From: a virus
Strand: one strand, 5' to 3'
DNA length: 46,215 nucleotides
IMG/VR virus record: IMGVR_UViG_3300010885_016948
Coordinates: 1 to 46,215 of that record
Shown in pieces: positions 1-46,215 of this stretch (position 1 is its first letter; each line of letters opens with the position of its first letter). The position numbers and the translations under genes were made by a program. The notes beneath the pieces were generated by a model, which worked only from the letters and a program-made list of their open reading frames with translations, ran no database searches and was not told the origin of the DNA.

Positions 1-1176
1 ATCTTCAATAGTATCATTCAGTGCATTGATAGCATCACTACCATCTATACCGACAGCCAATGGTTCTTTCATTAATTCTTTTAATTCGGCCATTGCACCA
101 TCAGAGATGGCATTGCCGTCTTGATTATTGTAATCATCATCGGTCATATCGTCAGCCCAATCATCAAACTCTCTGATGTATTTGTTTTCATTTGCTTGTT
201 GACGGCGTTGATGAGCTTTATATACATAGGGTAATGCATCAGTCATCCGATCATCAAACATTTTTTTCATGAATCTTTCTTTCAAGGATTCAAGATCAAT
301 GTCAGTAGTGTCATGTGGTTGTTCAGGCATAAAACTTTCAGCATATTCTTTATATCCTCGTCCGCCACCTAGTTTCTTTAATCCACTATTGAGTTCATGG
401 TATCGTTCGGCTGCAGCCTCACACATATTTTTAGTTTCTTCGTCTTCAAACATACGATGTTTTGTTCCGCGAACAAATGACCCAAGTTTTGACATTTCCT
501 CAACCATTTGAACAATGTGTTGACCTAATCCGTCATGCACTTGCCCGCCATGTGCTATGTGTTCAGCCATTGCTCTTCCTGCACTTAATTTCTTAAATGG
601 CATACGGAAGCGTTCACCTTCTGCTGTTTCAATAAACATGCTATCAATTTTTCTAGACCTGGCACCACGAACTTCATCATTAATAACATCGCTATGTTTA
701 ACCACTAGTCTGACAGGACCCATATCTTGATAGCTAGTACGACTATTGCCGTGCAATTTGCTTTCTGTCACTGCCTTTTCATTAGCGGTGAATACATCGG
801 AAGATTTAGATGCTTGTTCTACATCTCTGATATTAAGGTTGTCTCTATTGATATCTCTGGTGTCAAACTTTAGCAAGTTGCGTTTAGCAAACAACCGTAA
901 CCCGCGTAAAAAATCAAACCATTCTTGTTGTTCTATGCCTTTGATTTTTTCACTCAAGTTTTTGCTGAAGTAAACTTTCAAGCTAGTTTCATCAGCAAGA
1001 CTTAGAGTAATGTTACCGTAATTCTTTTTAGCTGAACTAAGGTAATCAAAGTTAAAGAACCTAGCTTTTTCAGCATCAGTTGTATCTTTAGCTTGTTCGT
1101 CACCTAAAGTAACATGTTCAAATCTACTGCGAATTTTATCAAACAATAACTCTGCTATTTTTTCAATATTTTTCAT
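1..1176 (-). CDS. Hypothetical phage structural-type protein, 3' end outside window
   Basis: The frame is open for all 392 codons from an ATG at 1176 to the left edge, so the gene is partial. I translated it codon by codon and found no stop. The protein is hydrophilic and helix-rich. It begins MKNIEKIAELLF and becomes very acidic near the edge (DDWADDMTDDDYNN). It lies just downstream of the large terminase on the same strand. A CATAAATA late-type octamer (1205-1212) and an AAGG Shine-Dalgarno-like stretch precede the ATG. I recognise no catalytic motif. Its place in the head/packaging cluster suggests a virion or head-assembly role, but that is inference only. Confidence 0.8.
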   Translation of the reverse strand, partial: MKNIEKIAELLFDKIRSRFEHVTLGDEQAKDTTDAEKARFFNFDYLSSAKKNYGNITLSLADETSLKVYFSKNLSEKIKGIEQQEWFDFLRGLRLFAKRNLLKFDTRDINRDNLNIRDVEQASKSSDVFTANEKAVTESKLHGNSRTSYQDMGPVRLVVKHSDVINDEVRGARSRKIDSMFIETAEGERFRMPFKKLSAGRAMAEHIAHGGQVHDGLGQHIVQMVEEMSKLGSFVRGTKHRMFEDEETKNMCEAAAERYHELNSGLKKLGGGRGYKEYAESFMPEQPHDTTDIDLESLKERFMKKMFDDRMTDALPYVYKAHQRRQQANENKYIREFDDWADDMTDDDYNNQDGNAISDGAMAELKELMKEPLAVGIDGSDAINALNDTIED

Positions 1177-1204
1177 GGGATGCCAACCTTGCTGGGTAAT
1201 ATAG

Positions 1205-1212
1205 TATTTATG
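1205..1212 (-). promoter_or_regulatory. T4-late-like promoter octamer CATAAATA
   Basis: On the minus strand it reads CATAAATACTAT, 7/8 to the T4 late consensus TATAAATA. It lies 29 nt before the ATG at 1176 and overlaps the last codons of the terminase gene, so the downstream gene could be transcribed independently. Confidence 0.55.
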
Positions 1213-2770
1213 ACATCATGATAAAGGGCATCGGAGTGATAACCTCATCAGTCTCGTCTCTGAGTCTTGAATCAAGAGTAGAGTCAAAATTTTGTAGTAA
1301 TTGCACTATTCTGATTGCTAGTAGCATACTCATTACCAAATCATCCTTTTCTCCAGGTTTAGCAGAGAAACTACCGCCACTTGCAACGAAATTCTTCAAT
1401 TCACTGATAAGATTACCACTGTTTATTGTTAGTTTCTTATACTCAACCATGTTCTTGAACTTGGCACATGAAGCAATTTTACTTTTATTAGTGGTAGTGA
1501 ACCCTTTTCTTTTTCTACCTTGTCCGGCTTTGGCTGGTTCTGATAGAAAGGTTCCACGAATATGTTCCTCACCGACTTCAGCTATTGATATCAATGCTGC
1601 CTCGCCTAAACTATTATTTTCAACACTGTAATAGATATTATTTTCGTTTCCGATTTGTTCATGAATATAATTGCAAATTTCTTTTACTACATTTATTTGG
1701 GATTTAACTGGAGTACGATTATGTTGCCATTCAGCTACTTGGATACAGCTAGGCAATTCTAGAACTTGAATAGCTGCATTATCTCCTCCAGTACCTAGAC
1801 TTGGATCAAGAGCGACGATATATGTTTGTCCTCGTTTTGGTTTTGCATACCATCTGATTTGACCTTGTTTTTCAAGTGGAGGAGTAGCAACCATATCTAC
1901 TAGATGACTTGCTCCGATTAATGTTTCATCATAGATTAAAAATTCACAATCGTGTTCTCGGCGGAAGCGATCTTCACCGATTCTTGATTGTTCTTCTGCT
2001 GCCCATTTTTCATCTCTATCTGGATGTTCATTCCAATAGGATCTGAATGCACGGAATCCATTTGTACCTAATTCAGTTGGATTACCATACGCATCAATAC
2101 ATTTATTAGCTTCTTTCCATATAATAGAAAATTGGTCTTCGTCTGAGTTAGGGGTACTAGTAATAATAGCTTTACCACCAGTACTTAATGTGGGTGAAAT
2201 GCTTGTCCAAAATTCACGGGCGATAGTAGGACGGACATATGCAAACTCATCCGAATAGAGTAATGAAATACTCATACCCCGTCCAGTTGTTTCTGTAGTA
2301 GTTTGCGAAACAATTCGTGATCCGTTATCAAAGTCAATAGAACCTTTATTGTAACTAGTTGCACCGGCTCTAATATGATCTGGGACTGATTCGTATCCAT
2401 ATCTAATACGCTGCATAATTTCTTGAGCACCGGTGTATTTGTGAGCAGCAACTAGAATAGTGCTATCTGGTATAAACATTGCTCTCCATAACAAGTATCC
2501 TGCAGCACTAGTTGTTTTACCCGTTTGACGAGGCATTAAGCTTACACTAAAGCGATAGTTATGATAGGTATCAATTAATCTATCTTGGTATTCAAATGCC
2601 GAGTAGTGTATTCTTCCGCGAACTGGATGTTGGATGAAGAAATAATTATTCATAAAATACTTTGGTCCTGTAACAGGATCAGCGCATTTCGCTACTTCAA
2701 TAATCTGTTGTTCAGTGAAGGTCTCTACTTGATTTGCCCGTTTAACCAGGGCTATTTCTGGTTTACTCAT
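1208..2770 (-). CDS. 17: Terminase large subunit (T4 gp17-like packaging ATPase/nuclease)
   Basis: This is the DNA-packaging motor, which docks on the portal, hydrolyses ATP to pump DNA into the prohead and cuts the concatemer. An N-terminal ATPase is visible: Walker A MPRQTGKTT at about residues 79-87, Walker B with SLLYSDEF at about 169-176, and the coupling motif TSTPN at about 204-208. A C-terminal RNase-H-type nuclease follows, with its first acidic residue in VALDPSLGTGGDN at about 319-331. The length is 520 aa, against about 610 in T4. The ATG at 2770 sits inside a perfect palindrome and has no Shine-Dalgarno. The stop of the upstream 61-aa gene is 16 nt away, so translation may be coupled. 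The family call is secure. Confidence 0.96.
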   Translation of the reverse strand: MSKPEIALVKRANQVETFTEQQIIEVAKCADPVTGPKYFMNNYFFIQHPVRGRIHYSAFEYQDRLIDTYHNYRFSVSLMPRQTGKTTSAAGYLLWRAMFIPDSTILVAAHKYTGAQEIMQRIRYGYESVPDHIRAGATSYNKGSIDFDNGSRIVSQTTTETTGRGMSISLLYSDEFAYVRPTIAREFWTSISPTLSTGGKAIITSTPNSDEDQFSIIWKEANKCIDAYGNPTELGTNGFRAFRSYWNEHPDRDEKWAAEEQSRIGEDRFRREHDCEFLIYDETLIGASHLVDMVATPPLEKQGQIRWYAKPKRGQTYIVALDPSLGTGGDNAAIQVLELPSCIQVAEWQHNRTPVKSQINVVKEICNYIHEQIGNENNIYYSVENNSLGEAALISIAEVGEEHIRGTFLSEPAKAGQGRKRKGFTTTNKSKIASCAKFKNMVEYKKLTINSGNLISELKNFVASGGSFSAKPGEKDDLVMSMLLAIRIVQLLQNFDSTLDSRLRDETDEVITPMPFIMMS

Positions 2771-2781
2771 ATATATGAGTA
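2764..2781. promoter_or_regulatory. 18-bp perfect palindrome over the terminase start codon
   Basis: TACTCAT-ATAT-ATGAGTA is a perfect inverted repeat, and the ATG of the large terminase gene (2770-2768) lies in its 3' arm. In RNA this gives a 7-bp stem with an AUAU loop that would hide the start codon. Ribosomes reaching the upstream stop (2787-2789) could open it. Confidence 0.6.
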
Positions 2782-2786
2782 CTTAT

Positions 2787-2972
2787 TCAACGAGATTGTG
2801 ATGTGTCAAAAAGAGACTTAACAAAAGTATTAGTATCTTTGACAAGTGGATCATTAGTAGTTGGGATACCAACTAGTTGTTGTAATTGTTGTAAATCAGC
2901 AGAATCAAGAACTGTATCAGGGATAGCAGACTGAGTGAAGTTACCTGCTGTTATCCTATATTGTTTAATCAT
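2787..2972 (-). CDS. Small hypothetical protein, 61 aa
   Basis: A short ORF (MIKQYRITAGNF...) lies between a capsid-targeted-like 61-aa protein and the large terminase. Its ATG overlaps the stop of the preceding gene by 4 nt (ATGA), and it ends 16 nt before the terminase ATG, so it sits tightly in a translationally coupled series. The protein is polar, with a glutamine/leucine-rich middle (DLQQLQQLVG) and a C-terminus rich in D, S and T. I recognise no domain. The overlaps and lack of spacing are the main support that it is real. Its function is unknown. Confidence 0.65.
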   Translation of the reverse strand: MIKQYRITAGNFTQSAIPDTVLDSADLQQLQQLVGIPTTNDPLVKDTNTFVKSLFDTSQSR

Positions 2973-3154
2973 CGTTTATCTTTACGATGAGATGGTCTAG
3001 TCATCAATTTTTTCATATATTCAGGAGTGATAGTGCCGCCACCTATTGGACTAGCACTATCATTAGCAACTGGATTGTTACTACTTTCTTTGTAAGGTTG
3101 CTGAAAACGAAGTTTGTGTTCAGCTTCTGTCAAGTACTCCTGAAAAGATTTCAT
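2969..3154 (-). CDS. Small probable internal head protein with capsid-targeting-like N-terminus
   Basis: The 61-aa protein begins MKSFQEYLTEA. This closely resembles the capsid-targeting peptide of T4 internal protein III (MKTYQEFIAEA from memory). It contains an L-T-E/A site fitting the gp21 prohead protease rule (L/I)xE/(A/G). Cleavage after residue 10 would leave a basic, proline/serine-containing peptide of about 51 aa (ends HRKDKR). The start overlaps the stop of the upstream 658-aa gene by 4 nt, and the stop overlaps the next ATG. The role as a packaged internal protein is inferred from the N-terminus and from two neighbours with similar starts. No homologue is recalled for the rest. 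Confidence 0.65.
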   Translation of the reverse strand: MKSFQEYLTEAEHKLRFQQPYKESSNNPVANDSASPIGGGTITPEYMKKLMTRPSHRKDKR

Positions 3155-5127
3155 TTTTTGATTTTATGAGTAGTGACATTGCCTTTCCATGCTGGTAGCT
3201 TAATGTCATTTGATTTAGTTGCTTTCTTTTCAGCAGATGGTTTCGCATCATTAGAGGCATCATCTGATTTATCTAAGTAGCCATGTCCCTTAGGTCCAGC
3301 CTTATGTATTTGTCCAGCCTTAGTAGTAATTATCTTACCACCTTTAGAAGTCTTGGAGACATCACCAATTTCATTCACCAGTTTAATGCTATCAAGTTCT
3401 TCCATCAAACGCTTTTCAATGCGTTGGAGTTCAAGTGATTCAGCAGTAGCTAATGAACGAGCTAATGGATTAGCAGCAGGATTTGCAGTGGCAGGATCTT
3501 GCTTCTTCATTCTGTTTAAATCATTACCTTGTTGCAATTGAGTTGACACAGGTTGAATTTCTGGTTGTGGTTCATTTGCATATTCTTCTTCCATTGAAAC
3601 TTGAATTTCTGGCTCATGGTATTCTGCAGAACCACCAGCCATACCAGCTAGTTTTAGTATTTGAGCTAATTGTTCTGCTGCTTCACCTTGTGCAGTGACA
3701 GTAAGACTTTTGCTACCGGTTTGGGTATCAAGATTGCTACTGATGTTCATTCCTGATTCTTGGTCAGGCCTTACTTGGCCGTCCATTGCTTGATCCCAGC
3801 ATTCTTCCAGTGATTCATTTGATTTAGCATCCTTGCTACGCTTCCAAGCAGTTGAGTATAGAACACTCATGCCTTTATGTTTACCATATTGTTTCATAAA
3901 GCGTTCTTTGTTGGACTTAATCCAATCTTCTTGTCCAGGAGCAGCAACTTCATCAACCATCTCTTCTTCATTGATGCTTTCTTCAACTTCTTTACCTGGA
4001 GCACCTAAGGCCTGTGCAGCTTGTTGTGCTAATTCCATAGTAGGGAAGTCAATACCATAATATACCCGGCCGCCATCCATGCCACCCGATGCACCCCTAT
4101 GCCAACCTTGTGCCGCTAATTGCGGATTAATTTTTTGTAGTTTTGCCATTACTTTTTCGCCAGCGCGGTCGTTGCCATCTATTTCCAATCGGCCCCTATT
4201 GACCCGGTCCGGCGACATGGAGTTAATATAAGGTTGCACTACCCGAAATTTTGGCATACCGAATCCTAAAAAGCTCTCCTCCATAGCACCATTTTGTTTA
4301 CCTGGAGCACCTAAGGCCTGTGCGGCTTGTTGTGCTAATTCCATAGTAGGGAAGTTAATACCATAATATACCCGGCCGCCATCCATCCCACCCGATGCAC
4401 CCGAATGCCAACCTTGTGCCGCTAATTGCGGATTAATTTTTTGTAGTTTTGCCATTACTTTTTCACCGGCGGCTTCGTTGCCAGTTATTTCCAATCGGCC
4501 TACGTTGACCCGGTCCGGCGACATCGAGTGATTATAAGGTTGCACTACCCGAAATTTTGGCATACCGAATCCTAAAAAGCTCTCATCCATAGCACCATTT
4601 TGTTGAACACCACCCGTTACTATTGGATCTCTAGCGTTTTTAATTAGATAATTTAAAAACTCGGTGAAATACATAGGATTTGTTGCCGTAGTATACATAT
4701 CTTTTGGATTGCCCATTGGGCCGCTTTTACCGGTTATTCCCTTTTGCTTGATATTTAATTCAATGCCACCTACTTGTAAGTTACTAACTTGTGCTTCTAA
4801 TCTAGGATCTCGTAGCCATTCTGAAGCCTTATGTTTTTCAAACCCTTCATCTTTGCCTTCCGCCACATCTCGGGATTTCAATCCTATCTGATTCAAGCCG
4901 TGCGGTAGAGGTTCTAAACAGGTTGGGCACTCGTTATCGTTAGCTGCCCAATCTCGCACTTTGTTTGCAATGCCACAGTGTGGACATTTGTAGCTAGCGA
5001 GATGTTCCATACCTAGTGGTACCTCCTTACTATACATAGTAGGTATTTGTGCCTCAGTGAGAATATTTTGATCAGTTTGTTTAGGTTCAATTTCTGATAA
5101 CAGTTTTAAAATTTTAGAGAAGTCCAT
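3151..5127 (-). CDS. Large head-associated structural protein with zinc ribbon and tandem duplication
   Basis: I chose the ATG at 5127 (658 aa). The longer reading from 5175 begins with TTG and overlaps the upstream gene, whereas the ATG at 5127 is 1 nt past the upstream stop and follows AAAGAAAG. From that ATG the protein starts MDFSKILKLLSE and has a prohead-protease-like L-T-E/A site at residues 23-26. A CPHC...CPTC four-cysteine zinc ribbon lies at about residues 48-70. Residues 176-277 and 278-379 are near-identical 102-aa tandem copies (ESFLGFGMPKFRVVQPY...). The stretch EDWIKSNKERFMKQYGK follows, then a long acidic, Q/P-rich, low-complexity region and a lysine-rich C-terminus. Context and N-terminus suggest a prohead core or internal protein. 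The exact role is unknown. Confidence 0.8.
   Translation of the reverse strand: MDFSKILKLLSEIEPKQTDQNILTEAQIPTMYSKEVPLGMEHLASYKCPHCGIANKVRDWAANDNECPTCLEPLPHGLNQIGLKSRDVAEGKDEGFEKHKASEWLRDPRLEAQVSNLQVGGIELNIKQKGITGKSGPMGNPKDMYTTATNPMYFTEFLNYLIKNARDPIVTGGVQQNGAMDESFLGFGMPKFRVVQPYNHSMSPDRVNVGRLEITGNEAAGEKVMAKLQKINPQLAAQGWHSGASGGMDGGRVYYGINFPTMELAQQAAQALGAPGKQNGAMEESFLGFGMPKFRVVQPYINSMSPDRVNRGRLEIDGNDRAGEKVMAKLQKINPQLAAQGWHRGASGGMDGGRVYYGIDFPTMELAQQAAQALGAPGKEVEESINEEEMVDEVAAPGQEDWIKSNKERFMKQYGKHKGMSVLYSTAWKRSKDAKSNESLEECWDQAMDGQVRPDQESGMNISSNLDTQTGSKSLTVTAQGEAAEQLAQILKLAGMAGGSAEYHEPEIQVSMEEEYANEPQPEIQPVSTQLQQGNDLNRMKKQDPATANPAANPLARSLATAESLELQRIEKRLMEELDSIKLVNEIGDVSKTSKGGKIITTKAGQIHKAGPKGHGYLDKSDDASNDAKPSAEKKATKSNDIKLPAWKGNVTTHKIKK
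3991..4602 (-). repeat. Two tandem 306-bp in-frame repeats
   Basis: The copies lie at 3991-4296 and 4297-4602 and keep the reading frame (102 codons each). By eye the encoded copies differ at only about nine residues, several clustered at charged surface-type positions (T/D, S/R, V/R, A/R). The high identity points to a recent duplication. Confidence 0.92.
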
Positions 5128-5128
5128 T

Positions 5129-5710
5129 TTATTTCTTTCTTTTTGTTGTGGGGATAGAATTTTGATAACTGCCAACTGGACTTATTTTTCCTTGAGGCGG
5201 TGGAGTATTGACCGGAGCAGCTTCTGTTGCAGCGAATTCATATTTGCGTGACACAAGTTCTTTGAGCATACTATCTTTACGCTGTTGTCCAACAAGTGCT
5301 TGTGCATCTGCTATATCTTCTAGTTCAGCTTGTGTTAGCACGGAACCATTTTTATCTTTCTTTGATGGTAATGCCGGAGTACGAAGCATATCTTCATTCT
5401 TTGTACGAACTAATACACTATTGCGTGGAAGATTTAACTTTTCTGCTACGACCTGTAGTACCTGATCACTAGTAGTTGGATACTTCAATGCTACCTCAAT
5501 GATATGGCATTCACATGGACCGATAGTTGGGAAATCAATATGCTCTTGTACTGGTAAGCGGCGAGGTTTTCCTACTGATTCAACTGAATAAGCAGACAGC
5601 GCAGTAGTTAGTTGTTCGCTGATTTTTGTATCAACATCACATCCGGCTAACCTGATACTGAACTCGTATACCTTGTTCATTTCTTGTAAATATTGAGTGA
5701 ATGGTTTCAT
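5129..5710 (-). CDS. Conserved phage structural protein with capsid-targeting-like N-terminus
   Basis: The 193-aa protein starts MKPFTQYLQEMNKVYEF. The first ten residues have the aromatic/hydrophobic spacing of T4 capsid-targeting peptides and an L-Q-E site, though the residue after it is M, not A or G. The body (residues 12-105) looks like a compact alpha/beta domain with a CECHIIEVALKYPTTSDQV stretch, and the C-terminus is lysine-rich. From memory, similar proteins occur in T4-like aquatic phages without an assigned function. It has its own late-type octamer (5731-5738) and an AGGA Shine-Dalgarno. The stop is 1 nt from the next ATG. A head or prohead role is inferred from context. Confidence 0.75.
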   Translation of the reverse strand: MKPFTQYLQEMNKVYEFSIRLAGCDVDTKISEQLTTALSAYSVESVGKPRRLPVQEHIDFPTIGPCECHIIEVALKYPTTSDQVLQVVAEKLNLPRNSVLVRTKNEDMLRTPALPSKKDKNGSVLTQAELEDIADAQALVGQQRKDSMLKELVSRKYEFAATEAAPVNTPPPQGKISPVGSYQNSIPTTKRKK

Positions 5711-5730
5711 GCGTTTAATCCTATTAGTAA

Positions 5731-5738
5731 TATTTATG
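5731..5738 (-). promoter_or_regulatory. T4-late-like promoter octamer CATAAATA
   Basis: Minus-strand CATAAATA lies 21 nt before the ATG at 5710 and is followed by AGGATT as a Shine-Dalgarno. It sits within the 28-nt gap after the small terminase gene. Confidence 0.6.
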
Positions 5739-6248
5739 TTATTGTATAGACTTTATGTCTTTAGAGCCTGCAAGAATTTGTCTTAGCAATTCATTACGAT
5801 CTAAAACAACCGCATGTCCATCAAATGACTGAGAAATGTCATCTTTTGTATTTGAATCTTTTTTAATCTGGTAATCTAGTTTAGCTTTTTGTAATTGAAG
5901 ATTTATCATTCGCAACTTCTTATCCATTTTAGCTGTTTTTGCAGTAATAGCATGGCCTAGTAATACACCAGCAGTTTGAAGTATAGTTCCGCTAAATCTA
6001 GCCTCTACATTCATACCGAGGTCAATCAAGTCATTAAATTTATCTGTAGCTAGTTTTGCTAGTTCATCTAATTCATCATCTCCAGTATCTAAATCTCTAA
6101 CCATGGGTAATGCTAGATCAATTTTATCAATGGCCTGATCTATATCAATCATCAAATTTTTGTTTTCTTCAATAAATGCATTTACCTCCGGATCAGCACT
6201 AACTGATTCTTTTGGTAAGTCAAAAAGGGTTTCAAGTTTACGAGTCAT
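5739..6248 (-). CDS. 16: Probable terminase small subunit (T4 gp16-like)
   Basis: The 169-aa protein matches the T4 gp16 length (164 aa). It contains a FDLPKES segment, an acidic N-terminal part, a helical middle (residues 35-130, DIDQAIDKIDLALPMVRDL... and KMDKKLRMINLQLQKAKLDYQIKK) predicted to form the oligomerising coiled coil, and a short C-terminal tail. In T4-like phages small terminase recognises DNA and regulates the gp17 ATPase. Here it lies upstream of gp17 on the same strand but is separated from it by four genes, unlike the adjacent 16-17 pair of T4. The call rests on fold-like features, length and context, not on a catalytic motif. Confidence 0.65.
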   Translation of the reverse strand: MTRKLETLFDLPKESVSADPEVNAFIEENKNLMIDIDQAIDKIDLALPMVRDLDTGDDELDELAKLATDKFNDLIDLGMNVEARFSGTILQTAGVLLGHAITAKTAKMDKKLRMINLQLQKAKLDYQIKKDSNTKDDISQSFDGHAVVLDRNELLRQILAGSKDIKSIQ

Positions 6249-6283
6249 ATGTTATTTAGAATAAAAGTAAAGTGTTTTAATGA

Positions 6284-7057
6284 TTACGAATAACCAGTTG
6301 GACCGTTGATATCTAACCAGAAACTACTAGTACCGTCATTGCTGTATCTATACAAAACACCAGTATTTGTTTTATACCACATATCTCCAACAACTGGATT
6401 AGCTGGAGGATTGATACTAGTTACATTTAATGAACCAGTTTTTATTGGTTGTCCGTTAGCGTAGAAATAACTATTAGTATAAATTGAGCTAGTAATTACA
6501 TTACCAGAATTAATGTTACTGGTTACTACTAGGTTACCTAAGGTACCTACCGAAGTTATATTTGGTTGATATGCAGTAATTAATGTACCACTTACATTAG
6601 TGAATACACCATTAGTACCACTTACATTACCAGTAGTTACATTACCAGTAGCTGTTATTGCACCGAATGATCCAGTAGTGTCAGTTGCACTGGTACCTGA
6701 TACTGTAAATGATGCACCAGTTGAACTAGTGAGTGATATACCATTTTCAGTAGCAGATATGGACGCGCCGCCGATATTAATTGTATTACCACTGACATAT
6801 AGTGATCTAAATCTAAATGATGGGCTACCTAAATCATACGTCTCATTAGAAGAAGGTATTATATTACCACTAGTAGTAGTACCCTCTACTACCAATGATG
6901 CTAATGAGACTGCAAGTAATTTTCCTCCTACAGTGTTACCGTCGGAAATTCTGAGGTCTCCTATAGCTTCTTCATAGAAGATAGTACCTTTTTCCCCGAC
7001 GAAATTATCTGCAGGTATTGTTACTACTCTGCCAGATTTTATTTTGTGAAAGGACAT
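6284..7057 (-). CDS. Small tail-fibre-like protein
   Basis: The 257-aa beta-rich protein has an N-terminal segment (KSGRVVTIPADNFVGEKGTIFYEE, ISDGNTVGGKLL) followed by fibre repeat units: YDLGSPSFRFRSLYVSGN at about residues 73-90, several GNVTTGNVSGT steps, and QPNITSVGTLGNL. The C-terminal module (NPVVGDMWYKTNTGVLYRY...W) resembles the tryptophan modules of the fibre cluster at 20-46 kb. The QPNITSVGTL and YTNSYFYANGQP motifs also occur in the 1483-aa fibre at 39900-44351. It sits apart from the other fibres, between small terminase and a 76-aa gene. It is a likely virion appendage, and its attachment site is unknown. Confidence 0.75.
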   Translation of the reverse strand: MSFHKIKSGRVVTIPADNFVGEKGTIFYEEAIGDLRISDGNTVGGKLLAVSLASLVVEGTTTSGNIIPSSNETYDLGSPSFRFRSLYVSGNTINIGGASISATENGISLTSSTGASFTVSGTSATDTTGSFGAITATGNVTTGNVSGTNGVFTNVSGTLITAYQPNITSVGTLGNLVVTSNINSGNVITSSIYTNSYFYANGQPIKTGSLNVTSINPPANPVVGDMWYKTNTGVLYRYSNDGTSSFWLDINGPTGYS

Positions 7058-7073
7058 ACCTGTCTATTTCTAC

Positions 7074-7304
7074 TCAGACTGATTCATCGTCATCATCTAC
7101 GGTAATAATTTGGTCAATAACATCACTATCTTTTCCAGCAGCGTGTTTCATCAATTCAATCTTTTGTTGAAGAGGTGGAATAAAATTTGAAGAAAGTTCT
7201 TCATCATCAATAGGTGTTTGGTTATTCACTGCAATTTCAGGTTCACCATCACCATTAAATTTTATATTGATCGGTATATTAATTACAAATTCTTTAGCTC
7301 GCAT
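7074..7304 (-). CDS. Small acidic conserved phage protein, 76 aa
   Basis: I chose the ATG at 7304, preceded by GGAG at good spacing. A longer reading would begin with TTG at 7325. The protein (MRAKEFVINIPINIKFNGDGEPE...) has a short beta-like N-terminal segment, a PPLQQKIELMKHAAGKDS helix and a very acidic end (VDDDDESV). From memory, similar short proteins recur in T4-like aquatic phage genomes without a function. It lies between gp4 and a fibre-like gene, with a late-type octamer and a small hairpin upstream. Confidence 0.7.
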   Translation of the reverse strand: MRAKEFVINIPINIKFNGDGEPEIAVNNQTPIDDEELSSNFIPPLQQKIELMKHAAGKDSDVIDQIITVDDDDESV

Positions 7305-7352
7305 AACTTCTCCAATTTCTGTCAAGTTGAACTAATAATTCAACGGATACTA

Positions 7353-7360
7353 TATTTATC
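7353..7360 (-). promoter_or_regulatory. T4-late-like promoter octamer GATAAATA
   Basis: Minus-strand GATAAATA (7/8 to TATAAATA) lies in the 65-nt gap between the gp4-like gene and the ATG at 7304. A 6-bp hairpin (arms 7326-7331 and 7339-7344) would fall in the mRNA leader. Confidence 0.5.
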
Positions 7361-7369
7361 AGGGTATGC

Positions 7370-7801
7370 TTAACGCTTTGTACCTTGGAAGATATCATGT
7401 TCAGTAACTATACGGAATTTCATACCATGTGCTTGACAAAATGCTCTAGCCGCAGTCCATTTTGCCATATTTAATATTACCGCTGCTTTATCACGAACAC
7501 TTTTTGCAGTTTCAAGTGTGGTTTCTTTAAGTGGTTTTACTTCAATTACTTCAGCATGTTTTTGTTGTTGAGCATCTATATACACCATCATAAAATCAGG
7601 GATATAAATTGTATTCTTACCACTTAAAGGATTTCTATATGGTATCATGAATGGTTCACTTGCCCATTGTAATACTGCAGGATTGTTATCGCAGAAGGTC
7701 ATGAATGTCATTTCCCATGAACTACGATATGTCGGCATTTTTTTACCAACATACTTTTCCATATTCCTTACAGAAAATTTACCTTGAGCATATTTACTCA
7801 T
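7370..7801 (-). CDS. 4: Head completion protein, T4 gp4-like nuclease fold
   Basis: The 143-aa protein matches the gp4 (50/65) head-completion family, about 150 aa in T4. Conserved pieces are visible: KYVGKKMPTYRSSWE at residues 16-30, FCDNNP, WASEPFMIPYRNPLSGK, YIPDF at 66-70 and AEVIEVKP at 83-90. E30, D69 and E87-x-K89 fit a PD-(D/E)xK, TnsA-like nuclease centre. In T4 the protein stabilises and completes DNA-filled heads before tail joining. Its ATG overlaps the stop of the 123-aa upstream gene by 4 nt. Family assignment is confident. The nuclease activity is inferred from the motif. Confidence 0.9.
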   Translation of the reverse strand: MSKYAQGKFSVRNMEKYVGKKMPTYRSSWEMTFMTFCDNNPAVLQWASEPFMIPYRNPLSGKNTIYIPDFMMVYIDAQQQKHAEVIEVKPLKETTLETAKSVRDKAAVILNMAKWTAARAFCQAHGMKFRIVTEHDIFQGTKR

Positions 7802-8169
7802 GGAAGTATCATTCTGGAAACATATTTACTAACGGTAGGGTTATTGTTTATACCAAGGTAACTAGTACCAACTCTGTTTAAATTTAAAAACTTTACTAGA
7901 TAGGAAGTAAGCTCAGGCTTCTGTAATCTAGCAAATTTTGCTAGTGTTGACATTGGATCAATATTTTGTGAAATACTTGTATAAATCACTGCACTAGCTA
8001 TTAACCTGGCGGCTTCTTTAGAATCAGCTATTTGTTCCAAAAATCCTATAACGGCAGCATCTATATTTGGTGATACAATAAAGTTTGGTTTAAAATAGTT
8101 ATTAAAAAATGTTTGAGTACTGACTGTTGAGTTAAGATTTATTGGTGATAAGTTATTGGTTGTACTCAT
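7798..8169 (-). CDS. Conserved virion structural protein, 123 aa
   Basis: The helical protein has the middle IDAAVIGFLEQIADSKEAARLIASAVIYTSISQNIDPMSTL and the end LTSYLVKFLNLNRVGTSYLGINNNPTVSKYVSRMIL. From memory this pattern occurs in small structural proteins of cyanophage-like T4 relatives near the tail-tube genes. It overlaps both neighbours by 4 nt (start inside the end of the 526-aa gene, stop over the gp4 start), so the three are a coupled unit. No enzymatic motif is seen. The exact position in the virion is unknown. Confidence 0.75.
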   Translation of the reverse strand: MSTTNNLSPINLNSTVSTQTFFNNYFKPNFIVSPNIDAAVIGFLEQIADSKEAARLIASAVIYTSISQNIDPMSTLAKFARLQKPELTSYLVKFLNLNRVGTSYLGINNNPTVSKYVSRMILP

Positions 8170-9746
8170 TGATATCCTCCAGCCGCATCTACTTCAGCTT
8201 TAGTTGTTTGTATTTTAGTAACAAGCCCTGATTTAATTGCAGTATAATCCGCAATAAGTCCTTGTTGATCTGATTTTGTATCTGCCAAATGTGTCAACTG
8301 TTGATTTAGTTGTGAAACCAATGCTTGTTTTCCTGGATTAGAATCTGATAATGCCAATGCTGCTTGATATTGAGTATTAATTTGAGAAATTGTGATAGTG
8401 GTATTTTCTATTGAATTTGATAGATTAGTTAACCCAGTCTCTGTTCTAGAAAGATCATTATTCAGTTGGGTGAGATTATACTGAATATCACTGCCTCTAT
8501 TAGTATTAATTGACCCTTGATTTTGGTCAGCAGATGATGCTGTTTTTCTATCATTTGCTGTTACTAATACCTCAGTGCTATTTGGACTAATTTCATCTGG
8601 CATCATAGGATTATAATTACTTGGAGCCCTAGCAAGTCGTTCTTGTTCAGCTACTGCCTCATTAACTCCAGTAGCATCATCTTGTTGATATCCGGAATTT
8701 CTAAATACTGCTTGATCAACCCCAGTAGCGTCATCTACAAATGAATTTCTAAATACTGCTTGATCAACCCCAGTAGCGTCATCTTGTGGCTTATAAAAAG
8801 AATTAATACCTCCGGTATTTTTAAATATAGCATCATCAACTCCGTCAGCATTAGAATCTGCATCATTTGGTACAATATATGGATAAGAAGAAGTAGCCGA
8901 CCCGAATGAAGGGTCTATTACTTCATTCATAGGATTAGCTGGAGGAATAGTTTGTGAGGCTTTATTAAATGCACTAAATGAACTCCCTTGTCCCAATGTA
9001 TGTACCATATCACTTGCATTAACAAATGGTACTTTTCCTCTCAGTGGACTTGCAGTTTTATCATAATGTAACTGCGCAAATCCCTTAACAGTATTACTAG
9101 ACACATCTCCGTAATTATATAACACAGATTCATATTCAATAGTCATGTCATGAGTCAATAGTGAGTCACCGTCTTGGGCATGCTGCCCATGTCTGAAACT
9201 TCTTATTAGTGGATTTATTAAAACATATTCACTGAATTTTTTATGATGTAAACTATATATACGGATAGATTTCAAATATGGAACTGATTTTCGGTTACGT
9301 GGTGTGAATCCCCAACCTGGAGTGAACTCACTGGTGGTATACTTGTGATCCTTGAAATATATTTCTTCACCATAATCTGCATCTCTATAATAATAATTAT
9401 AGTAATCAAACCAAAAATTTCTAATAATATCGGCACTATCGTCATGAAAAGATGCATTTATATTATCATATTTTATTTTTGATTGAACAATATTAGGCCT
9501 GTTATACGCATTATGTATTTTTGTTTCAATACTAAACTTAGGTAAATCAATTGACTTAACTAATAGTCCTATTTCTTCTTGATTATTTGGATTACTAGGG
9601 TCAGCCCTTTGTGCTTCAGTATTTATATCAAAAAATACATGAAATAAGAATCCAAATTTTGGAACCAAGTTAAAGTTATCCGCGACATATAATTGACTCG
9701 CGTGTTTATAATCACGAAGGATAGGATTGGTAATAGTAGTTGCCAT
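8166..9746 (-). CDS. Tail-tube-fold structural protein with repeat and coiled-coil C-terminus
   Basis: In this 526-aa protein, residues 1 to about 230 look like a tube or tube-cap fold (FGFLFHVFFDIN, LLVKSIDLPKFSIETK, SADIIRNFWFDYYNYYY, IRIYSLHHKKFSEYVLINPLIRSF, YESVLYNYGDV). This is reminiscent of gp19/gp54-type proteins. A linker rich in N, P and S follows, then 16-aa repeats (DDATGVDQAVFRNS) around residues 295-365, and a heptad-like coiled coil from about residue 430 to the end. The position just after gp19 supports a tube, baseplate or neck role. It has its own late-type octamer but no clear Shine-Dalgarno. It may be the gp54/gp48 counterpart, but I cannot decide which. Confidence 0.65.
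   Translation of the reverse strand: MATTITNPILRDYKHASQLYVADNFNLVPKFGFLFHVFFDINTEAQRADPSNPNNQEEIGLLVKSIDLPKFSIETKIHNAYNRPNIVQSKIKYDNINASFHDDSADIIRNFWFDYYNYYYRDADYGEEIYFKDHKYTTSEFTPGWGFTPRNRKSVPYLKSIRIYSLHHKKFSEYVLINPLIRSFRHGQHAQDGDSLLTHDMTIEYESVLYNYGDVSSNTVKGFAQLHYDKTASPLRGKVPFVNASDMVHTLGQGSSFSAFNKASQTIPPANPMNEVIDPSFGSATSSYPYIVPNDADSNADGVDDAIFKNTGGINSFYKPQDDATGVDQAVFRNSFVDDATGVDQAVFRNSGYQQDDATGVNEAVAEQERLARAPSNYNPMMPDEISPNSTEVLVTANDRKTASSADQNQGSINTNRGSDIQYNLTQLNNDLSRTETGLTNLSNSIENTTITISQINTQYQAALALSDSNPGKQALVSQLNQQLTHLADTKSDQQGLIADYTAIKSGLVTKIQTTKAEVDAAGGYQ
8656..8784 (-). repeat. 48-bp-period coding repeats with an identical 42-bp block
   Basis: Positions 8695-8736 and 8743-8784 are identical over 42 bp with a 48-bp period, encoding DDATGVDQAVFRNS units. 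A third diverged unit (DDATGVNEAV) lies at about 8656-8688, and a related NADGVDDAIFKN unit lies further along the minus-strand 5' side (about 8820-8860). Confidence 0.88.
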
Positions 9747-9764
9747 ATAAGTATTCAGTTATAA

Positions 9765-9772
9765 TATTTATG
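9765..9772 (-). promoter_or_regulatory. T4-late-like promoter octamer CATAAATA
   Basis: Minus-strand CATAAATATT lies 19 nt before the ATG at 9746 and just downstream of the tube-gene terminator, so it would restart transcription for the 526-aa/123-aa/gp4 unit. Confidence 0.6.
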
Positions 9773-9779
9773 ACGAGGA

Positions 9780-9801
9780 AAAAGGGACCGTAGTCCCTTT
9801 T
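9780..9801 (-). terminator. Rho-independent terminator after the tail tube gene
   Basis: A 9-bp stem (AAAAGGGAC/GTCCCTTTT) closes a TACG loop on the minus strand, i.e. a C(UACG)G UNCG-class tetraloop, followed by a T-run. It lies 17 nt past the gp19 stop in the direction of transcription. Confidence 0.85.
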
Positions 9802-9818
9802 GTTAAGAATATGTAATA

Positions 9819-10436
9819 TTAAGTTGCAACATCATTAGTAGTGCGGAATAATGGAGCACCGACACCAGTACTTAGTGGGGTTTGTACTGCATTGTCAAAC
9901 ATCATAGTCAATGAGATTTGAACTGGATCATTGGAACTGTAGTTGACTTCATTGTAGTTAGCTTCTTTTAAATAGCAGCCGTATAGTTCCCAGCTTTCTA
10001 AAACTATAGGAGCATTTGCACCATTGCCACCATCTAGCATATCACAAAAAGTTGTGAATTTATAATCAATACCGCTTGATGCTGAACTTTGTTCCATGAA
10101 GTCAAATTGCTTCTGCAATTGTTGACCTACGAGACGGGAAACATTGCCAACTGCATCATCTCGCAATACTAAAGCTACTGAACCCCATTCTGGTTTACCA
10201 GCAAGTCTCACGATACTGTTATATACATGAACACTAATATCACCAAATGATAATGATGGCCGGGCAAAACTAACAACTTGCTTAGTAAGTTCAACTGTAT
10301 CAGAATCTACAGCGAATCCCGCAAAAGTTACTCTGAAACGATATCCCAACTTGGGCATTAACATACCCTGTGAGGTGGCACTTGCGCCGAATTCTGGTAA
10401 GGGTACTGTAAATTTTGTTAGCGATGCAACGGACAT
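9819..10436 (-). CDS. 19: Tail tube protein (T4 gp19-like)
   Basis: The 205-aa protein forms the inner tube of the contractile tail through which DNA passes. Conserved tube features are visible: the N-terminal strand after PKLGYRFRVTFAGF, ELTKQVVSFARPSLSF, KPEWGSVALVLRDD, and near the C-terminus SWELYGCYLKEANYNEVNYSSNDPVQISLTMMFDNA. The length is somewhat above T4 gp19 (163 aa). The ATG has a strong AGGAG Shine-Dalgarno and a GCTAAATA octamer upstream, and a hairpin terminator follows the stop. It is therefore a discrete high-output transcription unit, as expected for a major structural protein. Confidence 0.93.
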   Translation of the reverse strand: MSVASLTKFTVPLPEFGASATSQGMLMPKLGYRFRVTFAGFAVDSDTVELTKQVVSFARPSLSFGDISVHVYNSIVRLAGKPEWGSVALVLRDDAVGNVSRLVGQQLQKQFDFMEQSSASSGIDYKFTTFCDMLDGGNGANAPIVLESWELYGCYLKEANYNEVNYSSNDPVQISLTMMFDNAVQTPLSTGVGAPLFRTTNDVAT

Positions 10437-10459
10437 GTCATTCTCCTAGACTAATAAAG

Positions 10460-10467
10460 TATTTAGC
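10460..10467 (-). promoter_or_regulatory. T4-late-like promoter octamer GCTAAATA
   Basis: Minus-strand GCTAAATACTTTATT lies 24 nt before the tube ATG and is followed by a TAGGAG Shine-Dalgarno. It is 6/8 to TATAAATA. The same GCTAAATA variant precedes the gp13-like gene, which supports it as a functional version in this phage. Confidence 0.5.
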
Positions 10468-10530
10468 ATTCCGCAAGGAAAATATCATATCAAGATATCT
10501 TAATTAACGATGTATATTATTACAAAAAGT

Positions 10531-10552
10531 AGAGGGCACCTAAGTGCCCTTT
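10531..10552 (-). terminator. Rho-independent terminator after the tail sheath gene
   Basis: Stem AGGGCAC/GTGCCCT (extendable by a wobble pair and an A-T pair) with a TTAG loop on the minus strand is followed by CTACTTTTTG. It lies 17 nt past the sheath stop and upstream of the tube promoter. Confidence 0.8.
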
Positions 10553-10569
10553 CCTTGATACATTACTGA

Positions 10570-13500
10570 TTATGCGATACCTCTTGCGGCATCACCTGGA
10601 TTCCTCAAGCGAATTGGTAGGTAAATAAATTCTACGGTCTTCATCGGCTCAATTGCAATATCAATATACAATTCATTGCGAGCAATACGTGCAGAATCGT
10701 TATTGCTGGAATCACAAACTACTAAGTAGTCATAGATTCCGCGTTTAACAACTAAATCATTCAATAATTTTTCAACTACTTGTTTAGCTTGATCTCTGGT
10801 AACCTTATCATTGGGTTCAAACAAGAACCGGTTTGTTAACCCACGTAATACAACACGAAGATAATTTACTAAGCGAGCTACATTTACACGGTCCATTGAA
10901 CTAGTCTGTGCGCTACGAGTCTTTTGTCCGTATGCAACGGGACCAATTCCAGTTATCATTGTGATTGGATTAATATTCATTTCATACAACGTATCACGCA
11001 AATTATTATTAATTCCTGCACGAACGAATGATCCACTATCAGCATTTACATAACCGATATTCGTAGCATTATCAATTCTACCACGAGTAGTTCCTGCAGG
11101 AGCAAACCACTGATAACTAACATCATCACTATGCATGAATGTTCGCAACATCATATGGCTAGCTGGTACAGCGATTTCATTGCCACTTAGATCATTAGAT
11201 AATCCACTAGGATAATATAGACCAACATATTCATTTCCATTTCCATTTGTAGCATTGAAAGATGTTAATCTAGTACTATTTGCTGCCAATGTAATTGGAA
11301 GATCACCAATGATAAATCCAGTATTGGCACGATCACTGTTTAAAGCCATTAAGTTAGGAATTAATTCATTGTACCCTGGACAGACGATTAGATTAAAATT
11401 ATAACTTTCTTCTCTAACATCAGTGTTTGCATCTACTGCTGCTTTGAGAGCAGTTACTACTACTTGTCGTTGAGAATAATGACCCATATATGGTGAACCA
11501 TCATTTTTTAATCCAGTTGCAGATACCCATGTTGATTTTTGTGTTGGTAGAACACCACCAGGGAAAGAAATTTGATTGAAATAATTATTCATAAATTTCT
11601 TTACATTGTATCCACTACGACGAGTATTGAATAACAATGTACCACGTGGATACAATTGAGCTGGGGGTGCATCAAGATCAATATAATTACTTGTTTGCAA
11701 TGTTACAATATTAGGTAAAGCACCAGTGATAGGATCAACACCTGTACCATCGTCCCATCGTGCATCTGCAAAGACTATACCATTTTGACTTTCTCTATCG
11801 GTATTATCAATCAACGCCCACGTATTGATTGCAGTACGACGATATAGTCTTGGATAGTTATCCAAATCACCACTATCAAGCCACAAGTCACCTGGTACTA
11901 ATGCAGTATTATCACTTTGTACAGTAGGCTCAGTTGGTGTTACAATAACACCGATTGGATCTGTTGCACCTAGATTATATCCGCGTGAATCATTGGCTAT
12001 ATTTTTGTATCCTTTCCATCCAATAGAATCAGAAATCATGATATCAACTGATAAAGCATCACTATAATACCATAATGTTTCATCTTCTGGCGCGATAGAT
12101 GGTTCACTGTCACTATATGTATATGGTATTACAGGTGCCCAATTGGTTAAATTAATCAATCCTGGAACAATGTTAGGTGATACACCTGGAGTTGAAGTTG
12201 TAAATCCAGCAATAGTAACTGGATTACGACCTCCACCGGAAGTATTCATCATATTGATAATACCACCAGCACGATGAGTTATTGTTATTAATCCGCTGGT
12301 CTCAACTTGTGCAGTAACATTGGGAATATTAGCATTCACAATTGATGTTACGAATGCAGCAGGAGTTGTGCCTTGAATATTCGCAGTAATCGATGTAGGA
12401 ACAGCAGACTCAATGGTAGATACTGTTAAACTGAAAGTATCAGATACAGTGAATGCACCTGTAACTGCAGTACCTGTTACTTTAGTTTGTCCAGCAGTGG
12501 ATAATTTATAAAATTTAAAGCTAACAACTCCGTCATTGAGAACATTATACTTTACAAAAATAGATCCTACACTGATTCCTGACCCGCCGCCATTTTTATC
12601 TAAATCATAGATAGCAGTATAGCCAGAAGCGTATAGTGGGGTAGCTAAAGTATTCCATGAAACTGTTTCAGAATTATATTGCTTTAGAACTAAATTAACA
12701 CCAGAACTTTGTGCAGTTGTTTTAATCCAAACACTACCTGATGGTCTAGGAGCCTCATCAGTGAAAGACCACTCTGGTACTTGTGTGAATGGACCGTATT
12801 CTATTGTTGCACGATAGTAAGTATTTGATGGTATACCTATTGCTGTTAATGGTGCATTAGTACCGTTAACAATAACGCATGTTCCATTTGCTGGTAGTAC
12901 TTCTGTCGCTGTACCTGAATTTGTTCCAGGACCAGTTGCAGTGAATACAGTTCCGAGTTCATTATCGGCTGAACCAATTAAAGTGAAATCAGTTGTAGCG
13001 CCTGCATATACAGCACCGTAACCAGTACCGGGACCAGATGCAGTGAATACAGTACCGATATTGTTTGACGCAGCGCCAAAAGCAGTGAAATTTGTACTAA
13101 TAGTTGCTACCCCAGAACCAATACCAGTACCAGTTCCATTTGCAACAAATGTTGTACCAATATTACCATTTGCAGCACCCAATGCGACCCAATTTGTGTT
13201 ACCTGGTGCAGCAATGGTATAACTCCATCCGCTTACCAGATTAGTAGCAGTCACATTAGATACTGGACGAGAAGCGATTGTATATTGTACTCCATTAACC
13301 ATGTTAGCTGCACTTACAGTTGCGCCTGATCCAATACTAACAATAGTGTACTGAGTATCAGTAACAAAAGCACCTGCAGTGACTAGGTCACCTGCTGTAC
13401 TACCTGCTAATGAAGAAGCATATATTGCTAAACGACCATTAACATTTGCTGCAGTTATGCCAGTTATGGGAGCATTATTGATTAAAGTTACAAGAGCGTC

Positions 13501-14256
13501 AACTGTAGTTATTGGTGCTATTAATGAGAAAGCATAGTCATTGATAGTAAAAGTGCTACCACTTGCCATAGAGATAAGTGATGTTGTACCATTGGCTACT
13601 GATATGATATCTGCCCATGCAGAACTACCTAGCTTTACCCAAGTACCAGCCGATGTCTTATAAAAAACAGTATTACTATTTTCTAATACTACAACAGCGT
13701 AATTTCCTATCTCGCCATAAGAATCCTCAGGTACATAGGAAATTGTATTTATTACATCATCTACCGAAGAAACAATTAATGGTGTAACTTTAACAAAGGT
13801 GTTTGATATACTATTGTATTCAAACAAACCAAAACTACTAGCATCAGTATCAAACCATAAAGTTCCGTTAGGACTTCTAGCTACTGGGCGTGTTGAACCA
13901 CTAGCTAGCTGAGCTAAATCAATATCAGCACGAATAACCCATACTCTGTTTCCAAGTCCTAATGCACTATATGCGGCCATTAGACCATATTCATTAATTT
14001 CATCACCATGTGATGGGGTACCAGTTACACTTCGATTGAAATTAGGCAGTCCATACATAGATGATAGTTCACGCTGACTGGACATTCCATATATCTTTCC
14101 AGCATTTGCTTTCAATGTTCCTGCAGCAATTGTATTGTTAATAACTTTATTTTCGGCAGTGGCTAACAATACAAAAGGTACTGTGCCAATAGCGGATGGT
14201 AAATATTGACTTTCATCAATGACTGTAATTTCTATTCCTGGGGATACTAATGCCAT
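10570..14256 (-). CDS. 18: Giant tail sheath protein (T4 gp18-like) with large inserted region
   Basis: This is the contractile sheath subunit. The N-terminus (SPGIEITVIDESQY, SAIGTVPFVLLATAENK, YGLMAAYSALGLGNRVWVIRADI) and the last 400 residues (NYFNQISFPGGVLP, VVVTALKAAVD, FNLIVCPGYNELIPNLMALN, PNDKVTRDQAKQVVEKLLNDLVVKRGIYDYLVVCD, AIEPMKTVEFIYLPIRLR) match gp18. At 1228 aa it is nearly twice T4 gp18 (659 aa). The excess is an insertion of very roughly residues 130-830. The insertion carries tryptophan modules like those of the fibres (LWFDTDASSFGLFEYN, GDLWLDSGDLDNYPRLYRR), repeated FTAFGAASNNIGTVFTA units (about 350-450) and other beta-rich pieces. These probably project outward from the sheath. 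The ATG has a good AAAGGA Shine-Dalgarno. Confidence 0.92.
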   Translation of the reverse strand: MALVSPGIEITVIDESQYLPSAIGTVPFVLLATAENKVINNTIAAGTLKANAGKIYGMSSQRELSSMYGLPNFNRSVTGTPSHGDEINEYGLMAAYSALGLGNRVWVIRADIDLAQLASGSTRPVARSPNGTLWFDTDASSFGLFEYNSISNTFVKVTPLIVSSVDDVINTISYVPEDSYGEIGNYAVVVLENSNTVFYKTSAGTWVKLGSSAWADIISVANGTTSLISMASGSTFTINDYAFSLIAPITTVDALVTLINNAPITGITAANVNGRLAIYASSLAGSTAGDLVTAGAFVTDTQYTIVSIGSGATVSAANMVNGVQYTIASRPVSNVTATNLVSGWSYTIAAPGNTNWVALGAANGNIGTTFVANGTGTGIGSGVATISTNFTAFGAASNNIGTVFTASGPGTGYGAVYAGATTDFTLIGSADNELGTVFTATGPGTNSGTATEVLPANGTCVIVNGTNAPLTAIGIPSNTYYRATIEYGPFTQVPEWSFTDEAPRPSGSVWIKTTAQSSGVNLVLKQYNSETVSWNTLATPLYASGYTAIYDLDKNGGGSGISVGSIFVKYNVLNDGVVSFKFYKLSTAGQTKVTGTAVTGAFTVSDTFSLTVSTIESAVPTSITANIQGTTPAAFVTSIVNANIPNVTAQVETSGLITITHRAGGIINMMNTSGGGRNPVTIAGFTTSTPGVSPNIVPGLINLTNWAPVIPYTYSDSEPSIAPEDETLWYYSDALSVDIMISDSIGWKGYKNIANDSRGYNLGATDPIGVIVTPTEPTVQSDNTALVPGDLWLDSGDLDNYPRLYRRTAINTWALIDNTDRESQNGIVFADARWDDGTGVDPITGALPNIVTLQTSNYIDLDAPPAQLYPRGTLLFNTRRSGYNVKKFMNNYFNQISFPGGVLPTQKSTWVSATGLKNDGSPYMGHYSQRQVVVTALKAAVDANTDVREESYNFNLIVCPGYNELIPNLMALNSDRANTGFIIGDLPITLAANSTRLTSFNATNGNGNEYVGLYYPSGLSNDLSGNEIAVPASHMMLRTFMHSDDVSYQWFAPAGTTRGRIDNATNIGYVNADSGSFVRAGINNNLRDTLYEMNINPITMITGIGPVAYGQKTRSAQTSSMDRVNVARLVNYLRVVLRGLTNRFLFEPNDKVTRDQAKQVVEKLLNDLVVKRGIYDYLVVCDSSNNDSARIARNELYIDIAIEPMKTVEFIYLPIRLRNPGDAARGIA
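12905..13210 (-). repeat. Tandem repeats encoding FT(A/L)xGAAxNxxGTVFTAxGPGTG
   Basis: Three diverged copies with a period of roughly 100 nt lie inside the sheath insertion (about residues 350-450): WVALGAANGNIGTTF, FTAFGAASNNIGTVF and FTLIGSADNELGTVF, each followed by a GTGxGxGT-type turn-rich segment. The unit type is known from other phage structural proteins. Confidence 0.8.
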
Positions 14257-14289
14257 GATATTTCCTTTGTTAAAACATCTCTGTTAGAG

Positions 14290-14955
14290 TTATTTATTTT
14301 TTATCTCTAAAAAAGTATGGGTTGAAGGATTATAATGGTATTTAATTAAATTTTTAATCTGCCTATATAGATGATCTAGCTCACTATTATTATATAAAAC
14401 ATAATCAAAATGCACTGCGGCCCAACTATATTCACTTGCATGAACTTGTTGCTCATCAAGGAATTCTTTACTATCTGATGATGCACTATTCATATAAGTT
14501 ATTGCATGTGGCATCCATTCAGGCTCTGGTCCTCGCATTACTCTAATGCAAATACCACCTTGATTTCTAATCGCAGTGGCTTCATTTGTAAAGCGGACAT
14601 CACTAATTACAATATTGTCTTGTGTATTGCGTATTTTATTTTCTAAACTAGCAATCCAAATATCATCATGAAATCCATGCCGACAAACTTCAGTACCCCA
14701 ATATTGTAAAATCCAACGAGGAGTAAGATGAGGAATATTTAACCTGGTAGCCCACCAGGTATCAATTTGTTCTCTCCACTTTCTAGCCTCAGGAGTTTTT
14801 CCTTCTAGTAAAATTCGATCCCACCCAAACACTGAAGAAACTGCATCTTTAAGAGTACCTGCAAAAGATTCTCGTTTGAACCAATGCGAATTTACCAAAT
14901 AATCAGCAATGGTGTCTTTTCCGCTGCCGATTAAACCTGAAATTCCTACTATCAT
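14290..14955 (-). CDS. 1: Deoxynucleoside monophosphate kinase (T4 gp1-like)
   Basis: The enzyme phosphorylates dNMPs, in T4 including the modified dHMP, to supply phage DNA synthesis in the host cytoplasm. The P-loop GLIGSGKDT lies at residues 7-15. SFAGTLKDAVSSVFGW, the LTPRWILQYWGTEVCR block and IVISDVRFTNEA are family-typical, and the length of 221 aa is close to T4 gp1 (241 aa). It is a metabolic gene set between sheath and neck genes. It has a sigma70-like promoter (TTGACA-17-AATAAT) and a strong AGGAG Shine-Dalgarno rather than a late octamer. T4-like cyanophages often lack gp1, so its retention is notable. Whether this phage modifies its DNA cannot be told here. Confidence 0.9.
   Translation of the reverse strand: MIVGISGLIGSGKDTIADYLVNSHWFKRESFAGTLKDAVSSVFGWDRILLEGKTPEARKWREQIDTWWATRLNIPHLTPRWILQYWGTEVCRHGFHDDIWIASLENKIRNTQDNIVISDVRFTNEATAIRNQGGICIRVMRGPEPEWMPHAITYMNSASSDSKEFLDEQQVHASEYSWAAVHFDYVLYNNSELDHLYRQIKNLIKYHYNPSTHTFLEIKNK
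14291..14298 (-). promoter_or_regulatory. T4-late-like promoter octamer AATAAATA for tail sheath
   Basis: Minus-strand AATAAATAACT lies 35 nt before the sheath ATG, overlaps the stop of the dNMP kinase gene and is followed by an AAAGGA Shine-Dalgarno. Together with the terminator at 10531-10552 it frames the sheath gene as its own unit. Confidence 0.5.
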
Positions 14956-14974
14956 ATGATGCTCCTAACTTAGT

Positions 14975-15003
14975 ATTATTACATAATAAGATAGTTATGT
15001 CAA
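14975..15003 (-). promoter_or_regulatory. Sigma70-like promoter of the dNMP kinase gene
   Basis: On the minus strand there is a perfect -35 TTGACA (15003-14998), a 17-nt spacer and a -10 AATAAT (14980-14975, 5/6). The expected start is about 13 nt before the ATG, leaving room for the AGGAG Shine-Dalgarno. Confidence 0.75.
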
Positions 15004-15010
15004 CTGTATA

Positions 15011-16144
15011 TTAACCGGTTATCCAAGACATTGGCATTCCACCATCAACATAATTCTTGAGATCATTCTCAAGTTGTTCCATCTCAGCTACGGCTTCTTG
15101 TTTTAATGCATCACCGTTCAATGTAGTTCCACCACCTGGGCCTGGTACAGAACCAAATTTACTACGACCTTCTCCAACAATACGCTTAGCAAAACTATAA
15201 GCATAATCTTGTAACCATGGGTATACCATATGATCATTTAATAACATTGAATCAGGTTTGTAATTATAAATTTGCAATAATACAGTCTCGGATGGCACAT
15301 CACTAGATGCACTCCACACTTGAGTACTTCTTAAATCAGTAAATACTACATCAGCGGCTTGTAATTGACCATTTGCAAGAACTACTACCGTAGTGTTTGT
15401 TCCATCAACGGATTGTATACTATATGAACCATTGTAACCAATAATTTTACAGTTGGAAATGATGATAGTGTCACCAACATTAACAGTCCATGCATCTTGT
15501 GTTTGAATAGTTATTTCACTACCGGCAGTGAGTCCATTTGCACTTAATGAAGCAAGCCTAACATAATTATGTCCAGAATTTGGAATTTTTCTTATTAGGG
15601 TTATCTTTTTGCTGACCGGATTCCATAGAAAATTCATAAATCCACCAAACATCTTCAATGCAAGTTTTTGATAGCCAGTGAACAACTCATAATTGGTAAG
15701 TCCACCTACTCTACCTGCAACTAACATATAAGTGTTCAAGTATCCAGATGCAAATGGTTCAAATTGACTAGCATTAGTACCAGTTAATGACCCAATACCA
15801 CGCCTAAATACTTGTCTTACTGTGACTATTTCTCTTGGTAAAATATATTCCTGAACGTCAGGTAATAAATCAAGGAAAGCATAACTTTCCTCAACTGAAT
15901 TACTAGATTTTTGTCTATATTTTATTAACGCTTGTTTGATTGCAAGGTCGTAATGTGCTTGATCAAGCTCAACATCAACTATTCCATCACCCAATCTCAA
16001 TCTAATATAATCAATAATTTCATTGCGCTTTTCTTGTAGCGCAGTTACTAGTGATTCATCAAATGCAATGGGCCCCGGACCACCTAAGTTGTCCGTTTGT
16101 ATGCTTTGGGTGATCGGATTTAAGTCTGGTTTGATGATAGCCAT
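15011..16144 (-). CDS. 13: Neck protein (T4 gp13-like) with an internal beta-rich insertion
   Basis: The 377-aa protein follows the cyanophage gp13 pattern: IIDYIRLRLGDGIVDVELDQAHYDLAIKQALIKYRQ near the N-terminus, YILPREIVTVRQVFRRGIG, YQKLALKMFGG, then a C-terminal block with MVYPWLQDYAYSFAKRIVGEGRSKFG, PGPGGGTTLNGDALKQEA and a final helix with EQLENDLKNY. Neck proteins close the filled head and connect it to the tail. Residues of about 195-275 (NGLTAGSEITIQTQDAWTVNVGDTIIIS...) look like an inserted beta domain compared with the usual family. It has its own GCTAAATA octamer and an AGGA Shine-Dalgarno. The partner gp14/gp15-like genes are nearby but on the opposite strand. Confidence 0.82.
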   Translation of the reverse strand: MAIIKPDLNPITQSIQTDNLGGPGPIAFDESLVTALQEKRNEIIDYIRLRLGDGIVDVELDQAHYDLAIKQALIKYRQKSSNSVEESYAFLDLLPDVQEYILPREIVTVRQVFRRGIGSLTGTNASQFEPFASGYLNTYMLVAGRVGGLTNYELFTGYQKLALKMFGGFMNFLWNPVSKKITLIRKIPNSGHNYVRLASLSANGLTAGSEITIQTQDAWTVNVGDTIIISNCKIIGYNGSYSIQSVDGTNTTVVVLANGQLQAADVVFTDLRSTQVWSASSDVPSETVLLQIYNYKPDSMLLNDHMVYPWLQDYAYSFAKRIVGEGRSKFGSVPGPGGGTTLNGDALKQEAVAEMEQLENDLKNYVDGGMPMSWITG

Positions 16145-16165
16145 GTTTGTTAGTCCTATTGTATA

Positions 16166-16173
16166 TATTTAGC
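16166..16173 (-). promoter_or_regulatory. T4-late-like promoter octamer GCTAAATA
   Basis: Minus-strand GCTAAATATAT lies 22 nt before the ATG at 16144 and is followed by TAGGA. It is the same variant as before the tube gene. Confidence 0.5.
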
Positions 16174-16200
16174 AACAATGAGACTTGGCTATCATCTATG

Positions 16201-17376
16201 TCATACTACCTTCAGTAACAACACTTGATCATTGATACGACCAGACAATTTGGTTTCAGTAGTGGTAACTGATTCCATAAATTTTCGCAATTGAGGCTTA
16301 GTTGCCTTAATGAATGCCTTCAATTGATCGGCTGGCTTACGCAAGGTCTTTGATACACTTGTTACTGTATCAAACCCAATGATTGAGGTCCCCTTCACGC
16401 TCAATGATCCAGCATGACTATCCGCAATGTATCGGCAAAGCTTCCTTGTTTTGGTATCATAACACCAAAGCTCAGTTGCACCAATGATTTCAACAGGCTT
16501 GATACTAACCAACTTGAGAACCTTATCCTCAACTTGATACTTGAGCTTAGCAACAATCTTGTCTTTGCTCAGTGACTTTGGAGCACGGGTCTTGCGAACA
16601 GCCTTTTTAACTTGACTATAGCTATCACAGTCAGTCATTAGACTAGCAAGCCAAGTTTGGATCCTGCGCCAATCTGCGACCTTGTAATGCTTGTATGCTT
16701 CCTTATGATCAGGATCCGTGCTAGCTTGAATGACAGTCAGTTGGTCACTACGGTCCTGAAAGTGATTACGAATTTTGGTAACCAATGCACCAGGAACATT
16801 CTCAGTCTTCAAGAATTCAAAAACTTTGCCATTGGTAGCTTGATTCAAAATCACTTCATCCAATCTGCCTTCAAGTTCTCCGATAAATTCACTGAGTTTT
16901 TCATTCAATCGTTCTTGAATGGTCATCACTGGCCCAGCAAATTTATCTTGCACTGGTGCATCTTCAGGTTCATCACCCATTGACAATTCAATTGCTTGAG
17001 TTACACATTCAAGAATGAATTCAATATGCCGATCCTTCAATGGCATACCTGCACGATTTGCCATCGCCAATGAACATGCCGTCATTGGTGTATGCCTGTC
17101 AGCAGTTTTTACATACTGATCAAGTGTCTTTTTGTCTATCATATTGCTACGACGGAGCCATTCAATCAAGTGCTTTCGTGTGCCCTTGGTATTGTAAAAG
17201 TGATTGTAATAGTTAAGACTTTTACGTAGAAAGTGATCAAATGTTTCACTATCAAATGTAGTAGCCCGATCATGATCCCATTTGGGTTCAGTACCTGTAT
17301 ACTTTTCATCCAGGAACAGAGGATTATGTTGACGCACAGTGCGTTTCGGAACTTTGATTTCGCCTACTTTTGCCAT
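16201..17376 (-). CDS. Unrecognised 391-aa phage protein with its own early-type promoter
   Basis: I do not recognise the family. I prefer the ATG at 17376, where GGAG lies about 9 nt upstream. The in-frame ATG at 17391 leaves almost no leader after the predicted transcription start. The protein is basic. It begins MAKVGEIKVPKRTVRQHNP and contains TFDHFLRKSLNYYNHFYN, HLIEWLRRSNMIDKKTLDQYVK, a helical middle (IQERLNEKLSEFIGELEGRLDEVI) and lysine-rich stretches (KKAVRKTRAPKSLSKDKIVAKLKYQ). The codons look richer in G and C at third positions than in the flanking late genes. A perfect TTGACA promoter drives it. Basic character and expression signal would fit a nucleic-acid-binding or host-takeover protein, but that is speculation. 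Vague similarity to uncharacterised aquatic T4-like phage proteins is recalled. Confidence 0.8.
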   Translation of the reverse strand: MAKVGEIKVPKRTVRQHNPLFLDEKYTGTEPKWDHDRATTFDSETFDHFLRKSLNYYNHFYNTKGTRKHLIEWLRRSNMIDKKTLDQYVKTADRHTPMTACSLAMANRAGMPLKDRHIEFILECVTQAIELSMGDEPEDAPVQDKFAGPVMTIQERLNEKLSEFIGELEGRLDEVILNQATNGKVFEFLKTENVPGALVTKIRNHFQDRSDQLTVIQASTDPDHKEAYKHYKVADWRRIQTWLASLMTDCDSYSQVKKAVRKTRAPKSLSKDKIVAKLKYQVEDKVLKLVSIKPVEIIGATELWCYDTKTRKLCRYIADSHAGSLSVKGTSIIGFDTVTSVSKTLRKPADQLKAFIKATKPQLRKFMESVTTTETKLSGRINDQVLLLKVV

Positions 17377-17405
17377 CTCTGGTTTCTCCATCAGTCTAGA
17401 GTGCT

Positions 17406-17434
17406 ATTATGACATAGGTTGATAGAAATGTCAA
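17406..17434 (-). promoter_or_regulatory. Sigma70-like promoter of the 391-aa gene
   Basis: On the minus strand there is a perfect -35 TTGACA (17434-17429), a 17-nt spacer and a -10 CATAAT (17411-17406, 5/6). The predicted start is near 17398-17400, about 23 nt upstream of the preferred ATG at 17376. Confidence 0.8.
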
Positions 17435-17441
17435 CCATGTC

Positions 17442-17459
17442 TGTTGTACTTATACAACA
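17442..17459. promoter_or_regulatory. 7-bp hairpin/inverted repeat between divergent promoters
   Basis: TGTTGTA-CTTA-TACAACA lies between the minus-strand sigma70-like promoter and the plus-strand late octamer. It could be an operator or simply a hairpin. No T-run follows, so it is not a clear terminator. Confidence 0.4.
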
Positions 17460-17479
17460 CTTAGGGGTGTCATCTTCTA

Positions 17480-17487
17480 GATAAATA
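17480..17487 (+). promoter_or_regulatory. T4-late-like promoter octamer GATAAATA (plus strand)
   Basis: GATAAATATAA lies 19 nt before the ATG at 17507 and is followed by an AGAAGGA Shine-Dalgarno. It is the only late-type octamer I noted on the plus strand, and it serves the inverted neck block. Confidence 0.6.
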
Positions 17488-17506
17488 TAAAAAAGAAGGA
17501 ACTAGC

Positions 17507-18592
17507 ATGGCCCGTTTAAGTTTATGGAAAGATGGCAGACATTCCAACGATTATAAATTCTTTGACCGTAGAATTTCAGAGATGTTTACTATCGGTGGTA
17601 CCGGAGTGCTAGTTCATAAGTATCTAGGTCCATTAAATCAGGGTGTTACTAATGATGCTACTCAACCACAATATCTAAATCAAAGTGAACAAAATATACA
17701 AGACTTATTACTATTAGAAAATCGTGATCGTAAATATGATACTAGTGTATATAGTATGCGAGGCATGTATCAAGTTAGTGATAATGATTTTGATTTAAGT
17801 CAATTTGGATTATTTTTACAAACTGGTACACTATTCATGACATTTCATATTAACGATATGATTGAAACTATCGGTCGTAGAATTATGAATGGTGATGTAT
17901 TGGAATTAGTACATTTAACTGATTATGATTCACTAGATCAAAGTGTACCTGTCGCTCTTAAACGATTCTTTGTTGTTGGTGATACTAGTAAAGCAAGTGA
18001 GGGGTATAGTCCAACTTGGTGGCCGCATTTGTGGAGGTGCAAAATAAACCCAATGGTAGATAGTCAAGAGTATAAGGATATATTAACTACCTTAACAATA
18101 AGTGATGCTGATCCAACTCCATTAAAAGATATTCTAAGTAGTTATAACAAATATATTGGTATAAATGAAGCGATACTTAATCAAGCTGAATCTGATGTTC
18201 CAGAAAGTGGCTATGATATGACAGTCCGTTATACATTTGATCCCAATGGTGAAACTCCTAATGCGAAAATTAAAGGTTATTTGAGTGCTGATGGTATACC
18301 ACCGAATGGTTTACCAGTAGAAGCTGGTATTAGTTTTCCAGATAATCCTGCAGAGGGGGATTATTGTTTACGATTAGATTATAGTCCTAATAGGTTGTTT
18401 AGATATGATGGTCGGCGCTGGCTCAAGATTGAAGATGTACAAAGAACTAACATTACTAATGGTGCTGATAATAATCTAACTCTTCGTAACAGTTTCATTA
18501 ATAATAGTAATACATTTATTGATCATAATCTTGAAGTTCAGCCAGAAAAACAAACCTTGAATACAATACTAAGACCTAAGGCTGATATATAA
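17507..18592 (+). CDS. 14: Neck protein (T4/cyanophage gp14-like)
   Basis: The 361-aa protein starts MARLSLWKDGRHSNDYKFFDRRISEMF and contains the gp14-like core: SQFGLFLQTGTLFMTFHINDMIE, RRIMNGDVLELVHL, VALKRFFVVGDTSKASEGYSPTWWPHLWRCK and DSQEYKDIL. In T4-like phages gp13 and gp14 form the neck disc that closes the portal and receives the tail. The C-terminal third (GYLSADGIPPNGLPVEAGISFPDNPAEGDYCLRLDYSPNRLFRYDGRRW) carries a tryptophan module like those in this phage's fibres. It has a strong AGAAGGA Shine-Dalgarno. The stop overlaps the next start by 1 nt (TAATG). The gene is on the plus strand, opposite gp13 and almost everything else here. Confidence 0.78.
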   Translation: MARLSLWKDGRHSNDYKFFDRRISEMFTIGGTGVLVHKYLGPLNQGVTNDATQPQYLNQSEQNIQDLLLLENRDRKYDTSVYSMRGMYQVSDNDFDLSQFGLFLQTGTLFMTFHINDMIETIGRRIMNGDVLELVHLTDYDSLDQSVPVALKRFFVVGDTSKASEGYSPTWWPHLWRCKINPMVDSQEYKDILTTLTISDADPTPLKDILSSYNKYIGINEAILNQAESDVPESGYDMTVRYTFDPNGETPNAKIKGYLSADGIPPNGLPVEAGISFPDNPAEGDYCLRLDYSPNRLFRYDGRRWLKIEDVQRTNITNGADNNLTLRNSFINNSNTFIDHNLEVQPEKQTLNTILRPKADI

Positions 18593-19974
18593 TGAATTCA
18601 TATTTTTATAGCGGACAGATTCGCCGATTCTTACAACAATTTATAAGGTTGATGAGTAACTTTCAAGTTCAATTAGGACAGGATCGTAATGGTACTAGTA
18701 GTTTATTAAGAGTCCCAGTATTTTATGGTGATGCTAGTAGGCAAGCTAGCCAGATTTTGAGAAATAATAGTGAAAATACATTATTAGGTGTGCCAGCAAT
18801 GGCTATATATATTACTGAATTTCGATATGATCGTAGTAGAGTACAAGAACCATTTCACGTAAGTAGTTTGAATGTCAGAGAGAGAGCATATAATCCGGTT
18901 ACTGGAGAGTTATCATCATCACAAGGTGATATTCTTACAGTTGAAAGATTAATGCCTATTCCGTATATCCTTACTCTTAAATGTGATATATGGACAAGTA
19001 ATACAGATCAAAAATTACAATTACTAGAACAAATATCAGTGTTATTTAATCCGTCTATGGAAATTCAAAGTACAGATAATAATATTGATTGGTCAAGTTT
19101 AAGTTATATTACATTGACTGATACTTCATTCACTAGTCGTTCAGTACCTTCAGGAGCTGATGATCAAATTGATATTGCTAGTTTGACATTTGAATTACCA
19201 ATATGGTTAAGTGCTCCTGCTAAAGTTAAGAAAATGGGAGTTATACAGCGTATTATTTCTTCTGTGTGGGATGATAATGGAATCATCGCAAGTGATATAT
19301 TTGATACCGGCAATGCTTCACCATTATCTAGGCAAATAGTTACTATTATGGGTTTCAATATAATATATCTTGGCAATACATTACAATTAATACAATCCAA
19401 TAATGAAACTACATTTGACCCTTCTGGGGTGACAGAAGAACCTCCTGCTGTATGGGAACTTGGTCTATCTAGATATGGATATGAATCTTTACGCAATGGC
19501 ATAAGTCAAATTAGATTAGAGCAAGACGATATTACCATAGTTGGTACAGTAGCGTATCATCCATCAAATGCAAGCTTATTGTTGTTTACTCCATTAGTTG
19601 ATACCTTGCCAGCTAATACATTAGATCCGGTAACTGCTATTATAAATCCACTAACTGTTGTAATTGATTCAGCATTATTAACTCCAGTTATTGGGACAAG
19701 ATTTTTAATATTACAGGATATTGGTTACCCGGGTGATGCAGAGGGACCTGTTCTTTGGAATAGACCAGGCTATCCTAAATTAGTAGCACAAGCAAATGAT
19801 ATCATTGAATATGATGGAACTCATTGGACCGTGAGTTTTACTAGTAGTGCTGTAAATACAGTGCAATATGTCACCAACCTAAGAACGATTACTCAATATA
19901 AATGGAAAGATCAACAATGGACAAAGGCAGTAGAAGGTCGGTATGGAGCAGGAGCATGGACTTTCGTCCCATAA
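18592..19974 (+). CDS. 15: Tail completion/sheath stabiliser protein (gp15-like), extended
   Basis: The first 230 or so residues fit gp15: FYSGQIRRFLQQFIRLMSNFQVQLG, LRVPVFYGDASRQASQIL, PAMAIYITEFRYDRSR, RLMPIPYILTLKCDIWTSNTDQKLQLLEQISVLFNPSMEIQ, and ELPIWLSAPAKVKKMGVIQRI. In T4, gp15 forms the hexameric ring at the head-proximal end of the tail. The length is 460 aa against 272 in T4. The extra C-terminal part (about 240-460) includes NDIIEYDGTHWTVSF and YKWKDQQWTKAVEGRYGAGAW, a segment type I recall from other aquatic phages. It is coupled to gp14 by TAATG. Its last codons overlap the NUDIX gene start. Confidence 0.82.
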   Translation: MNSYFYSGQIRRFLQQFIRLMSNFQVQLGQDRNGTSSLLRVPVFYGDASRQASQILRNNSENTLLGVPAMAIYITEFRYDRSRVQEPFHVSSLNVRERAYNPVTGELSSSQGDILTVERLMPIPYILTLKCDIWTSNTDQKLQLLEQISVLFNPSMEIQSTDNNIDWSSLSYITLTDTSFTSRSVPSGADDQIDIASLTFELPIWLSAPAKVKKMGVIQRIISSVWDDNGIIASDIFDTGNASPLSRQIVTIMGFNIIYLGNTLQLIQSNNETTFDPSGVTEEPPAVWELGLSRYGYESLRNGISQIRLEQDDITIVGTVAYHPSNASLLLFTPLVDTLPANTLDPVTAIINPLTVVIDSALLTPVIGTRFLILQDIGYPGDAEGPVLWNRPGYPKLVAQANDIIEYDGTHWTVSFTSSAVNTVQYVTNLRTITQYKWKDQQWTKAVEGRYGAGAWTFVP

Positions 19975-20387
19975 CTATTGGTGCTGGTGCGTTGATTTAT
20001 AGTCAACAGACAGGACGATATTTATTTTTACTTCGTGATGGTGGTAGTTGGTCTAACACCTGGGGATTGCCTGGTGGAAAAATTGATAGTGGCGAAAGTG
20101 TAATGGATGGGTTAGCTAGAGAAATCAAAGAAGAATTGGGTGGAGTAATCATAGACCCAAAATTTGTACCTATTGAACAATTTACTAGTAGCAATGAAAG
20201 ATTTGTCTATCATACTTTCTTTGTAGCAGTAGCAGATGAATTTGTACCTATCTTAAACAATGAACATGTTGGATATAGTTGGTTACCATTGGAATATGCC
20301 CCTCGTCCATTACACCCAGGAGTGGCTAGAACATTTGGATTTAATTCAGTGCTGGAAAAAATTCGTACGGTTCAGAGCTGTTGTTAA
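19956..20387 (+). CDS. NUDIX hydrolase
   Basis: The 143-aa enzyme hydrolyses a nucleoside diphosphate linked to another group (oxidised dNTPs, dinucleoside polyphosphates, ADP-ribose or similar). The NUDIX box GX5EX7REUXEE is present from G41 to E60 (GKIDSGES...AREIKEE) and is followed by LG. The preceding WGLPGGK is typical. I chose the internal ATG at 19956 (MDFRPITIGAGALIY) because the longer reading adds 18 unlike residues lying wholly inside gp15. GGAG/AGGAG sits just upstream. It overlaps the gp15 end by 19 nt, so it is co-transcribed with neck genes under the late octamer. Its stop interlocks with the convergent fibre gene. The substrate cannot be predicted. Confidence 0.9.
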   Translation: MDFRPITIGAGALIYSQQTGRYLFLLRDGGSWSNTWGLPGGKIDSGESVMDGLAREIKEELGGVIIDPKFVPIEQFTSSNERFVYHTFFVAVADEFVPILNNEHVGYSWLPLEYAPRPLHPGVARTFGFNSVLEKIRTVQSCC

Positions 20388-21937
20388 TAGGTTGGGCTTG
20401 TCCAAGTCAACACCCCGGCTTGAACATATGGATGTCCCACTATCAGTAGCGTACTACCGGACCAGACAACGTCAGTATAACTATTAAGAGAAGTAGTATA
20501 AGGCCGTATAGTCCATGTAATTCCATCCGGACTAAGAAATACATTCACATTATTTGTTAATATGTATTTACTTCCAGTCCATATAATTTTTGGAAATCTA
20601 AGATACATGCCTGGAAATGGAATAGTATTGTTTAGTAATGTCCAATTAAAACCATCCGTACTTCGCCAAATAGTAGAGTATGTTGTAATACCCAAATACT
20701 CATTTCTATCTGGATTCCATATTGCATGGACTATAGTATTGTTTACGTTTGCGCCGACATATACTGGATTGATAGTCCATGTAATACCATCTGGACTGGT
20801 TGCACCACTACTTGCACCTAGTGCCAAGTATCCGGACCCAGGCCCATATAATACATTAGTTATCTGACTATTACTCCGTATTCTCTTCCAAGGACTCCAT
20901 GAACGACCAGAATCAAAAGATACTCGGATATCATAGTTGGCGGAAAATAATGCACCAGTAGCTTCTATGTAAAAAATATAATTGGTACCGCCAAAACGTC
21001 CTCGCCAAGTATTTCCACCATCATCACTGTAATATCCAGCAGAATTTATAAATTCACCAGTATTAGCAGCATAAACTACTGATCGCATTGGAGCCCCACC
21101 CCAGGGAACAGAATATGATCCATTTGGTCTAAGTGTACCTCCCCTTGTCCAATTTATACCATCTCCACTCATTGCTATCTGACCTGTTTCACCACCTAGT
21201 AGGAATATTCCTGCACCATAACACAATGACATTGGTTTAAAGTGTAAATCAAGTGATGGTAATGCTGGTAATCCGGTATGTGCATTCCAGTAGGTTCCAG
21301 GAGCGCCTCTTATAGAAATAGTAAATGTTCTAGGCTCGCTGACTTGTCTGGTATCATTGGCAGAAATAACTGAAAAATTGTAGGTTGGCGGTATCGCAGC
21401 AGCATAAGCATCAGTTGGTGTACCTATTAACCGACCATCTGCTGATATATTTAACATTGGAGGTAATGTTCCTCTGGCATCCAATACATATGATACTGCA
21501 TTTGCAGCTAGTAGTTGTGTATTTGCTGGGCTTTCAGCAGTTATCTGAGGTAATGATGTTGAGGTGGACCAAATAGGCAAATCATGTATAACTTGATTGG
21601 TCAATCCAGTTGCACCAGTAGCACCAGAAGAACCAATGCCTTCTCCAATAATACCTGTTGCACCTGTTGCACCTGTGATACCACTTCCAAAACTTATCCA
21701 TGAATTGCTTGTAGGTGAGAATAATCTATATTCTCCATTAGCATCATTCATCCAAACATTTACTCCATATGGTACTTGCACGGGTGGTGGTGAAGTTATT
21801 GTAGTTATAGTGCCACTACCTGTAACATTGGCATTAGATACTTGTCTTTGCCAAGCAGATTTACTAAGGTTATATTTGTATTCAATTCCTCGGAGAGTAC
21901 CTATTGAATTATCAGTGGGGGATAATGGAAGTGTCAT
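20384..21937 (-). CDS. Modular fibre/adhesin with putative Ig domain and Asp-box beta-propeller
   Basis: Modules of this 517-aa protein in order: a diverged N-terminal array module (MTLPLSPTDNSIGTLRG...W), a tryptophan module (VNVWMNDANGEYRLFSPTSNSW), a short collagen-like stalk (GATGATG), a putative Ig (He_PIG-like) domain with TLPPMLNISADGRLIGTPTDA, and a C-terminal propeller. The propeller has repeated Asp-box motifs: SGDGINW, SDDGGNTW, SFDSGRSW, SPDGITW (twice) and STDGFNW. Asp-box propellers occur in sialidases and in non-catalytic glycan binders. No sialidase RIP/arginine triad is evident, so binding is likelier than cleavage. It is the last gene of the fibre operon. Its stop overlaps the convergent NUDIX stop at a shared TTAA. 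Confidence 0.8.
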   Translation of the reverse strand: MTLPLSPTDNSIGTLRGIEYKYNLSKSAWQRQVSNANVTGSGTITTITSPPPVQVPYGVNVWMNDANGEYRLFSPTSNSWISFGSGITGATGATGIIGEGIGSSGATGATGLTNQVIHDLPIWSTSTSLPQITAESPANTQLLAANAVSYVLDARGTLPPMLNISADGRLIGTPTDAYAAAIPPTYNFSVISANDTRQVSEPRTFTISIRGAPGTYWNAHTGLPALPSLDLHFKPMSLCYGAGIFLLGGETGQIAMSGDGINWTRGGTLRPNGSYSVPWGGAPMRSVVYAANTGEFINSAGYYSDDGGNTWRGRFGGTNYIFYIEATGALFSANYDIRVSFDSGRSWSPWKRIRSNSQITNVLYGPGSGYLALGASSGATSPDGITWTINPVYVGANVNNTIVHAIWNPDRNEYLGITTYSTIWRSTDGFNWTLLNNTIPFPGMYLRFPKIIWTGSKYILTNNVNVFLSPDGITWTIRPYTTSLNSYTDVVWSGSTLLIVGHPYVQAGVLTWTSPTY

Positions 21938-21938
21938 A

Positions 21939-22343
21939 TTACAAAGTAGAAGTTACGGTTATACCGGTTGAACCAGTAGCACCAGATGTAGAGACTTGCG
22001 GGCCCTGCAGTCCAGTTGCTCCAGTGGCGCCTGCGACATTTTTACCAAACATAATCCATGCATCATTTACATAAATGTATTGAATCTGTGTATCAGAATT
22101 TACCCAAATATTTAATGCATTAGTATCAATCAAAAAATAGTCTAGACTATTAGGGTCCCAGTATACTGGAGTGCCCGAAGTAAAAATAAATTCGGGTGCA
22201 ACATTAGAAACAGTAACTGAACCACCATCCACTGTTTGAACAGATGATATAGCACTCCATGCATGTTTAGCTGAACTATACTGATAAACGATACGATTAA
22301 CAATAGCTTTTTGATTATTAGAAGGGGATGACGGAAATGACAT
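21939..22343 (-). CDS. Short array member: N-terminal module and stalk without an adhesin head
   Basis: The 134-aa protein starts MSFPSSPSNNQKAIVNRIVYQY and has a tryptophan module (FLIDTNALNIWVNSDTQIQYIYVNDAWIMFG) and a short collagen-like end (GATGATGLQGPQ...GATGSTG). Unlike its paralogues it has no C-terminal binding domain. It stops 1 nt before the ATG of the propeller gene, so it could be a truncated member, a separate stalk or cap, or an earlier full gene split by a stop. An AATAAATA octamer lies 4 nt before its ATG. Confidence 0.72.
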   Translation of the reverse strand: MSFPSSPSNNQKAIVNRIVYQYSSAKHAWSAISSVQTVDGGSVTVSNVAPEFIFTSGTPVYWDPNSLDYFLIDTNALNIWVNSDTQIQYIYVNDAWIMFGKNVAGATGATGLQGPQVSTSGATGSTGITVTSTL

Positions 22344-22347
22344 ATTA

Positions 22348-22355
22348 TATTTATT
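22348..22355 (-). promoter_or_regulatory. Late-type octamer AATAAATA abutting the ATG at 22343
   Basis: It is separated from the ATG by only 4 nt, within the 12-nt intergenic gap. As a promoter it would start at or inside the start codon. It may be coincidental in AT-rich DNA. Confidence 0.3.
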
Positions 22356-24641
22356 TTAAGTACTAAGACATATAGAATGGTTACTGGACCCTACCACATA
22401 TGTTGTACTGTCCCATGCAATGGCATATAAATTAGTAACTGTCCATCCGCCAGTATATCTCCAATTGAACAAATCTTGACTAATTGCAACACGACCACCT
22501 GGACCAACCACAATATATTGTGAACCATTCCAATTTATATCGTGTATAGTTGCACTACCCCATATAGTTGAATCTCGTAACCCAACGAGAGTTATCCAGT
22601 TAATACCATCAATGCTAGCAGCAAGTAATCCACCGGACCCTCCGATAACATACCTACTACCATCCCATACCCCTGCATATGCACTTATTGGTTGACGATG
22701 GTAAGTCCATGTTAACCCATCCCCGCTTGTTGCTCCACGACCAGATAATCCAACTGCAAGACACTGTGCTAATTCTGGACTCCAAATAACACATGTTACT
22801 TTTAGAGTATTTCCCCATTCAACTCCCATTGATCCTGAGCTTGTCCAATTTATACCATCTCCACTGACCATTGTCCCAGGGCGCATTTGACTAACCGACC
22901 AATTAAATGAAGCATCTACTGTTGAGGAGGTGCTTTGCACATAAGAAGCATACCATAGTTGTCCTGGGGTTATATTACGAGTATAGACTACAGCACCGTT
23001 AAATGTAAAAGTCAATGTTGATCCACCAACATTAATTGAGTATGAATTTCCAGCGGAAGGAGTTGCTTCAGCCAGATATGGACCCGACCGTATTTTCTGA
23101 TGGCCGTAACCCACGTCGAACCCATACTCAGCCCCAGCGTTACTTTTAACTACAAAAGAAAAACTTGGATATATACCAGCGATTACTGTGCCTCCACCAA
23201 GTTCCATCGTAATGGTTCCGTATGAAAACGAGTTTGTTGATATAAATTGGTAGCTAGTGGACATTAAATATCTATTAGGGTCACCGTCTACTCCACCGCT
23301 AAGGGCTACTCCGCGTAGCCAAGTTTTAGTAAAAGTGGTGCTATCTATCGGATCAGCAAGATTCATTCCGCTTGCTACATAAGAACTCATGAAATTTATC
23401 CATGTAATACTATATGCGTAAAATGGACCTAAATTACTTTTTGTCCAACTATTACCTTGGCCGACTACAACATGTTGGTCATCAAAATAAGTAATATATT
23501 CATCACGATACGGATTCCAAGTGATAGAAAGATGGGGCCAGTTAAAGAGTGCAGTTGTTGGGAAACTATTAATCCTAGTCCATACTAATCCATCTGTACT
23601 TCTAGCTGCATAACCAGGGGTAGACACAGCTACAAACTCTGACCGTTCATTACTATATGCTATTGACCTGACACTTCCTCCACCAAAAGCTGCTATAATA
23701 CCTGATGTCCACTCTACCCCTGCGACAGGAGCAACCACTAATGTCAATGCTTTGACCGCATCTTGTAATTCCGCATCAGTAGCAACTATTGTAAAATTGA
23801 AAGTAGTTGTAGAAGGGACATACGCTGATTGAACAGCCCCATTGATTAACCCATGTTGTTGCAATGTTAAGCCAGGAGGCAATGAACTTCCTGCTGCCAT
23901 TCTGAAGTTTGTTGCGTCAGTAACATTTAATTGAATATTTGTTGGAGTTAATGCCTTTGCTGATGGTAATGGAGAAGTAGTAACCCATTGGGGCAATGGA
24001 TGACAATGAATACCGTCTACTAATTCAGCAGTACCTCCACCTGGATTCACTACATACCCAGTGTAAAATCCTACTGGTAATGCTGGAACTATTGCACCAA
24101 CTTCTGTTTCTTTAATGTAAGTAGTGGCGGTTATATATTGTCCAACGAATGCACGACAATTCGGACGAAACCCTACACCAGTAATTCTTATATACCCACC
24201 ATTGATATCAACTGAATTGGCATATGGCAATGGTTCCCAATATTGATCTGTTACCACAATGGTTGAGATTACTGGGATAAGTCCAGTAGCACCTGTTGCA
24301 CCAGTAGCACCTGGATCGGGAAATAAGAAACTATCATCACCTGATGGTCCGGTTGCACCAGTTGCACCATTAATTCCACTACCTACCAATTCTTTCCATT
24401 GAGTTGAATTGCCACTTGGAATCAATACATATTGATTATTAGTAGAACTGTTTATCCATATATGAACTTGATCATTAATCGGTAATACTGGTGCAGTTGC
24501 TGCTACTGTTATTGCTCCGGTAGTAGTACCAGTAATGATGGGTGCTAATCGTAGCCAAGCATTTTTGCTGCTGTTGTATGTATATAGTACACTATTGATA
24601 GTGGTAGTGTCACCGTCGTTTGGAGTAGTTGGGAATGCCAT
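22356..24641 (-). CDS. Large modular adhesin: stalk, Ig-like domains, Asp-box propeller with a SPRY-like insert
   Basis: The 761-aa protein opens with the array module MAFPTTPNDGDTTTINSVLYTY...W and a tryptophan module (VHIWINSSTNNQYVL). Two collagen-like GATGATG patches lie at about residues 93-118. Then come an IPT/Ig-like region (about 120-215), a He_PIG-like domain (about 225-308, SLPPGLTLQQHGLINGAV) and a propeller from about 315. The propeller has Asp boxes STDGLVW, SGDGINW, SGDGLTW and SIDGINW. Residues of about 450-590 interrupt it with a beta-sandwich-like insert (YQFISTNSFSYGTITMEL, YGFDVGYGHQKIRSG) resembling SPRY/lectin sandwiches. This fits a receptor- or glycan-binding tail fibre. 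Its ATG has no Shine-Dalgarno and a perfect TATAAATA 6 nt upstream. Confidence 0.8.
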   Translation of the reverse strand: MAFPTTPNDGDTTTINSVLYTYNSSKNAWLRLAPIITGTTTGAITVAATAPVLPINDQVHIWINSSTNNQYVLIPSGNSTQWKELVGSGINGATGATGPSGDDSFLFPDPGATGATGATGLIPVISTIVVTDQYWEPLPYANSVDINGGYIRITGVGFRPNCRAFVGQYITATTYIKETEVGAIVPALPVGFYTGYVVNPGGGTAELVDGIHCHPLPQWVTTSPLPSAKALTPTNIQLNVTDATNFRMAAGSSLPPGLTLQQHGLINGAVQSAYVPSTTTFNFTIVATDAELQDAVKALTLVVAPVAGVEWTSGIIAAFGGGSVRSIAYSNERSEFVAVSTPGYAARSTDGLVWTRINSFPTTALFNWPHLSITWNPYRDEYITYFDDQHVVVGQGNSWTKSNLGPFYAYSITWINFMSSYVASGMNLADPIDSTTFTKTWLRGVALSGGVDGDPNRYLMSTSYQFISTNSFSYGTITMELGGGTVIAGIYPSFSFVVKSNAGAEYGFDVGYGHQKIRSGPYLAEATPSAGNSYSINVGGSTLTFTFNGAVVYTRNITPGQLWYASYVQSTSSTVDASFNWSVSQMRPGTMVSGDGINWTSSGSMGVEWGNTLKVTCVIWSPELAQCLAVGLSGRGATSGDGLTWTYHRQPISAYAGVWDGSRYVIGGSGGLLAASIDGINWITLVGLRDSTIWGSATIHDINWNGSQYIVVGPGGRVAISQDLFNWRYTGGWTVTNLYAIAWDSTTYVVGSSNHSICLST

Positions 24642-24647
24642 ATTGTA

Positions 24648-24655
24648 TATTTATA
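24648..24655 (-). promoter_or_regulatory. Perfect T4 late promoter TATAAATA 6 nt from the ATG
   Basis: Minus-strand TATAAATA-TACAAT-ATG is an exact match to the T4 late consensus. T4 late transcripts start about 5-6 nt after the octamer, so the mRNA would begin at the start codon. There is no Shine-Dalgarno in the 35-nt gap. Confidence 0.65.
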
Positions 24656-24676
24656 CCAATATGGGTCAATGAAAAT

Positions 24677-27600
24677 CTACAGTACTGGTAATGATGCCGA
24701 TGGTGGGACAAAAGCTGTAGTGTATCTTGCATATTTGGTTATTCTTAGATCGTCTATATAACCAACATATGTGGCAGCACCATCATTCCTTGCACCAATA
24801 CGAGTTTGAGTTGCTGTTGCAAAACTTGCCAATGTAAATGTGCCTGCGGCTATACCATTGACATAATAAGTTACTGTTGATGATCCTGCTACTCTTACTA
24901 AAGCAACGTGTGTCCAAGTGTTAACAGTAAGAGTTGCTGTTGATTGAGTTTGCAAAGTAGCAGTGGTATCATAAACTTGTAATTTACCACTTGAGTTTAT
25001 AAAAAATACCCAACCAGAACCACCTCTGGTTTCATAAATGCATAAATCTCCAGCTACAGAAGTTGGATAAATCCACGCTTCTAATGTAAATGCTTCTGAC
25101 CCCTGAATAGCTAGTAAAGAATTAGGGCTATTTAACCAATCCCCAGTACCGTCAAAGTACATAGCGCCTGTGCCGTATTTTTTAACTGCAGTGGATACTC
25201 TAACATCACCCACTGTTGTTAAAGTATTTTTACCAGTAGCATCTTGTATTCCAGTGTTTGTGCCGGATAATAGCAGAGCACTTGGTGTCGTTACGGTAGT
25301 AGAAACACCTGTTGCAAATGTATCAAATGTAATATTTCCACTTGTTATCCATGTGTATATACGATATCCACCAGCTATTGTAACATTCGCATTGGTGGTG
25401 GATAGTGCTGCTGGTGAATCTACTGAGTACCGAATAATTACTATTCCGGAACCACCAGTACCACCAGGACTACCATAAAATCCACCAGCAGTAGAGCCGC
25501 CACCCCCACCTCCCGTATTAGCAGTACCAGAAAAACCTGTCCCAGAGGAAGCGACACCTGCGCCGCCTCCCCCCGTACCACCAGCGCCTGCAGTACCGCC
25601 ATACGTTCCGGCACCCCCACCGCCACCATATACAGATGATGATCCAGCAATAGTGCTTGTATAACCTGCCCCGCCTGCCCCGCCAACTGAACTATTAGGA
25701 GCATCTCCACCTACCGCACTAGCACCTCCCCCGCCACCACCTGGATATGGCCCAGCACTGACCCCGCTGCCACCACGATTTCCAAGTTCAGGTGCAGTTG
25801 CAGATGACGATGAATATGCATTAGAGTTTCCATATCCTGCACCACCGCCTGACCCGCCTGAAGTAGATGCTATATGACTCGCTTGATCCCAACCACCACC
25901 TCGTCCACCACCTAGTGCTGTATATGTATGAAATGAAGAGTTAGTGCCTGATGCAGACGAAGATCCGCCACCTCCAACAATTATTGTATAACTTACATTA
26001 CTTGCCATAACCACTGATGCACCTGGTCGTACACCACCAGCACCACCACCTCCACCACCAGCACCATTGCCGCAATAACCACCAGACCCTCCACCTGCAA
26101 CAACCAAGAAATCAACACCTACTTGACTAACAGTAGTAACAGAGACAGATGCTGCCAATGGAGCAGTAGGTGGAGTGAAAGCTGAAGTATAAACTGCAAG
26201 ACCTTTAACTATACGGAGGTTAGAGAGGTAACCAGGGAAATAATAGATATAGCTACCGCCTCCTGGTGAATTATCAACTTTTCCAATCCAATAACTAAAA
26301 TTTGAATTAATAATATCGACCGTTACAGAAACACTACTTGCAACCCCACTTATATAAAGTTTAACAATGCCTCCACTACGAACTAATGCTAAGTGATTCC
26401 AGTTATTAAATGAAATTGTTTGAGTAGTTGTATAATTTGCTGCGTTCAAAGTTACATTTATTCTACCATTTAGCATTAATCCAATACTTAAATAAGGAAT
26501 CCAATTGTTAGTTCCAGTTTGAGATTGTAAAATGTTTGTATTGTCTGCCGCAGGAGCAGAAGTTGGATAAATCCAAGTTTCAATAGTCCAATCAGTTCCT
26601 GATAAGTTAATTGTGCCAGATACAGTAAGAGAATCAGATGTACCGTTGAAATACATACTACCACCTACTAGTGTAGTACTATAAGCTGCAGTTGGTGCAA
26701 ATGGAGAGAATGCTTGAATTTTTGGTGACCCTGACATTACGATGGCAAATGCATTAGCAGAGTTATCTTTGAAATAGTTATTCTGTAAAGTTAATAAAAC
26801 TGTTCCTGTTACAACAGTTGCGGGTGCTATTGGTGTTACAAATATATTTGCACCAGGAGTAATAGATGCTGTTTGGAAATAAGTAGGAATATTACCCACT
26901 ACCATCTGGATATTGCTAATATATCCATAGAATACCTGTCCATATGCATTCATTCCATATACACCAGGATAATTGCTATCGTAATATGACCCTATTCGTG
27001 TTGCGTAGTCACTTACACCATTAAAATTGGTAGTATTTGACCTCTGATTAATCAATCTTCCATTCAAAAAGATTCTTTCTATATTACTAGCATCTCTAGA
27101 AACAGCAATATGATTCCAAGAATTAAATAGTACTGGATAAGATACACTAGTCGTAACACCTGCACCGGTTAATCCCCAGTAGATAGTACCAGTAGTGGGA
27201 TCTATACCCATTGCCCAGAAAAGATTATTTGCATTATTACCTTGTGAAATTATACCATGTGTAGTATTACCAGACGCACTAGAATGTCCAGATAGTGGAT
27301 AGCAAAATGCTTGTATAAAATACTGACCTGTACCTAAAGCAAATGCACTATTTGACGCTAAATTAATATTTGTGCCTCCTACTCCATCAAAGTACCCACT
27401 CCACCCCGTTTGAGAGAAGGGAGTAAATGTACCTTGAGTTGGAGTACCACTTCTTGTAATTGTAAAGTTACTTGAAGAACTATCTCTGAATTGATTGTTA
27501 TTCTGTGATTGATTATTTTGTAATGTTAGTAATACTGTCTCTGTTCCAGTAAGTGCGGCTATATTTGTACCACTACTTTGAATTCTTGATAATGGGGCTG

Positions 27601-29005
27601 TAGGAGGTGTGAATGCTCCGGTGTATACTGCGGTATTATTAACTCTTAAATTAGATATATAGCCGGTAAAGACATTATTAGTATATGCATTATTAGATTT
27701 CAATGCGCCAATAACAAATGTGGAACCTGTATAACTTTGATTACCTATAACTGTTGGAGTTCCCACTGAAACTCCATTTACATAAAGATAAAAATAACCT
27801 CCGTTAACAACCCCGGCAACGTGAGTCCAAATGTTAGGTAATATTGTACCACCAAGTATTTCAATTGGAGCAAATGTATTTTTAAACCGTAATTGATTAG
27901 ACGCATTTACTGCAAATAACCAACCTTGTTCGATGTCTCCATCGGTATACGTATAATAACTAGCAATGTTTTTATATACTCCTGATGTGGTTGGATAAAC
28001 CCAAGCTTCTATGGTAAATCCAGTGCCACCATTGCCAGATAATTGAAATTTAGAATTATTAACTGGACCGACTAAGTAATCACTACTTCCATTAAACAAT
28101 CCACTCCCATAACCAGAATAAAGTGAGGGTAAGATAAAGGGCTGAGTTACGGATATACTTGGTGTTCCACTTGCGGTAATTGTTCGTGGTGTAGATGAGG
28201 TATCTATAAAGCTATTGCGTTGACCGGTTAACAAGCTTGTTGCTGTTCCAGTAATAGCAGCGATATTACCACTAGAACTTTGAGTTGCGGTCAATGGTGC
28301 AGTAGATGGAGTAAATGAGCCAGTATAGACTGCAGTGCCTTTAACTACCCTGAAATTTGAAATATAACCCGGCCAATTGGCAAACCCAGCAGTCGGTGCA
28401 ACTGCGCCAACATACATAGTAGCTGCGCTATTAAGATTCAGAACAGTAGTACTTGTTCCATATAATGTTCCATTTATAAATATACTAGAAGTACCGGATT
28501 GTCTAGATACTGCCACATGGGCCCAACTAGTTACGGGTATTACAGCACTAGTGCTAACTAATGTAGTAAATCTGCCACCGAAATATACAGTACCAGTAGC
28601 ACTTATACCCCAAACCCAATATGAATCATCATTACCTGCTCCTGCAATATAATTTCCACTAATAGCATTTCCTGGGGATACTGCATATGTGGCAGTTGCA
28701 TATATCCAAGCTTCAACAGTAAAGTCACCGGTGCCAAAAGTAAAATCCGCACTACTCGGAACACTCAAATAATCCGTGCTACCATTAAAGTACATACTAT
28801 AATAATCAGCTTGTAATGGGTTATTCTTATTAGCACTAGGTGCACCAAATGGATTTAATTCAAATTTATTTGTACTTGCATCATCAGTAAATGGAGTTAC
28901 ATCACCATTCAATAATAAAACTGTAGTATTAAAGTAGGGATCATTTGCGGCGATACCAACTCTTAGAGTTGTAATTAATACTGCTAAAGAAGTTAAATGA
29001 AGCAT
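24677..29005 (-). CDS. Giant LamG-domain and glycine-rich adhesin
   Basis: The 1442-aa protein is built mainly of concanavalin/LamG-like sandwiches. Signature stretches (YFNGSTDYLSVP, DFTVEAWIYA, SWAHVAVSRQSG, IFINGTLYG, GYISNFRVVKGTAVYTGSFTP) recur with the domains beginning near residues 68, 303, 538, 785 and 1282, giving five domains. Between the fourth and fifth lies a glycine-rich domain (about 968-1188; VDFLVVAGGGSGG to GIVIIRYS). LamG-type domains bind carbohydrate or protein ligands, so several binding sites per chain are expected. It lacks the FPxSP start of its neighbours. It begins MLHLTSLAV 1 nt after the stop of the 189-aa gene, suggesting coupling. It is probably a tail fibre or its distal part. 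No enzymatic motif is seen. Confidence 0.82.
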   Translation of the reverse strand: MLHLTSLAVLITTLRVGIAANDPYFNTTVLLLNGDVTPFTDDASTNKFELNPFGAPSANKNNPLQADYYSMYFNGSTDYLSVPSSADFTFGTGDFTVEAWIYATATYAVSPGNAISGNYIAGAGNDDSYWVWGISATGTVYFGGRFTTLVSTSAVIPVTSWAHVAVSRQSGTSSIFINGTLYGTSTTVLNLNSAATMYVGAVAPTAGFANWPGYISNFRVVKGTAVYTGSFTPSTAPLTATQSSSGNIAAITGTATSLLTGQRNSFIDTSSTPRTITASGTPSISVTQPFILPSLYSGYGSGLFNGSSDYLVGPVNNSKFQLSGNGGTGFTIEAWVYPTTSGVYKNIASYYTYTDGDIEQGWLFAVNASNQLRFKNTFAPIEILGGTILPNIWTHVAGVVNGGYFYLYVNGVSVGTPTVIGNQSYTGSTFVIGALKSNNAYTNNVFTGYISNLRVNNTAVYTGAFTPPTAPLSRIQSSGTNIAALTGTETVLLTLQNNQSQNNNQFRDSSSSNFTITRSGTPTQGTFTPFSQTGWSGYFDGVGGTNINLASNSAFALGTGQYFIQAFCYPLSGHSSASGNTTHGIISQGNNANNLFWAMGIDPTTGTIYWGLTGAGVTTSVSYPVLFNSWNHIAVSRDASNIERIFLNGRLINQRSNTTNFNGVSDYATRIGSYYDSNYPGVYGMNAYGQVFYGYISNIQMVVGNIPTYFQTASITPGANIFVTPIAPATVVTGTVLLTLQNNYFKDNSANAFAIVMSGSPKIQAFSPFAPTAAYSTTLVGGSMYFNGTSDSLTVSGTINLSGTDWTIETWIYPTSAPAADNTNILQSQTGTNNWIPYLSIGLMLNGRINVTLNAANYTTTQTISFNNWNHLALVRSGGIVKLYISGVASSVSVTVDIINSNFSYWIGKVDNSPGGGSYIYYFPGYLSNLRIVKGLAVYTSAFTPPTAPLAASVSVTTVSQVGVDFLVVAGGGSGGYCGNGAGGGGGGAGGVRPGASVVMASNVSYTIIVGGGGSSSASGTNSSFHTYTALGGGRGGGWDQASHIASTSGGSGGGAGYGNSNAYSSSSATAPELGNRGGSGVSAGPYPGGGGGGASAVGGDAPNSSVGGAGGAGYTSTIAGSSSVYGGGGGAGTYGGTAGAGGTGGGGAGVASSGTGFSGTANTGGGGGGSTAGGFYGSPGGTGGSGIVIIRYSVDSPAALSTTNANVTIAGGYRIYTWITSGNITFDTFATGVSTTVTTPSALLLSGTNTGIQDATGKNTLTTVGDVRVSTAVKKYGTGAMYFDGTGDWLNSPNSLLAIQGSEAFTLEAWIYPTSVAGDLCIYETRGGSGWVFFINSSGKLQVYDTTATLQTQSTATLTVNTWTHVALVRVAGSSTVTYYVNGIAAGTFTLASFATATQTRIGARNDGAATYVGYIDDLRITKYARYTTAFVPPSASLPVL

Positions 29006-29006
29006 C

Positions 29007-29576
29007 TTATCCGTAAGATGATAATTGACCGAATACGGTCCATGCTGAAGAAACTCTTAACAAAGTAAATCCAACCATATCAATCTTACTAGCATTACCA
29101 GTAGGTACAGTAGATGATACCCATTTGATAGTTTGTGCTACTCCATCTATTTGAACTGCATTTGGAATATAAGCTGTTCCACCTTGATTTAATATCAATA
29201 CCACCACAATAGTTCTGTTATTAGTGGCAGGAACATTGGTTATGTTTGCAGTAAAATTTGCTGCAATACTAGTATGATAAAATATTCCACCAGTACTTAA
29301 ATCGTGAACTACATTACCAGTAGCTCCAGTTAAACTATTAATAACATCAGTTGTTTGTTGGGTTGTAGTCAATCCAGCAATTGTTAAACTAGTTAAATTA
29401 CCTAATGAAGTAATACTTGATTGTGCGGCTGTAGTTACTGTACCTGCTGTTGCTGCAGCTAAATTCGCAACAGGTGTTGTTGAATTTACAATCAAAGTAC
29501 TTGTACTAATATTACCGGCACTGATATTACCAGCAGTAGTAAATCCAGTGTCAGCAATAAAAGTGAAATTAGCCAT
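29007..29576 (-). CDS. Short tail-fibre protein, 189 aa
   Basis: The N-terminal half consists of fibre steps (GNISAGNISTSTLIVNST, AATAGTVTTAAQSSITSLGNLTSL), a motif also present in the 1483-aa fibre. The C-terminal half (VINSLTGATGNVVHDLSTGGIFYH...FTLLRVSSAWTVFGQLSSYG) looks like the common compact beta domain found at the ends of aquatic phage fibres. It lies 6 nt after the 122-aa gene and 1 nt before the LamG giant, so it may form the proximal part of a composite fibre with it. That pairing is inference. Confidence 0.75.
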   Translation of the reverse strand: MANFTFIADTGFTTAGNISAGNISTSTLIVNSTTPVANLAAATAGTVTTAAQSSITSLGNLTSLTIAGLTTTQQTTDVINSLTGATGNVVHDLSTGGIFYHTSIAANFTANITNVPATNNRTIVVVLILNQGGTAYIPNAVQIDGVAQTIKWVSSTVPTGNASKIDMVGFTLLRVSSAWTVFGQLSSYG

Positions 29577-29582
29577 CAGCTA

Positions 29583-29951
29583 TTATTCTGGAATTGCAGG
29601 AACAACTATTTCAATCCAAGCTAGTGTATCTTCATCCCATCTATACATTTTTCCATCAGTTGGCATTGGAGTAGGTGGAGCCCATTGGCAAGTATCTTCT
29701 ACTAATGTCCAGCTTGGAAATGGTTTAGGTGGAATGAAAGCATCTAGTGTGCTATCATAAGAGTATCCGATTCCTGCATAGTTTTTACGAAGTGGAGTAC
29801 CGCCAAGTCTATGTTGACCTGCAAAAGTATTATAACTTGTTTGAATCCAAGTTGATGGACTACCGACTAGACCGGTGTTGATAAAATCTTGTTCAGCTAC
29901 GATGACCTGAACTACCTGATTAGCTTCATTAATTTGTGCAAAATGACCCAT
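29583..29951 (-). CDS. Conserved small tail/fibre-associated phage protein
   Basis: The 122-aa protein starts MGHFAQINEANQVVQVIVAEQDFINTGLVG and continues TWIQTSYNT, LRKNYAGIGYSYDSTLDAFIPPKPFPSW, and PMPTDGKMYRWDEDTLAWIE. This pattern is familiar from small structural proteins encoded among fibre genes of cyanophages and related viruses. The function is unsettled. It has the best expression signals in the fibre region: an AATAAATA octamer (29973-29980) and an AAGGAG Shine-Dalgarno 9 nt before the ATG. It probably begins the sub-operon that continues into the 189-aa and 1442-aa genes. Confidence 0.85.
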   Translation of the reverse strand: MGHFAQINEANQVVQVIVAEQDFINTGLVGSPSTWIQTSYNTFAGQHRLGGTPLRKNYAGIGYSYDSTLDAFIPPKPFPSWTLVEDTCQWAPPTPMPTDGKMYRWDEDTLAWIEIVVPAIPE

Positions 29952-29972
29952 GTTAAGTGTCTCCTTATTGTC

Positions 29973-29980
29973 TATTTATT
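29973..29980 (-). promoter_or_regulatory. T4-late-like promoter octamer AATAAATA
   Basis: Minus-strand AATAAATA lies 22 nt before the ATG at 29951, with a strong AAGGAG Shine-Dalgarno between. It is the canonical leader arrangement, unlike the close-spaced octamers at several other fibre genes. Confidence 0.6.
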
Positions 29981-29998
29981 TGAATTTGGTATTATACG

Positions 29999-31087
29999 TT
30001 AAAAAGTTATTGAACCTGATCCAGTAGTGGTCCAGGTATAAGTACGATATCCATTCGCTACATTTACAGTAGGTGAGCCTGTGGTTGATGCTGCTGCTGC
30101 ATAAGTTGATAGATAACGAATTATTACAATGCCAGAACCACCAGCAGCACCGACTGCAGGGCCACCTCCACCACCACCACCACCACCAGTGTTTGCCGTA
30201 CCCGCGGTTGAGGCAACACCACTTATTGCTCCACCGGCTCCACCACCACCTAATCCGCCCGCCCAGTTACCACTTGTGTCGCGCCCTCCGCCGCCGCCTC
30301 CTGCATAGTACACTGATGATCCGCTAATTGATGATGTTAATCCTACCCCTCCGACAGCACCATATGGACCATTTAGTAACCCAGCTCCACCTACCGCGCC
30401 TGCACCGCCGCCACCCGAGCCATAGCCTGATGCACTACCACCTGCATTACCTTGTCCTGCTGTGCCCGCACCACCAGTATGTGGATTCATTGATCCACCA
30501 CCACCTGATCCGCCAGCTACACCATTACTAGCCCCACCAGATGAATCACTATTTCTACTTCCGCCGCCGCCGCCGCCAATTGATATAATACTAGCACCAA
30601 ATTGGCTATTAGTACCATTTGATCCTACAAGACTAGTACTAGTACTTCCAGCACCACCAGCGCCCACTACAACTGTAAATATTTGCCCAGGAGAGACTAC
30701 TGTCCCGCCACTAAGTAATCCACCTGCACCTCCACCACCCGCGTAATATCCGTAACCTCCACCACCACCTCCAGCAACTACCAAGTATTCTACACTGAAT
30801 GTTGCATACAATGTCGCATAAGGATACCAGATTGAACCTGTCCATATTTCAGCTACATTTGCAGTAGTATTCCATCGTGAATTACCGACCGTGGGACTAC
30901 CGGGGCGTTGAACTGTATTTCCGCTGGGCAATGCCAAAAATCCAGTGCTTGTAGTTGGAGTATCATATGATGCTACAGTTGTTGCAGTAACTGTCGCTCT
31001 CCAGGATGTTCCATTCCATATCCAAGTTTTTGAACCTAAGGTATAGGTTTGATTCAATGTGGGACTTGCTGGTAAAGTTATTGCCAT
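29999..31087 (-). CDS. Glycine-rich modular adhesin A (362 aa)
   Basis: Modules: the array module (MAITLPASPTLNQTYTLG...WNGTSWRA), a linker YDTPTTSTGFLALPSGNTVQRPGSP, a tryptophan module NSRWNTTANVAEIWTGSIWYP, then a glycine-rich domain from VEYLVVAGGGGGG to GSGIVIIRY, and a C-terminal cap ending NGYRTYTWTT. The glycine-rich domain resembles Gly_rich_2-type domains and recalls the polyglycine-II adhesin of phage S16 gp38, whose loops bind receptors. The nearest paralogue is the 370-aa gene at 44415-45527, with near-identical flanking modules but different glycine-rich loops. It is coupled to the upstream paralogue by a stop/ATG junction with 1-nt spacing. Confidence 0.85.
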   Translation of the reverse strand: MAITLPASPTLNQTYTLGSKTWIWNGTSWRATVTATTVASYDTPTTSTGFLALPSGNTVQRPGSPTVGNSRWNTTANVAEIWTGSIWYPYATLYATFSVEYLVVAGGGGGGYGYYAGGGGAGGLLSGGTVVSPGQIFTVVVGAGGAGSTSTSLVGSNGTNSQFGASIISIGGGGGGSRNSDSSGGASNGVAGGSGGGGSMNPHTGGAGTAGQGNAGGSASGYGSGGGGAGAVGGAGLLNGPYGAVGGVGLTSSISGSSVYYAGGGGGGRDTSGNWAGGLGGGGAGGAISGVASTAGTANTGGGGGGGGGPAVGAAGGSGIVIIRYLSTYAAAASTTGSPTVNVANGYRTYTWTTTGSGSITF

Positions 31088-31117
31088 TTTATTGATACCT
31101 ATATCTAATTATTACTA
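31083..31117 (-). repeat. Adhesin junction repeat J1
   Basis: A 35-bp stop/start junction between adhesin B and A. It encodes the RYRYQ end, TAA, 1 nt, then the ATG of the next gene. It appears base-identical to J4 and J5 over the 35 bp. Confidence 0.9.
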
Positions 31118-32351
31118 TGCCAGAACCACCTGCTCCGGCTGTGGTAGATGTCCAACCCGCGCCACCGCCACCGCCACCAGTATTAGCAGCACCTGCGATA
31201 CCATTAGTAACAGTATAGGTACCCCCATCACCGCCACCGCCTTTTTGTGCAGTGGTAGCTGTTCCTCCACCATAACCGCCTATACCAGAATACCCTGCAC
31301 TTGCACCTTTATCGTATGCGCCACCGCCACCGCCTGCATAATATAATCCAGTTATTGCATTAAGTGTCGCGGCACCACCATGCCCACCTGCGGGAGTTCC
31401 AGTATGTCCTAGCGCATTCCCACCTACTCCGCCAGAACCACCTCCGCCACCACCCGAGGTGGTCAGGGACAGGCCGTCATATCCTAAACCACCGTTATAT
31501 CCTTGACTAGAAGTACCTGATCCAACCGCACCAGTTCCAGTGTTATTGCCTGCGCCGCCACCCGACCCACCAGTAGCACCATTTTTCACCGAACTGTTTG
31601 TGCTGCCACCACCCCCACCCCCACCAACAGCAGTAACTGTAGTAAATCCGGCTGCGACTATTGAACTATTAAACCCATTCCCACCAACAGCGTATGTTGC
31701 TCCTGCAGTTCCACTTCCTCCAACCGTGATTACATATGTTCCAGTAATGACAGACACTGCAGTAGAAGTTAAATAACCGCCACCGCCACCGCCACCACCA
31801 CCACCGCCACCACCACCTCCACCACCTCCGCCAACTACCAGATAATCAATAGTACCGCCTACTGGTACTGATGTAGGTGTGAAAGTTCCACTAGTCAAGA
31901 AAGTATGAATAGCATAATTGCCGCTGTATGTAACTGTTGCATTTGCACTAGTGGCAGTAATCAATCCAATGTAAGTTAGATTAATCCAATTAGTATTGTA
32001 ATAGACTTCAACATAGTTAGTATCACTGTTGATTCTCATATTACCTACTGTAGGAGGACTAGGACGTTGTGCAGTATTACCACTGGGTAATGGATTAGCA
32101 GAAGCACCAGTTGGGCCTGCAGTAGTAACGACAGACTCCAACCAAACATTACCGGTTCTAATAAGCAAAGTACCGTCTGTTGTATCATACCACATTTGGC
32201 CTTCAACTGGAGAAGTTGGAGCAGTAATGCCAACTGTAGTAGCCGATGAAGTTGTTGATGCTCTCCAACTTGAACCATTCCAGGCCCAGGTTTTTGAGCC
32301 TAAGGTATAAGTTTGATTTAATGTAGGACTACTTGGAAATGATAATGCCAT
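31089..32351 (-). CDS. Glycine-rich modular adhesin B (420 aa)
   Basis: The N-terminal array module (MALSFPSSPTLNQTYTLG) is followed by the tryptophan module SPVEGQMWYDTTDGTLLIRTG and the RP/INS module NTAQRPSPPTVGNMRINSDTNYVEVYYNTNWINLTYIG. Next come a YAIHTFLTSGTFTPTSVPVGG beta segment and a glycine-rich domain from IDYLVVGGGG to GGSGIVIIRYRYQ. The domain opens with 19 consecutive glycine codons. A 92-bp block over the first tryptophan module is identical to one in adhesin C. The stop is 1 nt from the next ATG. A distal receptor-binding role is inferred from fold similarity. Confidence 0.85.
   Translation of the reverse strand: MALSFPSSPTLNQTYTLGSKTWAWNGSSWRASTTSSATTVGITAPTSPVEGQMWYDTTDGTLLIRTGNVWLESVVTTAGPTGASANPLPSGNTAQRPSPPTVGNMRINSDTNYVEVYYNTNWINLTYIGLITATSANATVTYSGNYAIHTFLTSGTFTPTSVPVGGTIDYLVVGGGGGGGGGGGGGGGGGGGYLTSTAVSVITGTYVITVGGSGTAGATYAVGGNGFNSSIVAAGFTTVTAVGGGGGGGSTNSSVKNGATGGSGGGAGNNTGTGAVGSGTSSQGYNGGLGYDGLSLTTSGGGGGGSGGVGGNALGHTGTPAGGHGGAATLNAITGLYYAGGGGGAYDKGASAGYSGIGGYGGGTATTAQKGGGGDGGTYTVTNGIAGAANTGGGGGGAGWTSTTAGAGGSGIVIIRYRYQ
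31776..31832 (-). repeat. GGN trinucleotide tract (19 Gly codons)
   Basis: This 57-nt run of ACC/GCC/TCC triplets on the plus strand encodes 19 consecutive glycines at the mouth of the glycine-rich domain. It is the longest uninterrupted tract I found and could change length in frame by slippage. Confidence 0.92.
32152..32243 (-). repeat. 92-bp direct repeat, copy in adhesin B
   Basis: Identical by eye to 33363-33454. It covers the tryptophan module (SPVEGQMWYDTTDG). Confidence 0.9.
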
Positions 32352-32382
32352 GATTATTGATACCTATACCTAATTATTACTA
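32347..32382 (-). repeat. Adhesin junction repeat J2
   Basis: The 36-bp junction between adhesin C and B. It is the most diverged of the five in the spacer (two nucleotides between stop and ATG) but keeps the GGTATCAATAA core. Confidence 0.85.
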
Positions 32383-33577
32383 TACCAGAACCGCCATTGC
32401 CGCCAGTGCTTGCATTGCCACCGCCACCGCCACCGCCACGGTTTGCTGTGCCATTGGAGGCTGCGTTACCACCCCCACCATTACCGCCTGTACCATTAGT
32501 ACCTGAAATAGTGGAACCACCGCCACCTCCGGCGTATGCAGTAGTTGCCCCATTTATTGAAGAAAATAAACCTGCGCCGCCATTACCAGCAACGCTTGTA
32601 GAAGCAGAAGCACCAACTGCTCCTGCACCGCCACCGCCACCTGCTGGACCTACACCACTTTGACCAAATGATGCACCACCGTCGTATCCCTGTCTAGCAC
32701 TGTCAATATAAGTAGATCCCGGATATATACCCTTACCCCCTGCGTAGTTGGAACCTCCACTACCGCCACCACCGCCACCGGAGCCACCGTCGCCTCCAAC
32801 ACCGCCGGATGCCCTACCTCCACCGCCACCTGCTGCGGTTAAACCAAAAACACTTGATCCATTACCAGGAACAGTTGTCGCGGAAACGCCTACCCCTCCT
32901 GCACCTACTGTGACCACATAAGTAGTAGCCGCCACACTTAATCCAGATGCGGTTAAAAAGCCACCTGCACCACCACCACCACCAATTGGATTGGATGGTT
33001 CGCGACCGCCTGCACCGCCACCACCGACAATCAGATACTCAACTGTTCCTCCTACTGGTACAAGGGTAGGAGTGAACGCTCCACTAGTTAAGAAAGTATG
33101 AATAGCATAATCACCGCTGTAGGTTACCGTTGCATTTGCACTAGTAGCAGTAATCAATCCAATGTAAGTTAAATTAAACCAGTTAGAATTGTAATAAGTT
33201 TCAAAGTAATTGGTTTCGCTATTAATTCGCATAGTACCTGCTACTGGAGAGACAGGTCGTTGTGCTATATTACCAACAGGCAATGGATTAGCAGAAGCAC
33301 CCGCAACCCCGGCAGCACCGGCAGCACCGGCCAAAGCAACGACAGACTCAACCCAAATTGAGCCGGTTCTAATAAGCAAAGTACCGTCTGTTGTATCATA
33401 CCACATTTGGCCTTCAACTGGAGAAGTTGGAGCAGTAATGCCAACTGTAGTAGCTGCTGCGGAAGACCCACCACCTGTACCACCACTAAGCCAAGATGCA
33501 CCATTCCATGTCCAGGTTTGACCACCTGTGGTAGTAGTTTGATTTACTGTAGGACTGCTTGGAAATGATAATGCCAT
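32354..33577 (-). CDS. Glycine-rich modular adhesin C (407 aa)
   Basis: The array module MALSFPSSPTVNQTTTTGG leads into WTWNGASW. A tryptophan module (SPVEGQMWYDTTDG) nearly identical to that of adhesin B follows, then a short collagen-like patch (AGAAGAAGVAG), the RP/INS module (NYFETYYNSNWFNLTYIG), and a YAIHTFLTSGAFTPTLVPVGG segment. The glycine-rich domain runs from VEYLIVGGGGAGGREPSN to GIVIIRYRYQ. The glycine-rich loop sequences differ strongly from those of B, while the modules before it are shared, sometimes base for base. The order and shared blocks suggest recombination between paralogues. Confidence 0.85.
   Translation of the reverse strand: MALSFPSSPTVNQTTTTGGQTWTWNGASWLSGGTGGGSSAAATTVGITAPTSPVEGQMWYDTTDGTLLIRTGSIWVESVVALAGAAGAAGVAGASANPLPVGNIAQRPVSPVAGTMRINSETNYFETYYNSNWFNLTYIGLITATSANATVTYSGDYAIHTFLTSGAFTPTLVPVGGTVEYLIVGGGGAGGREPSNPIGGGGGAGGFLTASGLSVAATTYVVTVGAGGVGVSATTVPGNGSSVFGLTAAGGGGGRASGGVGGDGGSGGGGGGSGGSNYAGGKGIYPGSTYIDSARQGYDGGASFGQSGVGPAGGGGGAGAVGASASTSVAGNGGAGLFSSINGATTAYAGGGGGSTISGTNGTGGNGGGGNAASNGTANRGGGGGGGNASTGGNGGSGIVIIRYRYQ
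33363..33454 (-). repeat. 92-bp direct repeat, copy in adhesin C
   Basis: Identical by eye to 32152-32243. The flanking sequence diverges at both ends. Confidence 0.9.
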
Positions 33578-33607
33578 TTTATTGATACCTATATCCGATT
33601 ATTACTA
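33573..33607 (-). repeat. Adhesin junction repeat J3
   Basis: A 35-bp junction between adhesin D and C. It differs from J1/J4/J5 by about two bases in the RYRYQ-coding part. Confidence 0.9.
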
Positions 33608-34976
33608 AGCCACTTCCGCCATTGCCGCCAGCCTCAGGAGAAAGTCCGCCACCACCACCACCACCACCACTATTTGTGGTTCCTGCAGTATTAGGGTAAG
33701 AGCCACCGCCACCTTTACCACCAATGCCGTAATTAATGTTAGTATTACTGTTTGAACCACCACCACCGGCGATATATAATATTCCACCGGAACTAACGCC
33801 AGTAGCAGTAGCGGCCAACAATCCACCAATTGCAGAATCAGCAAGTCCTACACCACCATATCCGTATACTGCACTATTAGCACCGAACGCAGTAGTTGAT
33901 CCGTTGCCGCCAGCGCCTCCGGCTCCACCCCCACCGCCTGATCCTGCCCAATCGTTGGTACCGACGGTATTGCCTGATCCTGCACCGCCTGCATAACCTT
34001 GACCCACAGTGCCTGCTGCTGATGATGTTATTGCACTTGCAGCACCACCACCAGAACCTCCTGATGCCCCGGCAGTACCGACAGGACCGCCATTGACATA
34101 ACTACCGCCACCGCCACCGCCAATAGCAGTTTGTGTTGCTATTCCTGCACCAGTAAGAGTTGTATTTACTCCATTAGTACCAGTGGAATTAATTAAGGAA
34201 GCTGGTCCTCCGCTACCGACTACTATTGAAATAGCTCCCAGTCCAGCAGTAAATGTGCTGTTATATATTGCTCCACCAGCGCCACCGCCACCGCCTAAGT
34301 CAAATCCGCCACCACCACCACCAGCAACAGCTAATATTGAAATTGTGCCACCTACTGGTGATGCAGTAACTGTAAAAGTACCACTAGCCAAGAATGTATG
34401 ATATCTATAATTACCAGATGTAGTTATAGTTCCACCTGTTGCTGCAAACACACCAATATAAGTTAAATTAAACCAGTTAGAATTGTAATAAGTTTCAAAG
34501 TAATTTGTTTGACTGTTGATGCGGGTAGCTCCAGCAACTGGTGTCCCAGGACGCTGTGCTGTATTTCCTGTAGGCAGTGAAAAATACCCAGTGCTAGTGT
34601 TTAGTTGATCACTAACTGCTGCTGCTGTAACTGATGGTATTGTAACATTACCCCAACTTGAATAAGCTCCGTCATTTGTAAGAAATTTTCCAGTATTACC
34701 AGTAAATGATGGCAATGAAGTTCCACCGCTGCTACCGCCGCCAACGAATCCTAGCCATACATTTGATGTATTGTAGAATACAGAGAACACGCCTGAATCG
34801 CTATTCAACCACATTGAACCATCTGTTGGACTAGCGGGAGCAGAATTAGCTACGGTTACACTTGCACCGCCACCTGAACTCGCAACATACCAATTATTAC
34901 CATTCCAGGTCCAGGTTTGACCTCCAGTTGTGGTAGTTTGATATAAAGTAGGACTACTTGGAAATGATAATGCCAT
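33579..34976 (-). CDS. Glycine-rich modular adhesin D (465 aa)
   Basis: The array module MALSFPSSPTLYQTTTTGG is followed by the tryptophan module SPTDGSMWLNSDSGVFSVFYN. A unit with TGNTGKFLTNDGAYSSWGNVTIP and SDQLNTSTGYFSLP (also in adhesin E), the RP/INS module with NYFETYYNSNWFNLTYIG and a YRYHTFLASGTFTVTASPVGG strand set come next. The glycine-rich domain (ISILAVAGGGGGG to GSGLVIIGYRYQ) ends the protein. It carries one extra module compared with B and C. The frame is intact throughout and it shares the 1-nt stop/start junction. Confidence 0.85.
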   Translation of the reverse strand: MALSFPSSPTLYQTTTTGGQTWTWNGNNWYVASSGGGASVTVANSAPASPTDGSMWLNSDSGVFSVFYNTSNVWLGFVGGGSSGGTSLPSFTGNTGKFLTNDGAYSSWGNVTIPSVTAAAVSDQLNTSTGYFSLPTGNTAQRPGTPVAGATRINSQTNYFETYYNSNWFNLTYIGVFAATGGTITTSGNYRYHTFLASGTFTVTASPVGGTISILAVAGGGGGGFDLGGGGGAGGAIYNSTFTAGLGAISIVVGSGGPASLINSTGTNGVNTTLTGAGIATQTAIGGGGGGSYVNGGPVGTAGASGGSGGGAASAITSSAAGTVGQGYAGGAGSGNTVGTNDWAGSGGGGGAGGAGGNGSTTAFGANSAVYGYGGVGLADSAIGGLLAATATGVSSGGILYIAGGGGSNSNTNINYGIGGKGGGGSYPNTAGTTNSGGGGGGGGLSPEAGGNGGSGLVIIGYRYQ

Positions 34977-35006
34977 TTTATTGATACCTATATCTAATTA
35001 TTACTA
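34972..35006 (-). repeat. Adhesin junction repeat J4
   Basis: A 35-bp junction between adhesin E and D, apparently identical to J1 and J5. Confidence 0.9.
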
Positions 35007-36339
35007 TGCCCTTGCCGCCAGTACCACCATAATTATTTGCATTATAATGAGCGCCACCACCACCACCACCACCTGTGTTTTCTCCCCCATTACCACCAGG
35101 GACATTTGTTTGACTTACTAATGATCCAACTGTAGCATCCAACCCTGAATTAAGTGCAGACCCACCACCTAAACCACCACCACTAACTTTAGGTCCACCA
35201 CCACCGCCTCCACCAAGACCACCATTACCTGCTATATTGGAATATCCTGCACCGCCACCACCACCAGCCCAGTAATAGCTAACACCTAATATTGAATTGG
35301 CTAAACCAATGCCTCCATTTCCTGGATTAACTGAGCCAGCGGCGCCAGCACCACCACCACCACCAGGATAGTAATTTCCGGCACCGACAGAACCATTGAA
35401 ACCTTGACCGATGATACCTGTACCAGGAGTTGACCCACCCGTTGTTGCAGAAGCACCGCCACCGCTACCACCGCTACCCGCAACTTGACCTTGAGAATAT
35501 TCTGATGCACCTCCGCCACCACCAATTGCTATAATAGAAGGTGTTCCAGCTTTAACAACACTACTATTATCACCATTAGTTCCTCGTACTGATCCTATGC
35601 CGGATGGGCCACCAGGACCACCACTACCAACAGTTATGGTGTATGATCCGGACACAAAAATAGAAGAAGCAGTTAAATAACCACCAGCACCTCCACCTCC
35701 ACCCATGTCAGAACCACCTCCACCTCCACCAGCAATAACCAAATATTCAATTGTTGCTGCAGGTGGAGCATCTATTATGTTTAATGTACTAGATGTAAGA
35801 AAGGTGTGTATTTTATAATTCCCGCTGTAAGTTACTGTTCCACCAGTTGCTGTATATACTCCCAAGTATGCCAAGTTAAACCAAGAACTGTTATAATAAG
35901 TTTCAAAGTAATTTGTTTGACTATTGATGCGTGATGCCCCATTAGCAGGTGATCCTGGTCGTTGCGCAGTATTTCCTGTAGGTATTCCCAAATAACCAGT
36001 ACTTGTGTTAGTTTGATCACTTACTGCAGCGGCAGATACTGCTGGTATAATTACATTTCCCCAATTAGTAGTTGCACCATCAGTTGTAAGAAATCTACCG
36101 TTATTGCCAGTTTGAGTAGGTAATGCTGGGGGTATAATTACATTTCCCCAGTTAGTAGTTGTACCATCAGTAGTAAGAAATCTACCAGTGTTGCCTATCA
36201 GTTCTGGAAACACGGCTAATTCAGTTCCTCCACCGAGTGAAGCACTTTTTGCCCAATAATAGCCGTTCCACACCCAAGTTTTACTACCAACAGTGACTGA
36301 TTGTCCTGAATAGGGGCCTGAAGGAAATGAGATTGCCAT
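34978..36339 (-). CDS. Glycine-rich modular adhesin E (453 aa)
   Basis: The array module MAISFPSGPYSGQSVTVG leads into WVWNGYYW. Two tandem copies of a TGNTGRFLTTDGTTTNWGNVIIP unit follow (about residues 48-93), then SDQTNTSTGYLGIP, the RP/INS module (NYFETYYNSSWFNLAYLG), YKIHTFLTSSTLNIIDAPP, and a glycine-rich domain from IEYLVIAGGGGGG to GIVIIRYRYQ. The doubled unit shows module gain within the array. The ATG has no Shine-Dalgarno and an AATAAATA octamer ends 6 nt upstream. Confidence 0.85.
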   Translation of the reverse strand: MAISFPSGPYSGQSVTVGSKTWVWNGYYWAKSASLGGGTELAVFPELIGNTGRFLTTDGTTTNWGNVIIPPALPTQTGNNGRFLTTDGATTNWGNVIIPAVSAAAVSDQTNTSTGYLGIPTGNTAQRPGSPANGASRINSQTNYFETYYNSSWFNLAYLGVYTATGGTVTYSGNYKIHTFLTSSTLNIIDAPPAATIEYLVIAGGGGGGSDMGGGGGAGGYLTASSIFVSGSYTITVGSGGPGGPSGIGSVRGTNGDNSSVVKAGTPSIIAIGGGGGASEYSQGQVAGSGGSGGGASATTGGSTPGTGIIGQGFNGSVGAGNYYPGGGGGAGAAGSVNPGNGGIGLANSILGVSYYWAGGGGGAGYSNIAGNGGLGGGGGGGPKVSGGGLGGGSALNSGLDATVGSLVSQTNVPGGNGGENTGGGGGGGAHYNANNYGGTGGKGIVIIRYRYQ

Positions 36340-36345
36340 AATATG

Positions 36346-36353
36346 TATTTATT
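36346..36353 (-). promoter_or_regulatory. Late-type octamer AATAAATA 6 nt from the ATG
   Basis: Minus-strand AATAAATA-CATATT-ATG (start at 36339) has the same octamer-to-ATG spacing as the genes starting at 24641 and 37883. No Shine-Dalgarno lies in the 12-nt gap. Confidence 0.45.
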
Positions 36354-37095
36354 AGAATGCGATAGTTCCACTAGCTGACCAGTAATAGTAAGCATATGAT
36401 GCATCAGATGAATACTGGGGACTGCCAGTAACTATTCTTCCTCCAGAATTCATCACCATGGGAATACGAAGAATTACCCCACCGGATTGGCCTGTTCCTG
36501 CACTGTCACCATGAGCGCCGCCGCCTATTGTCCATCCATTACCGTTGCTACCATATCCACCGCCGCCGCCACCTCCAGCGCCAAAATATCCAGCATCACC
36601 AAATGCAGAAAATGCAGATACATATGTTCCTACCCCGCCAACACCATCGTATCCGTAATACACTGGAACTGCGTTTCCTGAATCTCCACCACCACTTCCA
36701 CCCATCCAATATGGACTAGATCCTCCACGTGGGGCACCTAAAAATCCACTACCACTATTTCCACCATTACCGTAACCACCACCACCACCACCTATTGAAT
36801 CAACCGTTACAATATTTGAGCCTGATATACTAGAACTATTTCCACCACTTGAGGTTATGACATACTGTGAATTTCTTACACCACCACCACCTACTTGGAT
36901 AGTAAGTGATTGTTTAATAGCTGCTGAGAATGTACCAGTTATAACCTGACCTCCACCACCACCGCTAGGGTGAGCGTGCCATCTATAATCGGTAGTTTCA
37001 CCTCCAGAACCACCACCACCAGCAACCATAAGAAAAGTAATGGGGTAGTCTATCCTCTGCGTAGCAATATAAAATGTATTAATTGCTGCCAACAT
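36352..37095 (-). CDS. Glycine-rich adhesin without the N-terminal array module (247 aa)
   Basis: I chose the ATG at 37095, which overlaps the upstream stop (TAATG) and is preceded by AAGGG. A longer in-frame ATG at 37212 would run 118 nt into the upstream gene with an unlike sequence. The protein begins [29 protein letters not shown]. It goes almost directly into a glycine-rich domain (ETTDYRWHAHPSGGGGG, IGGGGGGYGNGGNSGSG) and ends SYAYYYWSASGTIAF. Coupling by TAATG to the 262-aa collagen-like protein suggests the two form one fibre, with the upstream protein as stalk and this one as tip. That is inference. Confidence 0.78.
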   Translation of the reverse strand: MLAAINTFYIATQRIDYPITFLMVAGGGGSGGETTDYRWHAHPSGGGGGQVITGTFSAAIKQSLTIQVGGGGVRNSQYVITSSGGNSSSISGSNIVTVDSIGGGGGGYGNGGNSGSGFLGAPRGGSSPYWMGGSGGGDSGNAVPVYYGYDGVGGVGTYVSAFSAFGDAGYFGAGGGGGGGYGSNGNGWTIGGGAHGDSAGTGQSGGVILRIPMVMNSGGRIVTGSPQYSSDASYAYYYWSASGTIAF

Positions 37096-37883
37096 TACGG
37101 AGTGTACCCTTGAACTGTTGCACCATACCAGTTTGTTCCATCTGCTATAAAAGTAAAGATATCCATTGTACCTAGTGTTGGAGTAACATTTGGCGCGCCT
37201 GCATAATTCCATTTAACACTTGAAAAGGTAGCAGATCCTACGTTTCCAGATGCGGGTTGTTTAAGCAGTAATACAAATGATCGACCTGCTGCCGGAGTTG
37301 GCATGGTAAAAACACAATTAGTAGATGCAGTTAAGGTGGAAGTAAGTACTGTACCATTAGTTATAACTAAAGTATTTGCTGTAGTAACTGTTCCAATTGG
37401 GATAACTGACTCCACATATCCAGCTATCACAGGAATTGAAATAACAGAACCAGTAGCACCGATCGGGCCAGTTGCACCAGGCCCACCAGTTGCGCCAGTG
37501 GCGCCTAATGGGCCTGGGACTATGCTTGTAGCTCCAGTGGCACCAGTGGCACCTCCTGGTGGACCTTGTGGGCCAGTGGCACCCCCCGGAGTACCTTGCG
37601 GGCCGGTAGCACCAGTAACCCCGTCAGCGCCTGCTGCCTGAACCCAGACTGGAGTAGCGCCTCCAGTGAAGCACATTAGCAAATCGCCAGTTGATGAATT
37701 AAGCCACAATGATCCTACTGTTGGACTAGTTGGTGCAGTTTCCGAGACTGCAACCATTATTCTATTATCAATTGCTGTACCGGTTGTTGTTTTTACCCAT
37801 GAAGTTCCACTCCATATCCAAGTAGAGCCTCCACTTACGGTAGTTTGATTTAATACTGGACTGAGTGGGAATGATAATGCCAT
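37095..37883 (-). CDS. Collagen-like fibre shaft protein (262 aa)
   Basis: The array module [19 protein letters not shown] with WIWSGTSW is followed by a tryptophan module ([20 protein letters not shown]), then about 70 residues of Gly-X-Y collagen-like repeats ([19 protein letters not shown]...[10 protein letters not shown]). The C-terminal beta domain ([43 protein letters not shown]) is of a type common at phage fibre ends. Collagen-like repeats make trimeric shafts. An ACTAAATA octamer lies 6 nt from the ATG with no Shine-Dalgarno. The stop overlaps the next start (TAATG). Confidence 0.82.
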
Positions 37884-37889
37884 AATTTG

Positions 37890-37897
37890 TATTTAGT
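37890..37897 (-). promoter_or_regulatory. Late-type octamer ACTAAATA 6 nt from the ATG
   Basis: Minus-strand ACTAAATA-CAAATT-ATG (start at 37883) is the third gene with exactly this spacing. The 73-nt upstream gap has an AGGAG only about 60 nt away, too far to serve as Shine-Dalgarno. Confidence 0.4.
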
Positions 37898-37956
37898 AGT
37901 GTAAGAATTGTATTTTACCCATGCGTTGTATTAGAATACAAGTAGCTCCTGAATAA

Positions 37957-38292
37957 CTAAGTAGCCCAAGGTAACATACGAATAGTAGGTTCAGGTGGTG
38001 GAACGGCGGTTACTTTTACAAGTAATTGTTCTAGCGTATTATTATACAAATCTATTCGTTCTGTACCCAGAATATCTTTAACCCAATTAAGTACTTGTTC
38101 CTGAGTTAATTGATTGTACGGGGTATAAGGAGTATCTTCTACTCTAGTTAACGGTACATTTCCAGGAATAGAAACAATACTAGTACCATCAGTACCCATT
38201 AGTCTCCATTGTACATGTGTGACTATACAATCACCATCAGGTTGTACCTCACAAGGCATTTGTTCTACTGTCCATGTTTTTTCAATTGTCAT
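37957..38292 (-). CDS. Small fibre-associated phage protein (111 aa)
   Basis: The protein starts MTIEKTWTVEQMPCEVQPDG and contains THVQWRLMGTDGTSIVSIPGNVPL, TPYNQLTQEQVLNWVKDILG and a helix LYNNTLEQLLVKV. The pattern matches a small family common beside fibre genes in aquatic phages (I recall it as DUF7936-like, not verified). It has an AAGGGA Shine-Dalgarno and lies between a glycine-rich gene and a collagen-like shaft gene. It may assist fibre folding or attachment, but no function is established by the sequence. Confidence 0.75.
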   Translation of the reverse strand: MTIEKTWTVEQMPCEVQPDGDCIVTHVQWRLMGTDGTSIVSIPGNVPLTRVEDTPYTPYNQLTQEQVLNWVKDILGTERIDLYNNTLEQLLVKVTAVPPPEPTIRMLPWAT

Positions 38293-38329
38293 ACTTTATA
38301 TTCCCTTTTTAACACATATTAATCAATGT

Positions 38330-39232
38330 TCAGAACATTAAGAACATTGTATTTGATACAGGAGGGGGGATATACGCTGTGTAGGTAATTACAATGACAC
38401 CTAAGGAACTTGTACCAGGTTGACTGCCATTGGTGGAGCCGGCTCCACCGCCACCACCTCCGTAAGGACCTCCATTGCCACCTTTTCGCGCTGAACTGCC
38501 ATCGCCTCCGCCGCCTCCGCCACCACCTCCATATATACTAGTTCCACCAGGATTACCGGAATTAGGAGTTGTAGTAACTCCATAACCGCCATCAGCACCG
38601 CTACCACCCCAACCAGGAGTGACACCGGTGTCATATCCGTTTAAGCCGCCGCCTCCGCCGCCGCCGCCGCGACCTTGGGTAGGGTTGGTAGTGGTGTTGT
38701 TACCGCCTCTTCCTCCAGGACCACCGGGACCACCGGCACCCCCACCACCGCCACCTGCAGAGGAAGCGGCAGTTCTACCGTTTCCTCCATTGCCACCAGC
38801 ATACCCAAGAGTATAATAGTTAGTACCAACAATTTGTTGAGTGGTGGTAACACTACCACCTACACCCCCCGAAGTTCCACTTGCATAAGATACTACTCCT
38901 TGAGCGTAAAAGAGATAACCAGTAACTGGAGTACCACCAGAGTAATACTGAATACCTTGTAAAAAAATTGAACTATAATTGTAAGGGGAATATGTATCAC
39001 TAGTATAGTAATCTAATCCAGTAATATTACCAGCTAGATAATGAGCTTTAATTGGAACATTTGTCATTTTTACATATGAACCACCACCACCACCGCCACC
39101 ACTATAAGTACTAGCACCAGGGTATCCACCACCACCACACCCAATTAGTTCAATCGTATTATCTGCATCGTTCCAGTCAGCAGGTATAGTCCATGTCCCT
39201 GAACCTGACAGTGCTACGACTACTGTGGTCAT
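38330..39232 (-). CDS. Glycine-rich adhesin protein (300 aa)
   Basis: It begins MTTVVVALSGSGTWTIPADWNDADNTIELIGCGGGG, the usual opening strand set of phage glycine-rich proteins that lack a separate anchor. Low-complexity glycine blocks follow (GGGGGGGSYVKM, GGPGGPGGRGG, GGGGGGGGLNGYD) with YYT/SYASG segments between, and it ends SSLGVIVITYTAYIPPP...FLMF. The ATG overlaps the stop of the 221-aa collagen-like gene by 4 nt, so this is another shaft-plus-tip pair. A receptor-binding tip is inferred. It lacks the RYRYQ ending of adhesins B to E. Confidence 0.8.
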   Translation of the reverse strand: MTTVVVALSGSGTWTIPADWNDADNTIELIGCGGGGYPGASTYSGGGGGGGSYVKMTNVPIKAHYLAGNITGLDYYTSDTYSPYNYSSIFLQGIQYYSGGTPVTGYLFYAQGVVSYASGTSGGVGGSVTTTQQIVGTNYYTLGYAGGNGGNGRTAASSAGGGGGGAGGPGGPGGRGGNNTTTNPTQGRGGGGGGGGLNGYDTGVTPGWGGSGADGGYGVTTTPNSGNPGGTSIYGGGGGGGGGDGSSARKGGNGGPYGGGGGGAGSTNGSQPGTSSLGVIVITYTAYIPPPVSNTMFLMF

Positions 39233-39894
39233 ACCTGTTGTCCTACTGCAACTACATCCCAGAAAGTATCTGCAGCATTATAAATTAAACCTACATAGGT
39301 AGTTTTACCTACTACAGTAGTAGTTGGGAGTATAGCTCCAACAATACGGTATCCACCCGATGTAGTGGTCCAGGTTAATGCTCTAGCAGTTCCATCATCT
39401 TTAATACGTAACATTAACTTTTGCGCATCAACGGGACTACCGCTAGGTACTGCAAAAGTAGCAGCGGCGTCGAGGGCAGTAATATTATATTGATCTGTAC
39501 TAGTACTAACTGGAGTAAGGGTTCCACTTGTTGCACTTGCAGTAGTAGAAATTCGTGGTGATCCAATAACCCCAGTAGCACCAACATTACCTTGAATACC
39601 AGTAGCACCTGGTATTATACTTGTTGCACCAGTTGCGCCAGTTGTACCAGTGCCAGTTGGTCCTGTTGCACCAGCAGCACCAGCAGCACCAGCAGCACCA
39701 GCAGCGCCAGCAGCGCCAACCGGTTGCAACCATTGAGCGTTAGTCCCACTATCATAATAGGTAAGCAAAGTACCAGTAGAACTGTTCAACCATAATGCTC
39801 CATTTGATGGGACAGAGGGGGCAGATGACGATACTGTCGCTCCACTTACTAATCCACCTGATACACTGTTTGCATTAAATTTTTTGATTGCCAT
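39229..39894 (-). CDS. Collagen-like fibre shaft protein (221 aa)
   Basis: It begins MAIKKFNANSVSGGLVSGA, followed by a tryptophan module ([28 protein letters not shown]). An alanine-type collagen run (GAAGAAGAAGAAGAAGATGPTG) encoded by 9-bp repeats around 39668-39716 comes next, then GATGIQGNVGATG, shared with the 1483-aa fibre. The C-terminal beta domain (YNITALDAAATFAVPSGSPVDAQKLMLRIKDDGTARALTW...VAVGQQV) is a common phage fibre cap. It overlaps the following glycine-rich gene by 4 nt and lies 5 nt after the 1483-aa gene. Confidence 0.82.
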   Translation of the reverse strand: MAIKKFNANSVSGGLVSGATVSSSAPSVPSNGALWLNSSTGTLLTYYDSGTNAQWLQPVGAAGAAGAAGAAGAAGATGPTGTGTTGATGATSIIPGATGIQGNVGATGVIGSPRISTTASATSGTLTPVSTSTDQYNITALDAAATFAVPSGSPVDAQKLMLRIKDDGTARALTWTTTSGGYRIVGAILPTTTVVGKTTYVGLIYNAADTFWDVVAVGQQV

Positions 39895-39899
39895 CTAGA

Positions 39900-42800
39900 T
39901 TAAACTTTCACATAGGTTCTTTGTAATTTAACTGTATTTACAGTACCAACACCAGTACCATAAACATTCACTGTATTTGATGAAATATTGGCACTAAATG
40001 ACATTATTTGCGCCGATCCGGTGAAAACAGTGGCATAAGTTACTAGTTGAGGAGTAGTACCATCATGTACTAGCATTGCCTCTGTTGCTTGATAACTTGT
40101 TGCTCCTGTAACAGATATAATATATTTTGCAGTTCGGTAAGTTGATGTACTAAAACTATCTATACTATAAGCTACATTGGCAACTGTAATACCTGATGGG
40201 TCAGCTACTAAAGCATTTGTGCCCAATGTATTATTGAAACTTTGAATAGTAATATCGGCTGCTGAATCAGGTGCGCCAGTGAATGTTAATAATGTACCAG
40301 CTATAGTGAAGTCTACATCAGGTATTTGATAGATACCATCAACAAACACCATCATACTGCGACTACTTACCGCATAACCAGTTAAAGTATATGAAGTAGC
40401 AACACCATTTCCAGTGAATCTATTTACAAAGCCGTCTCTTGAACTCCAGTTACCAAAACTACGAACTCCAACGATAGAACTAACAGTAGGAGCAGAAGTA
40501 AATACTAGACTTAGCCCATTTATGTTGTAATTGGTTACTGGTGCTTGAATAACAGTATCAACTGTTACAAGAACATCAGTTGCTGTTACATAATCGCTTA
40601 AAGTGAATGATGTTTGAGAGCCGTTTGCCGTAAACAATTGATTAATTAATGGAGTTGCGACTCCTGAATAACCAGCACTAGCAGCCTGTACTGTTATTTC
40701 TGATCCGATAGAGGGTGCTGTATCAAATATTAACCAACTTGTATTAGCAGTGAAGTTTGTATTTGGAGTTTGATAAATTCCATCTACAAAAACAATTAAC
40801 TGAGTTGCATCTAATATACCGCCATAGCCGCCAAAGTTGAATATTTTGCGTGAAGCATCACCAGTAAATGTCTGAGCAAAGCTTGATGTAGTTCCACCGT
40901 TGATATTACCAGCAGTAACAGAAGTTGTGCCTGACCCTGAAATTGTTACTGTTACATTGCTACCAGATGTTGTTGCAGTAACCGCAGTGCCGACAAAGTT
41001 TATACTAGACAATGCACTAGTTAAGGTACTACCTTCGTCCTGAACTATGATACTAGCTGATCCACCACCACCACTTCCTGCAGGACCAGTCGCTCCTTGT
41101 AAGCCTGTAGCACCAGCAGTACCTACTCCTGTTGCACCAACATTGCCTTGTATACCTGTTGCACCAACATTGCCTTGTATACCTGTAGCACCAACATTGC
41201 CTTGTATACCTGTAGCACCTGAAGGACCAGTATTATAGTAAGGAGTACCATTAGAATAGAAATAGCTACCTGAATACACAGAAGTAGCAGTTATATTTCC
41301 TGCAACTCCAACTCCACCTGATACTATTAATGCACCAGTTGTGGTAGAAGTAGAGGTTGTACTATTTGATATAGTGATAGAAGTGTTAGTAGTATTATTA
41401 CGGCTAGTTACTGTTTGTAATGTACTAGTATCAGCGATGATAATTGAATTAACATTAGTCAGGCGTTGGTCAGCAGTTAGAGTTGCTGGGAATGCTCTAC
41501 CTGCTCCCCAAATTATGCGTACAGCGCCGCCAGCGCCACCCACTCCAGCGTTGTAGAAAGGTGCTCCACCACCGCCATATCCACCTGGATAGGGATTTGA
41601 TGCGTTACCGCCACCACTACCTCCATATCCTGGTGTTCCAACAAGATTAGTTGTGCCAGGATTTGGAGTAGATGCTCCACTAGTACCTTCTCCAAATATA
41701 CCTACTCCACCACCACCACCAGCAACAAAGAGACCAATTCTATTTGCTCCTGACGCTTGGCCGTATGCACCTGCGCCGCCGCCGCCGCCGCCGCCATTAC
41801 CAGCAGCGCCACCACCACCACCATTATTTTGATAACCTCCTCCTCCTCCGTTACCAGAATATCCGCCTGCGCCGCCGCCACCGCCTACGTAACTTGCGTT
41901 AGATCCTCCACCGTTGCCACCAGATCCTCCACCGTCACCAACATAGCCTCCTCCAGTACCTCCTATTGCAACAGCTCCACTTAGGCCGCCTCCACCACCA
42001 TAACCAGCTACAATACCGGTTGATATGAAATAACTAGCTGATCCTGCAGCATGTGAATCTGTAGCTGCACCACCACCAACAACTACAGTGTATGACTGTC
42101 CAGGTACAACGGTAATATTGTTTTTCCACCCTAGGCCGGCACCTGCGCCACCACTGCCAGCGGAGGATCCGAATAGATAGGCGCTGCCACCACCACCTAC
42201 TGCTACTACACTAACGCTAGTTACACCTACTGGTGCTGTCCAAGTATAAGTTCCTGCAGAAGTATATGCTTGTTGCCCTGTTGGTGGTGCTGATCCAGTT
42301 GTAATTAAGATATCAGCACCAGCTATTGATGAGGTGGAATAGTCAGCTAAATTTACTGCATTTAATAGTGGCGAACCATTCATGTAAGAATTGTTCGTGA
42401 CATTGAGTAAGCCACCAACATATAAATTACCAGCTATCCCTGCACCACCAGCTACTATTAATGCACCACTAGTAGTATCTGCTGATACTGTGGTATTTGA
42501 TGTTATAATTTGTTGTGTTGATGTACCAGAAAATGCTGGAGAGTACGGGGTCCCATTTGAATAGAAATAACCACTAGAATATACTGCGTTAGTAATTACA
42601 TTACCTGCAACTCCAATGCCGCCAGATACTATTAATGCACCGGTAGTATTTGAAGTTGATGCTGTTGCACTTTGTACTTTTATAGGGTTAGTAGTAGTCC
42701 AAGATGATAACCCATCATAATTCCAGGTAACACCGGATCCGGTATCAGTAACTGGAACCGTGCTTGAAGAAACAACACTACCACTTTGCACTGTATAAGT

Positions 42801-44351
42801 AAATGCATTTGATGATTCGTCAACAAAAGGAGTTACGCTATGCGCTAATAACAATTGAGTGTTTGTAATGACTGATGGTGCAATAGCAGGCTGTGCAAAA
42901 TTTGCAGTATATACTGCTGTACCTCTAACTAACCTAACATTACTGATGTATCCTTGATAATAAGTGTAAGAATTAACTGTCCAATTAGATACATTGATAC
43001 CCAACCACATACCATTTGGACCTGACAAATCTGATCTTTGTTGAGATGGTGATATTGCACCCGATACTGAAACTGTAGTACCAGCCACGCCATTTAAATA
43101 AATGGTTAAATTATTATTGTATCTTACTAATGCAATATGTGACCACTGATTAAGAGTAGGAGATGCTGAACCTGGATAGGAAACTGAATATTGAGTAGCA
43201 CCTACATAAATCACTCCACCTGAATTTGTTATCCAATAACCGAGATCATTATCATATGCTTGTCTATATGCACCATAATTTAATATATGGTAACTACCAG
43301 TTATAGAAGGTCTAGCCCATAATTCAACGGTGAAATCTTGGCCTGCCGCTATATTATATATTGAGTTGGTAGTACTAATTGCATATCCAGCAAAACTACT
43401 AGCCCCAGAAAAAAACAAACTTTTATTAGTATTAACAACAGTAGATGGAGTTCCTACTGCCAATCCTAGTCTAGCCGATATATTATCATATGAATTTATT
43501 GCTCCGCCGATACCGAAACCGCCAGTTACTATCAATGCACCAGAAGTAGTATTTGATGATGCAATAGCATTTGATGTTATTAGTTGCTGAGTAGTATTAC
43601 CAGAAAATGTCCCTGAAGAGTACGGTGTACCATTTGAATAGAAATAGCTATTTGTATATACAGAACCAGCAGTTACATTACCAGTTACCGCCACACTAGC
43701 TAATGTACCTACTGACGTAATATTTGGTTGTGCTCCTGTAGTAACTGTTCCAGCAGTAGCTGCAGCTAAATTTGCTACAGTCGTGGTAGACCTAACGGTG
43801 AATGGTGCAGTACCAGTAACAGCAGTTGATTGATATGATGCAGCTTTAATATTACCATATGCAGTACCAGTGAATACACCATTAACATCATCGCCAGTTG
43901 CATAATATTCAAGTGATCCACTATCATTTGCCCATCCTAGGAATGCATGATTGTCACCACTTTTGTAATAGTGGAATTTGATACCGATATCTCTACCGTC
44001 ATCGCCTGTTAAAGGAGCTAGATTAGAAAAGGTATGTAGATCAATTATGCTATCAGTAACAGTATAATTTTCTGATCCTATAGTAATAGTATTACCTTGA
44101 ATAACTAGATTACCAGTAATTGTAGTATTACCAGTAACTCGTAGAGATGTTAAAGTACCGACAGAAGTAATATTTGGTTGTGCTGCAGTAGTTAATGGTC
44201 CTACGAATGAAGTAGCAGTTACTGTATTTGCAACTATTTGATTTATAGTTCCGGGTATACGAGTCCAGGCACCGATAGAACTATCATATTGATAAGTTAT
44301 ATTGTTAACAATAGATATATTACCATTACTCGGCGAGCTGGGAAAAGACAT
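39900..44351 (-). CDS. Giant composite tail fibre (1483 aa)
   Basis: Modules in order: the array module MSFPSSPSNGNISIVNNITYQY...W; fibre steps (QPNITSVGTLTSLRVTGNTTITGN, TSGALIVTGGFGIGGA); a LamG-like domain (FTVELWARPSITGS, QWSHIALVRYNNNLTIYLNG, GYISNVRLVRGTAVY); further SGALIV steps; a glycine-rich domain (TSVSVVAVGGGGSAYLFG...GYGGGGAP); a collagen-like stalk with three GATGIQGNV units; three beta repeats of the type FTGNGVATSYTLTGY...MVFVDGIYQIPDVDFTI; and a final beta domain ending RTYVKV. It combines nearly every module seen elsewhere in the cluster. It has its own late octamer and an AAGGA Shine-Dalgarno. It may be the main long tail fibre. Confidence 0.85.
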   Translation of the reverse strand: MSFPSSPSNGNISIVNNITYQYDSSIGAWTRIPGTINQIVANTVTATSFVGPLTTAAQPNITSVGTLTSLRVTGNTTITGNLVIQGNTITIGSENYTVTDSIIDLHTFSNLAPLTGDDGRDIGIKFHYYKSGDNHAFLGWANDSGSLEYYATGDDVNGVFTGTAYGNIKAASYQSTAVTGTAPFTVRSTTTVANLAAATAGTVTTGAQPNITSVGTLASVAVTGNVTAGSVYTNSYFYSNGTPYSSGTFSGNTTQQLITSNAIASSNTTSGALIVTGGFGIGGAINSYDNISARLGLAVGTPSTVVNTNKSLFFSGASSFAGYAISTTNSIYNIAAGQDFTVELWARPSITGSYHILNYGAYRQAYDNDLGYWITNSGGVIYVGATQYSVSYPGSASPTLNQWSHIALVRYNNNLTIYLNGVAGTTVSVSGAISPSQQRSDLSGPNGMWLGINVSNWTVNSYTYYQGYISNVRLVRGTAVYTANFAQPAIAPSVITNTQLLLAHSVTPFVDESSNAFTYTVQSGSVVSSSTVPVTDTGSGVTWNYDGLSSWTTTNPIKVQSATASTSNTTGALIVSGGIGVAGNVITNAVYSSGYFYSNGTPYSPAFSGTSTQQIITSNTTVSADTTSGALIVAGGAGIAGNLYVGGLLNVTNNSYMNGSPLLNAVNLADYSTSSIAGADILITTGSAPPTGQQAYTSAGTYTWTAPVGVTSVSVVAVGGGGSAYLFGSSAGSGGAGAGLGWKNNITVVPGQSYTVVVGGGAATDSHAAGSASYFISTGIVAGYGGGGGLSGAVAIGGTGGGYVGDGGGSGGNGGGSNASYVGGGGGAGGYSGNGGGGGYQNNGGGGGAAGNGGGGGGGAGAYGQASGANRIGLFVAGGGGGVGIFGEGTSGASTPNPGTTNLVGTPGYGGSGGGNASNPYPGGYGGGGAPFYNAGVGGAGGAVRIIWGAGRAFPATLTADQRLTNVNSIIIADTSTLQTVTSRNNTTNTSITISNSTTSTSTTTGALIVSGGVGVAGNITATSVYSGSYFYSNGTPYYNTGPSGATGIQGNVGATGIQGNVGATGIQGNVGATGVGTAGATGLQGATGPAGSGGGGSASIIVQDEGSTLTSALSSINFVGTAVTATTSGSNVTVTISGSGTTSVTAGNINGGTTSSFAQTFTGDASRKIFNFGGYGGILDATQLIVFVDGIYQTPNTNFTANTSWLIFDTAPSIGSEITVQAASAGYSGVATPLINQLFTANGSQTSFTLSDYVTATDVLVTVDTVIQAPVTNYNINGLSLVFTSAPTVSSIVGVRSFGNWSSRDGFVNRFTGNGVATSYTLTGYAVSSRSMMVFVDGIYQIPDVDFTIAGTLLTFTGAPDSAADITIQSFNNTLGTNALVADPSGITVANVAYSIDSFSTSTYRTAKYIISVTGATSYQATEAMLVHDGTTPQLVTYATVFTGSAQIMSFSANISSNTVNVYGTGVGTVNTVKLQRTYVKV
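41134..41214 (-). repeat. Three tandem 27-bp repeats encoding GATGIQGNV
   Basis: Copies at 41134-41160, 41161-41187 and 41188-41214 are almost base-identical and encode collagen-like stalk units. A related unit occurs at about 39565-39590 in the 221-aa shaft gene. Confidence 0.92.
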
Positions 44352-44371
44352 GTATAATTCCTTGTATTACT

Positions 44372-44379
44372 TATTTATC
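44372..44379 (-). promoter_or_regulatory. T4-late-like promoter octamer GATAAATA
   Basis: Minus-strand GATAAATAAGT lies 21 nt before the ATG at 44351, with AAGGA between, in the 63-nt gap upstream of the 1483-aa fibre gene. Confidence 0.6.
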
Positions 44380-44414
44380 TAGTGCTATTTTTATGGTAGT
44401 ATCATACTTTTATG

Positions 44415-45527
44415 TTAAAAAGTGATTGCGAAAGTACCTGATGTTGTCCAGGTGTAAGTTCGGTAGCCATTTGCTACTACAATAGTAGGTGAACCAGTAG
44501 TTGCTGCTGCTGCAGGATAGGTTGCCAGATAACGAATTATTACAATTCCAGAACTACCAGAGCTAGAAACACCGTAACCACTATTTGAACTAGCACCACC
44601 ACCACCTCCAGAGCCGGTATTAACACTAGCAGCGGTAGCATTACTGCCTTGGGTAGCTCCATTTCCACCTATGCTAGAGCCTCCACTGCCGCCACCACCA
44701 AGACTAGCATGAGCACCACCACCACCACCACCTGCATAATATACACTAGAACCAGTAATAGTAGATATTACTCCTATACCACCTGGTCTACCAGATGGTG
44801 AATTATCTCCAGTACCACCTACCCCACCTGCGCCGCCACCGCCTGCGCCAGCGTAATATCCACCGGTATTTGCATTACCTCCAGCATAACCTTCAACTGG
44901 AGTATAACCACCGATATTACCAGATCCACCTGCGTTATTCTGGTTGCCGCCACCGCCGCCGGAACCACCACTGCTACCAACACCACCGCTGCCGCTGCCG
45001 CCACCAGATGCAGTTATTGCACCAAAAACGGAATTTGACCCAGATGTGCCTGCATTAGTGCTGATTGCGCCACCAGCGCCACCAGCGCCAACAGTTATTG
45101 TAAATGTAGTACTGATAGCTAGTGATACTGAAGAATTTTGACGAAGCCCACCCGCCCCACCACCACCCGCCCCACCATATCCAGCCCCATATCCTCCACC
45201 TCCACCTCCGCCTGCAACTACCAAATAGTCCATAACATATGAGGTATACATTGTTGCATAAGGATACCAGATTGAACCAGTCCATATTTCAGCTACATTT
45301 GCAGTAGTATTCCATCGTGAATTACCTAGAGTGGGAGTGCCTGGTCTTTGAGCAGTATTACCGCTTGGTAGTGAAAAATAGCCAGTGCTGGTATTTGCAG
45401 TATCATATACTGAAGCTGCTGAAGAAGTTACTGAAGCTTTCCAAGTTATACCATTCCAGGTCCAAGTTTTTGTACCCTGGGTATAGGTTTGATTCAATGT
45501 AGGACTGCCAGGAAATGATAATGCCAT
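44415..45527 (-). CDS. Glycine-rich modular adhesin F (370 aa)
   Basis: It is a close paralogue of adhesin A (29999-31087). It has the array module MALSFPGSPTLNQTYTQG, linker YDTANTSTGYFSLPSGNTAQRPGTP, tryptophan module NSRWNTTANVAEIWTGSIWYP, a glycine-rich domain from MDYLVVAGGGGGG to SSGIVIIRY, and the cap LATYPAAAATTGSP...GYRTYTWTTSGTFAITF. The tryptophan-module DNA is nearly identical to A although the genes are about 14 kb apart, while the glycine-rich loops differ. It is joined to the partial upstream gene by the 35-bp stop/start junction repeat. Confidence 0.85.
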   Translation of the reverse strand: MALSFPGSPTLNQTYTQGTKTWTWNGITWKASVTSSAASVYDTANTSTGYFSLPSGNTAQRPGTPTLGNSRWNTTANVAEIWTGSIWYPYATMYTSYVMDYLVVAGGGGGGGYGAGYGGAGGGGAGGLRQNSSVSLAISTTFTITVGAGGAGGAISTNAGTSGSNSVFGAITASGGGSGSGGVGSSGGSGGGGGNQNNAGGSGNIGGYTPVEGYAGGNANTGGYYAGAGGGGAGGVGGTGDNSPSGRPGGIGVISTITGSSVYYAGGGGGGAHASLGGGGSGGSSIGGNGATQGSNATAASVNTGSGGGGGASSNSGYGVSSSGSSGIVIIRYLATYPAAAATTGSPTIVVANGYRTYTWTTSGTFAITF

Positions 45528-45557
45528 TTTATTGATACCTATATCTAATTATTACTA
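45523..45557 (-). repeat. Adhesin junction repeat J5
   Basis: A 35-bp junction between adhesin G (partial) and F, apparently identical to J1 and J4 although it lies 10-14 kb away. Confidence 0.9.
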
Positions 45558-46215
45558 TACCGGAACCACCAGCACCACCAACACTAGCTTCTCCGCAACC
45601 ACCACCGCCGCCGCCACCAGTGTTTGCAGTTCCCGAAGTACCTGGACGAGCGCCACTTGTTCCACCAGAACCACCACCGCCTTGCCCTCCAGCTCCACCA
45701 CTACCGTTCGTTTCTGTGCCACCACCACCACCACCACCACGATAAACGGAAGTACCAGTAATTGTTGATAATTGTCCTACACCACCTACACCACCTACAC
45801 CACTAGTAGGATTTGAGCCAATAGCACCAGCGCCGCCACCGCCACCGGCTGTGTAATACCCAGAAGCTGCGCCTCCGACTCCACCAGCATATCCTTGCCC
45901 AGTAGTTCCAGAACCACCAGAACCACCATAAGCACCACCACCACCAGACCCGCCAGATAAACCAGAGTTATTACCTTCTGATCCGCCTCCACCTCCGCCT
46001 ATTGCAGTTACAGAACTAAATATAGAGTTATTGCCATTAACGCCTCTTATAGATGATCCACTAATAGTAGGAGCGCCGGCTCCTACGGTAACAGTTAGTC
46101 CGGAACCAGAAGCTATAGATAAAGTGCTTTCTAAATAACCACCAGCACCACCGCCTCCACCATAGTCACCAGAACCGCCTCCACCACCTGCAACCACCAG
46201 ATAATCAATAGTACC
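45529..46215 (-). CDS. Glycine-rich adhesin G, 5' part outside window
   Basis: The frame is open from the right edge (GTIDYLVVAGGGGGSGDYGG...), 228 codons followed by a stop, so the true start lies beyond the window. An apparent internal GTG at 46197 is just a valine of the LVVAGGG motif. What remains is a whole glycine-rich domain ending GGSGIVIIRYRYQ, as in adhesins B, C and E. The missing part is expected to hold the array module, a tryptophan module and the VPVGGTI-type strand before GTIDYL. It shows that the array continues past the window. Confidence 0.85.
   Translation of the reverse strand, partial: GTIDYLVVAGGGGGSGDYGGGGGAGGYLESTLSIASGSGLTVTVGAGAPTISGSSIRGVNGNNSIFSSVTAIGGGGGGSEGNNSGLSGGSGGGGAYGGSGGSGTTGQGYAGGVGGAASGYYTAGGGGGAGAIGSNPTSGVGGVGGVGQLSTITGTSVYRGGGGGGGTETNGSGGAGGQGGGGSGGTSGARPGTSGTANTGGGGGGGCGEASVGGAGGSGIVIIRYRYQ

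What the first reader, a model, noticed from the sequence alone, without database searches (positions are those of the whole stretch)
10570..14256. Tail sheath nearly twice the normal size with a roughly 700-aa insertion
Conserved gp18 N- and C-terminal parts flank an insertion of about residues 130-830 made of beta-rich modules. These include tryptophan modules like those in the fibre genes and a tandem GAAxNxxGTVFTA repeat. Each virion has over a hundred sheath subunits, so the tail would be densely decorated. The likely role is surface binding or shielding.
Basis: partly seen in the sequence, partly recalled or inferred. Interest (0 to 1): 0.62.

Follow-up and report, generated by a model that had tools for sequence, protein, structure and literature searches.

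The report
Multi-domain sheath with nested surface module
This is the contractile tail-sheath protein of a large phage; its big size is normal for its lineage and already described in relatives, but part of the extra length is a small, uncatalogued surface module that several phage lineages have built into their virion proteins, here stacked inside copies of itself like Russian dolls.

Summary
In detail: 10570-14256(-) is one open frame of 1228 aa, a gp18-type sheath with conserved N- and C-terminal core and about 700 aa between. "Nearly twice normal" holds only against T4 (659 aa). In its own clade 62 intact relatives are 1013-1266 aa (median 1107), and published multi-domain sheaths reach 1283 aa. 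An assembly join is unlikely: L008 is colinear over 1224 aa, and overlapping contigs from other metagenomes match at about 93%. The tryptophan modules are real, ancestral to the whole family, and related to modules in the window's fibre genes. The GAAxNxxGTVFTA repeat is the new part. It is a ~48-aa module, absent from Pfam, PHROGs and NCBIfam and without a PDB fold match, carried by many unrelated virion proteins. Related sheaths took it up at three sites, in at least two separate events. In the window it forms halves N1-N2-[N3C3]-C2-C1, a nested arrangement, not a tandem one. Nested layouts recur in two other protein families, and no unpaired half occurs among 109 module ORFs except at a contig end. 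Surface decoration is supported by homology with T4-type sheaths. Binding versus stabilisation or shielding cannot be decided from sequence.

The parts
10570..14256 (-). tail sheath gene, 1228 aa (T4 gp18 type, multi-domain)
13876..14256 (-). residues 1-127, N-terminal sheath core
   Evidence: alignment with PAC2, 121Q, Atu_ph07, Phosso and others; AF2 pLDDT about 90 apart from 1-22
13759..13875 (-). Trp module T1, residues 128-166
13396..13749 (-). residues 170-287, outer host domain containing a beta-beta-alpha-beta-beta unit; carries the module array in the loop after it
   Evidence: AF2 pLDDT about 85-92; alignments
13327..13383 (-). module half N1, residues 292-310 (model 1-19)
   Evidence: iE=1.8e-4
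13270..13317 (-). module half N2, residues 314-329 (model 1-16; weak by HMM, 50% identical to N3)
   Evidence: iE=0.87
13105..13254 (-). complete inner module N3-C3, residues 335-384
   Evidence: iE=2.7e-12
13012..13098 (-). module half C2, residues 387-415 (model 19-47)
   Evidence: iE=1.9e-9
12904..12999 (-). module half C1, residues 420-451 (model 18-49)
   Evidence: iE=3.1e-12
12622..12750 (-). Trp module T2, residues 503-545
12274..12444 (-). second beta-beta-alpha-beta-beta unit, residues 605-661
   Evidence: AF2 secondary structure
11977..12099 (-). Trp module T3, residues 720-760
11785..11910 (-). Trp module T4, residues 783-824
10573..11784 (-). residues 825-1228, C-terminal sheath core (PF17482 at 1117-1217)
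9819..10436 (-). tail tube protein, next gene downstream (syntenic)
   Evidence: phrog_4542 E=2e-44
14290..14955 (-). deoxynucleoside monophosphate kinase, next gene upstream; same order in PAC2 and 121Q, near the sheath in Phosso

Best explanation
It is the contractile sheath subunit of a T4-like jumbo-type phage. SHOWN by homology and prediction: residues 1-127 and about 825-1228 form the conserved sheath core, and a chain of beta-rich domains, including four Trp modules ancestral to the family, is inserted where T4 gp18 carries its outer domains I and II. SHOWN by sequence: a ~48-aa phage-virion module sits in a loop of one of these domains in three paired copies whose halves are ordered N1 N2 [N3 C3] C2 C1. 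INFERRED: it was recruited once at this site and expanded by nesting, the outer copy N1-C1 being split after its first strand by N2-C2, which is itself split by N3-C3. INFERRED: as in other sheaths the inserted domains face outward, so about 100-150 copies per tail display them, and each nesting step lengthens the protrusion without touching the core. INFERRED, about 40%: the displayed modules give weak, multivalent, reversible contact with host-surface glycans or particles, sharing their module vocabulary with the tail fibres. Stabilisation or shielding is the alternative.
For: Family, Pfam and PDB matches. AF2 on 1-1200: mean pLDDT 78.6, all but 1-22 and 288-456 largely confident, with T4 gp18 the top Foldseek hit over about 680 columns. 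Trp modules invariant across the family and related to fibre-ORF modules. Module HMM E=3e-32 with halves complementary at model position 17-19. N1+C1 is closest to the general consensus (33/50), while N2C2 and M3 resemble each other more (26/48) and M3 matches the consensus least (20/50). Single intact modules in sister sheaths L012, L013 and L100, none in L014 or L016. Balanced nesting in unrelated carriers L128/129/132 and L185/186. The module folds at pLDDT 96-98 in L100, and the split falls in the loop after strand 1. Carriers include tail fibre, tail spike, tail appendage and other virion proteins.
Against: The array itself (288-456) is unmodelled in the window protein (pLDDT <50), so its nested fold is inferred. 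No structural match to a known carbohydrate-binding fold was found. N2 alone is not significant by HMM (iE 0.87). Half-by-half tandem duplication would give the same N-N-NC-C-C order. No ligand evidence exists.
Confidence: 0.6

Rival explanations
1. The extra domains stabilise or shield the tail rather than bind the host: outer domains of neighbouring subunits contact each other and cement the sheath, or give bulk against proteases and antibodies.
For: PMC9230969 proposes cementing as one role; phage 812 domain II touches a neighbouring subunit (cited there). The phiKp24 outer component is proposed to meet its neighbour only in the contracted state (PMC9700779). Large domains are universal in the clade, which suits a structural role.
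Against: The module array is lineage-specific, of variable copy number, and shared with fibre, spike and appendage-like proteins, which fits exposed variable elements better than load-bearing contacts.
Confidence: 0.35
2. The N-N-NC-C-C order arose by separate tandem duplications of a front half and a back half, so it is not a nested insertion of whole modules.
For: Regular periods (about 21 aa for N halves, 34 aa for C halves; DNA spacing of 102 nt) and closest similarity between neighbouring copies for the C halves suit slippage-type duplication.
Against: Equal numbers of N and C halves here and in two unrelated carriers, one of which (L185) has exactly one whole module inside one split module with non-repeating linkers; no ORF with an unpaired half except one cut by a contig end.
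Confidence: 0.3
3. Assembly artefact or fusion of two genes.
For: Only the unusual length by comparison with T4.
Against: Single open frame, colinear L008 (1224 aa, 76%), near-identical overlapping contigs L009/L010/L011/L015 and syntenic neighbours.
Confidence: 0.01

Closest known systems
Type 3 multi-domain phage tail sheath proteins (Evseev et al. 2022, PMC9230969), e.g. Atu_ph07 1086 aa, LacPavin_0818_WC45 1283 aa, Mad1_20_16 1248 aa
   Same: Split core with several beta-rich domains inserted between N- and C-terminal parts; large phages; length range
   Different: The ~48-aa module and its nesting were not seen in the parts of that paper read here; whether the 1248 and 1283-aa sheaths carry it was not tested
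RaK2-like/121Q-like jumbo phage sheaths (121Q 887 aa, phAPEC6, CBB) and Pseudomonas PA5oct group (PAC2, 879 aa)
   Same: Same sheath family by alignment, same Trp modules, dNMP kinase-sheath gene order in 121Q and PAC2
   Different: About 340-350 aa shorter; no module array. The tail 'hairs' of phAPEC6 are fibres at three positions along the tail, and in CBB the gene was not identified, so they are not evidence about this insert
T4 gp18 (659 aa)
   Same: Core fold and position of the inserted outer domains (domain I 98-188; domain II 88-97 and 189-345, as cited in PMC8570332)
   Different: The window protein is about 570 aa longer; different outer domains
Carbohydrate-binding modules decorating 936 lactococcal phage virions (PMC6669499; abstract only read)
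   Same: Idea of small recruited modules spread over the virion
   Different: Different phage type and modules; no fold relation shown here

Membership tests
Phage contractile tail sheath (gp18 family) | C-terminal sheath domain (PF17482) | tested here: met
   E=9.2e-12, 45.4 bits vs cut-off 26.9
Phage contractile tail sheath (gp18 family) | Core fold formed by N- and C-terminal parts, similar to solved sheaths | tested here: met
   Foldseek: T4 gp18 E=3.8e-14; P1, pyocin, AFP and PVC sheaths also
Phage contractile tail sheath (gp18 family) | Gene next to a tail tube gene | tested here: met
   9819-10436 is phrog_4542 tail tube E=2e-44
Phage contractile tail sheath (gp18 family) | Assembles into a contractile helical sheath | not testable with these tools
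   needs virions
Type 3 multi-domain sheath | Three or more domains, additional ones between N and C core parts | tested here: met
   AF2 domains and alignment; definition in PMC9230969
Type 3 multi-domain sheath | Additional domains often Ig-like beta-sandwiches | tested here: inconclusive
   Beta-rich with two beta-beta-alpha-beta-beta units; no Ig-family Pfam hit; no PDB match at E<=0.001 for the host domain with module
Known carbohydrate-binding module families | Profile or fold match to a known binding module | tested here: not met
   No Pfam or NCBIfam domain hit in the insert and no PDB fold hit at E<=0.001

The most novel reading that the evidence does not exclude
A ~48-aa, so far uncatalogued virion module moves between unrelated phage surface proteins and grows by inserting into its own first loop. 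Nested copies then form a graded protrusion that phages can lengthen stepwise, here on every sheath subunit, turning the whole tail shaft into an adhesive surface.
Probability: 0.2. Interest if true: 0.65.

Novelty: new variant of a known kind. Interest (0 to 1): 0.4.

Why it matters
It moves the finding from 'an odd giant sheath' to 'a normal giant sheath with a recruited and self-nested module'. Defining and solving it would annotate many virion proteins at once, and the nested copies give a simple test of how phages lengthen surface protrusions.

Tried and rejected
Fusion or assembly join: rejected by colinear relatives. Chance repeat: rejected (shuffled control). Orthology by position of the window's N1-C1 with the L012/L100 module: rejected; with modules removed the flanks show the window array before the strand TCVIVNGTNAP and the L100 module after the matching strand VCEIAAGTAS, about 20 aa apart (for L012 the alignment is less clear), so two sites. 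tblastn of the array against isolated phages: no match at 1e-3 for 151 aa; the canonical module finds S-TIM54 and two Manatee Spring phages. Literature search for the module's peptide strings: none. AF2 of the array in the window protein: failed for lack of alignment depth, so a single-module relative was used. Link of the insert to the CBB/phAPEC6 tail hairs: considered and not supported. The careful tree did not finish; the quick tree was used.

Full report
OBSERVATION. The gene at 10570-14256 (minus strand) is a single open frame of 1228 codons. It is a tail sheath: Pfam PF17482 at 1117-1217, phrog_10581 'tail sheath' E=8e-191, and T4/KP1 gp18 chains as the closest solved sequences. Its neighbours fit: a tail tube gene follows (9819-10436), and a deoxynucleoside monophosphate kinase precedes it, as in Pseudomonas phage PAC2 and coliphage 121Q. 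An assembly join is excluded for practical purposes: an independent contig (L008) encodes a colinear 1224-aa protein at 76% identity, and overlapping contigs from other metagenomes match at 92-93%.

SIZE IN CONTEXT. Against T4 (659 aa) the protein is 1.9 times larger. Against its own clade it is not an outlier. Of the IMG/VR relatives, 62 are intact and measure 1013-1266 aa, median 1107. Most of that set are the 80 best of at least 587 confirmed matches, so it leans towards full-length relatives of the query. Isolated relatives measure 879 (PAC2), 887 (121Q), 955 (Salicola SCTP-2), 990 (Vibrio 2.275.O), 1086 (Agrobacterium Atu_ph07) and 1091 aa (Sinorhizobium Phosso). A published survey modelled 112 sheaths with AlphaFold2, listed sheaths of 1248 and 1283 aa with five or more domains, and already proposed adhesion and stabilisation as roles (PMC9230969). 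The headline of the finding is therefore a known phenomenon.

ANATOMY. AlphaFold2 on residues 1-1200 with 74 aligned sequences gives mean pLDDT 78.6; almost everything is confident apart from 1-22 and 288-456. Foldseek returns T4 gp18 first, then other sheaths. Four Trp modules (about 128-166, 503-545, 720-760, 783-824) are ancestral: W134, W729, W747, W792 and W813 are invariant in 11 sheaths, including 121Q.

THE REPEAT. The GAAxNxxGTVFTA motif belongs to a ~48-aa module, consensus xxAGSFVxGxxYTIxxVGTTDFTxIGAxxNTVGVxFTATGxGSGTGTA. Carriers are diverse: among 39 scanned, 60 PHROG families were matched, such as tail fibre, tail spike, central tail fibre J, distal tail, internal virion, neck and sheath proteins. 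Neither Pfam, NCBIfam nor PHROGs showed a model for the module itself. In bacterial and archaeal genomes the scan found 13 loci, nearly all metagenome-assembled genomes. In a sheath relative with one intact copy (L100) the module is predicted at pLDDT 96-98. Foldseek finds it in predicted Caudovirales proteins (0.4 A over 44 columns in one) but has no PDB match at E<=0.001; the query was the host domain plus module, not the module alone.

NESTING. In the window sheath the module HMM hits as N1 292-310 (model 1-19), N2 314-329 (1-16, weak), a complete copy 335-384, C2 387-415 (19-47) and C1 420-451 (18-49). The halves are complementary, so the order reads N1 N2 [N3 C3] C2 C1. N1+C1 is the most canonical (33/50 to consensus); the inner copies resemble each other more and the consensus less. 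Among 109 module-bearing ORFs (overlapping loci counted apart), halves occur only in balanced layouts: this sheath clade, L128/129/132 (N FFF C F) and L185/186 (N F C). In this sheath clade the balance rests on counting the weak N2. The single lone half lies on a contig cut at that point. The split falls in the loop after the first strand of the predicted fold. Separate duplication of half-units cannot be excluded as the route, since it yields the same order.

HISTORY. In a quick maximum-likelihood tree of the C-terminal core, the nested sheaths (window, L008, L009, L011) and the single-module sheaths (L100, L012, L013) are two clades, each with support 99; their exact relation to L017 is unresolved. 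L115, with a module in a different domain (about 482-532), lies elsewhere. With modules removed, the window array and the L100 module sit at different points of the same small domain, about 20 aa apart. This means at least two recruitments of the module into sheaths, probably three. L014 and L016 and the other sheaths scanned lack it.

MECHANISM. Shown: one open frame, conserved core, outer domains inserted at the T4 domain I/II position, and the module copies with their layout. From published work: additional sheath domains lie away from the tube (PMC9230969), and a related tail has 25 hexameric rings, i.e. 150 subunits (PMC7247149). Inferred: the array projects from the shaft in every subunit. 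Function is not decided. Weak multivalent adhesion (about 40%) is favoured because the modules are shared with fibre- and spike-type proteins and vary in number; cementing or shielding (about 35%) is the main rival.

VERDICT. Its claim of unusual size is reduced to ordinary for the clade; its interpretation is partly supported; the repeat turns out to be the more interesting part.

Noticed in passing
window 8166-9746 (-): 526-aa ORF with an N-terminal tail-tube-like region (phrog_13438 E=2e-7, phrog_4542 E=1e-5) and a C-terminal extension holding a 48-bp repeat (8652-8787, DDATGVDQAVFRNS); perhaps a tube paralogue or gp54-like initiator.
   Followed up: no
window 3991-4604: 306-bp tandem duplication, 2 copies at 93%, inside the 674-aa ORF 3151-5175, which has no Pfam or PHROG match.
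   Followed up: no
window 29999-31087, 33579-34976, 44415-45527, 45529-46197: Several ORFs match the same family phrog_2295 over overlapping ranges, as does part of 24677-29005: an expanded set of paralogous virion/fibre proteins, one of them (33579-34976) with the short Trp module.
   Followed up: partly
window 24677-29005 (-): 1442-aa baseplate-wedge-type protein, matching baseplate wedge and virion structural PHROG families.
   Followed up: no
L115:2555-6295: A 1247-aa sheath of another clade with one intact copy of the ~48-aa module at about 482-532, in a different domain: separate recruitment.
   Followed up: partly
L185:3951-5510 and L128:2939-5164: Phage proteins without PHROG match that carry the module nested in itself (N-F-C and N-FFF-C-F), independent of the sheath.
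   Followed up: partly
window 18592-19974 (+): 460-aa ORF on the opposite strand matching phrog_11196 (tail sheath) and phrog_227 (tail sheath stabilizer).
   Followed up: no
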